64,000 nt of DNA. It comes from Weissella confusa (lineage in GTDB: Bacteria > Bacillota > Bacilli > Lactobacillales > Lactobacillaceae). Made by a program: the position numbers and the translations under genes. Below the pieces are notes generated by a model that was not told the origin of the DNA, did not search any database, and was given only the letters and a program-made list of their open reading frames with translations. Shown in pieces: positions 1 through 64,000 of this stretch. Within the stretch, counting starts at the first letter, position 1; each line of letters starts with the position of its first letter. The DNA lies in contig JACSZT010000009.1 in assembly GCA_014332815.1 (NCBI GenBank), forward strand, positions 118,156 through 182,155, read 5' to 3'.

Positions 1-1436
1 CAGATGGCTCCGTCATTTGCTGAATTGGATGTGTTCATGCATGAAGCGGTAGAACAAATGCCGTTACATTCGTTGTTACCAGAGTACGAACGATTTACAC
101 AACAGGTGTTTGATGGCATTAAAAAACATTTTAGCGTCGAAAACCACGAAATCCGAACGCGGCTGTTTGCGATGTTTTACAATGTGTTTTTGCATGCGAT
201 TAGCCGGGATGTCATGATACCAAAAATGACGATTATGTTGGAATTTGAACAGGCAAGTTTGGTGGCTAATGCAGAACGACATTATTTCCGGTTCTATAAT
301 GCCATCATGCAGATTATTAAAGAACAGTATTACTTGCAGTTCCGTGTTCCGATGCCTGCAGATACAGAAGATGATTTAAAGGTGAATCTGGATCGTGCGA
401 TGATTGCCGTGTATTTCTTATACAAGATTGACTACCGTGGTCACGACCGTATGGATGTGGCTTGTTTTATTCCAAGAGATAACGATTTTGATGTGTTAGT
501 GATGACCGAGGAATTAAACCCGCAAATGGCAACGGTCTATGAGAAAGTCAAACAAGCTGCCGAACGCTTTACGAACGTAACGTCTGCTCATATGGATCGT
601 GAAATTCGTTATGGTATGACGGCACTCATTAGCAATGGTTTTTTAGAAACAGTCCTACGCATTATGTATGAACGATTGATATTTGCGGCGACTGATACAA
701 TTGATGATATTGCAGATTATTTCACGCCAGATACGATGAACCGCGTGAATCAAATTATTGACTATTATGAATACACACAGAATAAGAAATTGCGGCCTCG
801 TCGGAAATATTTGCTTGCCATTACGCTAGCGGTTTGGGTCGCAGAGCGAGCGTATACGCTGTCATCACATGCGTTTCAAATGTTGGTTGCCACGTTAAAA
901 GATCGACCATACTCATTGAACGAACTCGCTAAAAAAACAGGGGTTAATTTGAACCACCTAAATGACGATAAACATGAATTAAATAAGCGATTGGGCGCAA
1001 GTGGGGTGCGCTTAAATTCAGCCAATCGCGTTGAAGGCAACAGTAGCACGAGTTTTAAGACGTTAGAGGAAATCGAGACACGCTTTGGTTGGTCACGGTA
1101 TATGGCTGAAACATTGGTTACTGAGCTGATTGCAGATCAACAAGCCAACCAAATTCCGCACCATATTCAGTTGTCATATGATGCGACGACGCGCATTGTT
1201 AATTGGTTGCCAGGCTATAGTGTGAGCCTGGTTCGGATTAGCCTAATCAAACCACTGAATAGTACGAAAGATCTGATGTCATGTCAGGTCTTTTTTTCGA
1301 TATTTCTTCGCTGAGAATTCCCGGGTGGATGCTACTATTTCAAGACAGTAATAACTTGAGATGGAGGCTGCGTGATGGAATGGTTGCTAGGAAAACGTGA
1401 ATATAAGAAGTTACAGCTCTTTCGATTCTTATATCA
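1..1436 (+). CDS. Mga/AtxA-type transcriptional regulator (3' end outside window)
   Basis: Start ATG 1375 after a GGAGG at 1363. The reading descends to position 1, where the window cuts the C-terminus, leaving about 433 codons. A short N-terminal lead (MEWLLGKREYKKLQLF) is followed by one winged helix-turn-helix at 1041-1238 (TLEEIETRFGWSRYMAETL) and a second at 843-1040 (SLNELAKKTGVNLNHL). The rest is helical, as in the PRD-like part of Mga family regulators. In true order it lies just after the small WxL gene and its terminator on the same strand, which suggests it controls the WxL surface locus. The family comes from the double-HTH layout; the target is inferred. Confidence 0.75.
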
Positions 1437-2228
1437 TCACGGTATCAAAGCAAAACAGCACGGTTATGGATGCCAAGGCTGGCACGATGCCTGGTAACTA
1501 CTTCGCCTCATTTGCTGGTTCAGCCGATGCATCTGCACACACTGATAACGGTGTGTCATTGGATGTGCCAGCAAACGCTGCGTTGGCAGATACTTACAAG
1601 ACGACTTTGACTTGGACGTTGACTAACGCGCCTGTGGGTAACTACATTCCTGCTTATACTGAAGTTTCAGACAAGCGTGCCGTTCAATCAGGTTGGCACT
1701 TGGCTGTTAAGCAAGACACTGACTTTACTGGTTCAAAGGGAGCAGTTTTGAAGGGTGCGGCATTGAAGCTGGTTGACCCAGCTGTTTCAGAATTGGCCGG
1801 TGGTGCAACATCAACGATTGCGCACCAAGCAAAACCAAAGGAAAACCCAGACAAGCCAGTAACGCCAGGAACTGACCCTGAAAACCCAGACACACCAGAC
1901 CAACCAGGTAACAACGGTAACGACTCAAAGGCTTTGTTGAAGTTGGTTTGGGCAACTGATTTTGACTTTGGTTCACACACAATCAGCTCAAAGCAAGAGT
2001 CATACGCCGCACAACAATTGAAGACTAAGAGCCATGATCCGCCAACAAAAACATGGTAGCGATTATTTTTGAGATTTTTTGATAAAGGAAAGAGGAGATT
2101 TATCATGAAGAAGACTGTATTTTTGGCAACGACGGCTATGTTGGGAACGTTGATGGCAGCATCAACTGGTTTTGCAGCAACTTACACGGACAACACGGCA
2201 ACGACTGATGCAAAGGTTGCGTTTGAGG
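1239..2228 (+). CDS. WxL-domain cell-surface protein, small
   Basis: Start ATG 2105 after AAAGAGGAG, stop 1246, 241 aa. A signal peptide (MKKTVFLATTAMLGTLMAAS) ends near GFA-ATYT. The mature part carries a Pro/Asp/Asn-rich spacer (NPDTPDQPGNNGND, block 1833-2030), then the C-terminal WxL domain with its first motif as GWHLAVKQDTDF (block 1635-1832) and the terminal motif as TWTLTNAP in block 1437-1634. WxL domains bind Gram-positive peptidoglycan non-covalently and form complexes with DUF916 proteins, and a DUF916 gene lies at the head of this cluster. A separate terminator follows. Confidence 0.85.
1266..1297 (+). terminator. Rho-independent terminator after the small WxL gene
   Basis: Stem AGATCTGA at 1269-1276 pairs with TCAGGTCT at 1284-1291 (one G-U), followed by seven Ts. 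It lies wholly inside one block, 20 bp after the small WxL stop (1246) and before the Mga-like start (1375). Confidence 0.8.
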
Positions 2229-4406
2229 TTTGCTAATCAATCAGATTCATCAACCGATGGCATCACGGATACGGCAATTAACGAAAATACACCTGGTATG
2301 GTCGGCCTAAAGCTTGATCGTTCTGCACAGCAAGCGAACGTGCAGGCCGGGAAAGACTATCATGGCACAGTTACTTGGACATTAGGGACGGTGCCAGCAT
2401 AATGAAAAAACTAATGACCGCGGGTTTACAAATACTATCAAGGTCAGGCAACGAAGTCAGCCAAACAGGTTCACGGTAGCTTGTATGTTGCGCACACCGA
2501 TGCAGCAATGGCTAATCGTAACTGGCGCCTAACCGCTAAACTCGATCAGAACTTTATGGTCGGCAAGCCAACGCTACAAATTGCCTATGGGCAATACGAA
2601 ATTAATAGTGATTATGAAACCGAACCAACCACAAATAAGCCGGCTGCTTGGCTAGATGTTAAGACGCCAGATGTTAAGGGTTATGAACCAGATATCAAGA
2701 AAGTTCACTGGGATAGTATTGATGCGAACCCATCTGAGACTTTGAGCCAAACGGTTACTTATAAGGGCGTATTCAAAGTGTATGCACCCGATACGATGGA
2801 CTTCGGCACAATTACAATTGGTTGCGGTACGGTTGCTGCAGATGATCAAAACAATGTGACTAATGAACCAATGGTTATTCACGTTGCACACGATACTAAG
2901 TCAGAAGACGTGACGTTTAGTCGAACGGTTCACTACGAAGGACCCGCATCACTCAAGGTACCGGATGACAATGTTCAAAAAACGACGGTCACCCGGACAA
3001 CCGATAACTACACTGGGAAGTCAAAAAATGTGATTACGGTCCGCTATGATGCTGTGTCAGGTAAGCTGCCAGTCAAAATCGTGGATGATACGGACAACGC
3101 TAACAAGATTCCGGATACCTCATTGCCAGTAGTTATTGGACAAACGTACAACTATTCGGATAAGGATTTGGCCAAGGTCATTCCGGCTAACACCCACATT
3201 GTGAGCCTAGAAAAGAATAACACGACCACAACAACAGTGCGTTTCGTAGACAAAGATGGCAATCCACTCGCTGATGATGCAAAAATCGACAGTATCATCG
3301 GAGCTAAGATTTCTATTTCAGGTAGTGCTGAAGAAAATTGGTTAGCGCCCGATATACCACATGCAACGTTGGCTGGAACAGCTGCTGACCGTACGATTAC
3401 AACGACGGAAGATGAGCCAATTTCAGAAGAATACAACGTGAATTATGATGCTGATACACGAAAGATTTCATACACGGATAATAAAGGTTTAACGGCAACT
3501 ACCGATATTCCTAAAGAAGTGCCACGTGTTTACATTGGAATTCTAACGTCGGTACAAGGAAATGGTTATTACGACAAAAGCTACATTGGACTTGACGACA
3601 TCAGCGGTACGTACGGAAAAGCTGGATATGCTAATCCTGATGTGGCATGGCAAACAACCTTCGGTACGCAAGCTTTTGGTGAGACACACTACACGTTCCT
3701 AGTGCCCGGTATTACTAGCATGGATCATAAAAATTTTGTACGTCAGACGATATATGGCAAGCAAACACCCGTGACAGAAAGACCATTTGATTCTACGCGT
3801 TGGAAAGCAAAGCAGGCAGACGGTGGTGCGTATGGTTTTTCATCGGCAGCATTTCAACGTCCTTTACGCACTGATCATAGCTTTTCTTTGAAGAGCCATG
3901 GTTACATCACGTCAGCAAATAACTACTTGTACACGAGTGACTTTCTTGGAATTGTTCTTTCAACTGCGAGTGCGGACAAATTGTCTAGTGCGCAATCTGG
4001 TGGTGTGAAAGTGACGATGCCATCCCAAATGGCATTTGCAGCTGAGACGTTGCAACCAGGATCACATATGCCTGCGAAGGATGTCTCGCCAGATCCTAAG
4101 ACTTTTGACGATGAGCACTCGGTTGTTCGAACCACACCAACGCAGGGGCCATCTTTTCCAACGCCAGCCTATCGGAAGGGTGTTGGCGACTGGCAAACGC
4201 TAAATGGTAGTGGCAAATCCTATTGTTGATTTTGCTAATCATCTTATTGGCCATCTTGATTATGTACCTAGTTCGTCGCGACCGTAAGCGAACTGCTGAG
4301 TTACGCCGATTAAAGTATACCGTTAGTGAGGTAACCACAAATGAAGGTAATCAAAACTAATAATTTCATAAAGCCACTGATTGTCCTGATTGGTGTTGCG
4401 GCAACG
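2229..4406 (+). CDS. WxL-domain cell-surface protein, large
   Basis: Start ATG 4341, 20 bp before the DUF916 stop (genes overlap), stop 2402, 673 aa. The N-terminus has a hydrophobic signal segment (FIKPLIVLIGVAAT) and a likely cleavage site at AFA-AET (about 4038). The middle contains L-type lectin-like sequence (block 3615-3812, FLVPGITSMDHKNF) and MucBP-like stretches (block 3219-3416, TVRFVDKDGNPLADD). The C-terminal blocks have WxL signatures: MDFGTITIG at about 2800, NWRLTAKLDQNF in block 2427-2624, and VTWTLGTVPA before the stop. Probably an adhesin-like subunit of a WxL/DUF916 surface complex. The lectin and MucBP calls are tentative. Confidence 0.8.
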
Positions 4407-5396
4407 CAAAAGTCGCCCCAAATAGTCACTTTGACTACACAATGATGATGGCTGATGGTCAGAAATTAGCGCCAGGCAAGTATGTTGCAGATATTGATTT
4501 AACTGCGAAGCAAGGACACTGGCATTTCAAGAAAGAATTCACCGTAACGGCCGAAAAGGCGCGAACGTTGGACGAACAAAATGTCACAATCAGTCACTGG
4601 GCTTTGCTGCATGAATCACCTGACATGGTGGCGCCAAACTTAAACATGCATCAAGTACGTGCGACGTCCGTTAATTATCACACAGCGATCCAAGCGCGTT
4701 TGCAAAATGACAAGCCTGCATTCATCACTGATATGAAATCACATGCAGTGATTTACACAGCTAAGGATCATAAGCGAGTTCTTGCTGAAAATAAGAAGAA
4801 TCAGATGATTTCGGTACCTGATACGGTTTGGATTCCAGCACACGGTACAACACAATTTACTGCGAAGTTGCGCGTTCAAAAGGAACAATTTAGTGGCATC
4901 GCAGTGGGTGGCATCTCATTTGTAACGGATGCTGATAAGGGACGCACACAAAGTACAGGCGTGCAAATCAACAACCGTTACGCTTACGACATGGGGCTCG
5001 TTACAAAAACTGGTTACTACGATTTAAACGTTGAACCAGGTCAAGAACAAAACCTTGAAATGACGTTGATGAATGATGGTGACAAGCCAATGCGTGTTCA
5101 CGTTAGCGCTAATCCAGCTTCCACCAATGATAATGGCGTCATCGAATACGGTAAGAACAATATCGCGGTGGACAAATCACTAACAGCTAATGTTGGCATT
5201 TAAGGTAGTGCTTCCGAACAATGGTGGCTTTGCTAAACTTCTAAGTGTAAGGAAGAGGAGGAAAGAGACATGATTAGAAAACTACAAATTGCATTAGCGA
5301 CAGCATTGACATTCGGCATTAGTCAAGTAGCAACGACGGCATATGCTGATAATAGTGCACTCGGCGTTGATCCAATTTTCCCAACTACACAAATTG
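4209..5396 (+). CDS. DUF916/DUF3324 (WxL-interacting) membrane-anchored protein
   Basis: Start ATG 5270 after GGAAGAGGAGG, stop 4360, 356 aa. Layout: signal peptide to about TAYA-DNS; DUF916 region (GYYDLNVEPGQEQNLEMTL, block 5001-5198); DUF3324 region (APNLNMHQVRATSVNYHTAI, block 4605-4802); a C-terminal transmembrane helix (LLLILLIILLAILIMYLV) and a basic tail. These proteins bind WxL partners and peptidoglycan at the cell surface. First gene of the WxL cluster. The block joint at 4209 creates an in-frame TAG just before the transmembrane helix. I attribute it to the unreliable joint base, not to a real stop. Confidence 0.83.
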
Positions 5397-6782
5397 ACGT
5401 TGAAACGTTGAAGAACGAAAAGTAATTCATTTCTTAATAGCGATTAAACAACCGCGAATCTCATTTATTTGGGATTCGCGGTTGTTTTTTTATTACAGTC
5501 AGTCCTGAAAATAAGAAAGTCGTTAAACGAGTTTTCCTAACATTTTTCTTTTATACAAAAAAATAATCTTCGATACACGTCAGATACATACTTTTTATCG
5601 TCTTTACGGCTGGTATCGGTGAAAACGCCGATGACTTGCGTTCAGAAATCATCAAGCGCTTGAACTTCATGGGTATCAAGATGAACGAAGAGCAAAACAA
5701 GCAACGTGACGACGAGATGATTATTTCAACGGACGATTCTTCAGTTAAGGTTTTGAAGGTCGCAACCGACGAAGAAATCATGATTGCTCGAGGTTTGACT
5801 AATGATGAAATGCTGAACATCTTGAATAAGAAGTCAGGTTTGTTGGGTGTATCAACTTTGTCAGCTGATATGCGTGATTTGAAGGCTGTTCGTGATACAA
5901 ACGAGCACGCTGAATTGGCTATCCAAATGTTCGTTGACCGTGTTGTTCGCTACATTGGTCAATACTACATGGAGCTTGAAGGTCTTGACGCCGAAATCTT
6001 GGGTAAGCCATTGGAAGACTTGAAGATTGTGACATTGCACTTGGGTGCCGGTGCTTCAATTACGGCTATCAAGGATGGTAAGTCATTGGATACGTCAATG
6101 GGCTTCACGCCACTGGCTGGTGTTATGATGGCGACGCGTTCAGGTGATGTTGATCCTTCATTGGTTTACTACATCCAAGAGCGTGAAGGCAACGCAATGG
6201 GAATCCGTGTGTTCCAAAAGTTGTTGCCAAACGCCACGTCAGTAGCTGTATTTGACACTGCATTCCACCAAACGATGCCTCGTAAGAACTACTTGTACGC
6301 ATTGCCATACGAGTACTACACGAAGTATGGTGCACGTAAGTACGGTGCTCACGGAACATCACACCGTTACGTTGCAGCTCGCACTGGCAACCACGAGGCT
6401 GCCATTAACTTGCTATTGGAACAATTAAAGGAACACGAAGTCATTGCTGACTTGAACGAAATCACAGGTGTTGGACACCGTGTCGTTGCCGGTGGTGAGT
6501 GGTTCAACCACTCAGTTATCGTTGACGACGAAGTGTTGAACAAGATTGATCGTTTGGCTGCTTATGCACCATTGCACAACCCAGTTTTGGAAAAGAGGAG
6601 ACAAGTACACATGGCTAAGACTATGGCGATTAATGCCGGTTCATCATCATTGAAGTTTCAATTGATTGAGATGCCAGCAGAAAAGGTAATTGCAAAGGGA
6701 CAAGTTGAACGAATCGGTTTGAGCGATTCAATTTTCACGTTGAAGTTTAACGGTGAGAAGTTTGAGTTGATTCAAGACATCG
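5397..6782 (+). CDS. ackA: Acetate kinase
   Basis: Converts acetyl phosphate and ADP to acetate and ATP in the heterofermentative acetate branch. Start ATG 6611, with AGAGGAG upstream, stop 5425, 396 aa, normal for the family. Motifs in reordered sequence: [12 protein letters not shown] at the N-terminus, [10 protein letters not shown] (block 6387-6584), DTAFHQTMP and HGTSHRYVA (block 6189-6386), HLGAGASI (block 5991-6188), FTAGIGEN (block 5595-5792). In the raw window these motifs run backwards, the easiest place to see the block reversal. Its promoter region lies after the methyltransferase stop (6895-6980, TTGACA at 6924), so it is probably transcribed separately from comG. Confidence 0.95.
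5446..5491 (+). terminator. Rho-independent terminator after ackA
   Basis: Stem AAACAACCGCGAATC (5446-5460) pairs with GATTCGCGGTTGTTT (5473-5487), then a T run. It follows the ackA stop at 5425 inside the same block. Confidence 0.92.
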
Positions 6783-7970
6783 CACGCCAGTTATGCTGGC
6801 AAAAACACCAGAATTGACTAACGTTGCAGAAAACAAGGATTTCGTGACAGAAATGACAGCATGGATGACGGCGAACCACATGCTACATGCGTAGTCGTAC
6901 GACTGAAACACGTCCGAAATAGTTGACAAGATATTCATAAGAAATTGTGATATACTAATCTGCAGATATTGAACAATTCCCCCAGGTGGATTGGCAGCCA
7001 TCATTGTGCCAGCAAATCTATTTGAGACGGAACAAGCACAATCATTGTTGAAGTACTTGCAATCAGAAAACGTGTACTTCCAAGCGTTGTTACAATTCCC
7101 AGATAAGTTGTTTGCAAACAAAGCAGCTGCAAAGGCAATCTTAGTCTTGCAACGCGTGGGTGGGGATGCTATTCAAGCTTTGCTCGGCTTTGACTGGCAA
7201 TTAACTTTAGCTGACGCTGTTGCTAGTGAGCTTCCAACTGATCAAGATATTGTTGTGGCGGACTTGCCGGTCGGTTATTACCCAGCTGAAGTACCAAGTC
7301 ACTTTGTGACAACGGCCGAAGATGGTCTGACCTACGTGCACCATCTGTTGATTGAACAAGCTGTCAACGCGTTGCGAATTGGTATGTGGGTCGGCTTTTT
7401 AGCTGAGCAATTCACAGCGCAGAATGCAACGGCGAACCTACTAGATTTGACGGTCGGTACGGGTAATTTGTTGGCAACGGTGCAACAAGTACTTGCCCAA
7501 CAAGGTAATACGTTGACCATCAACGGTGTCGAAAATGACGATACGATGCTAACGGTTGCCAGTGGCATGGCAGCAGAAGTGATGTTGAACCAAGAAGATG
7601 AAGAATGGGCAACGCTATCTGAAGAGCAACGTACGGCGATTGTTGCGATGATTGACGATGCGGCATTTGATGGGATGACGGCTGAATTGAAGCGCCAAGT
7701 GTTGCAATTGCTTTTGGTTGCAACGATGCGTGAAGATGGTCTGCAAGCTAATTATCAAGTGACACCAGATGCAGATACCACGATATCGTCCTGTAAAATC
7801 CTAGAATTGTTGAGAAACAGCTGAAACCTGCTACACTATTATTTAGTATAAAAAAGAGGTGAGCGCATGTTTGAGACAATCGAAAACGCAGTAAAGCATT
7901 TACAGGCAGCACAAAAGGAAATTGCTGACGCTTTGGATATGGCAGCAATTGAAGCTTTGGTTGTGATGAT
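6783..7970 (+). CDS. YtxK-like class I SAM-dependent methyltransferase (com-associated)
   Basis: Start ATG 7867 after AAGAGGTGAGCG, stop 6894, 335 aa. Motif I is [13 protein letters not shown] in block 7377-7574, and the NPPY-like motif appears as ADLPVGYYP in block 7179-7376, as is typical of the YtxK/N6-adenine methylase-like group. That group commonly sits between comG and ackA in lactic acid bacteria, as here. A promoter-like TTGAGA-16-TACACT lies just upstream, after the comGG stop. The substrate is unknown. I do not claim DNA methylation activity. Confidence 0.85.
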
Positions 7971-8366
7971 AGGTAGCAGGACAAAGTCGCCAACAACAAG
8001 CTAGGCATTTAGTGATAGCAAATTGGACGAAGCGGCAAGAAGCGTTGCGTTTTTTGATGGCCAACCCGGAAGCACCTGTTATGTCACAAAACACAACCAA
8101 CTATCCAGCGGTCATTGAAAGAGATGAGCTCAAAGAAGTGGTACTTGTTGCCGAAAATCATCGCGTTGCGGGAACATGAGATATCTCAATCAGGTTAGCC
8201 AGGTGACTTATGTACAATTGTCCAAGCAACGGGTGCAAGCCACCATTCAATTCGAGGAAGGGGTAAAAGTGACACAGGAGATAACTTTTTATGAAAAATC
8301 GGCAGGGTAGTTTGTTGGCGCAGACGTTAATGCTGATGGTACTTTGTTTGAGCGGGTTCACTTTTT
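7773..8366 (+). CDS. comGG: Competence pseudopilin-like protein ComGG
   Basis: Start ATG 8291, overlapping the comGF end; stop 7804; 101 aa. A short basic N-terminus (MKNRQGS) and hydrophobic segment (LLAQTLMLMVLCLSGFTF) resemble a degenerate prepilin. The remainder is Gln/Arg-rich. The joint at 7971 yields an in-frame TAG directly after the hydrophobic segment, read as a joint artefact. Assignment relies on position as the last comG gene and on size, because ComGG sequences diverge strongly. Confidence 0.7.
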
Positions 8367-8762
8367 ACAACATTATCAAAGCAATCGTAATCAGCAGCGT
8401 GAGGCACAAGTTGCCCGATCGATTATGTCATTGGAAGCGCCGGAAACAGGATTGACGCTCAAAACGTGCTTTAAACGCCAATTGATTTTGTACAGCAAAA
8501 TAACCGATAAAAAATATTATTTGGATGTCAGACATAAGGCATTTGGTTTGTATACACGTCAAGGTAATCGTGACAACAATGCAATACTTTAACCGCATAC
8601 AGTTTGCTGAAGAAGCACGCATGAAAGAGGCACGTCGACAATATTATGAGGAACAAAAACGATGGCTAAACGACGAGGCTTCACCCTAGCTGAAACGCTT
8701 GTGGCGTTAATGGTCTTTAGTATGGCGTTAAGTCTATTGGGGGTGGCTGCAACCAACCTAAA
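8169..8762 (+). CDS. comGF: Competence pseudopilin ComGF
   Basis: Start ATG 8662, inside the comGE end; stop 8310; 146 aa. The N-terminus has a type IV prepilin signal, RRGFTLAETLVALMVF, with cleavage expected after the Gly. ComGF is a minor pseudopilin of the DNA-uptake pilus. Order and overlaps match the canonical comGA-GG operon. Confidence 0.82.
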
Positions 8763-8960
8763 AACCGGTGGTCTAAGAGTGATTCGTTGCCAAGTTTTCA
8801 CGATGGCGCCAATTAGTTTTGCGCTTTATAACAAAGAAACGATGCGAAGACGAAATGTTGTCTTTCAGCTGGGAGGTGGCACTTTTCATGTTGATCCGTA
8901 AAGGCGCATTATTATCAGAAGCGCTCGTATCACTATTACTCGCAACAATGACAACTTGGT
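8565..8960 (+). CDS. comGE: Competence pseudopilin-like protein ComGE
   Basis: Start ATG 8888, overlapping the comGD stop; stop 8689; 65 aa, short even for ComGE. MLIRKGALLSEALVSLLLA is a prepilin-like leader (K-G/A-L-L-S-E). The rest is a charged helix ending WLNDEASP. Called by leader and operon position between comGD and comGF. Confidence 0.72.
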
Positions 8961-9356
8961 CATGGGCGTGTTAATCAGCAGTTTTACCCTTATCCCACGG
9001 TCAGAAAAACAGACTTGGTCGAAATTCGAGCGTGAATTTAACGAAGCCTATATGATCGCACGCCAAAAACAGGTTGGTCGGAACGAAGAGTTCTACATTG
9101 ATGTTCGCGAAGACCATGTCAATGTTGACGGACAGGTTATCCAGGTCCCAGCAAATTGACACAGGTAGATTTGTACCGCAACGAAAATGGCAGTGCGCCT
9201 GCTAGTTTGAAGGACTTGGCTGATAAGTCGTATTTATCAGAAGGACAATTGGCTCAAATTGATAAGGCAGCGATTACGTTGAAGGGAGATCAAGTTGTTG
9301 CGGGTAAGAAGTAGGCCGGCATTTACGTTAGTTGAAAGTGTGGTTGTGTTAGGCGT
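8763..9356 (+). CDS. comGD: Competence pseudopilin ComGD
   Basis: Start TTG 9298 preceded by GGGAGAT, stop 8901, 131 aa. The leader RSRPAFTLVESVVVLGV is a prepilin signal with cleavage before FTLVE. TTG is the only start that places the leader at the N-terminus. It overlaps the comGC stop (9314). The joint base at 8763 makes an in-frame TGA (read as Trp or Cys in the intact gene), one of several joint-only stops. Confidence 0.82.
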
Positions 9357-9554
9357 TTTGATGCCGATGTATCAAAATATGGGGGATTTAATGACATGGT
9401 AAAGCAAAACAAGCGCAAGGGATTCACATTGATTGAAGTTGTCACGACTGTTTTTATTATTGGACTATTGGTATTGCTGGTATTACCAAACGTTAACCAC
9501 GTTCGGGCATTTGCGGAACGTAAGCAACAAACAGCCTTGGTACAAACCGTGCAA
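9159..9554 (+). CDS. comGC: Competence major pseudopilin ComGC
   Basis: Start ATG 9396 overlapping the comGB stop (9402), stop 9314, 104 aa. The prepilin leader KRKGFTLIEVVTTVFIIGLL has the canonical G-FTLIE site cut by the ComC peptidase. The C-terminus contains the SLKDLADKSYLSEGQL region typical of ComGC. It is the main shaft subunit of the transformation pilus. Confidence 0.9.
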
Positions 9555-10544
9555 CGTACCGTTATTACCGCGTGAGAGTGAGTTGCTGTTTTCAAAAGGC
9601 AAACAGCAACAAGAAATTGGTCAAGAGTTCCAGCTGCTAGCTGAGCGGAAGTTTGACTTATTAGAACGACAGATTGGTCGTTATTTATTGATTATTCAAC
9701 CATTATGCTTTGGCGTAATCGGGTTAGTTGTCGTCGGATTATATCTATTGATCGTTGGGCCGGTCATCCGATTAAGTTTGGATTATCAAATTTCACTACA
9801 GTTGGGATTGTTGTTAACGAGCGGCGTCAGTTTTTCAGTCATCGTCAAACGCTTTGCAGGTTTAGAAGAAGGTGGGGTACTAAAAGAAGTTAGTCAATTA
9901 GCAGAAAAATCACTAACAGCTGGCGAAAGTATTGCCGAGTTTGTCACGAATGTTATATTTGCGGTGTTCGTGCAGTTCCTTTTACCTGAGTTCACGAACA
10001 TGGGGATGGCATTACCGACTCTTGTGGGGTTGCCAGTGGTTTTATCAATAGTCGCCGTTACGCTAATAGGCATTGCTGTTACTGGGATAGTCTGGTGGCG
10101 ACGGCATTCTTGGTTGCAAAAATTGGTGGTTCTCAGACGCTTACCGTTAGAAGGACGGCATTTTTATCAACTGGTTACACCGTATGTTCGGTCAGAAATC
10201 AGACGTGAGTTAGCCTTTGCAGTAGTCCATGGCAATTTAATGGAAATTCTAGCTGAAATCGGCAGTCGTGAACGACGCCGAATGCGACAAATTCAAAAAT
10301 TGCGCCAGTTACTGATGTATCCGATTGTTCTGTTTGGTTTGTTAGCTCGGGTGATGCACTGGCAGAAAGGATGGCTGATTGGCATGCAGAGTAAACGATG
10401 GTCAAAACCGGCGCAAGTTGATTTTTTTGAGACATTAGCCCAATTGATTAGCGTTGGGTATGACTTAGAAAAAGCGCTAGTGTCGCTCCAATCATTGCTG
10501 CCGAAATTGCGACCGGACTTGCAAGTGATTGTTGCTGGGTTGCG
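9357..10544 (+). CDS. comGB: Competence type II secretion/pilus inner-membrane protein ComGB
   Basis: Start ATG 10384, overlapping the comGA stop (10394), stop 9402, 332 aa. GspF-like: an N-terminal QVDFFETLAQLISVGYDLEKAL repeat, a second copy in block 9753-9950 (SLQLGLLLTSGVSFSVI), and three hydrophobic segments, the last being IQPLCFGVIGLVVVGLYLL. It is the membrane platform for the pilus ATPase ComGA. The raw-window ORF here fuses the comGC N-terminus to ComGB pieces because of the block shuffle. Confidence 0.88.
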
Positions 10545-11534
10545 TCGCAAATTGTGGTTGAAGCAGCTTTGAGTGGGCACTTAATTATCAGTACAATTCA
10601 TGCGATGTCGCATATGGGTATCTGGCATCGGTTATGTGACTTTGGTATTCCAGCTGGAACGTTGCGTCAAGTGATGGGAGGTATGGTCTATCAGAAGTTA
10701 GTTATACAGGATGGCAACACGGCAGCTGACTTAGCAGTTCTACTGCATTACTTGGCCCATCGATATTTAGCAGAGAAAATGGTTCTGACTATTGAAGATC
10801 CGGTCGAAGTGGTACAACCAAATTTTCTGCAATTACAGGTCAATAAGGCGGCACAAATGGATTATCCGGATTTGTTAAAGCTTGCATTACGTCATCATCC
10901 AGACGTGATGATTATTGGCGAAATTCGAGATGCACAAACGAAACTGTATTTACGAATTTCCAGCGTGGGAGATTTTTTGAATCGGGAATCAATTGTGGTG
11001 AGATTGATTTTTGCTGTTGATGATCAGCATATCCAGTTGACGTCACAAAGCGATGTTGGAGCTATCGGTGAGACGATGATGAATGGTGCTGGGTTGATTT
11101 TGTTGGCTGGACAAATGGGCTCAGGCAAAACAACGACCGGTGATTTGTACGTGATGCCAGGAGAAGCGGGATACCGTGTTTTTTGTTACACAGCAACCGG
11201 TATTCAACCATTAGCTGATCTGACATTAGCGAATGGTGAAGCGTTGATTCGTCACATTAAGTTTGAGGCGCAAATGGATATCAGTGAAACACGGCGACCG
11301 CAACTGGGACGCTGGTGTTATTTGCTTGATAAGGAGTATAAACAATATTTAACGCGTGATGCCTTGTGTATCACGCGTTTTTTGTTGTCATAAATCCTAT
11401 GAAATAAAACAAGTCGAAAAATAATTGGAAATTATCGTGGTTTTGGCCTCTTTCTTTTCGAAGGAGGTGAATGAGATATGAGCGTTCAAAAACAATTTGC
11501 GTCGTTAGTACAAACCGCTGCCCAGGTAAGGGCA
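10347..11534 (+). CDS. comGA: Competence pilus assembly ATPase ComGA
   Basis: Start ATG 11478 after a strong AAGGAGGTGA, stop 10394, 298 aa. GspE/PilB family: Walker A GQMGSGKTTT in block 10941-11138, Asp box LTIEDPVE, Walker B DVMIIGEIRD in block 10743-10940, and the His box STIHAMSH in block 10545-10742. First gene of the comG operon; a terminator ends the preceding purine permease about 100 bp upstream. It powers pilus assembly for DNA uptake. I see no clear ComK or SigH site. Confidence 0.92.
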
Positions 11535-13118
11535 TTATTGAAATTGCGATTCCAGCATTCTTCACATCAGCTTTCATGGCCTTCTCTTACTCAATCTCAT
11601 ACGGTATCGCTGCCGGATTTATTTTCTATGTTTTGATCAAGAGTGTGAAGCGCAAGTTCAACCAAATCAGCCCAATTTTGTGGGTTGTGACCATTCTGTT
11701 CTTGCTTAACTTCATTTCGTTGGCAATTAATTTAACGTTTATCGAAGCCTCAGCAGGAATCAAGGCTGGTGGTCGTACCGGTTTGACATCAGTTGTCATT
11801 TCTATTGGATTCTTGCTAGCAATTATTGCCGCACCATTGGTTAACGTGATTCCATCTGCCGCCACGGCACCAATTTTGGTGGTTGTTGGTATTATGATGA
11901 TGAATGAGTTTAAGTTGATTACATGGGATGGCTTCTCAATGGGATTGTCAGGGTTGTTTGACGCCATTGGAACGTTTATCGGGACTGGTATGACGACTGG
12001 TATCTTCTCAGAAGCTGACCAAAAGGAGTTCTACGAAGGTAAGGGCTTCAAGTCAAAGATGGATCGTGGTTTGGTTGCCGACACGTTCGCAACGATGTTT
12101 GCTGGTATCTTCGGAACATCAAACACGAATGCGTTCTTGCTTTCTGTTTTGATTACGACCGTGATTGGTATTCCAATGGGTGTGACCAACACGCACATCG
12201 ATGCCATGGCATCATTCTCATCAACGTTCCACGACTTTGGCTCAATCTTTGGGCAAGCCCTTGGACCTGATGGTTTGTGGTCAATGTTTACATCACCAAA
12301 GCACATTTTGATTGTTGTTTTGACGGCCTTCTTGGTTGATCCACAAAACATCATGACGTTGAATGGTAAGCCATTTACTGAAGGTGGTGGTGCCAAGGTT
12401 ATTGAGAGCATCACAGCAAACGGTGGGACGACACCATCAATCTCAACTTTTGCGCAACCAGCAGTTTTGTTGGGATTGATTGGCTTAATCATTTTGGTTT
12501 TGTTGGTCGTTGCTAATGTACCAGTTGTTTTCGGACTAGGGTACACGTGGAAGCAAGCTTTGGGAATGGTTTTCTTGGTTGGTTTGGTTGATGTGATTAT
12601 CACATTGACGAAGGTCCGATCAATGATTGTTAAGGCCATCCCCGACCAATTGAAGCACGCCATTGCGGCTGGTATCGGTTTGTTTATCGCTTATATTGGT
12701 TTGAAGAACGCTGGTTTCTTGAACACAACATTCGTTGCGATGGCATACATCATTTTCTTGAATCCTTCAGTATTGTCGATGACAGGAATGCCAAGCCAGG
12801 GAGTTTTCTTGGCAACAATTTTGACGGCTGTTGTGGGAACTCTTATCACAGGACTTTTTGCTAATTTGCCATATGCCCTGGCACCATCAATTGGTATGCA
12901 AGCCATGTTTACGTACACGAAAACGTGTTTAGGCATATCTATATGCTGGACACCGTTAACGACGCCGAGAGTAATTCTTTTGGCGTCGTTTTCTTTTCCT
13001 GTATCATTTGGCGAACCGTAATGATACAGGATTTTTTTAGGAGAGATAAGCATGTTAGAACGCTTTTTTAAGTTGTCAGAGAACAACACGACGGTTCGAA
13101 CAGAAGTGATTGCTGGTA
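11337..13118 (+). CDS. pbuG: AzgA-type purine (hypoxanthine/guanine) permease, NCS2 family
   Basis: Start ATG 13052 after AGGAGAGATAAG, stop 11341, 485 aa. Multi-pass membrane protein. The N-terminus (RFFKLSENNTTVRTEVIAG) is followed by MAYIIFLNPS and the family motif GTSNT|IEASAGIKAGGRTGLT, joined across blocks 11931-12128 and 11733-11930. The match is to the AzgA/PbuG branch of purine uptake carriers. A structured leader with two terminators precedes it, and its own terminator follows. The exact purine is not determined; the symbol is by family resemblance. Confidence 0.83.
11351..11384 (+). terminator. Terminator after the purine permease
   Basis: Stem AACGCGTGAT (11351-11360) pairs with ATCACGCGTT (11370-11379), followed by Ts. 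It lies between the permease stop (11341) and comGA. Confidence 0.9.
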
Positions 13119-13316
13119 TGGTTGATGAACTTGAAGAAAACGATGACGTACAAGCTGTCTTCACGACTGCTGAGTAATCATCTTATGAAAAACCGACCAA
13201 ATTTGGTCGGTTTTTTTGTAGGCGCAAAAGTTGACGATGTGAACAAAAAGCGATAAAGTAGTAAACAATTATTAATAACTTGAGTCGTTAACGTGTTTCG
13301 CCACAGACTCGGAACA
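12921..13316 (+). promoter_or_regulatory. Riboswitch-like leader of the purine permease, class not recognised
   Basis: Reordering 13218-13316 in front of 12921-13051 creates a perfect 10-bp stem, GTCGTTAACG (13284-13293) with CGTTAACGAC (12954-12963), closing a multi-helix region that includes the hairpin GCATATCTATATGC (12933-12946). The 3' strand of that stem overlaps the 5' arm of a terminator, AACGACGCC (12958-12966) with GGCGTCGTT (12982-12990). The two folds exclude each other, so stabilising the stem should prevent termination. A second terminator hairpin, TCCTGTATCAT (12997-13007) with ATGATACAGGA (13021-13031) and seven Ts, follows. I do not find the conserved purine-riboswitch loop sequences. 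Confidence 0.62.
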
Positions 13317-14108
13317 AAGACATGTTGGAGGCTGGTGCCGAAGACATGAAGACTTACGATGACCAATTCGAAATCTACACGGACCCTAAGTCATTCCCAG
13401 AAGTACGTGATGCTTTGGAAGCAAAGGGTTACACTTTGGTCAACGACGAAGTTACGATGGTTGCACAAAACCCAATGGCAGTGCCTGAGGATAAGCAAGC
13501 ATCATTGGCTAGCTTACCAGCCGGTGTGGCTGTTTTGGTTCAAGCCTTGACTGATAACATCAACCGTACGGCTGCTTCAGTTCGTTCAACGTTTAAGCAC
13601 TTCGGTGGTGAATTGGGAACGACTGGATCAGTTTCATTCCAATTCGACCGTAAGGGTTACATTGAAATCGAGCGTACTGAAGACAACGATATCGATGAAG
13701 ATCAATTGTTTGCCTTCCAAAAGCTTGCCCGCGATTTGTACACGGCAGCTAAGGCTGGCGGTGTAGATCCAGACTCAAACGCTTCATTGCGTTTGGTTAT
13801 CGACAAGGCTAAGGCAGCTAACATGCCTAAGGATAACATCCAACGTGCCTTGGATAAGGCTTCTGGTGCCGGTGGCGCTAACTACCAAGAGTTGACGTAC
13901 GAAGGTTACGAACTTCATGCCTTAATAAGGATGTAACGGTAGCGCGTGACTAACATTGTGCTATAATCTACTAGTCAAGCACTAGTGAATTGTGCTAAAA
14001 TTAAGCGATAAATTTTCGAATGAAAAGGGGTTTCTGAAATGTCAGGACACAGTAAGTGGCATAACATTCAAGGACGTAAGAACGCCCAAGACGCAAAGCG
14101 TGGTAAGA
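13119..14108 (+). CDS. yebC: YebC/PmpR-family protein (translation factor/regulator)
   Basis: Start ATG 14039 (AAAAGGGGTTTCTGAA upstream), stop 13177, 240 aa, normal size. The N-terminal signature [20 protein letters not shown] is followed by [17 protein letters not shown] and the C-terminal [19 protein letters not shown]. Members act as translation factors or DNA-binding regulators. A TATAAT at 13968 supports its own promoter after recD2. The joint at 13317 generates a TAA between QL and DMLEAGAED, interpreted as joint noise. Confidence 0.9.
13188..13217 (+). terminator. Terminator after yebC
   Basis: Stem AACCGACCAAA (13191-13201) pairs with TTTGGTCGGTT (13202-13212), then a T run, 14 bp after the yebC stop. 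Confidence 0.9.
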
Positions 14109-16682
14109 CCGGCGGTCAACGCAATTAATCAAAAGCCAGTGGCGGTTGTACCAGTGGACGAGGAAAACACAACCATTGACGATACGCCAGTAGTTGATGA
14201 AATTGTCCAGGCTGTTGCGGAAGATGATGACGATTTGCTCACAATTGCTAAAATTATGGATGAATCAATTGACCCAAATGTGGGGATGGCAGGCATGACG
14301 CCATACCGCCGTATGCTACAACGTAACCTGCTGTATACCGGGTTAACACGTGCCAGTGAATCATTGGTCCTTATCGGTGATGTCAGTGCCTATCAACGTG
14401 CGGCTGAAACAGAGGGTGTTAATCGACACACGACGTTGCAGGAACGCCTTCAACAGGCACAGGATGGACAACTGCCAGATGTGCCGGATGATGATAAATC
14501 ATTGTACATCACGGCGATTATGTTGGCGAAGGATAAAAGCAACGAGGATAATACAGATAACATTACAGTGGCTTTTGATACCGGCGAGGTTGAGTATACG
14601 CGCCAGAACTGGAATCAGTTGACGCTAGCGTATGCGACGACGATTCACAAGGCACAGGGTGCTGAGTATAAGTTGGTCATCATGCCACTGGTTAATGCAT
14701 TTATAGCGCCGATGTATCGTACGCCAGCCGGTGTTCACAATCTAAATGCCGTGGCTCAAGAAATCTTTAATCCAATGACGGCCAAGAAACGTGAAATTCA
14801 CATGAAACTTGGTGAGCTGGAGTTCAACTTCCGCGTTGGGGATAAGGTTATGCAGACGGCCAATGATCCAGAACATAACGTGTTTAATGGCGATATTGGC
14901 ATTCACCGTCAGGGTAAGGGATCAACAATCATTGAACTAGCTAGCTCAGTGAAGAGCGGTGTCTTGCCTGCGAACTTTACCGAGCGCCAGTCTGACCGCT
15001 CATTTTTCCCGGCACAGACAAATCAAGTGCCACGTATGGTTGAGCAGATTGCGACGAGTTGGAAGGAACGCGGTAATTCAGTTGCTGATATGCAAATCTT
15101 GAGTGGTCGTCTGCTGGTCATTGATGAAATGTCGATGGTTGATACGCAACTATTCGATTTGTTGTTACGTGCGATTCCAAATGGGATGCAAGTTATTTTG
15201 GTCGGCGATAAGGATCAATTACCATCTGTTGGCCCAGGCCGTGTATTCTACGATTTGTTGGCCAGTGGATTGTTGAATTATCGTGAGTTGGAGACGATGG
15301 TGGCGACGCTCAAGAAGCTACTACAAGACGAAGGTATGAAGTGGGATGAAATTAGTGAGAGCATTCGTTTAGCAGCGCCAACTGGTCGTGCAGCGAAGCG
15401 ACTTTCTGAATCAACTGGCATGCCGGCTTCCACGATTCACCGTCTGTTGGGTATTACCGGGCGTGAAAATACAGACGATATTGATATTGAGGAACGTATG
15501 GTGCGTCTAAGTAAAACGAAGAACAGTGAATACAAACGAGCTGATGTTGTAAAACAATTGGCTGAAGTCGAGGAAGAAAATCCGTTTCCATATGATGATG
15601 TGCAGCGCGATGCGATGATTGCTGCTTTGATGAGTAATCTATTTATCCTCACTGGTGGACCGGGTACAGGAAAGACGACCATTATCAACGGTGCTGGTGA
15701 CACGTTTATGCAAGTGGAAGCGTTGCTACAAACCACGCAACAAATTTTAGAGCGTTCTCAAAATGCACGCATTGATCCAGCGTTGATTAAGCGCGCGTTA
15801 TTGACATTAACTTCTGACGGTATCGTCATTGCCGACGGACAGAACTTGTACATTAAGGCGTTGTTTGAAGCTGAACGTGAAATTGCGCAAACCACCGTGA
15901 TTTACCAAAAGTATCAGCAGCAAACTTTACAGATTTTAAAAACAAACCCTTACCAAATGGTTATTGATATTGAGGGCGTTTCATTTGCACGTATCGATCG
16001 ACTAGCAGCTCAGCAGGGAATTGATGCGTTGGACGCGCGACGTATCCAAGCGGGGGTTATTTCAGCGATTAACCAGGCGACATTCGAGCGAAAAGCGACG
16101 GCAACGAAGATTGTAGACTACCTGGGGATTGAAGCGATTGATAAGATTTTAGAATCACCAGACGTTTTGATTGAAACGGGTATTTCAACAAAATTGCAAG
16201 AAGTCATCGTGAAGCAGTTGCAACAATCGGACGGTATGGAACGCGCCATCATTGCCCTTAATGATTATGGGTTCGGTTCAGCATTTCATTATGATGATAC
16301 TGAGTTAACGGTGACTGGTAGTTTTGGTGATATTCAAATTGGTGCCAGTTATGAGTTTAAGGGACGTCTAACAACGCACGCCCGCTACGGGGTCCAGTTT
16401 GCAGCGCAAAACTATCAGCGTCAGGCGGCCAGTACGACGTCTGGTTTGGTGGCGTATTTGTCAGGTGACCAATTTCCAGGGGTTCAGCACAACGATTGGA
16501 TGAAATCGTACAACTACTATCAGGGAGTCGCGTAGATGAGTCAGAGTCAAACTAGTTTGTTCGATGGCCCAGCGGCATCGGATGAGACACCGACAGTTAC
16601 TGGCCAAGTGAAGAATATTCTGTTTGCTGCCCAAGATTCTTTTTATAAGGTCATGATTATCGAAGTGGCGGATCAAAATTTC
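13911..16682 (+). CDS. recD2: RecD2-type ATP-dependent DNA helicase
   Basis: Start ATG 16536, 20 bp before the TPR gene ends; stop 13925; 845 aa. The N-terminal blocks carry the RecD2-specific region (GLVAYLSG, block 16287-16484). The helicase core has Walker [11 protein letters not shown] at about 15652, Walker [12 protein letters not shown] at about 15114, [12 protein letters not shown] at about 15205, and motif VI-like [11 protein letters not shown] at about 14330. The C-terminus ends ...YRR NFMP. A 5'-3' superfamily 1B helicase involved in DNA repair, not part of RecBCD. In the raw window the order is inverted, so the C-terminal motif VI precedes Walker A. Confidence 0.92.
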
Positions 16683-17474
16683 TAGTGCTACTCGGTAACA
16701 TTTGGCTTGGTTTGCAAAACATGGATAAGGCAACAACTGCGTTTAATGACGCTATTCATGTGGATCCAATGAATTTTGACGCAAATTTTGGTCGAGGTAT
16801 TATTGCAATCGTTGACGGTGACCGCGAGAATCAATGGTCAGCAACGGCTGAAATGATTGATATGGAACGATACCGTGCTCTCGCAGCAGGGAACGTTTAT
16901 TATGTTGCTGGGGATTATGCGCGCGCAAATGAGTTTTTCGCCAAAATCACTGATTTGGAGATTTTGCATGATGCAACGGTTATGCAAGCACAAGCATGGT
17001 ATGCACAAAATCAATTCCAAAAGGCATTGGTGTTTGCGTTGACGGCAGTTGAGCAACAACCAGAAGATGTTGCAGCCCTGCAACCAGAAAATGCAGCACA
17101 AGCAGATATCGCTCGCTTGGTAAGTGAGATTAACGCTAACCCAGACAACTGGCAAGCCTATGCAGACTTGGTGGCTGTTTTGGTTGCCACGGAAAATCTT
17201 GTGGAAGCTGAAGAATTAGCTTTGAAGAGCTTGGGCTTGTTCCAAGCGAACGATGAAGCGTTGCAAAATCTACTCTGCGGGAATGGGTGGCCTAATTGGT
17301 ATTCCATTGGCGGATTTGCGTGCACGAGGTGGCTTGGGTAACACAAGTACGTCTATCCTAGAAACGCATGATGGGCACGCATTTACGGAAATTACACGAA
17401 ATGATACAAGTTATTTGGGTGTCGCAAGTGATGCCTCAAATACAATTTAAAGAGAAGAAGGATTTTTAAGATGA
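16485..17474 (+). CDS. Tetratricopeptide-repeat protein
   Basis: Start ATG 17471 after AGAAGGA; only four bases lie in its first block. Stop 16555, 222 aa. Helical TPR pattern: INANPDNWQAYADLVAVLVA, YYVAGDYARANEFFAKI, NQFQKALVFALTAVEQQPED and GNIWLGLQNMDKATTAFNDA. It sits between a histidine phosphatase and recD2, overlapping recD2. This TPR gene before recD2 is common in Lactobacillales. A scaffold role is inferred from the repeats only. Confidence 0.82.
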
Positions 17475-18068
17475 TAAGTTCAAGAAGGCTGGTATGACAT
17501 GTACGATGCTTCTCGTAACCACCCAGAGAAGTTCGATGCGAGTCAGGTTGAAGGATCTGAGTCATTCGAAAGTGTTCAAAAGCGTTTCCGTGAGGCAGTT
17601 GAAGAGGCTGTTGCCACGTACGGTGGTGAAGATGTGAATTTGGTCTTCTTCAGCCACGGCGCTGCGTTGACGCAATCATACGATCAAATCAAGATGCTTG
17701 GTAACCACTTGAAGGATATTGAATTCGCACACGCCTTTTCAAGTCCAATCAAGCGAGCTCGCATCACGGCCGAAGAAACGTTGGCAATGCTTAACAAGCG
17801 CCCTGAATTGACGTTTATGGACGGTTTGAAGGAGTTTTCTTTCGGCGTTTGGGAAGGCATGAGCTTTGGTCGCGTTGCGTCGAGGCATAGAAATGTGGAC
17901 TCTCTTCGGCCGTCAGGACGGACACAAACCACCAAACCTAAATACATAACCAATCAAAGAGAAGGAGACCAACGCATGACGAAGCTATACTTCATCCGCC
18001 ACGGTAAAACAGAATGGAACGCAGAAGGCCGTTTTCAAGGAGCGGGTGGTGATTCACCGCTGTTGCCT
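17277..18068 (+). CDS. Histidine phosphatase family protein (phosphoglycerate mutase-like)
   Basis: Start ATG 17976 after AAGGAGACC, stop 17450, 220 aa. Catalytic RHG motif as LYFIRHGKTEWN at the N-terminus, second-arm SSPIKRARITAEE (block 17673-17870), and the C-terminal catalytic His in VFFSHGAALT (block 17475-17672). Branch-2 phosphatases of this type dephosphorylate diverse small molecules, and the substrate here is unknown. A structured 5' leader and its own promoter precede it. The joint at 17475 makes an in-frame TAA, one of the joint artefacts. Confidence 0.87.
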
Positions 18069-21236
<3,168 letters not shown>

Positions 21237-22028
21237 AACTGATGACTGGGCTGCATTCCAACAACCTGCCGCATTCCAACAACCACAATCAGCTGCACCA
21301 GTTTTGCCAGATTCATCTGCATCACAAGCTAGTTCAGAGGTAGAAACGGTTGTTATCTTCCCTGAATCAAACGAAAACGAAGAAAACTTCTTGAATAAGG
21401 ACTAATTTTTCGTTATCATGTAATCATGGTTTCTCGAAGCAACGTTGCAACAAGCACAAGCTGAAGCACAAAAGATTGTTATGGAAGCCAACGCTAAGGC
21501 AAATTCATTGTTGACTGAATCTCAATCAAAGAACGAAGCATTGGTTGCTGAGCACGATGCTTTGAACAAGGAAATGGGCGCATTCAAGGCTAAGATTGAA
21601 GGCATGTTGAACGCACAATTGGACTTGGTTAAGGAAGTAACGGCCTTCTTGGACCAAATCGTAACTGATTACGATGGTTTGCTACAAGAAAACCAAACTT
21701 TGAAGACGCAATTGGCTGAAGCTGATGCAAACGCTAAGCAAGTTGAAGAGATGAAGCAATCTGTTAACTCATCAATCTTGATTGCCCAAGAAGCAGCTGA
21801 CCGTTTGAAGAAGCAAACTGAAGCTGAAGCAGGTTAATGATTTGATTTCAGTGCGTCGATTCGGTCGCATGAAATTGCTAGCTGAAAATGGTATAACAAA
21901 AAAAGATAAATGGCGCGTCACATTGGCCGTCATTAAGAAATAGATTGGAGAACGATCATGGCATTGACCCCACAAGAAATTCACGCTAAGGAATTTAACA
22001 CAAAGAGCAACAAGTGGTACGACAAGGC
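21237..22028 (+). CDS. divIVA: Cell division protein DivIVA
   Basis: Start ATG 21958 after TTGGAGAACG, stop 21405, 211 aa. N-terminal ALTPQEIHAKEFNTK membrane-binding region, then VTAFLDQIVTDYDGLLQENQ and long coiled coils. The C-terminus is Gln/Pro/Ser-rich and acidic. It binds negatively curved membrane at poles and septum and recruits division and cell-wall proteins. Sits between ylmH and ileS, as is canonical. Confidence 0.93.
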
Positions 22029-22820
22029 GTGAACCAATGATGCTAGCTGATATCGTGACCCCCCAAGAGGAGTGGGATGATATCAATACAACTGTCTCGT
22101 CCCTTCGACTAGATACTATAGTGGCTAATGGGTATAATGTATCTAGAACGCATGCTAAAGAATTAGTTGAGCGTGGTATGGTCCGGGTGAACTGGACTGA
22201 GATTGACCGACCAGATTTTATGCTGGATATCAACTACCCAACCAAGTTTGCTGAACTACATCACAGTACGGTACTTGGTACACTAATTAATAATGGGTTA
22301 TCTCGAGATAGTTTCGGGGACATTATTAGTAGCGAAGAGGGTGATTGGCAAATTGTTGCAACGGAACAGATGGCGCGATTTATCACGTCATCATTGGATC
22401 ACGTCGGTAAAACAAAGGTTCGTTCATCGGATGAGTATCGTCCAGTACTGACGAATTTTTTGAACCCGCGGCAGAGATATATTTTGGAGACGTTGGTCAA
22501 CCAACATGATGAGTTAAAGATTGCTCATTCCGGTGGCTACACTGACGCCGAAAGTGCACGGTCCTTGATTGCACCGGATTATTACGATGTACAACAGGAC
22601 GATTTTGAAATTGCTGCAATCCGTCGTGTGATGCCTCGCACGGGAATTATCGATTTTACGCCGTTGATTGGTTTGCTACTGTTGCAAGCTGCTCAAGTCG
22701 GCCTACGCGCAATTGCACAAGCATTCTAGAGAAATAAATTTATGGCAGATAATGTATCACAACATTTCCGCCCGAGCGAAGCTGCATTTATTGATGTAGC
22801 GCAAGGCTTAATTCGTCAGG
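21831..22820 (+). CDS. ylmH: YlmH, S4-domain RNA-binding protein
   Basis: Start ATG 22742, stop 21943, 261 aa. Features: FLNPRQRYILETLVNQ and GGYTDAESARSLIAP in block 22425-22622, and an S4 domain LRLDTIVANGYNVSRTHAKE in block 22029-22226. Conserved neighbour of sepF/yggT/divIVA. YlmH proteins bind RNA and have been linked to ribosome-associated functions. Confidence 0.9.
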
Positions 22821-23018
22821 CCTCAAAATTTGGGACAACAATTTAATTAATAGGTGACCAAATGTTAACACTCATTTTATCGTTATTGATGTTGGTCTTG
22901 CGTGCCATGGAGTTCGTAATCTTGATTTGGGTGCTGATGTCATGGTTGCCCGGGGCACAACAATCAGCCTTGGGACAATTGCTGGGTCGTATTGCTGGAA
23001 TCGTGGTTGATCCAATTC
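22623..23018 (+). CDS. ylmG: YggT/YlmG family membrane protein
   Basis: Start ATG 22862, 11 nt after the sepF stop; stop 22729; 87 aa. Two hydrophobic helices ([20 protein letters not shown] and LIGLLLLQAAQVGLRAIA) flank a polar loop with VVDPI.RRVMPRTGIIDFTPL, which matches the YggT consensus. Membrane factor of the division cluster; molecular function not established. Confidence 0.9.
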
Positions 23019-23612
23019 AATGCCCAAACAATCGCAACGCAATTGTTGGCTGGCGAAGCGGTTATCGTAAATCTAGGTTCAATTGATGAAAACACGGGAA
23101 AGCGTGTGCTTGACTATCTAGGTGGTACAGCATTTGCGGTTGACGGTATCATTGAACGTGTCGGTGAGCGTATCTTCCTTGCAACGCCTCACAATTTTGA
23201 GATTTCAGGAACGATTCATTACTATGAAGAAGAAGAGGCACCGGAAGAACAATACGTGCAAGAACCCGCACAACAAGCAACGTCAAAGGCTAAGCCTGCT
23301 AATGCGAATGCAACGCGTCCAACGGCAACACGCCGTCCTAACGTTTTGCCAATGGATGGATCACGTCCAGGCGAGACATCAAAGATTGCGTTGTACGAGC
23401 CACGTACTTACGCTACCAGCACAACAAGCAACGCCAGCACAACAAGCTGCACCAGTTGAGCCTGTTCAACCTCTTTCATCAGAAAACACGGCTGCTGACG
23501 AAGAAATTGAGCGTCCAGCTTACTTTAACTGGATGAAGCGCGGCGAAAAGTAAGGAGACAACCGATGGCTTTTGAGACTTTTAGAAACTTCTTCATGGGA
23601 TCAGATAGTGAT
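22821..23612 (+). CDS. sepF: Cell division protein SepF
   Basis: Start ATG 23565, 11 nt after the ftsZ stop with GGAG upstream; stop 22850; 157 aa. N-terminal amphipathic helix ([14 protein letters not shown]), variable acidic linker ([12 protein letters not shown]), then the SepF core: [31 protein letters not shown] and [15 protein letters not shown]. SepF anchors FtsZ polymers to the membrane and shapes Z-ring bundles. Confidence 0.93.
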
Positions 23613-24800
23613 CGTTGTAACTGTTATTGCAACTGGTATCGACCGTCCAGCAACGCCACGTCCAGAAATCAACCTTGGCGCAGCTAACACGGCTAGCCCA
23701 TTTGAAGCAGTTGCTGAGCCGGTAGCACCTGTGCAACAACAAACTGCACCAGTGCAACCACAACAACCAGTAAACACGGATCCTTTCGCAGATTGGAACG
23801 TGACGGCTGACACGCGTAAGGCTATTGCCTCACCATTGTTGGAAGCTAAGATTGAAGGCGCTACGAACGTATTGCTTTCAGTTAAGGGTGGCGCTGATAT
23901 GTCATTGTTTGAAGCACAAGAAGCTTCAGAGACAATTGCACAAGCTGCTGGTACTGATATTGACATCATCTTCGGTACAACGATTGATATGGAAATGGAA
24001 GGCGAGTTTAAGAAGGCCCCAATCATGGAAGCCTTCAAGATGGTTGACGATGTCTTGTTGCAAGGTGTCTCAGGTATCTCAGACTTGATTACTAAGCCTG
24101 GTATCATCAACTTGGACTTCGCTGATGTTAAGACAGCCATGGCTGGTCAAGGAACAGCTTTGATGGGTATTGGTTCAGCTTCTGGTGAGAACCGTGCCGC
24201 TGAAGCAACCGGTACTGGTGCCGCACCAGTTATCGCTAAGATTGCCAAGGATTCAGGTGCTTTGACGATTGGTGTCGTAACGCGTCCATTCTCATTTGAG
24301 GGTCCAAAGCGTGGTAAGTCAGCAGCTGAAGGTTTGGCTAAGTTGAAGGAAAACGTTGATACGTTGATCGTTATCGCTAACAACAACTTGCTACAAATTG
24401 TTGAAGCCAACACTGATGCCCAAGCATTGGAGCGTTCAGCTGCAGAAAACAAGATTCAAATCGGTGCTAAGGCCACTCGTGGTTTGGGTGCAGGAGCTCG
24501 TCCAGAAGTTGGAGAAGCTGCTGCTAAGGAAAGCGAGCAAGAAATTGCAGATGCTTTGGCCGGGGCAGACATGGTCTTCGTCACTGCTGGAATGGGTGGT
24601 GGTCTTAACTTCTTCAAGGAATTCTTCGACTAAACAAAAAAGAAAAGATAAGTGAGAAAAAAGGAGCTCGTTATGGATTTCCAAATGGATATGAACCAAG
24701 AGTACGGCGCAACGATTAAAGTAATTGGTGTCGGTGGTGGTGGTGGAAACGCCGTTAACCAAATGGTGAATGACGGTGTTGAAGGTGTTGAGTTTATTGT
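23415..24800 (+). CDS. ftsZ: Cell division GTPase FtsZ
   Basis: Start ATG 24673 (AAAAAGGAGCTCGTT upstream), stop 23553, 418 aa. GTP-binding [16 protein letters not shown] at the N-terminus; tubulin signature [13 protein letters not shown] is restored across the 24602/24207 joint; [12 protein letters not shown] and [20 protein letters not shown] follow. A Pro/Gln-rich linker ([16 protein letters not shown]) leads to the C-terminal peptide [14 protein letters not shown]. It polymerises into the Z-ring. The gene served as the main ruler for finding the 198-bp block grid. Confidence 0.97.
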
Positions 24801-26186
24801 GGTTAAAGAAGCCTTGTACGGATTGCCATTGACGGTTGTTGGTCAACCAACGATTGCGGTGGCGGCACCGGTGCAAAAGCCAGCGACGAATCGCCGACCT
24901 GCTCGACCTGAAAGTCAAGCGGTTGTTGAACCATCAGTTAATGACACGGACGATGTCAATTACGATGATGAAGACAAGCCTAAGAAGAAGGGGGCATTAG
25001 CATTTGACTTGCCAGGCGGCATTGTTGTCGTCGGGGGTGGTGTAGCGCTTCGAGGTATGATCGAAGCCATTCGCAGTGTTTACAATGTCCAAGTTAAGTC
25101 GTTTTCACCAACGGATATCGGCTTGCGACACCCTGGCTTCTCTGGGGCGTGGGCACTGGTTCATTACGCTGCCCAACAATCACCAATTCAATTGATATTG
25201 CATGATGCTGATATGTTGAAGCTTGATTCAGGATTAGCGCTTTCAAGCATGGCTCGCGAAGATAATAAGTTAGTTATTAAGAAGATTAGCTCAGAAAACG
25301 CTGAGCAAATCTCTGAGGTTTTGCTGGCACAAATTATCGAAGCGCGCTTGATGCAGATTTTGGACAAGCTTGGTGAGAAGCTACAACTTGTCGGGTTTGT
25401 TTTGACACCGCTTGCATATAGCAAGACGATTTTGGACGACGGACAACAAGAATTCGGTACGATTATTTTGGATATGGGTGCCGGACACACGACGGCAACG
25501 GTTGTGCACGATCATCAGTTGAAGTTCTTGTCAACATTCCCAGCAGGTAGTGACAATATCTCTCGTGATATTAGCGCAGTGTTGGAAGTTGGGGTTAACG
25601 TTCCAAGTGATCGTGAAATTATCGAACTGCTACCTACGGAATTTATTGTGGATGATTTTGATGGTATTCAAGATCCAAACGATATGGTGGGGATGCGTCT
25701 AGAAATGAAGGCGGTCGCATATACAGCTCCTCGCAATGTGATGGGGAACTTGCGTATGGCGATTGCAAAAGCTGGGTTGCAACTACGTGATATTGAAGCA
25801 ACAGCCAATGATATTCGACAAGCGGTTGCACAAATTAATGAGCAAACAAGCACGCCAGTTACTGAGGTAGTGGCTAGTTTGCCAGCAAGCAACATTCAAA
25901 TTCAAAATGTCAGCGGGACGGTAACCGTTAAGGATAGTCAGCATATTTCATATGAGGACGTTGCGGCAGCCGTTAAGGAAGCGACAAAAAATTGTTTATT
26001 TATTAAACATCATCTGATTGGCAGTTAAGGAGGTACTCAAATGGCCAACCACGGGTTAATAGTTGGTCTCGATGTCGGGACGAACACGATAAAAGTGCTA
26101 GCGGCGGATGTTCGAGACCAGCAAGCTAACATTGTGGCGGTTGGTCGTTCGATTGCCCACGGCGTTAAGCGCGGTGTTGTTGTGGA
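24603..26186 (+). CDS. ftsA: Cell division protein FtsA
   Basis: Start ATG 26041 with GGAGG, stop 24633, 454 aa. Actin-like ATPase: [16 protein letters not shown] at the N-terminus, [15 protein letters not shown] in block 25395-25592, [17 protein letters not shown] in block 24999-25196, then an acidic and Lys-rich linker and the amphipathic C-terminal membrane anchor LNFFKEFFD. Tethers FtsZ to the membrane. Ends 39 nt before the ftsZ start. Confidence 0.95.
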
Positions 26187-27374
26187 CGTTGGCTAGCAAG
26201 CTGAAGTACTACCCAGCAATGGCAGCAACTTTGGATGACAAAAAGGGAATTGCTGATTTACAAGTTGGTGCATATTTTACTCCATACGGATAATAAGAAT
26301 TTCGTTATCATTTTTAAAGACAAAAACAGGATAATCCCGCATGAGGTATGGAAGAAACCTTATAAAGTATGGTATTATCTTAAATACCAATTGGTGGGTT
26401 GCCACTTTACGACAACTTCAAATCCGACTCAGATTTAAAGCCTGTTTTAGCTCAGTTTGGTAAGTTACCACTGGCATTGCGACGTTCAGTGTCAGAAATT
26501 GTGTGGTCACCAACGGATCAAAACAAACAACGACTTGAGTTATTTATGAATGATGGTAATGAAGTGTTGATCAGTGCTGATGTGCACCAGGCTGATTATT
26601 TCAGTCACACAGCTGAAGAGCGCAATCCACAAATTGCGGGACTTAAATTTGAACTTAGAGCTGACAATACAATCGAAGTTAAGGTGAATGAGATTGTTAA
26701 AGTCGGCTACGTGAAATCGAATGATCATTATTATCCGATTTTGGCGAATGGTAAGATGTTGAAAGATGGTGAAGTGAACCAACCACTGCTGTTCCCGTAT
26801 GAACGGGCGGCAATTCTTTCAGCACTTGGACTAACGGTCCTGGCAGGAATTCTAATCTACCTCATGTCACCGCTTAGTCAGGTCATGCATTATAAGGTAG
26901 TTGGTTCAGAAAGCCTTAGTGCTGATACGGTCTTAGATGCAGCCCAGCTAAAAGTGGGGCAACCGTTGCTAACGACGATTCAGGCACACTTAGATGCATT
27001 GTTGTCGGAAGATGACTGGCCATCATTGCCAACGCGCCAGTCGAAAGAAAAAAAGGCTCGTCGTGAATTAAAACTAACGCGTCGGTTGCGTGAAACGTTT
27101 GCTGAAGAACCGGAAACAAGTGACGAAGAAGAGATTGAAGTAGAACCAGAACAAGAACAAGAACCCGTAAATGCTGACGATCACTTGATGACGCACGATG
27201 ATCAACGTGCGGCTATGGCTAAGGCAGCCAAGGAATTGGGTGTGCCTGATGCGGCAGACCAATTCATCAAGTTGATTAAAACAGTTATTAAATAAGATAA
27301 GTAACGATTGGAAAGGAGGCATATGATGGCCAAAGAAAATGAATCAAAGCCGAAAGGAACAAAATCTAGTGATA
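26187..27374 (+). CDS. ftsQ: Cell division protein FtsQ/DivIB
   Basis: Start ATG 27326 (an ATG at 27323 is also possible; GAAAGGAGG upstream), stop 26293, 315 aa. Highly charged cytoplasmic N-terminus ([14 protein letters not shown]), one transmembrane helix ([17 protein letters not shown]), POTRA-like [19 protein letters not shown], beta domain, and C-terminal [14 protein letters not shown]. Part of the FtsQ-FtsL-FtsB complex. Lies between murG and ftsA. Confidence 0.92.
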
Positions 27375-28364
27375 ATGTTGATTTGGTTGTTGGTCGTGCC
27401 GGAGCGACAAGTTTGGCCGAACAAACGGCATTGGGTAAGCCAATGGTTTTGATTCCAAGTCCATATGTGACGAACGATCACCAAACGAAAAATGCACGTA
27501 GCTTGGTTGAAGCTGGAGCAGCGGAAATGATTACTGAAGAATCACTTTCAGGCACAACGTTGTTCGGCACAAAACAAGGGGCCTTGAAGTTGAACAAGGC
27601 CATGGTTGCCGGCATGTCAAAGTTTGCTAACCGCCCATACCAAGTCATCTTCGTTACGGGTGGCAAGCGTTATGATGACGTGCAAGCAGATTTGCGTGCT
27701 GGTGGGGTCGTACCAGCTGAGAACGTTGCTGTGGTACCTTACATCGGCAACATGCCACAATTGATGCCAGGGACAAATAAGTTCTTGGCACGTCATGTGA
27801 CAAAGGTCGGGGTTGCTTTTCCAGCAGCCCTACCAGCCTTCAAGGAGGGCTTGGCAACGGTTGTTGGGAACCCACGTGCCCAAGAAGTTGTTAATGGCGA
27901 AGGTTCATTTGACTGGGACACATTGCACTTGTCAGCAGATAAGCCAACGGTTTTGATTTTCGGTGGCTATCGCTCATTGTCACTTGATAACGTGAAGACG
28001 GTCTATCTTTTCTTGACGGCTACTCGCAAGGCCAAGAAGATGTTGGAAGACTTTAAGCCGGATGTTGTCGTTGGAACCGGTGGATACGTTTCTGGTCCAG
28101 TTCTATATGCTGCACAACAACTTAAGATTCCAACGGTTATTCACGAACAAAATTCTGTTGTCGGCGCGGAGATAGATATGCGTATTGTTGTTTCAGGTGG
28201 TGGAACTGGGGGACACATTTACCCAGCGCTAGCTACGGTTAAGCAATTGAAGCAATTGGAACCTGAGACCGAGGTACTGTACATCGGTGGTGAACGTGGC
28301 TTGGAAAAGTCAATCGTGCCAGAAGCCGGGTTCGACTTTAAGGCTTTGGCAGTGCAAGGATTTA
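27177..28364 (+). CDS. murG: UDP-GlcNAc:lipid I N-acetylglucosaminyltransferase MurG
   Basis: Makes lipid II at the inner membrane face. Start ATG 28178, 2 nt after the murD stop; stop 27295; 365 aa. Motifs: [16 protein letters not shown] at the N-terminus, [16 protein letters not shown] and IHEQNSVV in block 27969-28166, and the UDP-binding [19 protein letters not shown] in block 27375-27572. Confidence 0.95.
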
Positions 28365-29750
28365 TTTGGTGAGGCACTTGGTATTGAAGTTGTTCATGCT
28401 GAGGATGCGCCACATGCGGTTGAACCAGCTTTTGAATTAAGTGAGCCAGGTGACATTATTTTGCTATCACCAGCCGCAGCCTCATGGGATCAATTCCCTA
28501 ATTTTGAAACACGTGGTGATTTGTTCGTTGCAGCTGTTAAGGCACACAGCGAAGGAAAGTAGCGACGCCAAGTTTATAACGATTCAAAGGCTACTGATAT
28601 CGAAGCAACTGAAATGGCATTATCAGGATTTAAGGCACCGGTTGTGTTGTTAGCTGGTGGCTTAGATCGTGGAGATGACCAAATGCGTTTGCTTGCAGCG
28701 ATGAAGCCACACGTTAAGGCTTTGGTTGTCTTTGGACAAACAGCAGATAAGGTGGCTGCACATGGTACGTTGTACTTCCGTGGTGAAGCGATTATGCAAG
28801 CTAACCAACTCGGCGTACCAGGCGATCACAACGTCGAAAACGCATTGGTTGCAATTGCTGTTGGTAAGTTGATGAATGTGCCAAACAATCAAATTGCGAT
28901 GACATTGCGTCAATTCGGTGGAGTTGAACACCGTTTGCAATATGTTGGCACGTTTGAACCATCTCACTTGGATTACCATGGCACGCGCGAGAACTATGTC
29001 GCAGCTAAGATGGGTATCACGAAGAATCAAACTTCCGATGATTTCTTGGTGATTAACGTTGACCGTGAAGAATGGGTTGAATTGTCAATGCAAACGGCAG
29101 CGACGGTTGTCCCAGTTTCACGTCAAAACGTGAGTCAAGAAGGTGCTTACGAACTACAGATGATTGCAGCTGTGCTACGTACACAAGCGGATGACGAACA
29201 CGCTGTTGTCGTCGCAGGAAATATCGGTACGCCGGTTAGTGAAGTTGCACCAACGTTGCGTGCAACCGATACACTTGTCACAGAGCTCTCATCATTCCAA
29301 TTGATGGGGATGCCAACGGCCAAGCCAAACATCGCGATTATCACAAACATTTTTCCGACGGAGCAAACTGACGCGTTGTTAGCTGACGTTGACTTAATTG
29401 TTAAGAATCCAGGTATTCCATACCGTATTCCAGTATTGGTTGCCGCGCAGGAAGCTGGTATTCCAATCTTTGTTGAAGTTGCGATGGCACAACGCTACAT
29501 CAAGGGAACTTGGATTGCGCTAACGGGTTCAAATGGTAAGACGACGACTACTTGGAACGCCCCGCGTACATAACTTTTTAAAGGGGATCTGATCATGAGT
29601 AAGCATGTTTTGGTAATTGGCTTTGCACGTTCTGGGGCAGCCGTTGCGTCTTTGTTGTTGAATGAAGGTGCGCAAGTGACAGTTTCAGACCCAAAATTGG
29701 ATTTGACGGATGAACGCGTTGTTGCTTTGCAAGCGCAAGGTGTTGTGTTC
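28167..29750 (+). CDS. murD: UDP-N-acetylmuramoylalanine--D-glutamate ligase
   Basis: Start ATG 29595 after AAAGGGGATC, stop 28175, 450 aa. N-terminal Rossmann-like [20 protein letters not shown] loop [11 protein letters not shown] at about 29521, central SSFQLMGM and C-terminal [10 protein letters not shown]. Adds D-Glu to UDP-MurNAc-L-Ala in the cytoplasm. Between mraY and murG. Confidence 0.95.
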
Positions 29751-30938
29751 CCAATTCACCACAGCTTTGAAAAGGGTGGATTGACTGGTAACACAGATAA
29801 GCCATGGAATGAATGGCAGGTGGATACATTCTTCTGGGCAGTTGGATTGATTGCTGCGGTTTTGTATCTTGTGATTTTTAAGTAAATCATCATTCACTAA
29901 AACACATATCAAGTCGTTAAACAACTTTTTGCATTATGCAAACGTGCGGACCACTATCCAGCCTCAATTTTCATGGGTGATACCGGATCATTGGCGTTGG
30001 GTGCCGGCTTAGCGATGAACTCACTTGTCTTGCACCATGAGTGGTCATTGTTGTTGATTGGCTTCGTCTTCATGGTTGAGACCTTGACGGTTATGATTCA
30101 AGTTACAATCTATCACTTCTTTAAGAAGCGTATTTTCTTGATGACGTACACGTTGTTCACGATTTTCTGGCTTGTGGGTTGGTCAAATGCCACAAACTTG
30201 ACGGATGGTTTGGACGGCTTGGCATCTGGTACAGCGATTATTGCTTACGTTGCATACTTGATTATCGCGTTCGTTCAAGGTGACATGACGATGGTCTTGT
30301 TGGATGCATTGATGATTGGGGCATTGCTTGGATTCTTGGTCTTTATTGTGTTTGCTTTGGTTGGTGCCTTTGATGACAGTATCAAGGTCTTTAATCACCG
30401 TGATGAGGGACTACGTTTCTTGCCAAAGCTATTTTCACAAATTGCGGCAGCGTTGCTAGCAGTAGCTGTGCTATTCTTGGGTCACTTTGACTTCACGTTG
30501 GATTTGCCATTTAATTTGGGTAGCATCAACAGTATCATCGTTCGGAATTGGTTCAAGAAAATTAAGGTGCAACAATTAGTGATGCGCTCAGGTGAAAATG
30601 GACCAGATCACGCTGCTAAGGCTGGAACACCTACTATGGGTGGTGCAGGATTTATTCCGGTAGTTATTATCGGCTTTATTATCTTGGCCTTTGCAACGGG
30701 TGCTAATGCGTCAACTGGTTGGGCAACGTTGATTGCAATCTGGGGATGGTTTTGTGGCAACGCAATCCATTAACCCTGATACACAATTGGCTGATGGCTA
30801 TCATGAAATAACAGTTGAGTTTAAAAACGCGAAAGCGGAATAAATAAGGGTTTATAAGAGAGGAGAAGTCAAATGTCGACTTTGTTACTCGGACTATTGG
30901 TGGGGTTGATTGCAACAATCATCGTAGTACCGCGTTTG
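29751..30938 (+). CDS. mraY: Phospho-N-acetylmuramoyl-pentapeptide transferase MraY
   Basis: Start ATG 30873 after GAGAGGAGAAG, stop 29885, 330 aa, multi-pass membrane enzyme that makes lipid I. Motifs: [11 protein letters not shown] in block 30543-30740, catalytic Asp-rich GAFDDSIKV in block 30345-30542, [15 protein letters not shown] in block 30147-30344, [11 protein letters not shown] in block 29949-30146. Confidence 0.95.
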
Positions 30939-33116
30939 CGCGAACTTGACGCCATTAGTTATGGGTGATGGGGACACTATTAAGCAACAAACGCCAGCAG
31001 GCGGACAGAAGTCGTTGACTAACCAACGTGTATTCTTGAATACGGGTAAAAATATTGCCGTACCAGACATGCACGGTTGGTCGAAGAGTGATGTCCTCGC
31101 GTGGGCAAAGTTAGCTGATATCAAACCAATTATTAATTACATTGTGACAAAGGAGCCACAACAAAATACGGAGAATATTGCTAAAGATATGTCAGATATG
31201 TTCATTACGGTTATGCAGCAAGCTTTGCAGAGCTCGGATGAGGATAATAAAGTGGTTGTCAGTGCAGACCAACAAGTGACTGTTCCGACAGTTGTTGGTG
31301 GCTCAACTGCCGAGGCGGAAAAAGAAGTTGCTGCCCGTAAGCAGTTGGAAGATGTTATCTATTCAGAGTACGGATTGGGTAAGGCGTATGCCATTCCAGA
31401 TGTACGAACAACTGGTAAATCTGGAACTGCTCAAATTGCGACGTCAACTGGTTATTCAACACCAGGAGATAATAATCATGAAATTCATTCGTGGATGGGA
31501 ATGGCACCATCTGATGATCCAAGATATTTGATGAATACATCATATGGACAAGCAATTTCTGTGACGCCGTTGCAAATGATTCAGGCATATACAGCGATTG
31601 CCGGTAACGGTGAGGAAATTCAACCACATTTGGTGGAAAAGGTGGTTGATCCGAACTCCAAGAAAGTTGTTTATCAGGCTAAGCGAAAGGTAGTTTCAAA
31701 GCCGATTAAAAAGTCAACGGCGGAAGCTACACAAGGCTGGGGAACAATCACGTATGCACGTGGAATCGCTGAATCATCTAACGTTGCAATGGCTTTGACC
31801 GAGCAAAAGATGGGCGCCGAAACCTGGCAGAATTACATCAAGAAATTCCGCTTTTTGAAGTCAACAAAATCTGATTTGCCTAACGAAGAAACGGGTATGA
31901 TGCAATTTAAGTATCCGATTGAACAGGCATTTAACGCAACGACCGGTGATGGTATTGGCGATTATTGGACGAACGAAATTTCTGAATCGGTGTATGAACC
32001 AGGATCTGTCATGAAGGGTATCACGTTGGCAGCGGCCATTGATACTGATAATTGGAATGGCGATGCTTATTACCAATCAGGAACCTTGAAAATTGGTGAC
32101 AAGGCAGTTACTGATTGGAATAATGGCGAAGATACAAGTGTCTCAAAGGAAGACCAATCTGCTAAAAACGGGTATGATATTTATACAACCATAAATACAA
32201 AACTCCAGACGACGCTCGAAGATAAGATGCAGAATTTGTATGATGATATGAAGCCAAAGTCTGCATTGGCGATTCTTTTGGACACGCAGACTGGTAATAT
32301 TGTGGCGACGACGCAACGACCTTCACCTGGCATTACCTTTACGAATAGTGCGTCTCGCTTCTATCCAAATGGCGTGTTTGCATCTAATGTCATTGGTTAT
32401 ACGACTGAAAAGAACGATGAGAAAACCGGCACACGTACAATTGCTGGTTTGATGGGAATCGAGCAAAAGTATAACAAGCAATTGACAGGTAAGGCTGGTG
32501 TTAAGTCGACTTCAATTGATAGTGGAAAGCCGGCCTACGTTAAGCCAAGTCAGGATGAAACGGTTGCTAAACAATTGTCAGGTATTTTGGGTGGCGAACC
32601 AAAGCATTATGTCGATACCCTAAAAAAGGGGCGTGCAAACAAATTAAAGCAAGTCCAGTTTGGTGCTCGCGGATTGAAAATCGACTCGCAAACCTATAAG
32701 AAGATTATGGCTTTGAAAATTCGTTTTTCTTATGTTGCCATCACAAAAGATGTGAAGGGGCATAAGTTAAACGAAGCCGCTCAACTCATTTATCGAAGTC
32801 AGAACACGGTCCAACCCAAACGTGGGGAAATATTTGATTCTGTTGGAAATCCGTTAGCGGAAAATGCAACCACGTACACACTGGTTGCTATTATTGACGA
32901 TACACAAAAGACGAGTTCGATTTGACGAGCCCAAGTCGTTTGAACGATATTGCGGCTAAGAACGGATTGACACTTCAAAACCAAAACATAAGGAACGTGA
33001 AGTAGCATGGTGAAGAAACAGCGGATGCCAAAACGTAACCAATCGGATAAAAACAGTCGTATTACAGGCCTTGTGCTAGTAAGTACTATGTTACTGATTT
33101 TGGTTGTGTTGGGGGT
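30741..33116 (+). CDS. ftsI: Division-specific class B penicillin-binding protein (FtsI/PBP2x) with PASTA domains
   Basis: Start ATG 33007, 1 nt after the ftsL stop; stop 30843; 730 aa. N-terminal transmembrane helix, PBP dimerisation region ([19 protein letters not shown]), then transpeptidase motifs: SxxK as EPGSVMKGI (block 31929-32126), SxN as ESSNVAM (block 31731-31928), KSG as TTGKSGTAQ (block 31335-31532). Two PASTA units follow ([19 protein letters not shown], then [14 protein letters not shown]). Septal peptidoglycan cross-linking. Confidence 0.94.
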
Positions 33117-33512
33117 CATAAGCTAGAAAAGCCGGGCTTTAACGCTATCGATATCGCCTTTTGCGTGGCGACTGCTTTCGTAGTTGTCTTTATGGCGATG
33201 GTTGTCGTACACACGTCAAACCGAGCAGCAACAGCAAACTCACAATTGGCGACAACGTCAGCTTCCCTTGAAAAGGTACGTAATCAAAACAATGATTTGA
33301 AGCAAGAAGTAAGTGGAAGAAATGGCTAACAATCACCGCGCTCATTCAGCAAAGTTGCGCGTCATCGAACGACTACGATAGCATAGGCCGCCCATGATGG
33401 ACGGTGAAGAAAGGATCTGAACATCATGGATGCAATGCCAAATTACACGCACACAACGTCACCTCGCAAAGTTGATCAACCACAACAACGCCCACGCGTT
33501 CGTGTCGTTAAG
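32919..33512 (+). CDS. ftsL: Cell division protein FtsL
   Basis: Start ATG 33426, stop 33005, 123 aa. Basic cytoplasmic N-terminus ([17 protein letters not shown]), one transmembrane helix ([19 protein letters not shown]), then a coiled coil ([18 protein letters not shown]) and [17 protein letters not shown]. Type II membrane protein of the divisome between rsmH and ftsI. Called by topology plus position. Confidence 0.9.
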
Positions 33513-34502
33513 TGCACAAGCTTTGGATATGTTGAAGGTTGGTGGTCGCATTTCGGTCATCACTTTCCACTCACTTGAAGATCGCCTAGTTAAGACGATG
33601 TTTAAGGAAAAGACGGCAGTTCCTGAATTGCCAGCTGGCTTGCCAATCATTCCGGATGAGATGCAACCTGATTATAAACTCGTGACGCGTAAGCCAATCT
33701 TACCTTCAGAGTTCGCTAAGCAAATTGCTCGTGCGATTGAACGCCAACGTGAAATTCAACCAATCGAAACAACGTTTGAATTGGTTGAAGTCATCAAGTC
33801 AGCAATTCCTGCAGCGGCTCGCCGAACGGGTGGTCATCCGGCCAAGCGTTCATTCCAAGCCATTCGAATTGCCGTGAATGATGAATTGGGTGTGGTTGAA
33901 GAATCACTTGAAATTGATGGTATCGTTTACGATTTGGGTGTTTCATCACCACAATTCGATGATGGACAACGTGGCTTTTCATATAACTATGATGCCCCAC
34001 TTGATATGCGCATGAATCAATCACAAGAATTGACGGCGCGTACAGTAGTGAATGAGTGGGATTTCCACGACTTACTACGTATCTTGTCACGTTACGGTGA
34101 AGAAAACACGTTGGGTGGCGGTGGTCATTCACAGTTGTTAGCGAGTCGTTTGACGACCGGAAAGCTTTGGTCATTTGATCAAGACATTACGGCAATTAAC
34201 TATAATAAAGAACATTTGGCTACTGAGTTGGCTGAAGGCAAGGTCGCTTTCATTCAAAACAATTTCCGCAATTTGCGCGATGCACTTGCTGAAGTTGGCG
34301 TAACTTGAAGAAGAAACTGCAGAGAATTTTGATGACATTGCTGATGGGTTGGAAGATTTAGGCTTCTAACGGCAATGGTTTGAGACAAACTAGAAAGGTC
34401 GAACAGGCAATTACATATGACGGAGTTCAATCACGTAACCGTATTGCTTAACGAAGCAATTGATAATTTAAATGTTAAGCCAGACGGAACATATGTTGAT
34501 GC
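33315..34502 (+). CDS. rsmH: 16S rRNA (cytosine-1402-N4)-methyltransferase RsmH
   Basis: Start ATG 34417, 48 nt after the mraZ stop; stop 33381; 314 aa. SAM-binding [30 protein letters not shown] (block 33909-34106), [14 protein letters not shown] (block 33513-33710), and the C-terminal [16 protein letters not shown]. Methylates C1402 of 16S rRNA. Second gene of the dcw cluster. Confidence 0.95.
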
Positions 34503-34898
34503 TGCCAGAAACGAATGCCAAGGCGCGCCAATTTAAGCGTTTTGTCTTCGGTGGTGCGACAGAAGTTGAATTCGACAAGCAGGGTCGTGTGAACCTATCA
34601 CCAACCTTGCGTGAATACGCAAATATCGATAAGGATGTCACGGTCTTTGGTTTGGGTGATGATACATTCGAACTTTGGAGTGCCGAGAAGTGGCAAGCTT
34701 AAATAAATTGAAAGGGGGTATCGCCGATGTTCATGGGAACTTACCAACACACGTTGGATACTAAGAACCGGTTGATTATCCCCGCAAAATTCCGTAATCA
34801 GTTGGGTGAATCCTTTGTGATTACACGTTGGATGGATCATTCACTACGTGCTTACACAATGCAAGGCTGGGAAGATTTTTCAACTAAGATTAACGCAT
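34305..34898 (+). CDS. mraZ: Transcriptional regulator MraZ
   Basis: Start ATG 34727 after AAAGGGGGTATC, stop 34369, 144 aa. Two AbrB-like swapped halves: [20 protein letters not shown] in the first block and [19 protein letters not shown] in the second, then the acidic tail [18 protein letters not shown]. Represses its own dcw operon by binding TGGGN-type direct repeats, which lie directly upstream. Confidence 0.95.
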
Positions 34899-35294
34899 CA
34901 AAGTTATTCGAAAACTTGTAAAGTGACTGTTAAAAAGGAGCGTTAAGCCCGGTGTAATAGGCTTTTGAACCCTAAAATACACCATATATCCCAGTGGTAG
35001 AACGTGGGGGTAGGTGGTGGAAGGTGGGAGATTGTGGTAAATTAAATGTATTGAAATGTCGACTATTCTCAATACGCCACAGCACCTGAAATTGCTACGA
35101 AAGTGATGGCGGCTATTAGGACGTGTTGCTGGGGTCGGTGGAGATGTCGCCCATTTTTGAACAAATTCCCACCACTTTCCACCACCTAATCTTCCCACCC
35201 ACTGTCCCCCACCTCCCACCATCTTCATAAGTAAGGTGTAACCGTTGGTATATCAAGGATTTGACCTTATAACCTTAAAAAATTCTTCATTTTC
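34899..35294 (+). promoter_or_regulatory. mraZ upstream region with two opposed 10-bp-periodic MraZ-box arrays
   Basis: GTGG occurs at 34994, 35004, 35014, 35024 and 35034, exactly every 10 bp, the form expected of MraZ operators. A second array on the other strand has CCAC at 35169, 35179, 35199 and 35209, also on a 10-bp register. In true order (35097-35294, then 34899-35096) the minus array comes first, about 160 bp upstream of the plus array. Together with 35455-35492 this makes a roughly 500-bp gene-free gap before mraZ. No CDS is supported in it. Confidence 0.72.
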
Positions 35295-35888
35295 TGCTAC
35301 TATTTGGCAGCTCTTTATTTCGTCATTGAGTTGTTCGCCTTTACACGCGGACAAGAAGAAGAAGTCGACATCGAGGATCAAATTCCAGTTGATGGCGGTT
35401 TCCGCGAAATTTAAATCAAAAAACGCGACCTTGGTTTCGAGGTCGCGTTTTTTTGTGTTCTGAAGCCCGAGTGGGGATTGTGCCCAATTACACTAGTACC
35501 GTTTGCAATTAACGAATCACCGTTGACAGCGAATGTTAAGATTATTTTTTCATTGTTTGTGGCAAACATGATTTTCAGTGCCATCGCGGGAGCTTTCTTG
35601 CGTAAGCGTGGTGCTTTCTGGTACCTGATGTTTGTGTGGCCACTGGTATTCTTAGTATCAGTCTGGCTACAATTAAACTCAGCGATGTATAGACTTGGTC
35701 CACGTATTTTGCGAGCCGAGACAGCACCGCTTTATGCGTTGAGCGCACTGAGTTACGCACTGGAGTTAGCACGTTAGAATTTTTAAGGTTAACATCGTTG
35801 CAGGGATGTTAAAAGGGGAATTGATATGAAACGTTTGAAAGAAGCGTGGGATTGGCGGTTCTGGATTTGGATGCCAATCTTGGGGTGG
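35295..35888 (+). CDS. Small membrane protein, DUF3397-like
   Basis: Start ATG 35826 after AAAAGGGGAATTGAT, stop 35414, 126 aa. About four hydrophobic segments ([64 protein letters not shown]) and an acidic tail (EEEVDIEDQIPVDG). Size and location next to mraZ match the DUF3397 family of Lactobacillales. Function unknown. Family call is by context and topology, not by a motif. Confidence 0.65.
35418..35454 (+). terminator. Terminator after the DUF3397-like gene
   Basis: Stem AAACGCGACC (35421-35430) pairs with GGTCGCGTTT (35441-35450), loop TTGGTTTCGA, then a T run. Confidence 0.92.
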
Positions 35889-36680
35889 CATTTGGTGCTA
35901 CCTGATGATATGGTTAAAATTGTTGCCTGGGAAGAGAGCGCTAAGCAGGGCGAAACAGCACAACTGGTGGCTCAGTTTAGTCGCTTGAATCCAGGTGATA
36001 AAATCGCCTTTTTGGTCGGACCTGAAGGTGGTTTAAAGGAAAGTGAGTTAGACTTGTTAACGAAGACGTTTGGCTTTGTGCCAGCGCAGCCTGAATTGGT
36101 AGTTCAAAAGGCAACTGAGTTAGGGGTTCACCACGTGATTATCGTGGAGACAGATTGGTCAGTCGTCCATTGGGGGATGAAAGCCGATAAAAAGCTGGCA
36201 CGTTTGCAAAAGATTGCCCAAGGCGCAGCTGAACAATCTCACCGTTTGCGTGTGCCGGATGTGACGTACGTTGAAAAACTACGTTATCATTTGATGACGG
36301 TTCTTCGTGGTAAAGAGGGCACGCAGGCAGAATTTGTGTATCCCGATCAACAAACGATGGTAGTGGCTGAAGTGATTCGTGTTGACGATGAAACGACAAC
36401 AATGCGCGTAGTTGAAGAAGTGACAACCGATGTTGAATTGCCGGTGGAGACAACAATCATCCTTGGCCTAGCTAAGGGTGATGTCAGGTATTTATGAAGA
36501 TAAGGCCCAAACGATTATTGCGAAGTTGGAAGAAAACGGCTATGCACTTGATGAGACGATGAAGCTTGGTGAATGGTATGGTTTGATTGCTCACCGTAAA
36601 AGCGAGGACGAATAATGCAACGTTATTTTTTGACTGAAGCGCCAACCGGTCAAGAATTTGTGCTACCAGAAGATGTTCAG
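35691..36680 (+). CDS. rsmE: 16S rRNA (uracil-1498-N3)-methyltransferase RsmE
   Basis: Start ATG 36615, overlapping the prmA stop by one base (TAATG); stop 35777; 248 aa. SPOUT-fold features: [19 protein letters not shown] (block 36087-36284), [18 protein letters not shown] (block 35889-36086) and [18 protein letters not shown] at the C-terminus. Translationally coupled to prmA. Confidence 0.93.
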
Positions 36681-37670
36681 CGTGGCTGTACGCTCAGCAC
36701 AAGGTAATCTGGACTTGAACCCAGTTGCCTCAGATATCCAGGTAATGGCAAGTGACTTGCTAAGTGACGTGCCAGCGCAAGAATTTGATATTGTTGTGGC
36801 TAACATGTTGGCTGAAGTGCTTGTGCCATTGATTCCACAAGTTGATAGCGTTTTGCGTCCTGGTGGTAAGTTCTTGTTCGAAAAGGTAATCGTACTGGAC
36901 CCAGGAATGGCCTTTGGAACTGGAACGCACCCAACGACGCGTTTGATGATGCAAGCGCTTGAAATTGTTGTACGTGGTGGTGAGCGTTTGCTTGACGTTG
37001 GAACTGGTTCAGGTGTTCTGGGGATTGCAGCGAAGTTGTTGGGTGCTGATAAGGTACTTGGTACTGATATTGATGAAGTTATCAATGATGTGCAAATGCG
37101 CGTGAACCAATTGGCGTCATTTGGGCTTGATGCAACGCCAGGTAAGGTGACGACCAGTGCTGTTAAGGACGAAGATTGGGCAACGGAGTGGCAAAAGTAT
37201 TACCACCCAGTTCGCGTGACACGTCATTTGACGGTTGTGCCTAAGTGGGAAGAGTACCAACCGGCCCAAGAAGGTCAAACTGAGGCTGTTGAAGCTGTCA
37301 GCAACATTTTGATGGAAGCCGGAGCAGAAGGTATCCAAATCGATGATGCGGCTGATGTGAACAGCTACGAGCCTGCCGATGCCACTGTGTGGGTTGACTG
37401 GGATGTGGTTGAACACCGTGAGTCAGGTGCGACGGTTGCTGGATATTTTGCAGAAGATGTTAATTTGCCCGATGTATTCCTGTTACGACTTCAGGTACGA
37501 CTAACTTGATGACGATCGTTACGGTCGACTAATTATTAGTTGTTAATTAAGAACGAGAGATACAACTGTATCTCTCGTTTTTTTGTGCAGCTTTATGTTA
37601 TTCTGTTGTTAAGACTATAACGAAGTGATGAGGAAGTGCTGATGAGTTGGCAAGAAATAATTGTTGAGAC
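36483..37670 (+). CDS. prmA: Ribosomal protein L11 methyltransferase
   Basis: Start ATG 37642, stop 36615, 317 aa. SAM-binding [20 protein letters not shown] and [18 protein letters not shown] (block 36879-37076), [15 protein letters not shown] (block 36681-36878), [18 protein letters not shown] (block 37077-37274). Methylates L11. First gene of the prmA-rsmE pair after pyk. Confidence 0.94.
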
Positions 37671-39056
37671 CCAAAGTACCGTCCTAACGCTGACATCTTG
37701 GCATTGACGTTCGACGAGCGTGTACAACGTTCATTGACGATCTACTGGGGTGTTCAACCAATGATCTCAGAAGCAGTGGACAACACTGATGCTTTGATCG
37801 AATTGGCTAAGAAGGAAGTTGTTGCTGCAGGTTTGGCAGAAAAGGGTGATACTATCATCGTTACTGCAATTGCTGCTGTTGCTACTATGGCACGCATCGA
37901 CGAGAAGGCTGAAACTGCTTTGGCAGCAAACGGCCGTCACGTAAACGACTTCGACGCATCAGACGTTACTGAATCAGTTGCTGCTGCTGTTGCTACGGCT
38001 GCAGAAAACTTGAACGTTAAGGCTATCGTTGCCGCAACGACTTCAGGTTACACGGCAAAGATGATCCTTCCTTTGGTACAAAAGGACTTGATCCGCATGA
38101 TGAACGCTGCCGGTAAGCCAGTTATCACTGCTACTGACATGTTGGACTCAATGCAAGAGAACCCACGTCCAACGCGTGCCGAAGCTTCCGACGTTGCCAA
38201 CGCCGTATTTGACGGAACTGACGCTACTATGTTGTCAGGTGAGTCAGCTAACGGTGCTTACCCACCCGCTTCATTCGTACGTAAGCCTTCAGACGTTGAA
38301 GACATCCGTGCTTTGTTGGTAGAAGCTGGTAAGGAAGATGTTATGATCTTCCCTAAGATCGAATCACAAGAAGGTATCGACAACTTTGCCGAAATCTTGA
38401 AGGTTTCTGATGGTTTGATGATTGCTCGTGGAGACATGGGTGTTGAAATTCCAGCAGAAAACCACGACGGTAAGATCGACATGTTGATCACTGAAAAGGA
38501 CGAAGCTAACCGCGAATTGGTTACTGAAGTTCAAAACCACGGTTTGTTGGGATCACGTAAGGGTGTTAACGCACCTGGTGTTTCAATCAACTTGCCAGGT
38601 ATCACTGAAAAGGATGCCGATGACATCCGCTTCGGTTTGGAACAAGGTATCCAATACATCCAGACTGTAGGATTCTTGTTGGACACTAAGGGTGCCGAAA
38701 TCCGTACGACTGTTCAAGAGCCAGGTAAGATTGAGTTCAACATCGGTGATGTTGTTCGCATCTCAATGGATGCTTCTCTTGAAGGTACTAAGGAAAAGGT
38801 TGCCGTAACTTACCCTGGTTTGTTCGACGACGTTAAGGTTGGCGGACACGTTTTGTTCTAAACGAAGGAGATTTTTCAGATCATGAAGAAGACCAAGATT
38901 GTTTCAACGCTTGGACCAGCTAGTTCTGACGTCGAGACTATTACTAAGTTGATCGAGTCAGGTGCAAACGTTGTACGTTTCAACTTCTCACACGGAGACC
39001 ACGAAGAGCACTTGGGTCGTATGAACGCTGTGCGTGAAGCCGAGAAGATTTCAGGT
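37473..39056 (+). CDS. pyk: Pyruvate kinase
   Basis: Start ATG 38883 after AACGAAGGAG, stop 37532, 473 aa (no extra C-terminal PEP-utiliser domain). Motifs: [27 protein letters not shown] (block 38661-38858), [14 protein letters not shown] (block 38265-38462), [20 protein letters not shown] (block 38067-38264). Nearly every joint in this gene carries a non-consensus first base (for example Q for the family Lys at 38661, H for Asp at 38463), which best shows the one-base noise at joints. Confidence 0.95.
37552..37584 (+). terminator. Terminator after pyk
   Basis: Stem AACGAGAGATAC (37552-37563) pairs with GTATCTCTCGTT (37568-37579), then seven Ts. Confidence 0.93.
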
Positions 39057-40838
39057 TAAGACAAAGTTGCGTAAGTTGACGGAAGTTGATTTGGATACGG
39101 ACGCACGACAATAATAAATTGTTCAAAAACACACAAGCAATAAGCTTGTGTGTTTTTTGTTTGAATATTGGAACAGATAACAAACAAAAATTGTGTACAA
39201 AAAAAGTGAAAAATAGTACAATTAATGTCAGTTAGATAGATACACTATCAACACGAAGAAGCTTCGCTACCATGCTAAGTGGTTCCCAGTTGGTCCAATC
39301 TTGGCATTGGTTTTGTCAATCGTCGTTGTCGTTGGACAAGACTTGGCATCATTCCAAGGACCGATTTCACACTGGAACTGGTCAGGAATTATCACAACGT
39401 ACATGTCGCTACCATTGTTTATTGGCTTGTACCTTGGATACAAGATTAAGCACAACACAGGTATTCCAGTGCCAGCTTTGTTGGCAACGGTTGCCGTCGG
39501 ACTGTTGACGTTTGTCACATCTGTTTTCGGACCTGGTATCTACTACTACTTGGTGGCTGCTTCAGGTTTGACTGGATTCATCGCTTGGATTGGTATCGCA
39601 ATTTCACACTATCGTTTCCGTCGTGCCTTTGTCGCACAAGGCCGTGATGTGGAAACGAACATTGCAGTTTCACCATTTACATTGGTCTTTAAGCAAGCCG
39701 GTTTGGCTGCAGCGGCATCAATTATGAATGCTGTTATCTTGACGTCAGTTATTTCTTCAGCTAACTCAGGTGTTTACGCCTCAACGCGTATGTTGTACGC
39801 CATGGCTGTTGAAGGAAAGGCACCTAAGCTATTCGCACGCGTTAACATGGTCTTCATGGTGGCTGGTTTCTCATTCCAAGGAACTGAAATGGTTGGTATT
39901 ACGGCTGGTGAGTCAGAAACACCAGAAACGTCAGTACCAACGGCTATCAAGCAAGTGTTCTGGCGTATCCTTTTGTTCTACATCCTTGCCATCTTCATTA
40001 TTGGGGCATTGATTTACTACAAGGATCCAAACTTGCTACGTTCAAGGATCAACTTGATGTCAGCAAAGTCATACGCTGAGACTGAATTCTGGATGGCGAC
40101 GATTAAGGTTGTTGCTGTTGTTGCGTTCTTGGTAATTGGTGTGGCAACGATCTTCGGTATCATGGCTTATCACCCGGATGTACCACGTAACTTGTCAGCT
40201 GGTGGTAACCACGGATTCGTCGGTGGTGTTGGTGGTATGTTGGCGGTTTCGGGTTCATTCTCAACATCCGCAGACCGTTTCGTTGATCCTGCTTTTGGAT
40301 TTGCCATGGGTTGGAATTATTGGTTTAATTGGGCAATTACGGTTGCGGTAGAAGCAGCGACGGTTGGGGTGGTCATGGGCTACTGGTTGCCAAACGTGCC
40401 AAGTTGGATTTGGTCAGCGCTAGTCTTGATTTTGATTACGGTTACGCTGAAGCGCACGATGAAGACGCGTCACCTTTCAATGATTGCCCTCGGTGGGACA
40501 ATCGGAACTGGTTTGTTCGTTGCCTCAGGTGCAACGGTTGCACAAGCTGGACCATTTGGAGCGCTGACTGCTTATGCGGTTATCGGTTTGATGGTTTACT
40601 TCTTGATGACCAGTTTGGGTGAAATGGCAACGTACATGCCCTGGTCCTTACGTGAACAACGGGAGGACTGTCGCAGCAAAATTTGTCGGCTGCGGAGCGC
40701 TATCGACAACACTAATGATTTCAAATGAGGTCCCTAGTTTATGCGATGGTATAGACTGGGGACTTTTTTCGTTCTCACGAGTGCGATTAGGCCTCTCTAT
40801 ATAGGAGGAATTATGTCAGATAATCAACAGAATCAAGG
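39057..40838 (+). CDS. lysP: Amino acid permease, probably lysine-specific (LysP-like)
   Basis: Start ATG 40813 after ATAGGAGGAATT, stop 39114, 489 aa. APC superfamily: KTRHLSMIALGGTIGTGLFV at the N-terminus and about 12 hydrophobic segments, with FSFQGTEMVGITAGES (block 39849-40046) and SANSGVYASTRMLYAMA (block 39651-39848). Lysine specificity is inferred from the lysine riboswitch-type leader directly upstream. Confidence 0.88.
39125..39158 (+). terminator. Terminator after lysP
   Basis: Stem AAAACACACAAGC pairs with GCTTGTGTGTTTT around the loop AATAA, followed by Ts; 11 bp after the lysP stop (39114). Confidence 0.92.
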
Positions 40839-41036
40839 AGTTTAAGCAGTCATTAAGATGATTTTGGTACTAAAAGATATGGTTGACGAGAGATAGGAAC
40901 TTCCCTATAATGAAAACCATAAATTAAATATGACATAGAGGTCGCAACCAACATGAGTGATTAACCAAGTCGGCAGACAAGGCGGTTGATTTAAAGGGGC
41001 GGTTGCCGAAATGTGTTTTCACGGCGGTGAAACATG
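40641..41036 (+). promoter_or_regulatory. Lysine riboswitch (L-box) controlling lysP
   Basis: Core elements in true order: AGAGGTCGC (40937-40945), GGGGCGGTTGCCGAA (40997-41011), then the arm ending block 40839-41036, which continues at 40641 with CTGGTCCTTACG and GGGAGGACTGTC. This matches the L-box layout and forms only when the blocks are reordered. A terminator follows: GTCCC (40730-40734) with GGGGAC (40758-40763) and a T run, then the lysP ribosome binding site. Expected to stop transcription when lysine is abundant. Confidence 0.85.
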
Positions 41037-41828
41037 ATGCGAGAAATGATGATTTAATAAACACACTAATTGTAAAAATTAGAAAAGCCAAGCTACTAAT
41101 AATGAAGATCATTAGCCGGCTTTTAGAGGGATTGATTATCATAATAATCGACACTCCTTTAACAACCAATCTGGTTAACGAATTTGTATATATCGTATCA
41201 TTACATAATCAAAAACGGGTATGATTTGATTTGTCTAGCCAGCCAAGTAGGGTTGTTAACAAAATCCAGGCCGCTGGGATTTTAAACTTTAACCCCCACA
41301 ATACAAACATGAAGATGAAAATTAATAGTGCAAATAATATGCCGTGGCTAAACATGACGAACGGCGTTGTTAGGTGCAACAAAGCGGCAGGTGTGAAATT
41401 AGCTAGTAAATTTTGTTCAGCGGCGTCAATCAATCCGGTAAAGGTTAATAACCATCCAGCGACAATCACGACCTGACCAACTATCCGATAGAAGATTGTT
41501 TTTAGTTCAGGAATGACGATTTTCGCCAGAAAAAAATAGAGTAAGGTTGCGAAAAAAATCGTATGAGCTGGATACTCTGTTTTTTGACCGGCAACCTGGT
41601 GGTTAAATATTAAAGAAAAGACATTAACAAAAGCATCGAAATCTGTTGATTGCCAGGGGCGTAATGTGATTTTAGCCATATTTTAGAACCATGAATTACT
41701 GAATCCGTTCATCCGGTAAGCACGCGGAGCGCTTTTGCCGTAAAACTGGGCAGCAAGTTGTAGCCAGGCGAGGGCCAGTAGCCAGCCGGCAATTGCACCG
41801 GATAACGTGTAATTGTTTAATAGGATAG
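41037..41828 (-). CDS. PAP2-family membrane protein with degenerate catalytic residues
   Basis: Minus strand: start ATG at 41142, then blocks 41235-41432, 41433-41630 and 41828 down to the stop at 41683; 215 aa. Six hydrophobic segments. It follows the PAP2 phosphatase pattern (SLIFNHQVAGQKTEYPAHT; a C-terminal block ending [14 protein letters not shown]). The PSGH-like site reads YPAHT, and the S-R-x5-H-x3-D motif reads [12 protein letters not shown], so catalytic Arg, His and Asp are missing. It precedes the GNAT gene by 3 nt and diverges from lysP. Possibly a non-catalytic lipid-binding homologue. Confidence 0.65.
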
Positions 41829-42422
41829 TCTCATTGGGAATAAAATCGCCGGTTTCAGAGACGCGTGCGTAGGTGATGATGCTACCAATTATCTGTTCTT
41901 TATAAACAATGGCCGCTTGGAACGGTTGATATAAATCTGTTTCAAACATCATTCGCCGTTGCTGTGTGTCCACATCGGGTAGTCCGGCACCTTGCATAAT
42001 TTCAGGTTGTACGATTAATTGTTCATTGTATGCAATGATGTTGTTGTAGGTACCGGTTTTAATGAAGCCAAGTTTTTCTAAGATGCGTTGTGACGCAACA
42101 TTATCAGCGAATGTTTCGCCCAATAATGTTGTTGGTGTCGGTAACGCTGCGATGAAACTTCGTAAGGCTTGGGTCATGATGCCGTGACCTGCAAAACGGT
42201 TATCTAAGAAATAGGCGAGGTCATATAAGATTCATGTGCGCGAATTTGTGCCTAAGTTGGGGGCTGGTTTCTTGGTTGCGTTGACTGGTTCAATTTTGAC
42301 GATGCCAGGCTTGCCAAGCCATCCAGCGGCATATGACATTGATATTGATGAGAACGGTCAAATTACTGGCTTGTTCTAAACAGTTATAAATGAAAAAAGC
42401 CGATCTTAATTGATCGGCTTTT
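41631..42422 (-). CDS. GNAT-family N-acetyltransferase
   Basis: Minus strand: start ATG at 41679, block 41829-42026, block 42027-42224, then 42422 down to the stop at 42406; 153 aa. N-terminal [14 protein letters not shown], central [21 protein letters not shown] (acetyl-CoA loop R-x2-G-x-G/A type), C-terminal [17 protein letters not shown]: the usual RimI/RimJ-like GNAT layout. The stop lies in the shared terminator with fhs. Substrate unknown. Forms a two-gene unit with the PAP2-like gene. Confidence 0.85.
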
Positions 42423-44006
42423 ATGAAGATGATGCCGTAACGAAGATCGAGAAGATTGTACAAACGATTTACGGTGGTGCCGGGGTTGAATTGTCAGATA
42501 AGGCTGCCAAGCAGTTGCGTGAGTTCGCAAAGCGTGGCTGGGACAAGATGCCAGTTATCATGGCGAAGACGCAGTACTCATTGAGTGACGATGCAAAGAA
42601 GTTGGGTGCACCAACGGACTGGGTTGTTGTTGCGGTGAACCGCTTTGTGAGTGATACACCTGAAGAAATTGAGATGGTTGAAAACTACGTTCGTGAGCGT
42701 GGGGCTGAAGCCTACATGGCCGATGTTTGGGCACAAGGTGGTGCTGGTGCACCAGAGTTGGCCCAAGCTGTCATTGCCGCTACCGAGCAAGAAAGTCAAT
42801 TCACGCCATTGTATGCGCGTGAGAAGTTCTTGGACTTCAAGGTGCCATTGTTGGGCAAGACACCAGATGCAATTGTCATCGTGGCAACGGTACGTGCATT
42901 GAAGATGCACGGTGGTTTGCCTAAGACGGAATTGACAGAACCTAATTTGGACGCGTTGTCAGCCGGTTTGGCTAACTTGGGACAACACTTGAAGAGCATG
43001 TCACGTTACGGCGTGCCCGGCGCATTAACGACATTATTGAAGGATGCGATTAAGCCAAATTTGGTGCAAACGCTTGCCCACACGCCAACCTTGATTCACG
43101 GTGGTCCGTTTGCCAATATTGCACAAGGGACTAACTCAATTCGTGCAACTAAGACAGCCTTGCAATTGGCTGACTATGTTGTCACTGAAGCTGGTTTCGG
43201 GGCCGACTTGGGTGGTCACATTACAATTGGTTTGGGTGGTCCAACTTCTGGGGTGCCACGTGAAGACGGCTTTGATATCACGGTTGCTTCTGAATTGATG
43301 GCGATTTTGACATTATCACATGATTTGATGGATATGAAGGCGCGTATTGAACGCATCGTTATCGGTTACACGTACGACAAGGAACCCGTGACTGTTAAGG
43401 ATTTGGGCGTTGCTGGTGGTGGGTATGCCCAGGTTGTCCCAATGGCTGACATTAACTTGCACTTTACGGGTGATTTCCACGCTTTGACGAGTGCCCACAA
43501 CACGTTGGCAGCTGTTATTGATAACAGCATTTATCAGGGGAACCCCTTGAACATTGACCCACGTCGCTTGCTTTGGAAGCGTGCTTTGGATGTTAATGAT
43601 CGCGCTTTGCGCGTCGATGAATCAGCGCGCCAAGATGGACTTGGCAAGTTGATTTTGGTGACGTCAATCAATCCAACGCCTGCTGGTGAAGGTAAGTCAA
43701 CGGTGACGGTTGGTTTGGCCGATGCGCTGAGCTTGGCCGGTAAGAAGACAATGGTTGCGTTGCGTGAACCATCGCTTGGACCGGTCATGGGCTTGAAGGG
43801 TGGCGCCAGACACAAACAACATTAGCTTATCGCCATGATATTGGTTATCAGGCGGTTCGAGAAGAAAATAAGGTGGTATCTGGGGATGCAAACTGATATT
43901 GAGATTGCACAAGCGGCAGAAGTTTGGCCAATTGAAAAAATTGCTGAGAAGGCTGGTTTAACAGCAGCCGAGTGGGAACCATATGGGCGTGATAAGGCCA
44001 AGATTT
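42225..44006 (+). CDS. fhs: Formate--tetrahydrofolate ligase
   Basis: Start ATG 43886, overlapping the purD end; stop 42379; 553 aa. N-terminal [18 protein letters not shown]-loop-like [33 protein letters not shown] (block 43413-43610), [15 protein letters not shown] (block 43215-43412), [11 protein letters not shown] (block 42423-42620). Makes 10-formyl-THF, the one-carbon donor used by PurN and PurH, so its place at the end of the purine operon is logical. Confidence 0.94.
42393..42422. terminator. Bidirectional terminator between fhs and the GNAT gene
   Basis: AAAAAGCCGATC pairs with GATCGGCTTTT across the loop TTAATT, with A and T runs on both sides, between convergent fhs (+) and GNAT (-). 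Confidence 0.9.
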
Positions 44007-45392
44007 CACCCGAGTTATCCTGCGCCAACAACTGAGCATATCGTTTTACCCATCATTTTCAATGGCCGACATCAACACATTTTATGCGGGCGTGACGCGA
44101 AATGATGATAAACTAATAAGTAATGGTGGTCGTATCGCCACGGTTGTTGGTCATGCAGCGACGGCGTCACAGGCGCAAGAGACAGTGTATGAGGCAATTG
44201 ATGCTTATACACTGGCGTCATGTTGACTGATGACGGGCCCAAAGTTGTTGAATATAACGTCCGCTTTGGCGATCCAGAAGCCCAAGTTGTTTTGCCACAG
44301 CTACAAAGTGATTTTTATGAACTTATTTTGGCATTATTAGCTGGTGAACAACCAGAGGCAACCTGGCAACAAGACGATGTTTATGCTGGCGTGGTGTTGG
44401 TGAATGGGGTGGTTCACGCACCAATTGCACAAGATCACAAGCGCCGGTTTGATAATGACCAAGGGCTTAACACCGGTGGAATGGGTGCTTATTCACCTGT
44501 TCGTTGGGTATCAGATAATCTTGTTCAAGAGGCCATTGAAACCCTAGTTTTGCCAACATTGACGACAATGGCTGACAATGACATGCCGTTTACAGGTGTC
44601 TCGTTGAAAAGTTTTGACTTGCCACTTGTGATTAAGCAAGATGGGTTAGCTGCGGGTAAGGGTGTGGTGATTTGCCGTGACCGTGAAGATGCTGAAACGA
44701 TGATTCAGCTCGCGTATGAACGTCAAGTTGATGCACCATTGGTCATTGAGTCCTACATGGCTGGGGTTGAATTTTCAATTTTTAGCCTGGTGGGTTCTCC
44801 CTTTGTTGGGTCAGAGGCACCGTTGATTGCAGGCGTGGTTGATAGCTTTCAAGAAGCTGGTTTAAAGATTTTCGGTCCCACGAAACAAGCGGCTCAGTTG
44901 GAAGGCTCAAAGCAGTTTGCCAAGGACATTATGGCCCAAGCAGGCGTGCCAACGGCGACATCGGTAATGGTTACTGATGAAGTTCGTGCACGACAATCGA
45001 AGGTGATGGTAATTGGGTCCGGGGCCCGTGAGCATGCATTAGCAGAAACGTTTTTGCGAAGCGCTGCAGTTGAAGAGGTGGTTGTGGTGCCCGGTAATGC
45101 CGGGATGCAGTCAGTAGGAATTCGAACAATTAATCACGATATGATGGATGTCGCCGGATTACGTGACCTAGCAGAACAAGAAGCGATTGATTTGCGCAAT
45201 GCGGTACTGGCATCAGATGCCTTTTTCCCAATGGATGATTCAGTAACGTACGCGGCTGAACATGGCATTACGGCTATCGTTGAACCTGGTGGATCAATTA
45301 AGGATCAGGCATCAATCGATAAGGCAAATGAATTGGGTATTGCGTTGGTATTTTCTGGCACACGCCACTTTAAGCACTAGGAGAGAAACATG
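43809..45392 (+). CDS. purD: Phosphoribosylamine--glycine ligase, with apparent frameshift
   Basis: Start ATG 45390 (last 3 bp of its block), stop 43896, about 425 aa. [17 protein letters not shown] at the N-terminus, ATP-grasp [18 protein letters not shown] (block 44601-44798), [14 protein letters not shown], and [17 protein letters not shown] (block 44205-44402). The summed length is 1279 nt, one too many. Coding moves from the frame of HIVLP to the frame of [16 protein letters not shown] between about 44046 and 44062, best explained by one extra C in the CCC at 44049-44051. This is inside a block, so the shuffle does not cause it: a sequencing error or a real lesion. Confidence 0.85.
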
Positions 45393-46778
45393 CAAGTGGT
45401 TGGTGAGGTGCAACCAACGGCAGCACAACTTGAAGCGATGATCTTTGCACAAAAGGCTGTCAAGCACGTGAAGTCAAACGCAATTGTCGTGGCCCAAAAA
45501 GGACAGACACTTGGTGTGGGTGCCGGGCAACCTAATCGCATTGATTCAGTCAAGATGGCGATTGCGAAGGCTAGTGAAAAGCCAGGCTTTCACCAAATTT
45601 TCTTGGAAATTATTATTGCGCCAAGCTTTACACCGGAAGCATACGACGTATTGGCTAAGAAGAAGAATTTGCGTTTGTTGACAGTGCCGTTCACAACGGA
45701 TGTGCCACAAGCGGTTGAATTGACCGCGGTTCTTGGTGGCGTCGTGATGCAAGAACGTGACTTGGTATCTGAAACGTTAGCTGATTTCGATGCTGCCTTG
45801 CGCATCATTGCCGAGTTTGATGAGCCAACCGTTGTGACGGTTAAGCACATGAATCCAGCTGGTATTGGACAAGGAACGACGATTGAGGCCGCTTGGGATG
45901 CTGCCTTTGCTGCTGATGATATCTCTATTTTTGGTGGCATCGTCGCATTGAACCGTGAAGTCGATTTGGCAACTGCAGAAAAGATGCTTGCTGACTACTT
46001 AACGGATGAAGAATTCCCAGCACAAAAGACGGTGACGTATGAGTTATTTGAGCCATTGCGTTACGGTGAAAATAGTCACCAACAAGCAGCAGCGTACCGC
46101 GACGCATTGCCAACGGATTATTCAGTTCTTTCTGCTGATATTTTGCATGGTAAGCAATTGTCATATAACAATATTCGTGACGCCTCCATCGAGAACATTG
46201 ATATTGGTGGCCCATCAATGCTACGTTCAGCGGCGAAAAACTATGCAGCGGTTTTGCCGGTCGTTGATCCAGCTGACTATGATGCTGTGCTTGAAAACCT
46301 ACAAAATAACACAATCGATGACGCATTCCGTCGTCAACTTGGTGCCAAGGTTTTCCGTCACACAGCTGCTTATGATGCGTTGCCGCAATTCCCTGAAATG
46401 CTCGATGGACGGGTGAAGACATTGCACCCACGTGTCCATGCTGGCTTGCTAGCCAAGCGTGACGATCCAGACCATATGGCAACGTTGGCAGAACATGATA
46501 TTACGCCAATTGATTTGGTGGTGGTGAATTTGTATCCGTTCAAGGAAACAATCCAAAAGCCAGGTGTTACATTGGCCGATTCCAGAAACTGTTGCAAAGT
46601 TAATTAAAGAAGGAGTTTTTCAAGCATGACACGAGCACTACTAAGCGTTTCAGATAAGACCGGTTTGGCGGATTTTGCCAAGGGACTAGTTGCATTGGGC
46701 TTTGAGTTGGTTTCGACTGGTGGGACATTGGCAACGTTGCAGGCAGCTGATTTGCCAGTGACACCAATTGATGAGGTA
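45195..46778 (+). CDS. purH: Bifunctional AICAR formyltransferase/IMP cyclohydrolase
   Basis: Start ATG 46626 overlapping the purN stop, stop 45380, 508 aa. IMP cyclohydrolase part: [44 protein letters not shown]. Transformylase part: [39 protein letters not shown], and the C-terminal [12 protein letters not shown]. Last two steps to IMP. Confidence 0.95.
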
Positions 46779-47372
46779 ACTACCTAGTTTTCCTGGCAAT
46801 AACGCGATTGAAGATGCCTGGAACGCTGGTGTTAAAGTGACTGGCGTGACGATTCATTATGTCGATACGGGGGTTGACTCAGGGCAAATTATTGCGCAGA
46901 CGCCAGTCCTTATTTCAGAAGACGAAACAATTGATGAACTGACTGAACGTATTCACGATGCGGAACATCATTTGTATGCTGAGGCGGCTAATATTCCGGT
47001 ATTGCAAATTCGCTACCCGGCTTTCGAGACACGAGAGGCGGCAGAGCAAGAGATTGTTAAAACGCTAGTGGCGGATGGTGTGACTGGCATTCTATTAGCT
47101 GGTTATATGCGTATTTTGACACCGTATATTGTCCAAGCGTTTGAACAACGCATCTTAAATATTCATCCGGCACTATGAAATGGTCGCGCGAGAATCAGAA
47201 CCAATCATCTGGCAAGGAGCGCAACCATGGTAAAAAAGCCGAAACTTGCCGTCTTTGCGTCAGGTACTGGCTCGAATTTAGCAGCGTTGCTGAAAGCAGC
47301 CCAAGCCGATACACTCGGCGGTGACATCGTGCGGGTTGTGATTGATCGCAAAAGCGCTGGGGCAATTGCCAT
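46581..47372 (+). CDS. purN: Phosphoribosylglycinamide formyltransferase
   Basis: Start ATG 47227 overlapping the purM stop, stop 46629, 196 aa. [55 protein letters not shown] (restored across the 47174/46779 joint), and [13 protein letters not shown]-type region with catalytic Asp. Uses 10-formyl-THF. Confidence 0.94.
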
Positions 47373-48362
47373 CAGCGGCAAACTTACATTGGGGCTCATG
47401 GCCAATGTTACCGATTTTCACGGAAATTCAGATGCGTGGGAGTTTGACGCAAGCTGACATGCTTGAGACGTTTAATCTTGGCTTAGGTATGATTTTGATT
47501 GTGAAAGCGAACCAGGTCGACGCAACCATGACAATGTTCCAAGATGCCGAACAACCGGCGTTTATTATTGAACGCGAAGTCTTTGGTATCAACGAAGAAT
47601 CAGATTTTGTGAAATTGCCAACGCGCTTACAAGAGGCATTGCTAAAGCCGACCACTTTGTACGCACCAGCTATCCTGCCTTTGCTGGCTGAAAAGATGAT
47701 TGTCAGCATGGCACATATTACGGGTGGCGGTATCGTTGGCAATCTGCCCCGTGCGTACGGTGAGCAGGAAGCCGTCGGTGCAGCTTTGATTGGTGGTGAA
47801 TCAGCTGAGTTGCCAGGGATGTATGCCCCTAACCACTATGATTTGGCAGCGTTCGGTGTCGGGGTTGTTGAACGGGACGAGATGTTGAACCCGGCCGATG
47901 TGGTCGCGGAGGATGTGTTGATTGGTTTGCCATCTAGTGGCATTCATTCCAATGGCTACACGTTAGTCGGCGTTGGCACAAAGTTATTGCTCGCGATTGC
48001 GGCCGACAAGCACGATACGATTGGCCAAGATTTGGTGGCAATGGTGATGAACGATATTCTGGCACAAGGTGCTAAGCCACTCTTTCTCCTCGATTATCTG
48101 GCGATTGCTAAGATGACGCCGGAGAAAGTTGCGACAATCGTGACGGGAATTGCCAAGGCAACGCTTGGGGGAGTTATGACGAATCAAAATGCATATGCGA
48201 ATGCAGGTGTTGATGTTGCCGCTGGTGAACAAGCCGTCGATTTGATGGGCAACGCCGTAGCAGCAACTTATACACCGCAAGTCCTTGGTGGCATTGGTGG
48301 CTTTGGGGCAGCGTTTGCCCTGGGAAATACGTATCGTGATCCGGTTTTGATTTCAGGAACGG
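47175..48362 (+). CDS. purM: Phosphoribosylformylglycinamidine cyclo-ligase
   Basis: Start ATG 48176 after TTGGGGGAG, stop 47233, 345 aa. [60 protein letters not shown], and [11 protein letters not shown]. The invariant SGTDGVGTKL has its Asp codon split by the 48362/47967 joint, where the literal base gives Val, another example of joint noise. Confidence 0.94.
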
Positions 48363-49946
48363 ACGGCACCGGATTGACGACGGCCTATTTTGACGGCCAT
48401 TATCCATCGCCAATTTATGATTATGAGCCAACTTTGGCAGATGCGAAGGCAGCGGGCCAGGTTGATTTTCAACCTGAACCCACGACGACTTACCATCCGA
48501 ATCAGGTGGCGTCGATTCAAAAACAACAATTACAAGATGCGCAAACAGTTGGTTAATTCATGAGTGAGGTTCATATTCGAATTGCCTCACCAGCATTCAA
48601 GTATCCATCATTCTATGGTGTCGACATGCAGACAACAGAAGAGCTGTTGGCCGCTAATTACTCGATGGCCGAAATGCAAGAAATGTTGGGTGTTGATTCC
48701 TTGGCCTTTCTGTCAGTCGACGGGTTGGTTGAAGCGATTGACCTGCCATACGAAGGAAGAATGGGATTGGTTAAGAATCAATACATTGCTCGAACGTTTA
48801 TCGAACCAACCCAAGAACGTCGCGAACGTGCGGTGCGTATGAAGCTGAGCGCGGTACCGTCGGTTGTAGCTGGTAAGCGGGTGGTTTTGGTGGATGATTC
48901 GATTGTTCGAGGAACGACGTCTAAATTTATCGTGCGCATGCTTCGTGAAGCTGGCGTTATTGACGCGATGGAATATATTTATTTCGCGCGACCAGATTCA
49001 GACATCTATGGGGTGAATGTCCACACGGCTCGTAAGCGGATGGGACGTTTGTTAGCTGCTGAACAACCGGTCGATGCTGATTTGGTGGTAGGCGTCCCGA
49101 ATTCTTCATTGTCAGCTGCCATGGGTTTTGCAGAAGCAGCTGGTTTACCTAACGTTGCAGCACTTGATCCACACGGTTTCCGTCCGTTTGTGGTCGGCCA
49201 GTTGCCTGATGGCCAATATATTGTGACCAGCGAAACGGCGGCTTTGAATGCGGTTGGCGCGACATTTATCCGTGATGTGCAACCAGGGGAGTTAATCACG
49301 ATTGATCAACATGGTTTGAAAATTGATCACTACACAACCAACACTGATTTGCTGAACATCACAAATGCCTTGTCATTACGTCGATCATTGGAGCAAAACG
49401 GCGCGATTTTCCAATCATCATCAGATACGGAAGTGTTGTTGCATCTGATTCGCCGCTCATCAGCAGCAACCTTTTATGACAAGTTGAAGGATGCTTTGCG
49501 TACGGTGCGTGGGGGCTTTGCCTTTTTGTTGCTCACACCAACTGCCATGTCGCAAGGGCATCTGTGGCAAGAACGTGGACTTGGGTTGTTGAGTGATGTG
49601 TTCAGTGACCCAAGTCGCTTGCAACATTTGCAAGGACAATCGGCGATCGGTCACGTGCGATACGCAACGGCTGGTTCAGCTGGAATTGAAAATATTCAAC
49701 CGTTGATGGTGAATTTTTCGGATATGCAATTATCACTTGCACACAACGTTATCAAAAACAACATTGCAAAAGAACTATGAGGAGGCCATCACATGGCAAC
49801 GCAACCAGTGAGTGAGAGTCGATCACTGAATGAAGAATGTGGCATTTTCGGCGTCTGGGGACATCAATCAGCTGCTGATTTGACCTACTATGGGTTGCAC
49901 GCTTTGCAACACCGTGGGCAAGAAGGCGCTGGGATTGTTGCTAATA
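48363..49946 (+). CDS. purF: Amidophosphoribosyltransferase
   Basis: Start ATG 49793 after TATGAGGAGG, stop 48556, 511 aa. A short propeptide precedes the catalytic Cys in [11 protein letters not shown]. Glutaminase features: [14 protein letters not shown] and [12 protein letters not shown]. PRTase domain: [16 protein letters not shown] and [16 protein letters not shown]. First committed step of purine synthesis. Overlaps the purL end. Confidence 0.95.
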
Positions 49947-52124
49947 GCGCCATTTGGGGCAGAGGTGCAGTGGCAAGTACCAACAGCTTGGTTGTTTAGT
50001 GAAACGCCTGGTCGTTTCGTAGTATCGGTGCCTGCAGTCAACGTCGCTGCGTTTGAAGAATTGATGGGTGATACCGCAACAAAGCTTGGTGTGGTTACTG
50101 CTGGTGATGCGATTCAAATGCGTACGACAACAGACGAACTCAACTATGCCGATTTTAATGGGTCAGAATTACAAAAGATGATGACTGGCGATATTGCTGG
50201 TCGTTTACGCAACTTTGACATGACGGAAATTCAAGCAACGCAAGCAAAGCTACTAAACGCGATTGCTACTGATTTAGTTGCGAGTGCACACGACATTGCT
50301 GAAGGTGGTTTGGGCGTCGCACTGGCAGAAAGCACGTTTAAGCCCGGCATCAACCAAATGGCGAAGCAGTTGAATACGCCGGTTATCTCTGGAAACGTGT
50401 CACTTTACAACGAAACTGACGGGCAAGCTATTTTTCCAACGCCGATGATCGGTATGGTTGGGTTGCACGAAGACGTGAAGATGATTACGACCATCAGTTT
50501 TAAAAATGCGGGTGATGTTATTTACGTCCTTGGTGCAACTCAGAAAGCATTGGCGATGACTACTGACGTGAATAGTCGTTTCACATATCTTAATCCTTAT
50601 ATTGGTGGTCAACTGGCGGTGGCTGAAGCGGCCGGCAATGTGGTTGCGACTGGTGCCCAACCGATTGGAATTACAGATTGCTTGAATTTTGGTAATCCAG
50701 ACGACCCAGAAATTTACTATGAGCTAGCGCAGTCGGTGTCGCCAACTCGTCTAAACGAACCAAGCGCTGATTTTGTACCCGGCACTCTTGATGGTGCAGC
50801 AACACTAACTGAGTTGTTGCAACAACCAACAATCGCGTCTAAAGCATCGTTGTTCCGCCATTTTGACAGCATGGTGCGTGCCGATACGGTTGTAAAACCA
50901 GGTGGCGACGCTGCCGTGGTTCGTTTGCGCGGTACCTAACGTATGCTGTTGGTGGTGGCTGCTGGTCACGAAGCCGAAGTGCAAGCGGTCTTTGAGGACG
51001 CTGGCCTCGATGCGGTTGCCGTTGGGACGGTCACAGATACTGGTCGTTACGAATTGCTTTGGCATGGTGACGTGGCAGCAAATGTGCCTGTTGATTTTCT
51101 GACGACGGCACCGAAACAAGAGATGCCACAAGCACTGGATGCCACATTAAAGGCCATTCGTGAACACGGTGACGTTATTGTCGGGGTGCAAGACATGGGT
51201 GCAGCCGGTCTTGTATCATCTTCAGCTGAGATGGCCGGTAAGGCTGGTATGGGGATGCAATTGAATTTGGATCTTGTGCCACAACGTGAAACTGGCATGA
51301 CGCCATATGAACTCATGTTGTCAGAATCTCAATCCGTTGGTGTGATTGATCAAGCCGCCATGCAAGTTGGGCGTGCTGAAGGCGTTGGTAATACGGTCAT
51401 GTATGTCGGAGCTAAAACTGGTCGTGATGGGATTCATGGTGCGACTTTTGCGTCAGCCGAATTTTCTTCTGATGAAGATCAAAATCGCTCAGCGGTCCAA
51501 GTTGGTGATCCATTCATGGAAAAGTTGGTCCTCTCAATGGGCGCGCAACCGATTGCTGTCTTGGATAGTTTGCGTTTCGGTGAGCTGAACAACGCCACAA
51601 CTAAGCATCTATTAGATGGTGTAATTGACGGTATTGCCGGCTATGGAAATGCCATTGGTATTCCAACGGTTGGTGGTGAAATCGGGTTTGATGCTGTTTA
51701 TCAAGGTAATCCACTAGTTAACGTGATGAAAAAGTCTAAGCCGGTTCTACGCACGTTTTGGTCACGTAATGAACGTGTGTTACAAGGGCCAGGTGAAGGT
51801 GCCGGTATCTTAGATATTGGTGATGGCCAAGCAGTTGTTTTCAAGGCAGAATCTCACAATCACCCATCAGCTGTTGAACCTTATGAAGGGGCTGCCACGG
51901 GGGTTGGCGGTATTCTACGCGATATTTGAGGCGTTGGTAACCGAATGACAACAGCAACAACCACATATGAACCAACCGCAGAAATGGTTCGTGATGAAAA
52001 AATTTATCTTGCGTGGGGTCTAACGGAAGCAGAGTACGACTTGATTGTCGCCAAGTTGGATCGACTACCAAATTACACAGAAGCTGGCTTGTTTTCCGCC
52101 ATGTGGTCAGAGCACGTTTCGTAT
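49749..52124 (+). CDS. purL: Phosphoribosylformylglycinamidine synthase large subunit
   Basis: Start ATG 51945 overlapping the purQ stop (ATGA), stop 49811, 740 aa: the small-type PurL that needs PurS and PurQ. Motifs: [87 protein letters not shown]. Codon 325, at the 51332/50937 joint in conserved LSESQ(E)RML, reads TAA in place of the expected Glu. It falls exactly on a joint like five other such stops, so I treat it as an artefact. Confidence 0.94.
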
Positions 52125-52916
52125 CGCGTTACGCGACAATAACCAAATTATCTTTAAGTATCGAACAAATGTTAACGGTTCGATGGATCAAATTGCCGGC
52201 ATTTCAAACCGAAATGGTAATGTATTCGGCATGATGCCACACCCAGAGCGAGCAGTCGATGCATTGCTTGGTAACACGGATGGTCAGGCATTTTTCAAAA
52301 GTTTGTTAACCCCAATTATGACTTTCCAAATTTTGACTGAAGCCGGTTTATTGCCAGGACAACTCATGATGAATGAGCATCCAGGTTTCATTTGCGATGA
52401 AGTACCACTTGAAATTGTGAATCAGACATCACGCTTCTCAAAGGCATATGAAACGCAAACAGTGACCTTGCCAGTTGCCCACGGTGAAGGTCGTTATGTT
52501 GCTGATGAAGCGACATTAGAGCAAGACTTCGGTGTCGACGTCGCATTTGTCGATGAAAAAGCGACGTCACTAGCGGGTTTTGATGCAGTCTTTCTGCCGG
52601 GTGGCTTTTCATATGGCGACTATCTTCGAACTGGGGCGGTTGCACGCTTTGCACCTGTGATGGACGCCGTTCGAGCAGCAGCTGATGACCACAAATTAGT
52701 GGTTGGTATCTGCAACGGTTTTTGAAGTCACAATGAGCAATGCTGATGAGGCAGCGGCCTACGATGAAGCGGTGGCCTATACGGAAGCACTTCTGATTAA
52801 CCCAAATACTGAAACGTATCGAATTGACCTACTTAAGTCAGTGGAGGCGTAAACATGAAAGCAGCAGTGGTTCGTTTTCCAGGCTCTAATTGTGATTTTG
52901 ATATGTATTATGCCTT
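51927..52916 (+). CDS. purQ: Phosphoribosylformylglycinamidine synthase glutaminase subunit
   Basis: Start ATG 52855, 2 nt after the purS stop; stop 51948; 225 aa. [36 protein letters not shown], the catalytic Cys in GICNGFQIL (restored across the 52718/52323 joint), and [12 protein letters not shown]. Supplies ammonia to PurL. Confidence 0.95.
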
Positions 52917-53114
52917 TCGGAGAAGGCGATTTGCGTGATGGATATGAAATTGTATTGCACCGTTTGAATGAAACAAAAGGAGAATAACCCATGTTTTTAG
53001 CTAAGATTTACGTTACATACAAGCCCTCAATTCTTGATCCACAAGGCGAGGTTATCAAATCAGCGTTGCATCGCATGAATTTTGAAACGGTCGAAACTGT
53101 GACGCAAGGTAAGT
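52719..53114 (+). CDS. purS: Phosphoribosylformylglycinamidine synthase subunit PurS
   Basis: Start ATG 52991, 3 nt after the purC stop; stop 52852; 85 aa. [20 protein letters not shown] and ETVTQGK|FFEVTM across the 53114/52719 joint, both typical PurS. Completes the PurLQS complex. Confidence 0.93.
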
Positions 53115-53906
53115 CTTCTGACATAACGGCGCGTGTCAACCAATTGCTGACCGAGAAGTTTAAAACAATCGGGATTACGCTACTCGATTTCAAAATTGAA
53201 TTTGGTTTAGACGACCAAGGTGCATTGGTCTTGGGAGATGAACTATCACCAGATAACATGCGCTTGATTGACGATGCAACTGGCGCTTCGCTTGATAAGG
53301 ATGTTTTCCGCCAGATGTTGCCAATTGAGGTGGTTGTTCGAAATTTTGCGGCGGGTCATTTTGCGTCACGTTTTGATGTTGAACCGATGACACCACTGGT
53401 TCCAGTGGTTAATGAATATTACTACAAGCGTGATGATTTGGATGATCCAGCGCTGAACGCTTCACAAGCGGTGGCATTAAAGTTAGCAACACCGGCGCAG
53501 TTGGCAGAGAGCGATCCTAAAATTCTTTGGTTGCATAGTCTGGATCAAGCGACTGCGTTGAACGGTAAGCAAAAAGAACATATTCCGGATAAAGGACGTT
53601 TGACGACACAAATTAGTGGCTTACTATTCGAAATGCTGAATCAAGCTGGTATTAAGACACATTATTTGTCGCCAGTTGATGAGACGGATATTTTGGTTGC
53701 GCGTTTGACGGGAGTTGGTAGACCATCCTGAGTGGCATATACATGATTACGGCAAGGATGAGGTTAAGCCGGGACGTAAGATGGGGCATATCACCGTGAC
53801 AGGATTACGAGAAATGAAGGCATTACGTGCATGGGGGCATCAAAAGGGATGATTACACAAGAAGCATTGCTAACAACGGGTAAAGCGAAGGCCGTATACG
53901 AAACTA
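52917..53906 (+). CDS. purC: Phosphoribosylaminoimidazole-succinocarboxamide synthase
   Basis: Start ATG 53849 overlapping the purK stop (ATGA), stop 52987, 240 aa. [68 protein letters not shown] and SLDKDVFR, all PurC hallmarks. Confidence 0.95.
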
Positions 53907-54896
53907 TTGGCTGGTGATCAGGTATATGTAAACGAATTAGCACCGCGCCCGCACAATTCAGGTCACTTCACAATTGAAGCAACCAATGTTTCACAATTTG
54001 AAGGACATGTGCGTAGCGTGTTGGGATTGCCGATTCCGGAAATTAAGCAGTGGGCACCAGCAATGATGTTGAATTTATTAGGGGATGACATCAATCGTGC
54101 TCGCCGCGTGATGGTTGCCCGAGATATCTCAGGTGACATTAGGACTTGGCCAGTGACGGTTAATGAGCATCAAAATCACATTTTGCATGTGTCAGCTGCA
54201 CCAGCGTCACTATCAGATAAGATTGCTGACGAGATTGCGCACATCGCCAAAACATTAGCGAATGCGTTGAACCTCGTTGGCGTGCTTGGCATTGAGATGT
54301 TTTATGTCGTTGCGTTGGATGCGAGTTGCCATAAGGTATCATTACCAGCAATCCTGAAAACTGTTGAAGGCGGTTATGACGGTCACGGTCAGTGGGATAT
54401 TCCAAATCAGGAAGCTTTAGCAAACTTACTGGCTCATTGGGATGTCCCAGTTAATACACCAATGATTTTGGAAAACCAGATAACGTTTGATCGCGAGCTC
54501 TTACGCAATTTGGCGGATATCGCCGATGTCATTACGTATGAATTTGAAAATGTCAGTCAAGAAGCGTTGGCCAATGCAGTGCCAGCTAAGCAGTTGCCGC
54601 AAGGTACGCAACTGCTACATATCACGGCTAACCGCTTGCGTGAAAAAACATTTATCGCGGATTTGGGATTGCCAGTTGCGCCATTTGCGGCCGTCGATGG
54701 GAGCAGTTACATGACTAAACCCATTTTGCCACCGGCCACACTTGGAATTGTTGGTGGCGGACAACTTGGCCAAATGATGGCCTTAGCGGCTAAGCCAATG
54801 GGATATCGCGTGGTGGTGCTGGACCCACAGATTAACGCACCAGCTGCCCAGATTGCGGACCAACAGTTGGTTGCAAATTACGATGACGAATCTGCG
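53709..54896 (+). CDS. purK: N5-carboxyaminoimidazole ribonucleotide synthase
   Basis: Start ATG 54711 overlapping the purE stop by 8 bp, stop 53852, 373 aa. ATP-grasp enzyme: [46 protein letters not shown], and [18 protein letters not shown]. Works with PurE on carboxylation of AIR. Confidence 0.95.
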
Positions 54897-55490
54897 TACT
54901 CAATGGGGTTGATTCATTATTGAGTATCGTCCAAATGCCAGCGGGTGTGCCGGTTGGAACAGTCGCCATTGGGGAGGCTGGGGCTAAAAATGCTGCGTAT
55001 TACGCCCTTCAAATGCTGTCAATCACAAACCAGACGTTGGCGACACAATTGGAGACATTCCGTGAGCAACAAGCACAAAAAGCACGTGAGAGTGGGCAAT
55101 TTGAGGTAACAGTCGAAACACATATAATTTCAGCCCATCGTATGCCAACTGAGATTGCGACGTATGCGGCGAATGCTCGCGAAGCCGGGGTGGACGTAAT
55201 CATTGCTGGCGCTGGTGGGGCGGCGCATTTACCCGGGATGGTCGCTGCGCAAACTACCTTGCCTGTTATCGGTGTACCGATGAAGACGAAAGTAAAACGA
55301 TTAAACACGAATATTTATTTTTCATTTGTATTACTTTGTGAATAAAAACTGTACATTTAGAATGAATGGTGGTTAAATCATCTTGTAAATACGAACGAAA
55401 AGAATGGGGAGAAGATAATGAATCGTGTTTCAGTAATAATGGGATCGATATCAGATTGGCCAACGATGAAAGAAGCGGTGGCGATTTTGG
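54699..55490 (+). CDS. purE: N5-carboxyaminoimidazole ribonucleotide mutase
   Basis: Start ATG 55418 after ATGGGGAGAAGATA, stop 54718, 162 aa. [50 protein letters not shown], and [20 protein letters not shown]. First gene of the purine operon, preceded by candidate PurBoxes. Confidence 0.95.
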
Positions 55491-55688
55491 CTACGATGGC
55501 TCGTCGTGATGATTTGTTTGAGATGTCTGAACGATTGGATATCCCATTCATTACAATCGAACAAATTAGTGCTTACATGACGGTGCCAGCTGTCTAATTA
55601 AAATGATGAGAGGTTCGGATTCACATCCGAACCTCTTTTTTTGTTAAAAGCATCAGGTTAAACGAGAATGTTTGTTTAATTTTATGAA
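55293..55688 (+). promoter_or_regulatory. Purine operon control region with candidate PurBoxes
   Basis: In true order, 55645-55688 followed by 55293-55417 lies between the ribB terminator and purE. Two similar AT-flanked sites occur, AAACGAGAATGTTT (55660-55673) and AAACACGAATATTTA (55303-55317), about 30 bp apart after reordering, with a further ACGAACGAA near 55391. They resemble PurR PurBoxes (CGAA core) but not exactly. PurR control is the expected mode in lactic acid bacteria; activator or repressor mode is not decidable here. Confidence 0.5.
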
Positions 55689-56282
55689 CTGCTACAACGA
55701 TTCGACAAATTGCCAACCCAACTGCCACGCGTGCCGACTTCAATGCACCTGGTCACACACAACCGTTGACGGCCAAGGAAGGCGGTTTGGCAACGCGTAT
55801 TGGTCACACAGAAGCCGCCGTTGATTTGGCACGCTTGGTTGGATCAGAACCGGCCGCCGTTATTATTGAAGTCTTGAAGGAAGATGCGCCAGAAACGGTT
55901 CACATGATGTTGCGTGAGGCGGCCGGTTTGATGTGCACGCCAGTTGGGCCTGAAATTGCAGAACGTTTGGGATTTACGGATATGGTGGCTGAGTCAACAG
56001 ACCCACATCAAACGCCATTCACATACACGGTTGATGGTACATTTGAAGCCACTGGTGTAACAACCGGTGTGTCAGCGATGGATCGAAACAGTTTGTCCGT
56101 AAGCTTAGTTGTGTAACCAAATCACTTCGGATGGCTAAAAGGAGAAGTTTTAATCATGAAGACGACGTTTGACACAGTTGCTGATGCATTGACCGTATTG
56201 CGCCAAGGGGGCGTTATCATCTTGGCAGATGATGAAAGCCGTGAGAATGAAGGTGATCTTGTCGCACTTGCCCAAGATATTA
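55491..56282 (+). CDS. ribB: 3,4-dihydroxy-2-butanone 4-phosphate synthase
   Basis: Start ATG 56156 after AAAAGGAGAAG, stop 55597, 209 aa. [20 protein letters not shown] carries the acidic metal site, [19 protein letters not shown] follows, and [16 protein letters not shown] is in block 55689-55886. Monofunctional: the GTP cyclohydrolase II half of RibBA is absent, and no other riboflavin gene is nearby. No FMN riboswitch was recognised in the roughly 280-nt leader (56283-56480 plus 56085-56155). Confidence 0.92.
55608..55645 (+). terminator. Terminator after ribB
   Basis: Stem GAGGTTCGGAT pairs with ATCCGAACCTC, loop TCAC, then a T run; starts about 12 bp after the ribB stop (55597). Confidence 0.93.
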
Positions 56283-56312
56283 TAACCTCATGATGGGGTT
56301 GTCTTTTTTTTT
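56283..56312 (+). terminator. Terminator after the ABC substrate-binding gene (completed across a joint)
   Basis: The true 5' arm is GA (56677-56678) plus TAACCTCA (56283-56290). It pairs with TGGGGTTGTC (56294-56303), followed by nine Ts. The first two bases are contributed from the end of block 56481-56678. Confidence 0.8.
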
Positions 56313-56480
56313 GTGCGTTAGTGGTGACACTAATTACGAACAATAATTGCTTAACATCATCAACTAAATAATTCCAACCGTATTCGAAACGATTCAACAA
56401 CTTTTGGAGAGCGCAGTTAACGTTTGAAAAACGAATGTTCGGCCAAATGAAAGTTTAACCAGCTGAAAGTGGGTTGTATC

Positions 56481-57470
56481 GATCAAATCCAGCTGAGTTC
56501 AAGGTTATCAAGACCGGTTATGGACAAGATGCTTATGGTATCGGTTTCCGTAAGGGTGACGTGACGTTACGTGAAAAGGTAAACGGTGTGATTAACGAGT
56601 TCAAGAAGGACGGCACACTGGACAAGATTTCTGAGCGCTACTTTGGCACAAAGAATGCAGATTAACTGATTTAGGAGATTGGGAAGACGCTGGCTGCACA
56701 AACTGGTTCAGCTGGACTAACGTTGTTTAACGATAAGCCAAAGGTGTTGAAGAGCTTCCTTGGGTCAGCACCCGTGCAATACGACACTTTCGACAAGGCG
56801 TTGAACGACTTGCAAGTTGGCCGAGTAAACGCGGTATTGATTGATTCGGATTATGCGCGTTACTATGTGGCGCACGGAAAGGTTAAGTTTCAAGCGATTG
56901 ACTGGTCGATGAAGGAAACTGAACTTGATACGGGTCACATCGACATGATTTGGAATGGTTATACAATTACACCAGCCCGTGCTAAGAAGGTTGCCTTCTC
57001 AGTGCCATACCACAATGATTCCCAAGTGTTGGTGACGATGCAACGTGATCACATTAACACGATTAAGGATATGGAAGTGCTAGCCTTGCTGGTTGGATTT
57101 GTTTGGTACCGCACGACGCACGCACAAGACACTTGGCGCCAAATGACGGCTGATAAAACCGTGGTGGTGGGCTTGGATGATACGTATGTGCCAATGGGCT
57201 TCCGTGACAAGTCTGGTAAGTTGGTTGGTTATGATGTTGATTTAGCGCGTGCAACGTTCAAAAAGCTGGGCCGGCGTGTTATCGCTGTGATTAAGCAATT
57301 GCAGGCGCAAGGCGTGACGCAATTGATTGTTACCCACGATTTGCCATTTGCTGAGGCTGTGGCTGATAAGACCTTTGATTTTGGGACGGATGTTGAACGA
57401 TAGGGGGCTGTCGCAATGAAAAAGAAGATTAACTGGCGCCGACAGATTATCGGTAACGGTATTGTACTAG
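56481..57470 (+). CDS. Amino-acid ABC transporter substrate-binding protein
   Basis: Start ATG 57416, 12 nt after the ATPase stop; stop 56665; 277 aa. A basic N-terminus ([11 protein letters not shown]) and a transmembrane/signal segment precede the SBP family 3 fold: [47 protein letters not shown], and [19 protein letters not shown]. No lipobox Cys, so it is probably membrane-tethered or secreted. Last gene of the T-box-controlled transporter. Confidence 0.9.
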
Positions 57471-58064
57471 TTGAGTCAAAAGATGAGGCGGCTGAAAACG
57501 CAGACCGTTTGCTAGCTGACTTGGGTTTGACAGCTCAAGCGGATCAATATCCATTCCAATTGTCTGGTGGACAAAAGCAACGTGTTGCTATCGCACGCGC
57601 ACTTGCTATGAAGCCTGGTATTTTGGCTTATGATGAACCAACATCTGGTTTGGATGCGGAATCAACTGTCGGTAAGACAACGTTCTTGCGAATTGTTGCT
57701 GGTTTGCTACCGGCGGATCAAGGTGAGTTGATTTTGAATGGTGAATCACTTGATTTAACTGGTGAACGTACTGGTGCGCAAGTTGGGGTTATTTTTCAAG
57801 ATTTCAATTTGTTTCCACAATACACGGTTAAGGAAAATGTGATGTTGACGCCACAAATGGTGCACAAATATTTGATTTTGACGGCAGTCGCTACAGTGTT
57901 GCTACGTCGCATCGAAACGAATATGAACTACTATCGTTAAGGAGTAAGGTAAATGCTAGAAATTAAAAACTTAGCTAAGTCATATGACACGCGCACGATT
58001 TTTAAGAACATGAATCTTACGGTTAACGACGGTGAGGTTTTGAGTATTGTTGGTCCTTCAGGTA
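57273..58064 (+). CDS. Amino-acid ABC transporter ATP-binding protein
   Basis: Start ATG 57953 after GGAGTAAGGT, stop 57403, 212 aa (compact type). Walker A VGPSG-x-GKTTFL is split by the 58064/57669 joint, so its fifth residue is uncertain. Q-loop [14 protein letters not shown], signature [17 protein letters not shown] and Walker [14 protein letters not shown] are intact. Polar amino acid transporter subfamily. Confidence 0.92.
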
Positions 58065-58658
58065 ATCGCTGGCAAACGATGCGTAAGATTGTGTTGCCAC
58101 AAGTGGTTAAGATTGTGATGCCATCGGTTGGAAACGAAGTGGTAACGTTGGTTAAGGATACGTCTTTGGTCTATGTTATCGGTTTGGGTGACCTGATGCG
58201 TGCTGGTAATATTGCGGCGTCACGTGACGTTACGTTGGCCCCATATCTACTAGTCGGCTTGCGAGGCACGCCATTGTTGCTTCAAATTGTGTTTGTCTAC
58301 TATGGATTGAGTCTGGCTCACATTGTGACATTCCCACGGTTTGAAGCCGCGGTCATTACATTTATTATTAACTATGCTGCGTACTTCGCTGAGATTTTCC
58401 GTGGTGGATTACAAAGCATTCCACAAGGACAATATGATGGTGCGAAGGTGCTTGGTCTAACTGCAGGAAATGGAGTACAAGGTATGGATTACATGATGCA
58501 AATTATGCCAAGTTTGCTGGATGGGCTTAAGATGACCATCGGTGTCTTCGCATTAACTTTAATTGGATCAGTGCCGTTGGGAATTTTGGTGGCTTTGGCA
58601 TTGAAGTCAGATATCTTCTTGTTGCGCTGGGTAACGAACGGTTATATCTGGGTAATGC
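57867..58658 (+). CDS. Amino-acid ABC transporter permease
   Basis: Start ATG 58484 after GGAAATGGAG, stop 57940, 214 aa. HisM/GlnP-type: [18 protein letters not shown] restored across the 58658/58263 joint, [38 protein letters not shown] (EAA-like loop). Five transmembrane segments. First gene after a T-box, so uptake responds to uncharged tRNA. Confidence 0.9.
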
Positions 58659-59054
58659 AAACCATCGGCCTAGATGAACCACACCCATGATTATCGATAC
58701 ATCACAAAATGTATCCGGATCGTCTCGTTATAGGCGCGCGCCTGGTTTAATCAGGGGCTAGAGTGTTGGTTGGTAACAACTAACAAAATTGAGGTGGAAC
58801 CACGATTTTTATCGTCCTCAAGTAACCTATTTTTGGGTTGCTTGAGGACTTTTTTAGAGCCTACAATGTTGATGATAGTGACTTGAATGGGCGTTTGCCA
58901 TCATTGAATTCGAAGTCACGATCACGTTCAATTCGTTAGTCTAGTTTGAAACGGTTGACTTACGACACTAATTACTTTAAAGTAATTCCATAAAGATTTG
59001 ATTGGACGAGTAGTCTAACGTCGGTGCTAAGAGAGTTGCGCAGAAGCTGGGAAG
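58659..59054 (+). promoter_or_regulatory. T-box leader of the amino-acid ABC transporter
   Basis: True order is 58859-59054 then 58659-58856. Stem I begins around GGTGCTAAGAGAG (59028-59040). The T-box sequence AGGTGGAACCACG lies at 58792-58804. The terminator pairs GTCCTCAAG with CTTGAGGAC at about 58814-58849, with a T run. The specifier region around GATGAACCACACCCATG (58682-58698) contains CAC, which would mean histidine, but I could not fix the register. The gene-free stretch after mreD is accounted for by this leader. Confidence 0.82.
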
Positions 59055-59648
59055 GCGTCTGGTTCGTGTCGATGAGCATGTATTTGGTGTTTGATTACGC
59101 TGGGTTTGGAATCATCAATCTAACGAACTTGAACATTCCGGATTTCATTATTTTCCACATGTTCCCAACATTGATTATTAATTTGATGTTGTTGGTCTTA
59201 GTTTATGGTCTACTAAATTATTGGTACCATGCAACACGTCAGCCGGATATTTGGATGATGCCGGTACTGACTGGCACGGTTACGCAGATGAAGGAACGTA
59301 GTCTATATATCGCGGCGTTCTTGGGCGGCTTACTATTTGATATTTTTTATTCTGGTCTAATTGGTATTTCAATGATTGGATTCCCGCTGACGGTTTGGTT
59401 AGCAAGCAAACTCCAACGTTACCTACCAACATCATTTATGTCATCAGTGGAGGATAATATAGTAGAAGCTACAAACAATCGTAGTGCTTAATGGAGAAGA
59501 TAAATGTTGAAATACGTGCACACCTCATGGTTACATTTTGTTCTGGTGTATATCGCAATCATGCTAGATGGGGGGATTGCGCTGTACTTTGCACCAGTGC
59601 TATTTAAGATGCCGATGTCGGCCAGCCCATACTTATCATTGATTGTCA
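58857..59648 (+). CDS. mreD: Rod shape-determining protein MreD
   Basis: Start ATG 59504 after AATGGAGAAG, stop at 58857-58858 (TGA formed across the joint), 180 aa. Five or six transmembrane helices; the family-like AAFLGGLLFDIFYSGLIGIS is in block 59253-59450. Third member of mreBCD but separated from mreC by a carbonic anhydrase gene on the other strand, so it has its own promoter. Confidence 0.88.
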
Positions 59649-60440
59649 CTGATTGCATTAAACCGGCTGTCATTGACCAAGACTCCTGCGCATCATAATT
59701 GAGTTTTTGCATGAATCTAGTCCCTTCTGAAGTGTCTCTCTCTCCTCAGAACACTTTTAGTTTATCAGCAGTCCGAAAAGTTGGCTAGGGGGTTTTTAAG
59801 AGTCGTGCAATAAATGTGACATTTTGTTGACGTTCGACAAGGGGTACGAGGGTATGCTCACTTGGGGCGTGGACGTGAAATTGTTGCAACCGGAACGGAC
59901 GATTAGCGATTATCGCCGCACCGGTAAGCCCGACCTCTAAACCTTGACCGGTGTCACGGACATAGTTGGCGTTGAGATCGTAGTACAATTCTAATGACGC
60001 AGGGTAGTCAATGCTGTCAGCGGTTTTGCTTGTAATGGCAATAGGGTAGTGGTAATATGACCGGTTAGTTGGTAATAGATCAGTGACCTCACATGAGAAA
60101 ACCGACTCATCATTAATCCGGCTTAAAATGTTAGCGAACGTTTCTGATGGGGCACCCAATTGTAAAAAGACACCAATAACTGCCAATCTACCATCGGCAG
60201 CCTCGTGCACGAAATGAATTTCACCGTCATATGACTCCCCGTAGAAACGCAGGGTGTGACGTCTTTTCTATTTGTCTTGGTAATACAGGACGTGGCGCCC
60301 GTTTAAAGGCTGTAAATGACGATTATTATGGTCGTAGTGCACGTGGAATTCAGCTAACTGTTCCGCTGAAATTGTCATGGGTTGTTCTAAAACATACCAG
60401 TCAACGTTTTCAGATAACGGTGGCGTCGTTAGTGAGCCAA
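59649..60440 (-). CDS. Alpha-class carbonic anhydrase
   Basis: Minus strand: start ATG 59712, then blocks 59847-60044, 60045-60242 and 60440 down to stop 60268; 210 aa. Hydrates CO2 to bicarbonate. Zinc ligands: FRLQQFHVHAPSEHT gives two His, and DGEIHFVHEA the third. QSAIAI and GSLTTPPLSENVDWYV are the alpha-class hallmarks. No signal peptide is visible, unlike most bacterial alpha-type enzymes, so it may be cytoplasmic. Lies between mreC (convergent, shared terminator) and mreD (divergent). May provide bicarbonate for carboxylation reactions, including PurK; that link is inference. Confidence 0.93.
59827..59846 (+). promoter_or_regulatory. Promoter of mreD (completed across a joint)
   Basis: -35 TTGACG at 59827-59832. 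The spacer is 59833-59846 plus 59451-59452 (16 bp), and the -10 GATAAT is at 59453-59458. It lies between divergent carbonic anhydrase and mreD. Consensus spacing appears only after block reordering. Confidence 0.7.
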
Positions 60441-60615
60441 TGGCGATCTTGTAACGACCAGCGGTTTGGGTGGTGTAACGCCAGCCGGACTTTACGTTGG
60501 TAAGGTACAAAAAATTAGTCAAGACGACTACGGTCTATCAAAGAAGATTTACATCAATCCGGCAACGGACTTTAACAATATTCCAGTTGTTAGTGTGGCT
60601 ATTCCACAACAATAG

Positions 60616-60638
60616 CAAAAAAAGACGTCACGCTCTGC
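60616..60638. terminator. Bidirectional terminator mreC/carbonic anhydrase (split by a joint)
   Basis: AAAAAGACGTCACGCTCTGC ends block 60441-60638. Its partner, GCAGGGTGTGACGTCTTTT (60249-60267), begins the block that follows in true order. Together they form a long hairpin with a loop of about 6 nt. In the raw window the two halves lie about 370 bp apart in the wrong order. Confidence 0.85.
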
Positions 60639-61232
60639 CATTGGTCGTGTGTCTGAGGTCAACACAACAAACGCTAAGGTTGAGTTGTTGTCTGATGATA
60701 GCCAAGTGGCGGATCGTTTTGCAATCCGTGTGGCTAACAAGGACGGTGAGGTTGTCGATGGTATTGTCACAAGTTTCAATCAAGAAAAGAACTTGATTGT
60801 GATGGGACAAATTACATCTGATGTTTCCTTGGAAAACCAACTTCAAACGTTGCAAGCCGAAAATCGCGCATTGAAAGATCAATTGCAAATCGAAAACACG
60901 TTAACGGACTATAAGGTCGTTAACGCGGTCGTTATTTCACGTTCACCAAGTAATTGGCAATCACAGCTAATTGTTAACAAGGGATCAAATGCAGGCATCA
61001 AAAAGGGAATGTCTGTCATGGGTTCTGGTGGTTTTCGAGCACAAAACTCTCAAAAAGAACCTTCTTTGCCAACGCGTGTTGTGTCCGACGTTTCAGGTTG
61101 GGTATCAAGTGTTGTCAGTTCACCGGTTAAGGCAGTTAGTGGTGGATATGAGGCAGTCTCTGGATTGCTAAACACGTACAAAGAAAATCAGGCATTGACG
61201 GAAAAGGTTGACGACTTGGCACAAGCGAAGGT

Positions 61233-63014
<1,782 letters not shown>

Positions 63015-63410
63015 GTTGAACTGTAATTGGATCAGCGTCGGGCTCTTCTCCAAAAACAATTGATTGTTGGTCGAAGTAGAGATGACGAGATTCGTTTTCG
63101 CCGAATTCAGTTGGCAAATCAAACACTTCACGGTAAAAGCGAACCGCACGAGCAACATTTTTGCTTGGAATGCGAAGTGGGGTAAACTTACGAACGCGCA
63201 TTTAAAAAACTTGAAAAGGAGAGTTGAACGGCATGTTCACTCTCCTTTTATGTTACTTGTTGGCAATTACTTCAATGTGATTGCCCTCAAAATCGTCGAG
63301 ATGGAAGATGATGTGGCGACCATCTTCTGACTCGGTTGCTGGCTTAGCTTGTGTGACGTAGTAGTTAATGAAGTGGTTTTCGACCGTTTCCTTGTGATCA
63401 CGAACGGTTA
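63015..63410 (-). CDS. VOC (glyoxalase/dioxygenase-fold) protein
   Basis: Minus strand: start ATG 63201 down to 63015, then 63410 down to stop 63253; 114 aa. RIPSKNVARAVRFYREVFDL is the classic VOC beta-alpha-beta start, and HIIFHLDDFEGNHIEVIANK the end with a metal-type Glu. Substrate unknown. Diverges from radC; shares a terminator with the partial gene at the window end. Confidence 0.87.
63214..63249. terminator. Bidirectional terminator between the partial gene and the VOC gene
   Basis: AAAAGGAGAGTTGAAC pairs with GTTCACTCTCCTTTT (one bulge), with A and T runs on either side. The two genes converge on it. Confidence 0.85.
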
Positions 63411-64000
63411 CATTGGATGGCTAACCAAGCTAAGAGTGCGATGAGCTTTGCTTGGTGGGCGACTGTCGTTAGCCAGTTGGAGAACCACGAGTGGGAGGCA
63501 GTGAAGCAACAAGTTGCAAACGCTGCGGCCATTGGCATGACTGATATGGCTGATTTAGCCGAAGAGTTGGTAACCGTTTGGTATCAACGCGCTGAAAATA
63601 GGTAAAAACGCGAAATGGACGTGGCACTTTTGTATCCAGTGATTGCGGAAGTTGAGCAAAAGGATGCTTTCAACTATTTGTCAGTTATTTGGCAAAAGGC
63701 TTGGCCTCACGGTACGATGGAACGCTTAAACGCGACGACGGCTCGTTATTTAATTGAACTGCTTAAGGCAGACGAATTTGATTTAGAGACATTTAAACAG
63801 GTAGCTGCAAACCGTAAGCGTGATCCTGAGACAATTAAGGAAGTTAGTCGACGTAGCTACCAACTATTCCGCAACACCATGGCGCGCGGCTTCTTGCGCG
63901 TGGCGAGTTTGGCGGATGTGCTTCACGCACGATTGATTCCTGATGAGCATGCACAGATTGCCCAACAGATTTTGATTGATTCATTTGAAGCCGTTAAGAT
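63411..64000 (+). CDS. Helical protein of unknown function (5' end outside window)
   Basis: Reads 63807-64000, 63609-63806, then 63411 to stop 63605. The true start lies beyond the window, and four bases of the last block are missing, so the partial product is about 196 aa. All-alpha composition with many Ala, Glu and Trp (TIKEVSRRSYQLFRNTMARG, FNYLSVIWQKAWPHGTMERL, ANAAAIGMTDMADLAEELV). I recognise no family. It is upstream of, and convergent with, the VOC gene. Confidence 0.6.

Follow-up and report, generated by a model that had tools for sequence, protein, structure and literature searches.

The inside-out acetate kinase gene found in this stretch of DNA reflects an artefact in the assembly record and represents no new biology. 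There is every indication that large parts of the assembly were reversed one 198-letter piece at a time rather than as entire contigs. The window, that is, the whole stretch of 64,000 bases that was analysed, covers positions 118,156-182,155 of contig C24 in a genome of 2.29 Mb (24 contigs, stated completeness 66.51%). A chunk-wise reverse-complement artefact accounts for this record with a probability that we regard as very high, and the evidence comprises the periodicity of matches to relatives, the effect of undoing the operation, the order of the acetate kinase pieces and the joins between damaged and intact components.

Periodic reversal in the window

When 4 kb of the window were compared with 28 genomes of the genus, the sequence broke into pieces of about 198 bases. 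Among the matches listed for these 4 kb, the pieces from genome G023 lay on the minus strand while the coordinates of both sequences ascended jointly. The window as a whole gave 319 matches to contig C22 of G023, all of which (319/319, 0 plus) were minus-strand matches with an offset that hardly varied, and therefore every piece was turned in place. The matches started at residue 1 of a 198-base grid in 212 of 319 cases and ended at residue 197 in 203 of 319, whereby most of the remaining edges were only a few bases off these residues. An even spread would yield fewer than two matches per grid residue, so that the period of 198 is far beyond chance.

The operation can be stated exactly: on a grid that starts at contig base 1, each unit has its bases 198k+1 to 198k+197 replaced, in place, by their reverse complement, and base 198k+198 is kept. 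A 197-base core was counted as located if at least 185 of its 197 positions matched G023, which was the case for 295 of the 322 blocks, the other 27 lying below this threshold. In 289 of the 295 located blocks the 198th base agreed with the base at that place in the relative, and in 2 with its complement; altogether, 6 of the 295 were without a retained 198th base. The spacing in G023 was exactly 198 bases for each of the 279 successive pairs of located blocks. Identity between G023 and the window amounted to about 98.6%. The comparison with named genomes, in which L015 (Weissella confusa DSM 20196) alone of at least 80 loci was used, gave a mean identity of 86.25% to the window blocks over 75 matches. 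These neighbours suggest the genus Weissella, with W. cibaria as a conceivable species.

Applying the inverse operation restored collinearity. Before undoing, the window showed 316 matches to G023, all on the minus strand and the longest of 228 bases; after undoing of the 197+1 pattern two matches of 59,640 and 3,385 bases were obtained, both on the plus strand. Identity to G023 reached 98.56% in this way, compared to 98.19% when all 198 bases were turned back. When the raw window was divided into 62 fragments, each 1,020 bases long, none aligned to G023 over 70% of its length, whereas 61 of 62 did so after undoing, and the proportion of window 21-mers present in the G023 stretch rose from 70.6 to 78.5%. 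The first-pass annotation had described the disorder as a frame-preserving shuffle of 198-base blocks. Its period and its inverted order were correct; the operation itself is an in-place flip of 197 bases next to one untouched base and not a reordering of blocks of 198. Repeats were considered as the origin of the disorder and dismissed, as a search returned only four direct families of two copies each (27-34 nt) and, at the settings used, no inverted pair.

The acetate kinase frame and other false frames

The gene in the window is an ordinary ackA, and its reversed order is a by-product of the turning. The Pfam profile PF00871 matched the 393-codon frame (Table 1) in six stretches with a whole-protein E-value of 3.3e-111, and a collinear match over the length of the frame was not obtained. 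As the window coordinates rise from 5594 to 6778, the pieces correspond to profile positions 325-392, 255-325, 190-259, 125-189, 57-123, and 2-56; the profile search of the genome thus gave the exact reverse of the normal order. A BLASTP comparison of the raw frame with the protein of G023 returned the identical six pieces in reversed order, in agreement with the annotated run from the C-terminal to the N-terminal end. The raw frame lacks the last nine AckA residues and the stop codon, which were read from the sequence at approximately 5398-5425. The frame remains open since 198 is divisible by three, as had been proposed.

The alignment that the first-pass annotation had suggested as a check gave the expected outcome: the raw frame aligned with AckA in six reversed pieces only, and the reordered frame was collinear over 396 residues. 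Reordering of blocks as originally described resulted in 99.0-99.2% identity to the G023 AckA, depending on the block edge, compared to 100% for the exact inverse. The product of the undone ackA equals G023 AckA over 396/396 residues and is collinear with one-piece AckA. The start originally assigned to the region, 5397, was off by one, since the seven turned cores run from 5398-5594 to 6586-6782. The undone gene resembles the known acetate kinases (PF00871, TIGR00016) in encoding a protein identical to that of G023, and the raw frame differs from them in its six reversed pieces and in the missing C-terminal end. A naturally permuted AckA, which had been named as the finding that would contradict this reading, was not encountered: each of the 20 relatives searched (20/20) contained at least one one-piece AckA (profile 1-3 to 392), and the window is cut on one grid throughout. 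Another ackA, which is intact, is located in contig C13 of the same genome. Just past the ackA stop, window positions 5440-5490 read as a GC-rich hairpin with a run of T behind it, which looks like an intrinsic terminator and lies as a whole within one chunk.

Table 1. Positions in the window of the false acetate kinase frame, of the seven turned cores across ackA and of the window itself.
Feature	Position	Strand	Content	Basis
False open frame	5636..6817	+	393 codons, AckA pieces in reversed order	PF00871, BLASTP, passes TIGR00016 cut-off
Turned core 1	5398..5594	+	AckA end (last nine residues, stop ~5423-5425) and downstream sequence; 5595 untouched	Grid arithmetic, sequence
Turned core 2	5596..5792	+	AckA profile ~325-392; 5793 untouched	
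Turned core 3	5794..5990	+	AckA profile ~255-325; 5991 untouched	
Turned core 4	5992..6188	+	AckA profile ~190-259; 6189 untouched	
Turned core 5	6190..6386	+	AckA profile ~125-189; 6387 untouched	
Turned core 6	6388..6584	+	AckA profile ~57-123; 6585 untouched	
Turned core 7	6586..6782	+	AckA start (ATG at 6611) and profile ~2-56; 6783 untouched	
Whole window	1..64000	.	Part of a component with 197 of each 198 bases turned in place, 1 kept	G023 matches, grid, undoing

Divisibility by three keeps frames open across the entire window: 23 frames of at least 300 amino acids were found in the raw sequence (all plus), compared to 27 in the undone sequence (all minus) and 27 in the G023 homologue (all minus). 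Eleven raw frames, the AckA frame and the ten longest, were scanned against NCBIfam. Two of the 11 passed a cut-off, namely the AckA frame, which despite being scrambled scored 368.1 bits with TIGR00016 (cut-off 293.4), and a RecD2 frame with 511.2 bits (cut-off 500). Against the five listed equivalog models of acetate/propionate kinases the raw AckA frame stayed below every cut-off. Among the ten longest frames, one passed, six matched families under the cut-off, and three had no match at an E-value of 1e-10. The expectation of many false but plausible proteins throughout the window was consequently right with regard to open frames and less so with regard to names.

Extent of the damage and joins between components

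The damage comprises about 229 of the 260 kb of contig C24 as well as much of at least three further contigs, and it adjoins intact sequence. In C24, matches on the grid run from position 2,773 to 228,756 within the sampled stretches, which lie on both sides of 40,001-99,999 and share one phase. Positions 1-2,772 and 228,757-234,309 had no match in the stretches of relatives that were compared, and 234,310-260,138 is intact, matching contig C22 of G023 from 25,840 down to 1 within the limits of the compared stretches. The sequence after 228,757 looks like surface-protein repeats rich in P, N, and D and is a likely site of an assembly break. Near the end of the damaged component, at 226,926-228,524, there is a tRNA array for which Rfam gave 15 tRNA matches, four of them low (29.7-34.4 bits), and ARAGORN 10 genes; some of these tRNAs are probably broken by the 198-base boundaries.

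Samples of contigs C18, C14, and C12 share the 198-base grid from base 1 with C24. In C14, damage was seen in three places, namely the contig start, 60-80 kb and 90.6-130.5 kb, always in phase 1. The start of C18 is damaged in phase 1 and its 292-312 kb region (292,454-312,453) in phase 83; the grid in C18 persists across indels relative to G023. In C12, the damaged stretch reaches from at least 2,576 to about 62.9 kb, and the sequence from 63,121 onward is intact. The period is thus fixed, and its phase is set by the start of the contig or component, with phase 1 in C24, C18, C14, and C12 and phase 83 at the end of C18. Other contigs appeared intact: the C23 sample was collinear with G023 over 9.2 kb at 99%, and 3-kb samples of C13 and C21 were collinear with G024 at 88 and 90%, respectively. 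In the 3-kb sample of C22, 0.65 kb aligned well. Nine single ambiguous letters lie close to the start of C22 (149-354), and six small contigs (C2-C7) consist of N throughout, presumably because they were masked or withheld.

The ABC transporter domain PF00005, with 92 matches, served as a further indicator. It occurred whole in C8, C12, C13, and C19-C24 and in pieces in C10, C12, C14, C15, C18, C19, and C24. Partial matches were also present in the seemingly intact C21, C22, C23, and C12 at 144-147 kb, where the two-piece cases (C22, C12) were in normal order; near-full matches in the damaged C14, C12 (33 kb), and C18 (309 kb) were stretched, weak or contained a stop. Taken together, the damage amounts to about 735 kb or a third of the genome, made up of 229 kb of C24, 131 kb of C14, 312 kb of C18, the middle of which was counted on PF00005 pieces alone, and 63 kb of C12. 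Further damage may lie in C15, C10, and parts of C19. The stated completeness of 66.51% fits damage to about one third of the genome.

At three joins, in C24, C12, and C18, the order of the components is correct once the damaged component is turned whole. In C24, the matches of the damaged part begin at 26.1 kb of contig C22 of G023, with a weaker one at 25.93 kb; the intact part stops at 25.84 kb. The damaged component of C12 extends to position 2,164,274 of G024 and the intact one continues from 2,164,324. For C18, position 350,098 of G024 is the last one reached by the second damaged component, and the matches of the first component begin at 350,106. The second phase in C18 marks a second component and suggests that the faulty step acted on the components prior to their joining.

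Proposed cause, alternatives and consequences

From the three collinear joins and the second phase in C18 we infer that contigs were flipped in scaffolding by means of a faulty 198-character step. Contigs would have been placed in scaffolds, and those that needed turning would have passed through a reverse-complement step which processed the sequence 198 characters at a time, reverse-complementing characters 1 to 197, keeping the final one and leaving the order of the chunks unchanged. A common reference orientation as the reason for flipping was considered but is not supported, as some contigs match G024 in one orientation and some in the other; evidence for a flip before joining comes only from the local joins in C24, C18, and C12. 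The step itself probably relied on a line buffer of fixed length applied to a one-line sequence: a routine with an input limit of 198 characters would have taken the last character for a newline and reversed the rest. Such a routine would be predicted to turn the last, partial chunk in full. The last chunk of the damaged C24 component comprises 66 bases (228,691-228,756, a stretch that we take to be the end of a 23S rRNA gene), and at this single component end 66/66 bases match the relative when turned. The base after it differs from the relative (T instead of A), which fits the prediction by one base at one end. On the opposing side, the last untouched base of C14 differs from the relative (A instead of T), in a poorly matching stretch.

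A simpler processing error would be a FASTA file wrapped at 198 characters whose lines were reversed and complemented one by one in full. Turning in place on a 198-base grid from contig base 1 would follow from such an error, but 289 of the 295 located blocks have an untouched 198th base and turning back all 198 bases yields the lower of the two identities. The untouched base rules out the simple form of this explanation, which we hold to be very improbable; a variant sparing the last character of each line is not affected by this argument. It is equally improbable that the scramble entered the analysed copy after deposition and that the public record is intact. The all-N contigs C2-C7 imply that this copy is not untouched, but the completeness of 66.51% fits a genome of which about one third was already unreadable at the time of assessment (the value stated for G023, which is about 99% alike, is 100%), and alteration of a finished record would not be expected to end at component joins or to produce the second phase in C18.

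A true biological rearrangement, either a natural permutation of AckA or a programmed scrambling of genes as in ciliates, might be considered in view of the open frame and its strong AckA match. Ciliates such as Oxytricha have scrambled germline genes, in which pieces are permuted or inverted as they are here; in contrast, the present pattern occurs in a bacterium on a fixed grid from contig base 1 that is indifferent to genes. The breaks follow this count and not the genes, one base per 198 did not move, all relatives searched have one-piece AckA, and intact contigs are present within the same assembly. The grid effectively refutes a biological origin, the probability of which is negligible. 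The chunk-wise artefact shares with the orientation and reverse-complement errors that occur in deposited sequences that a sequence was mishandled on being turned. It differs from these in that chunks of 198 characters were turned with one character spared, so that frames and k-mers largely survive. A literature search returned only papers on other subjects.

With regard to data quality, about a third of the assembly is unusable in its present form. Genome comparison by alignment fails on the damaged parts, as seen with the 62 raw fragments, and some false frames (2 of the 11 scanned) pass curated naming cut-offs. We put forward only as a tentative and rather unlikely suggestion that the identical routine damaged other public genomes, and that records of this kind get through simple checks and may be classified as species separate from intact, near-identical genomes. 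They would pass because k-mers largely survive, unlike long alignments and gene order, and public records would then contain false, sometimes named, proteins. The genome of the window and G023 are about 99% identical where intact, yet they are separate entries, as different species within one genus, in a collection that is described as containing one genome per species. The scramble possibly caused this separation, which is not certain since some two thirds of the genome are apparently intact. The signature of the operation, 197 bases turned and one kept on a grid from the component start, is easily screened for.
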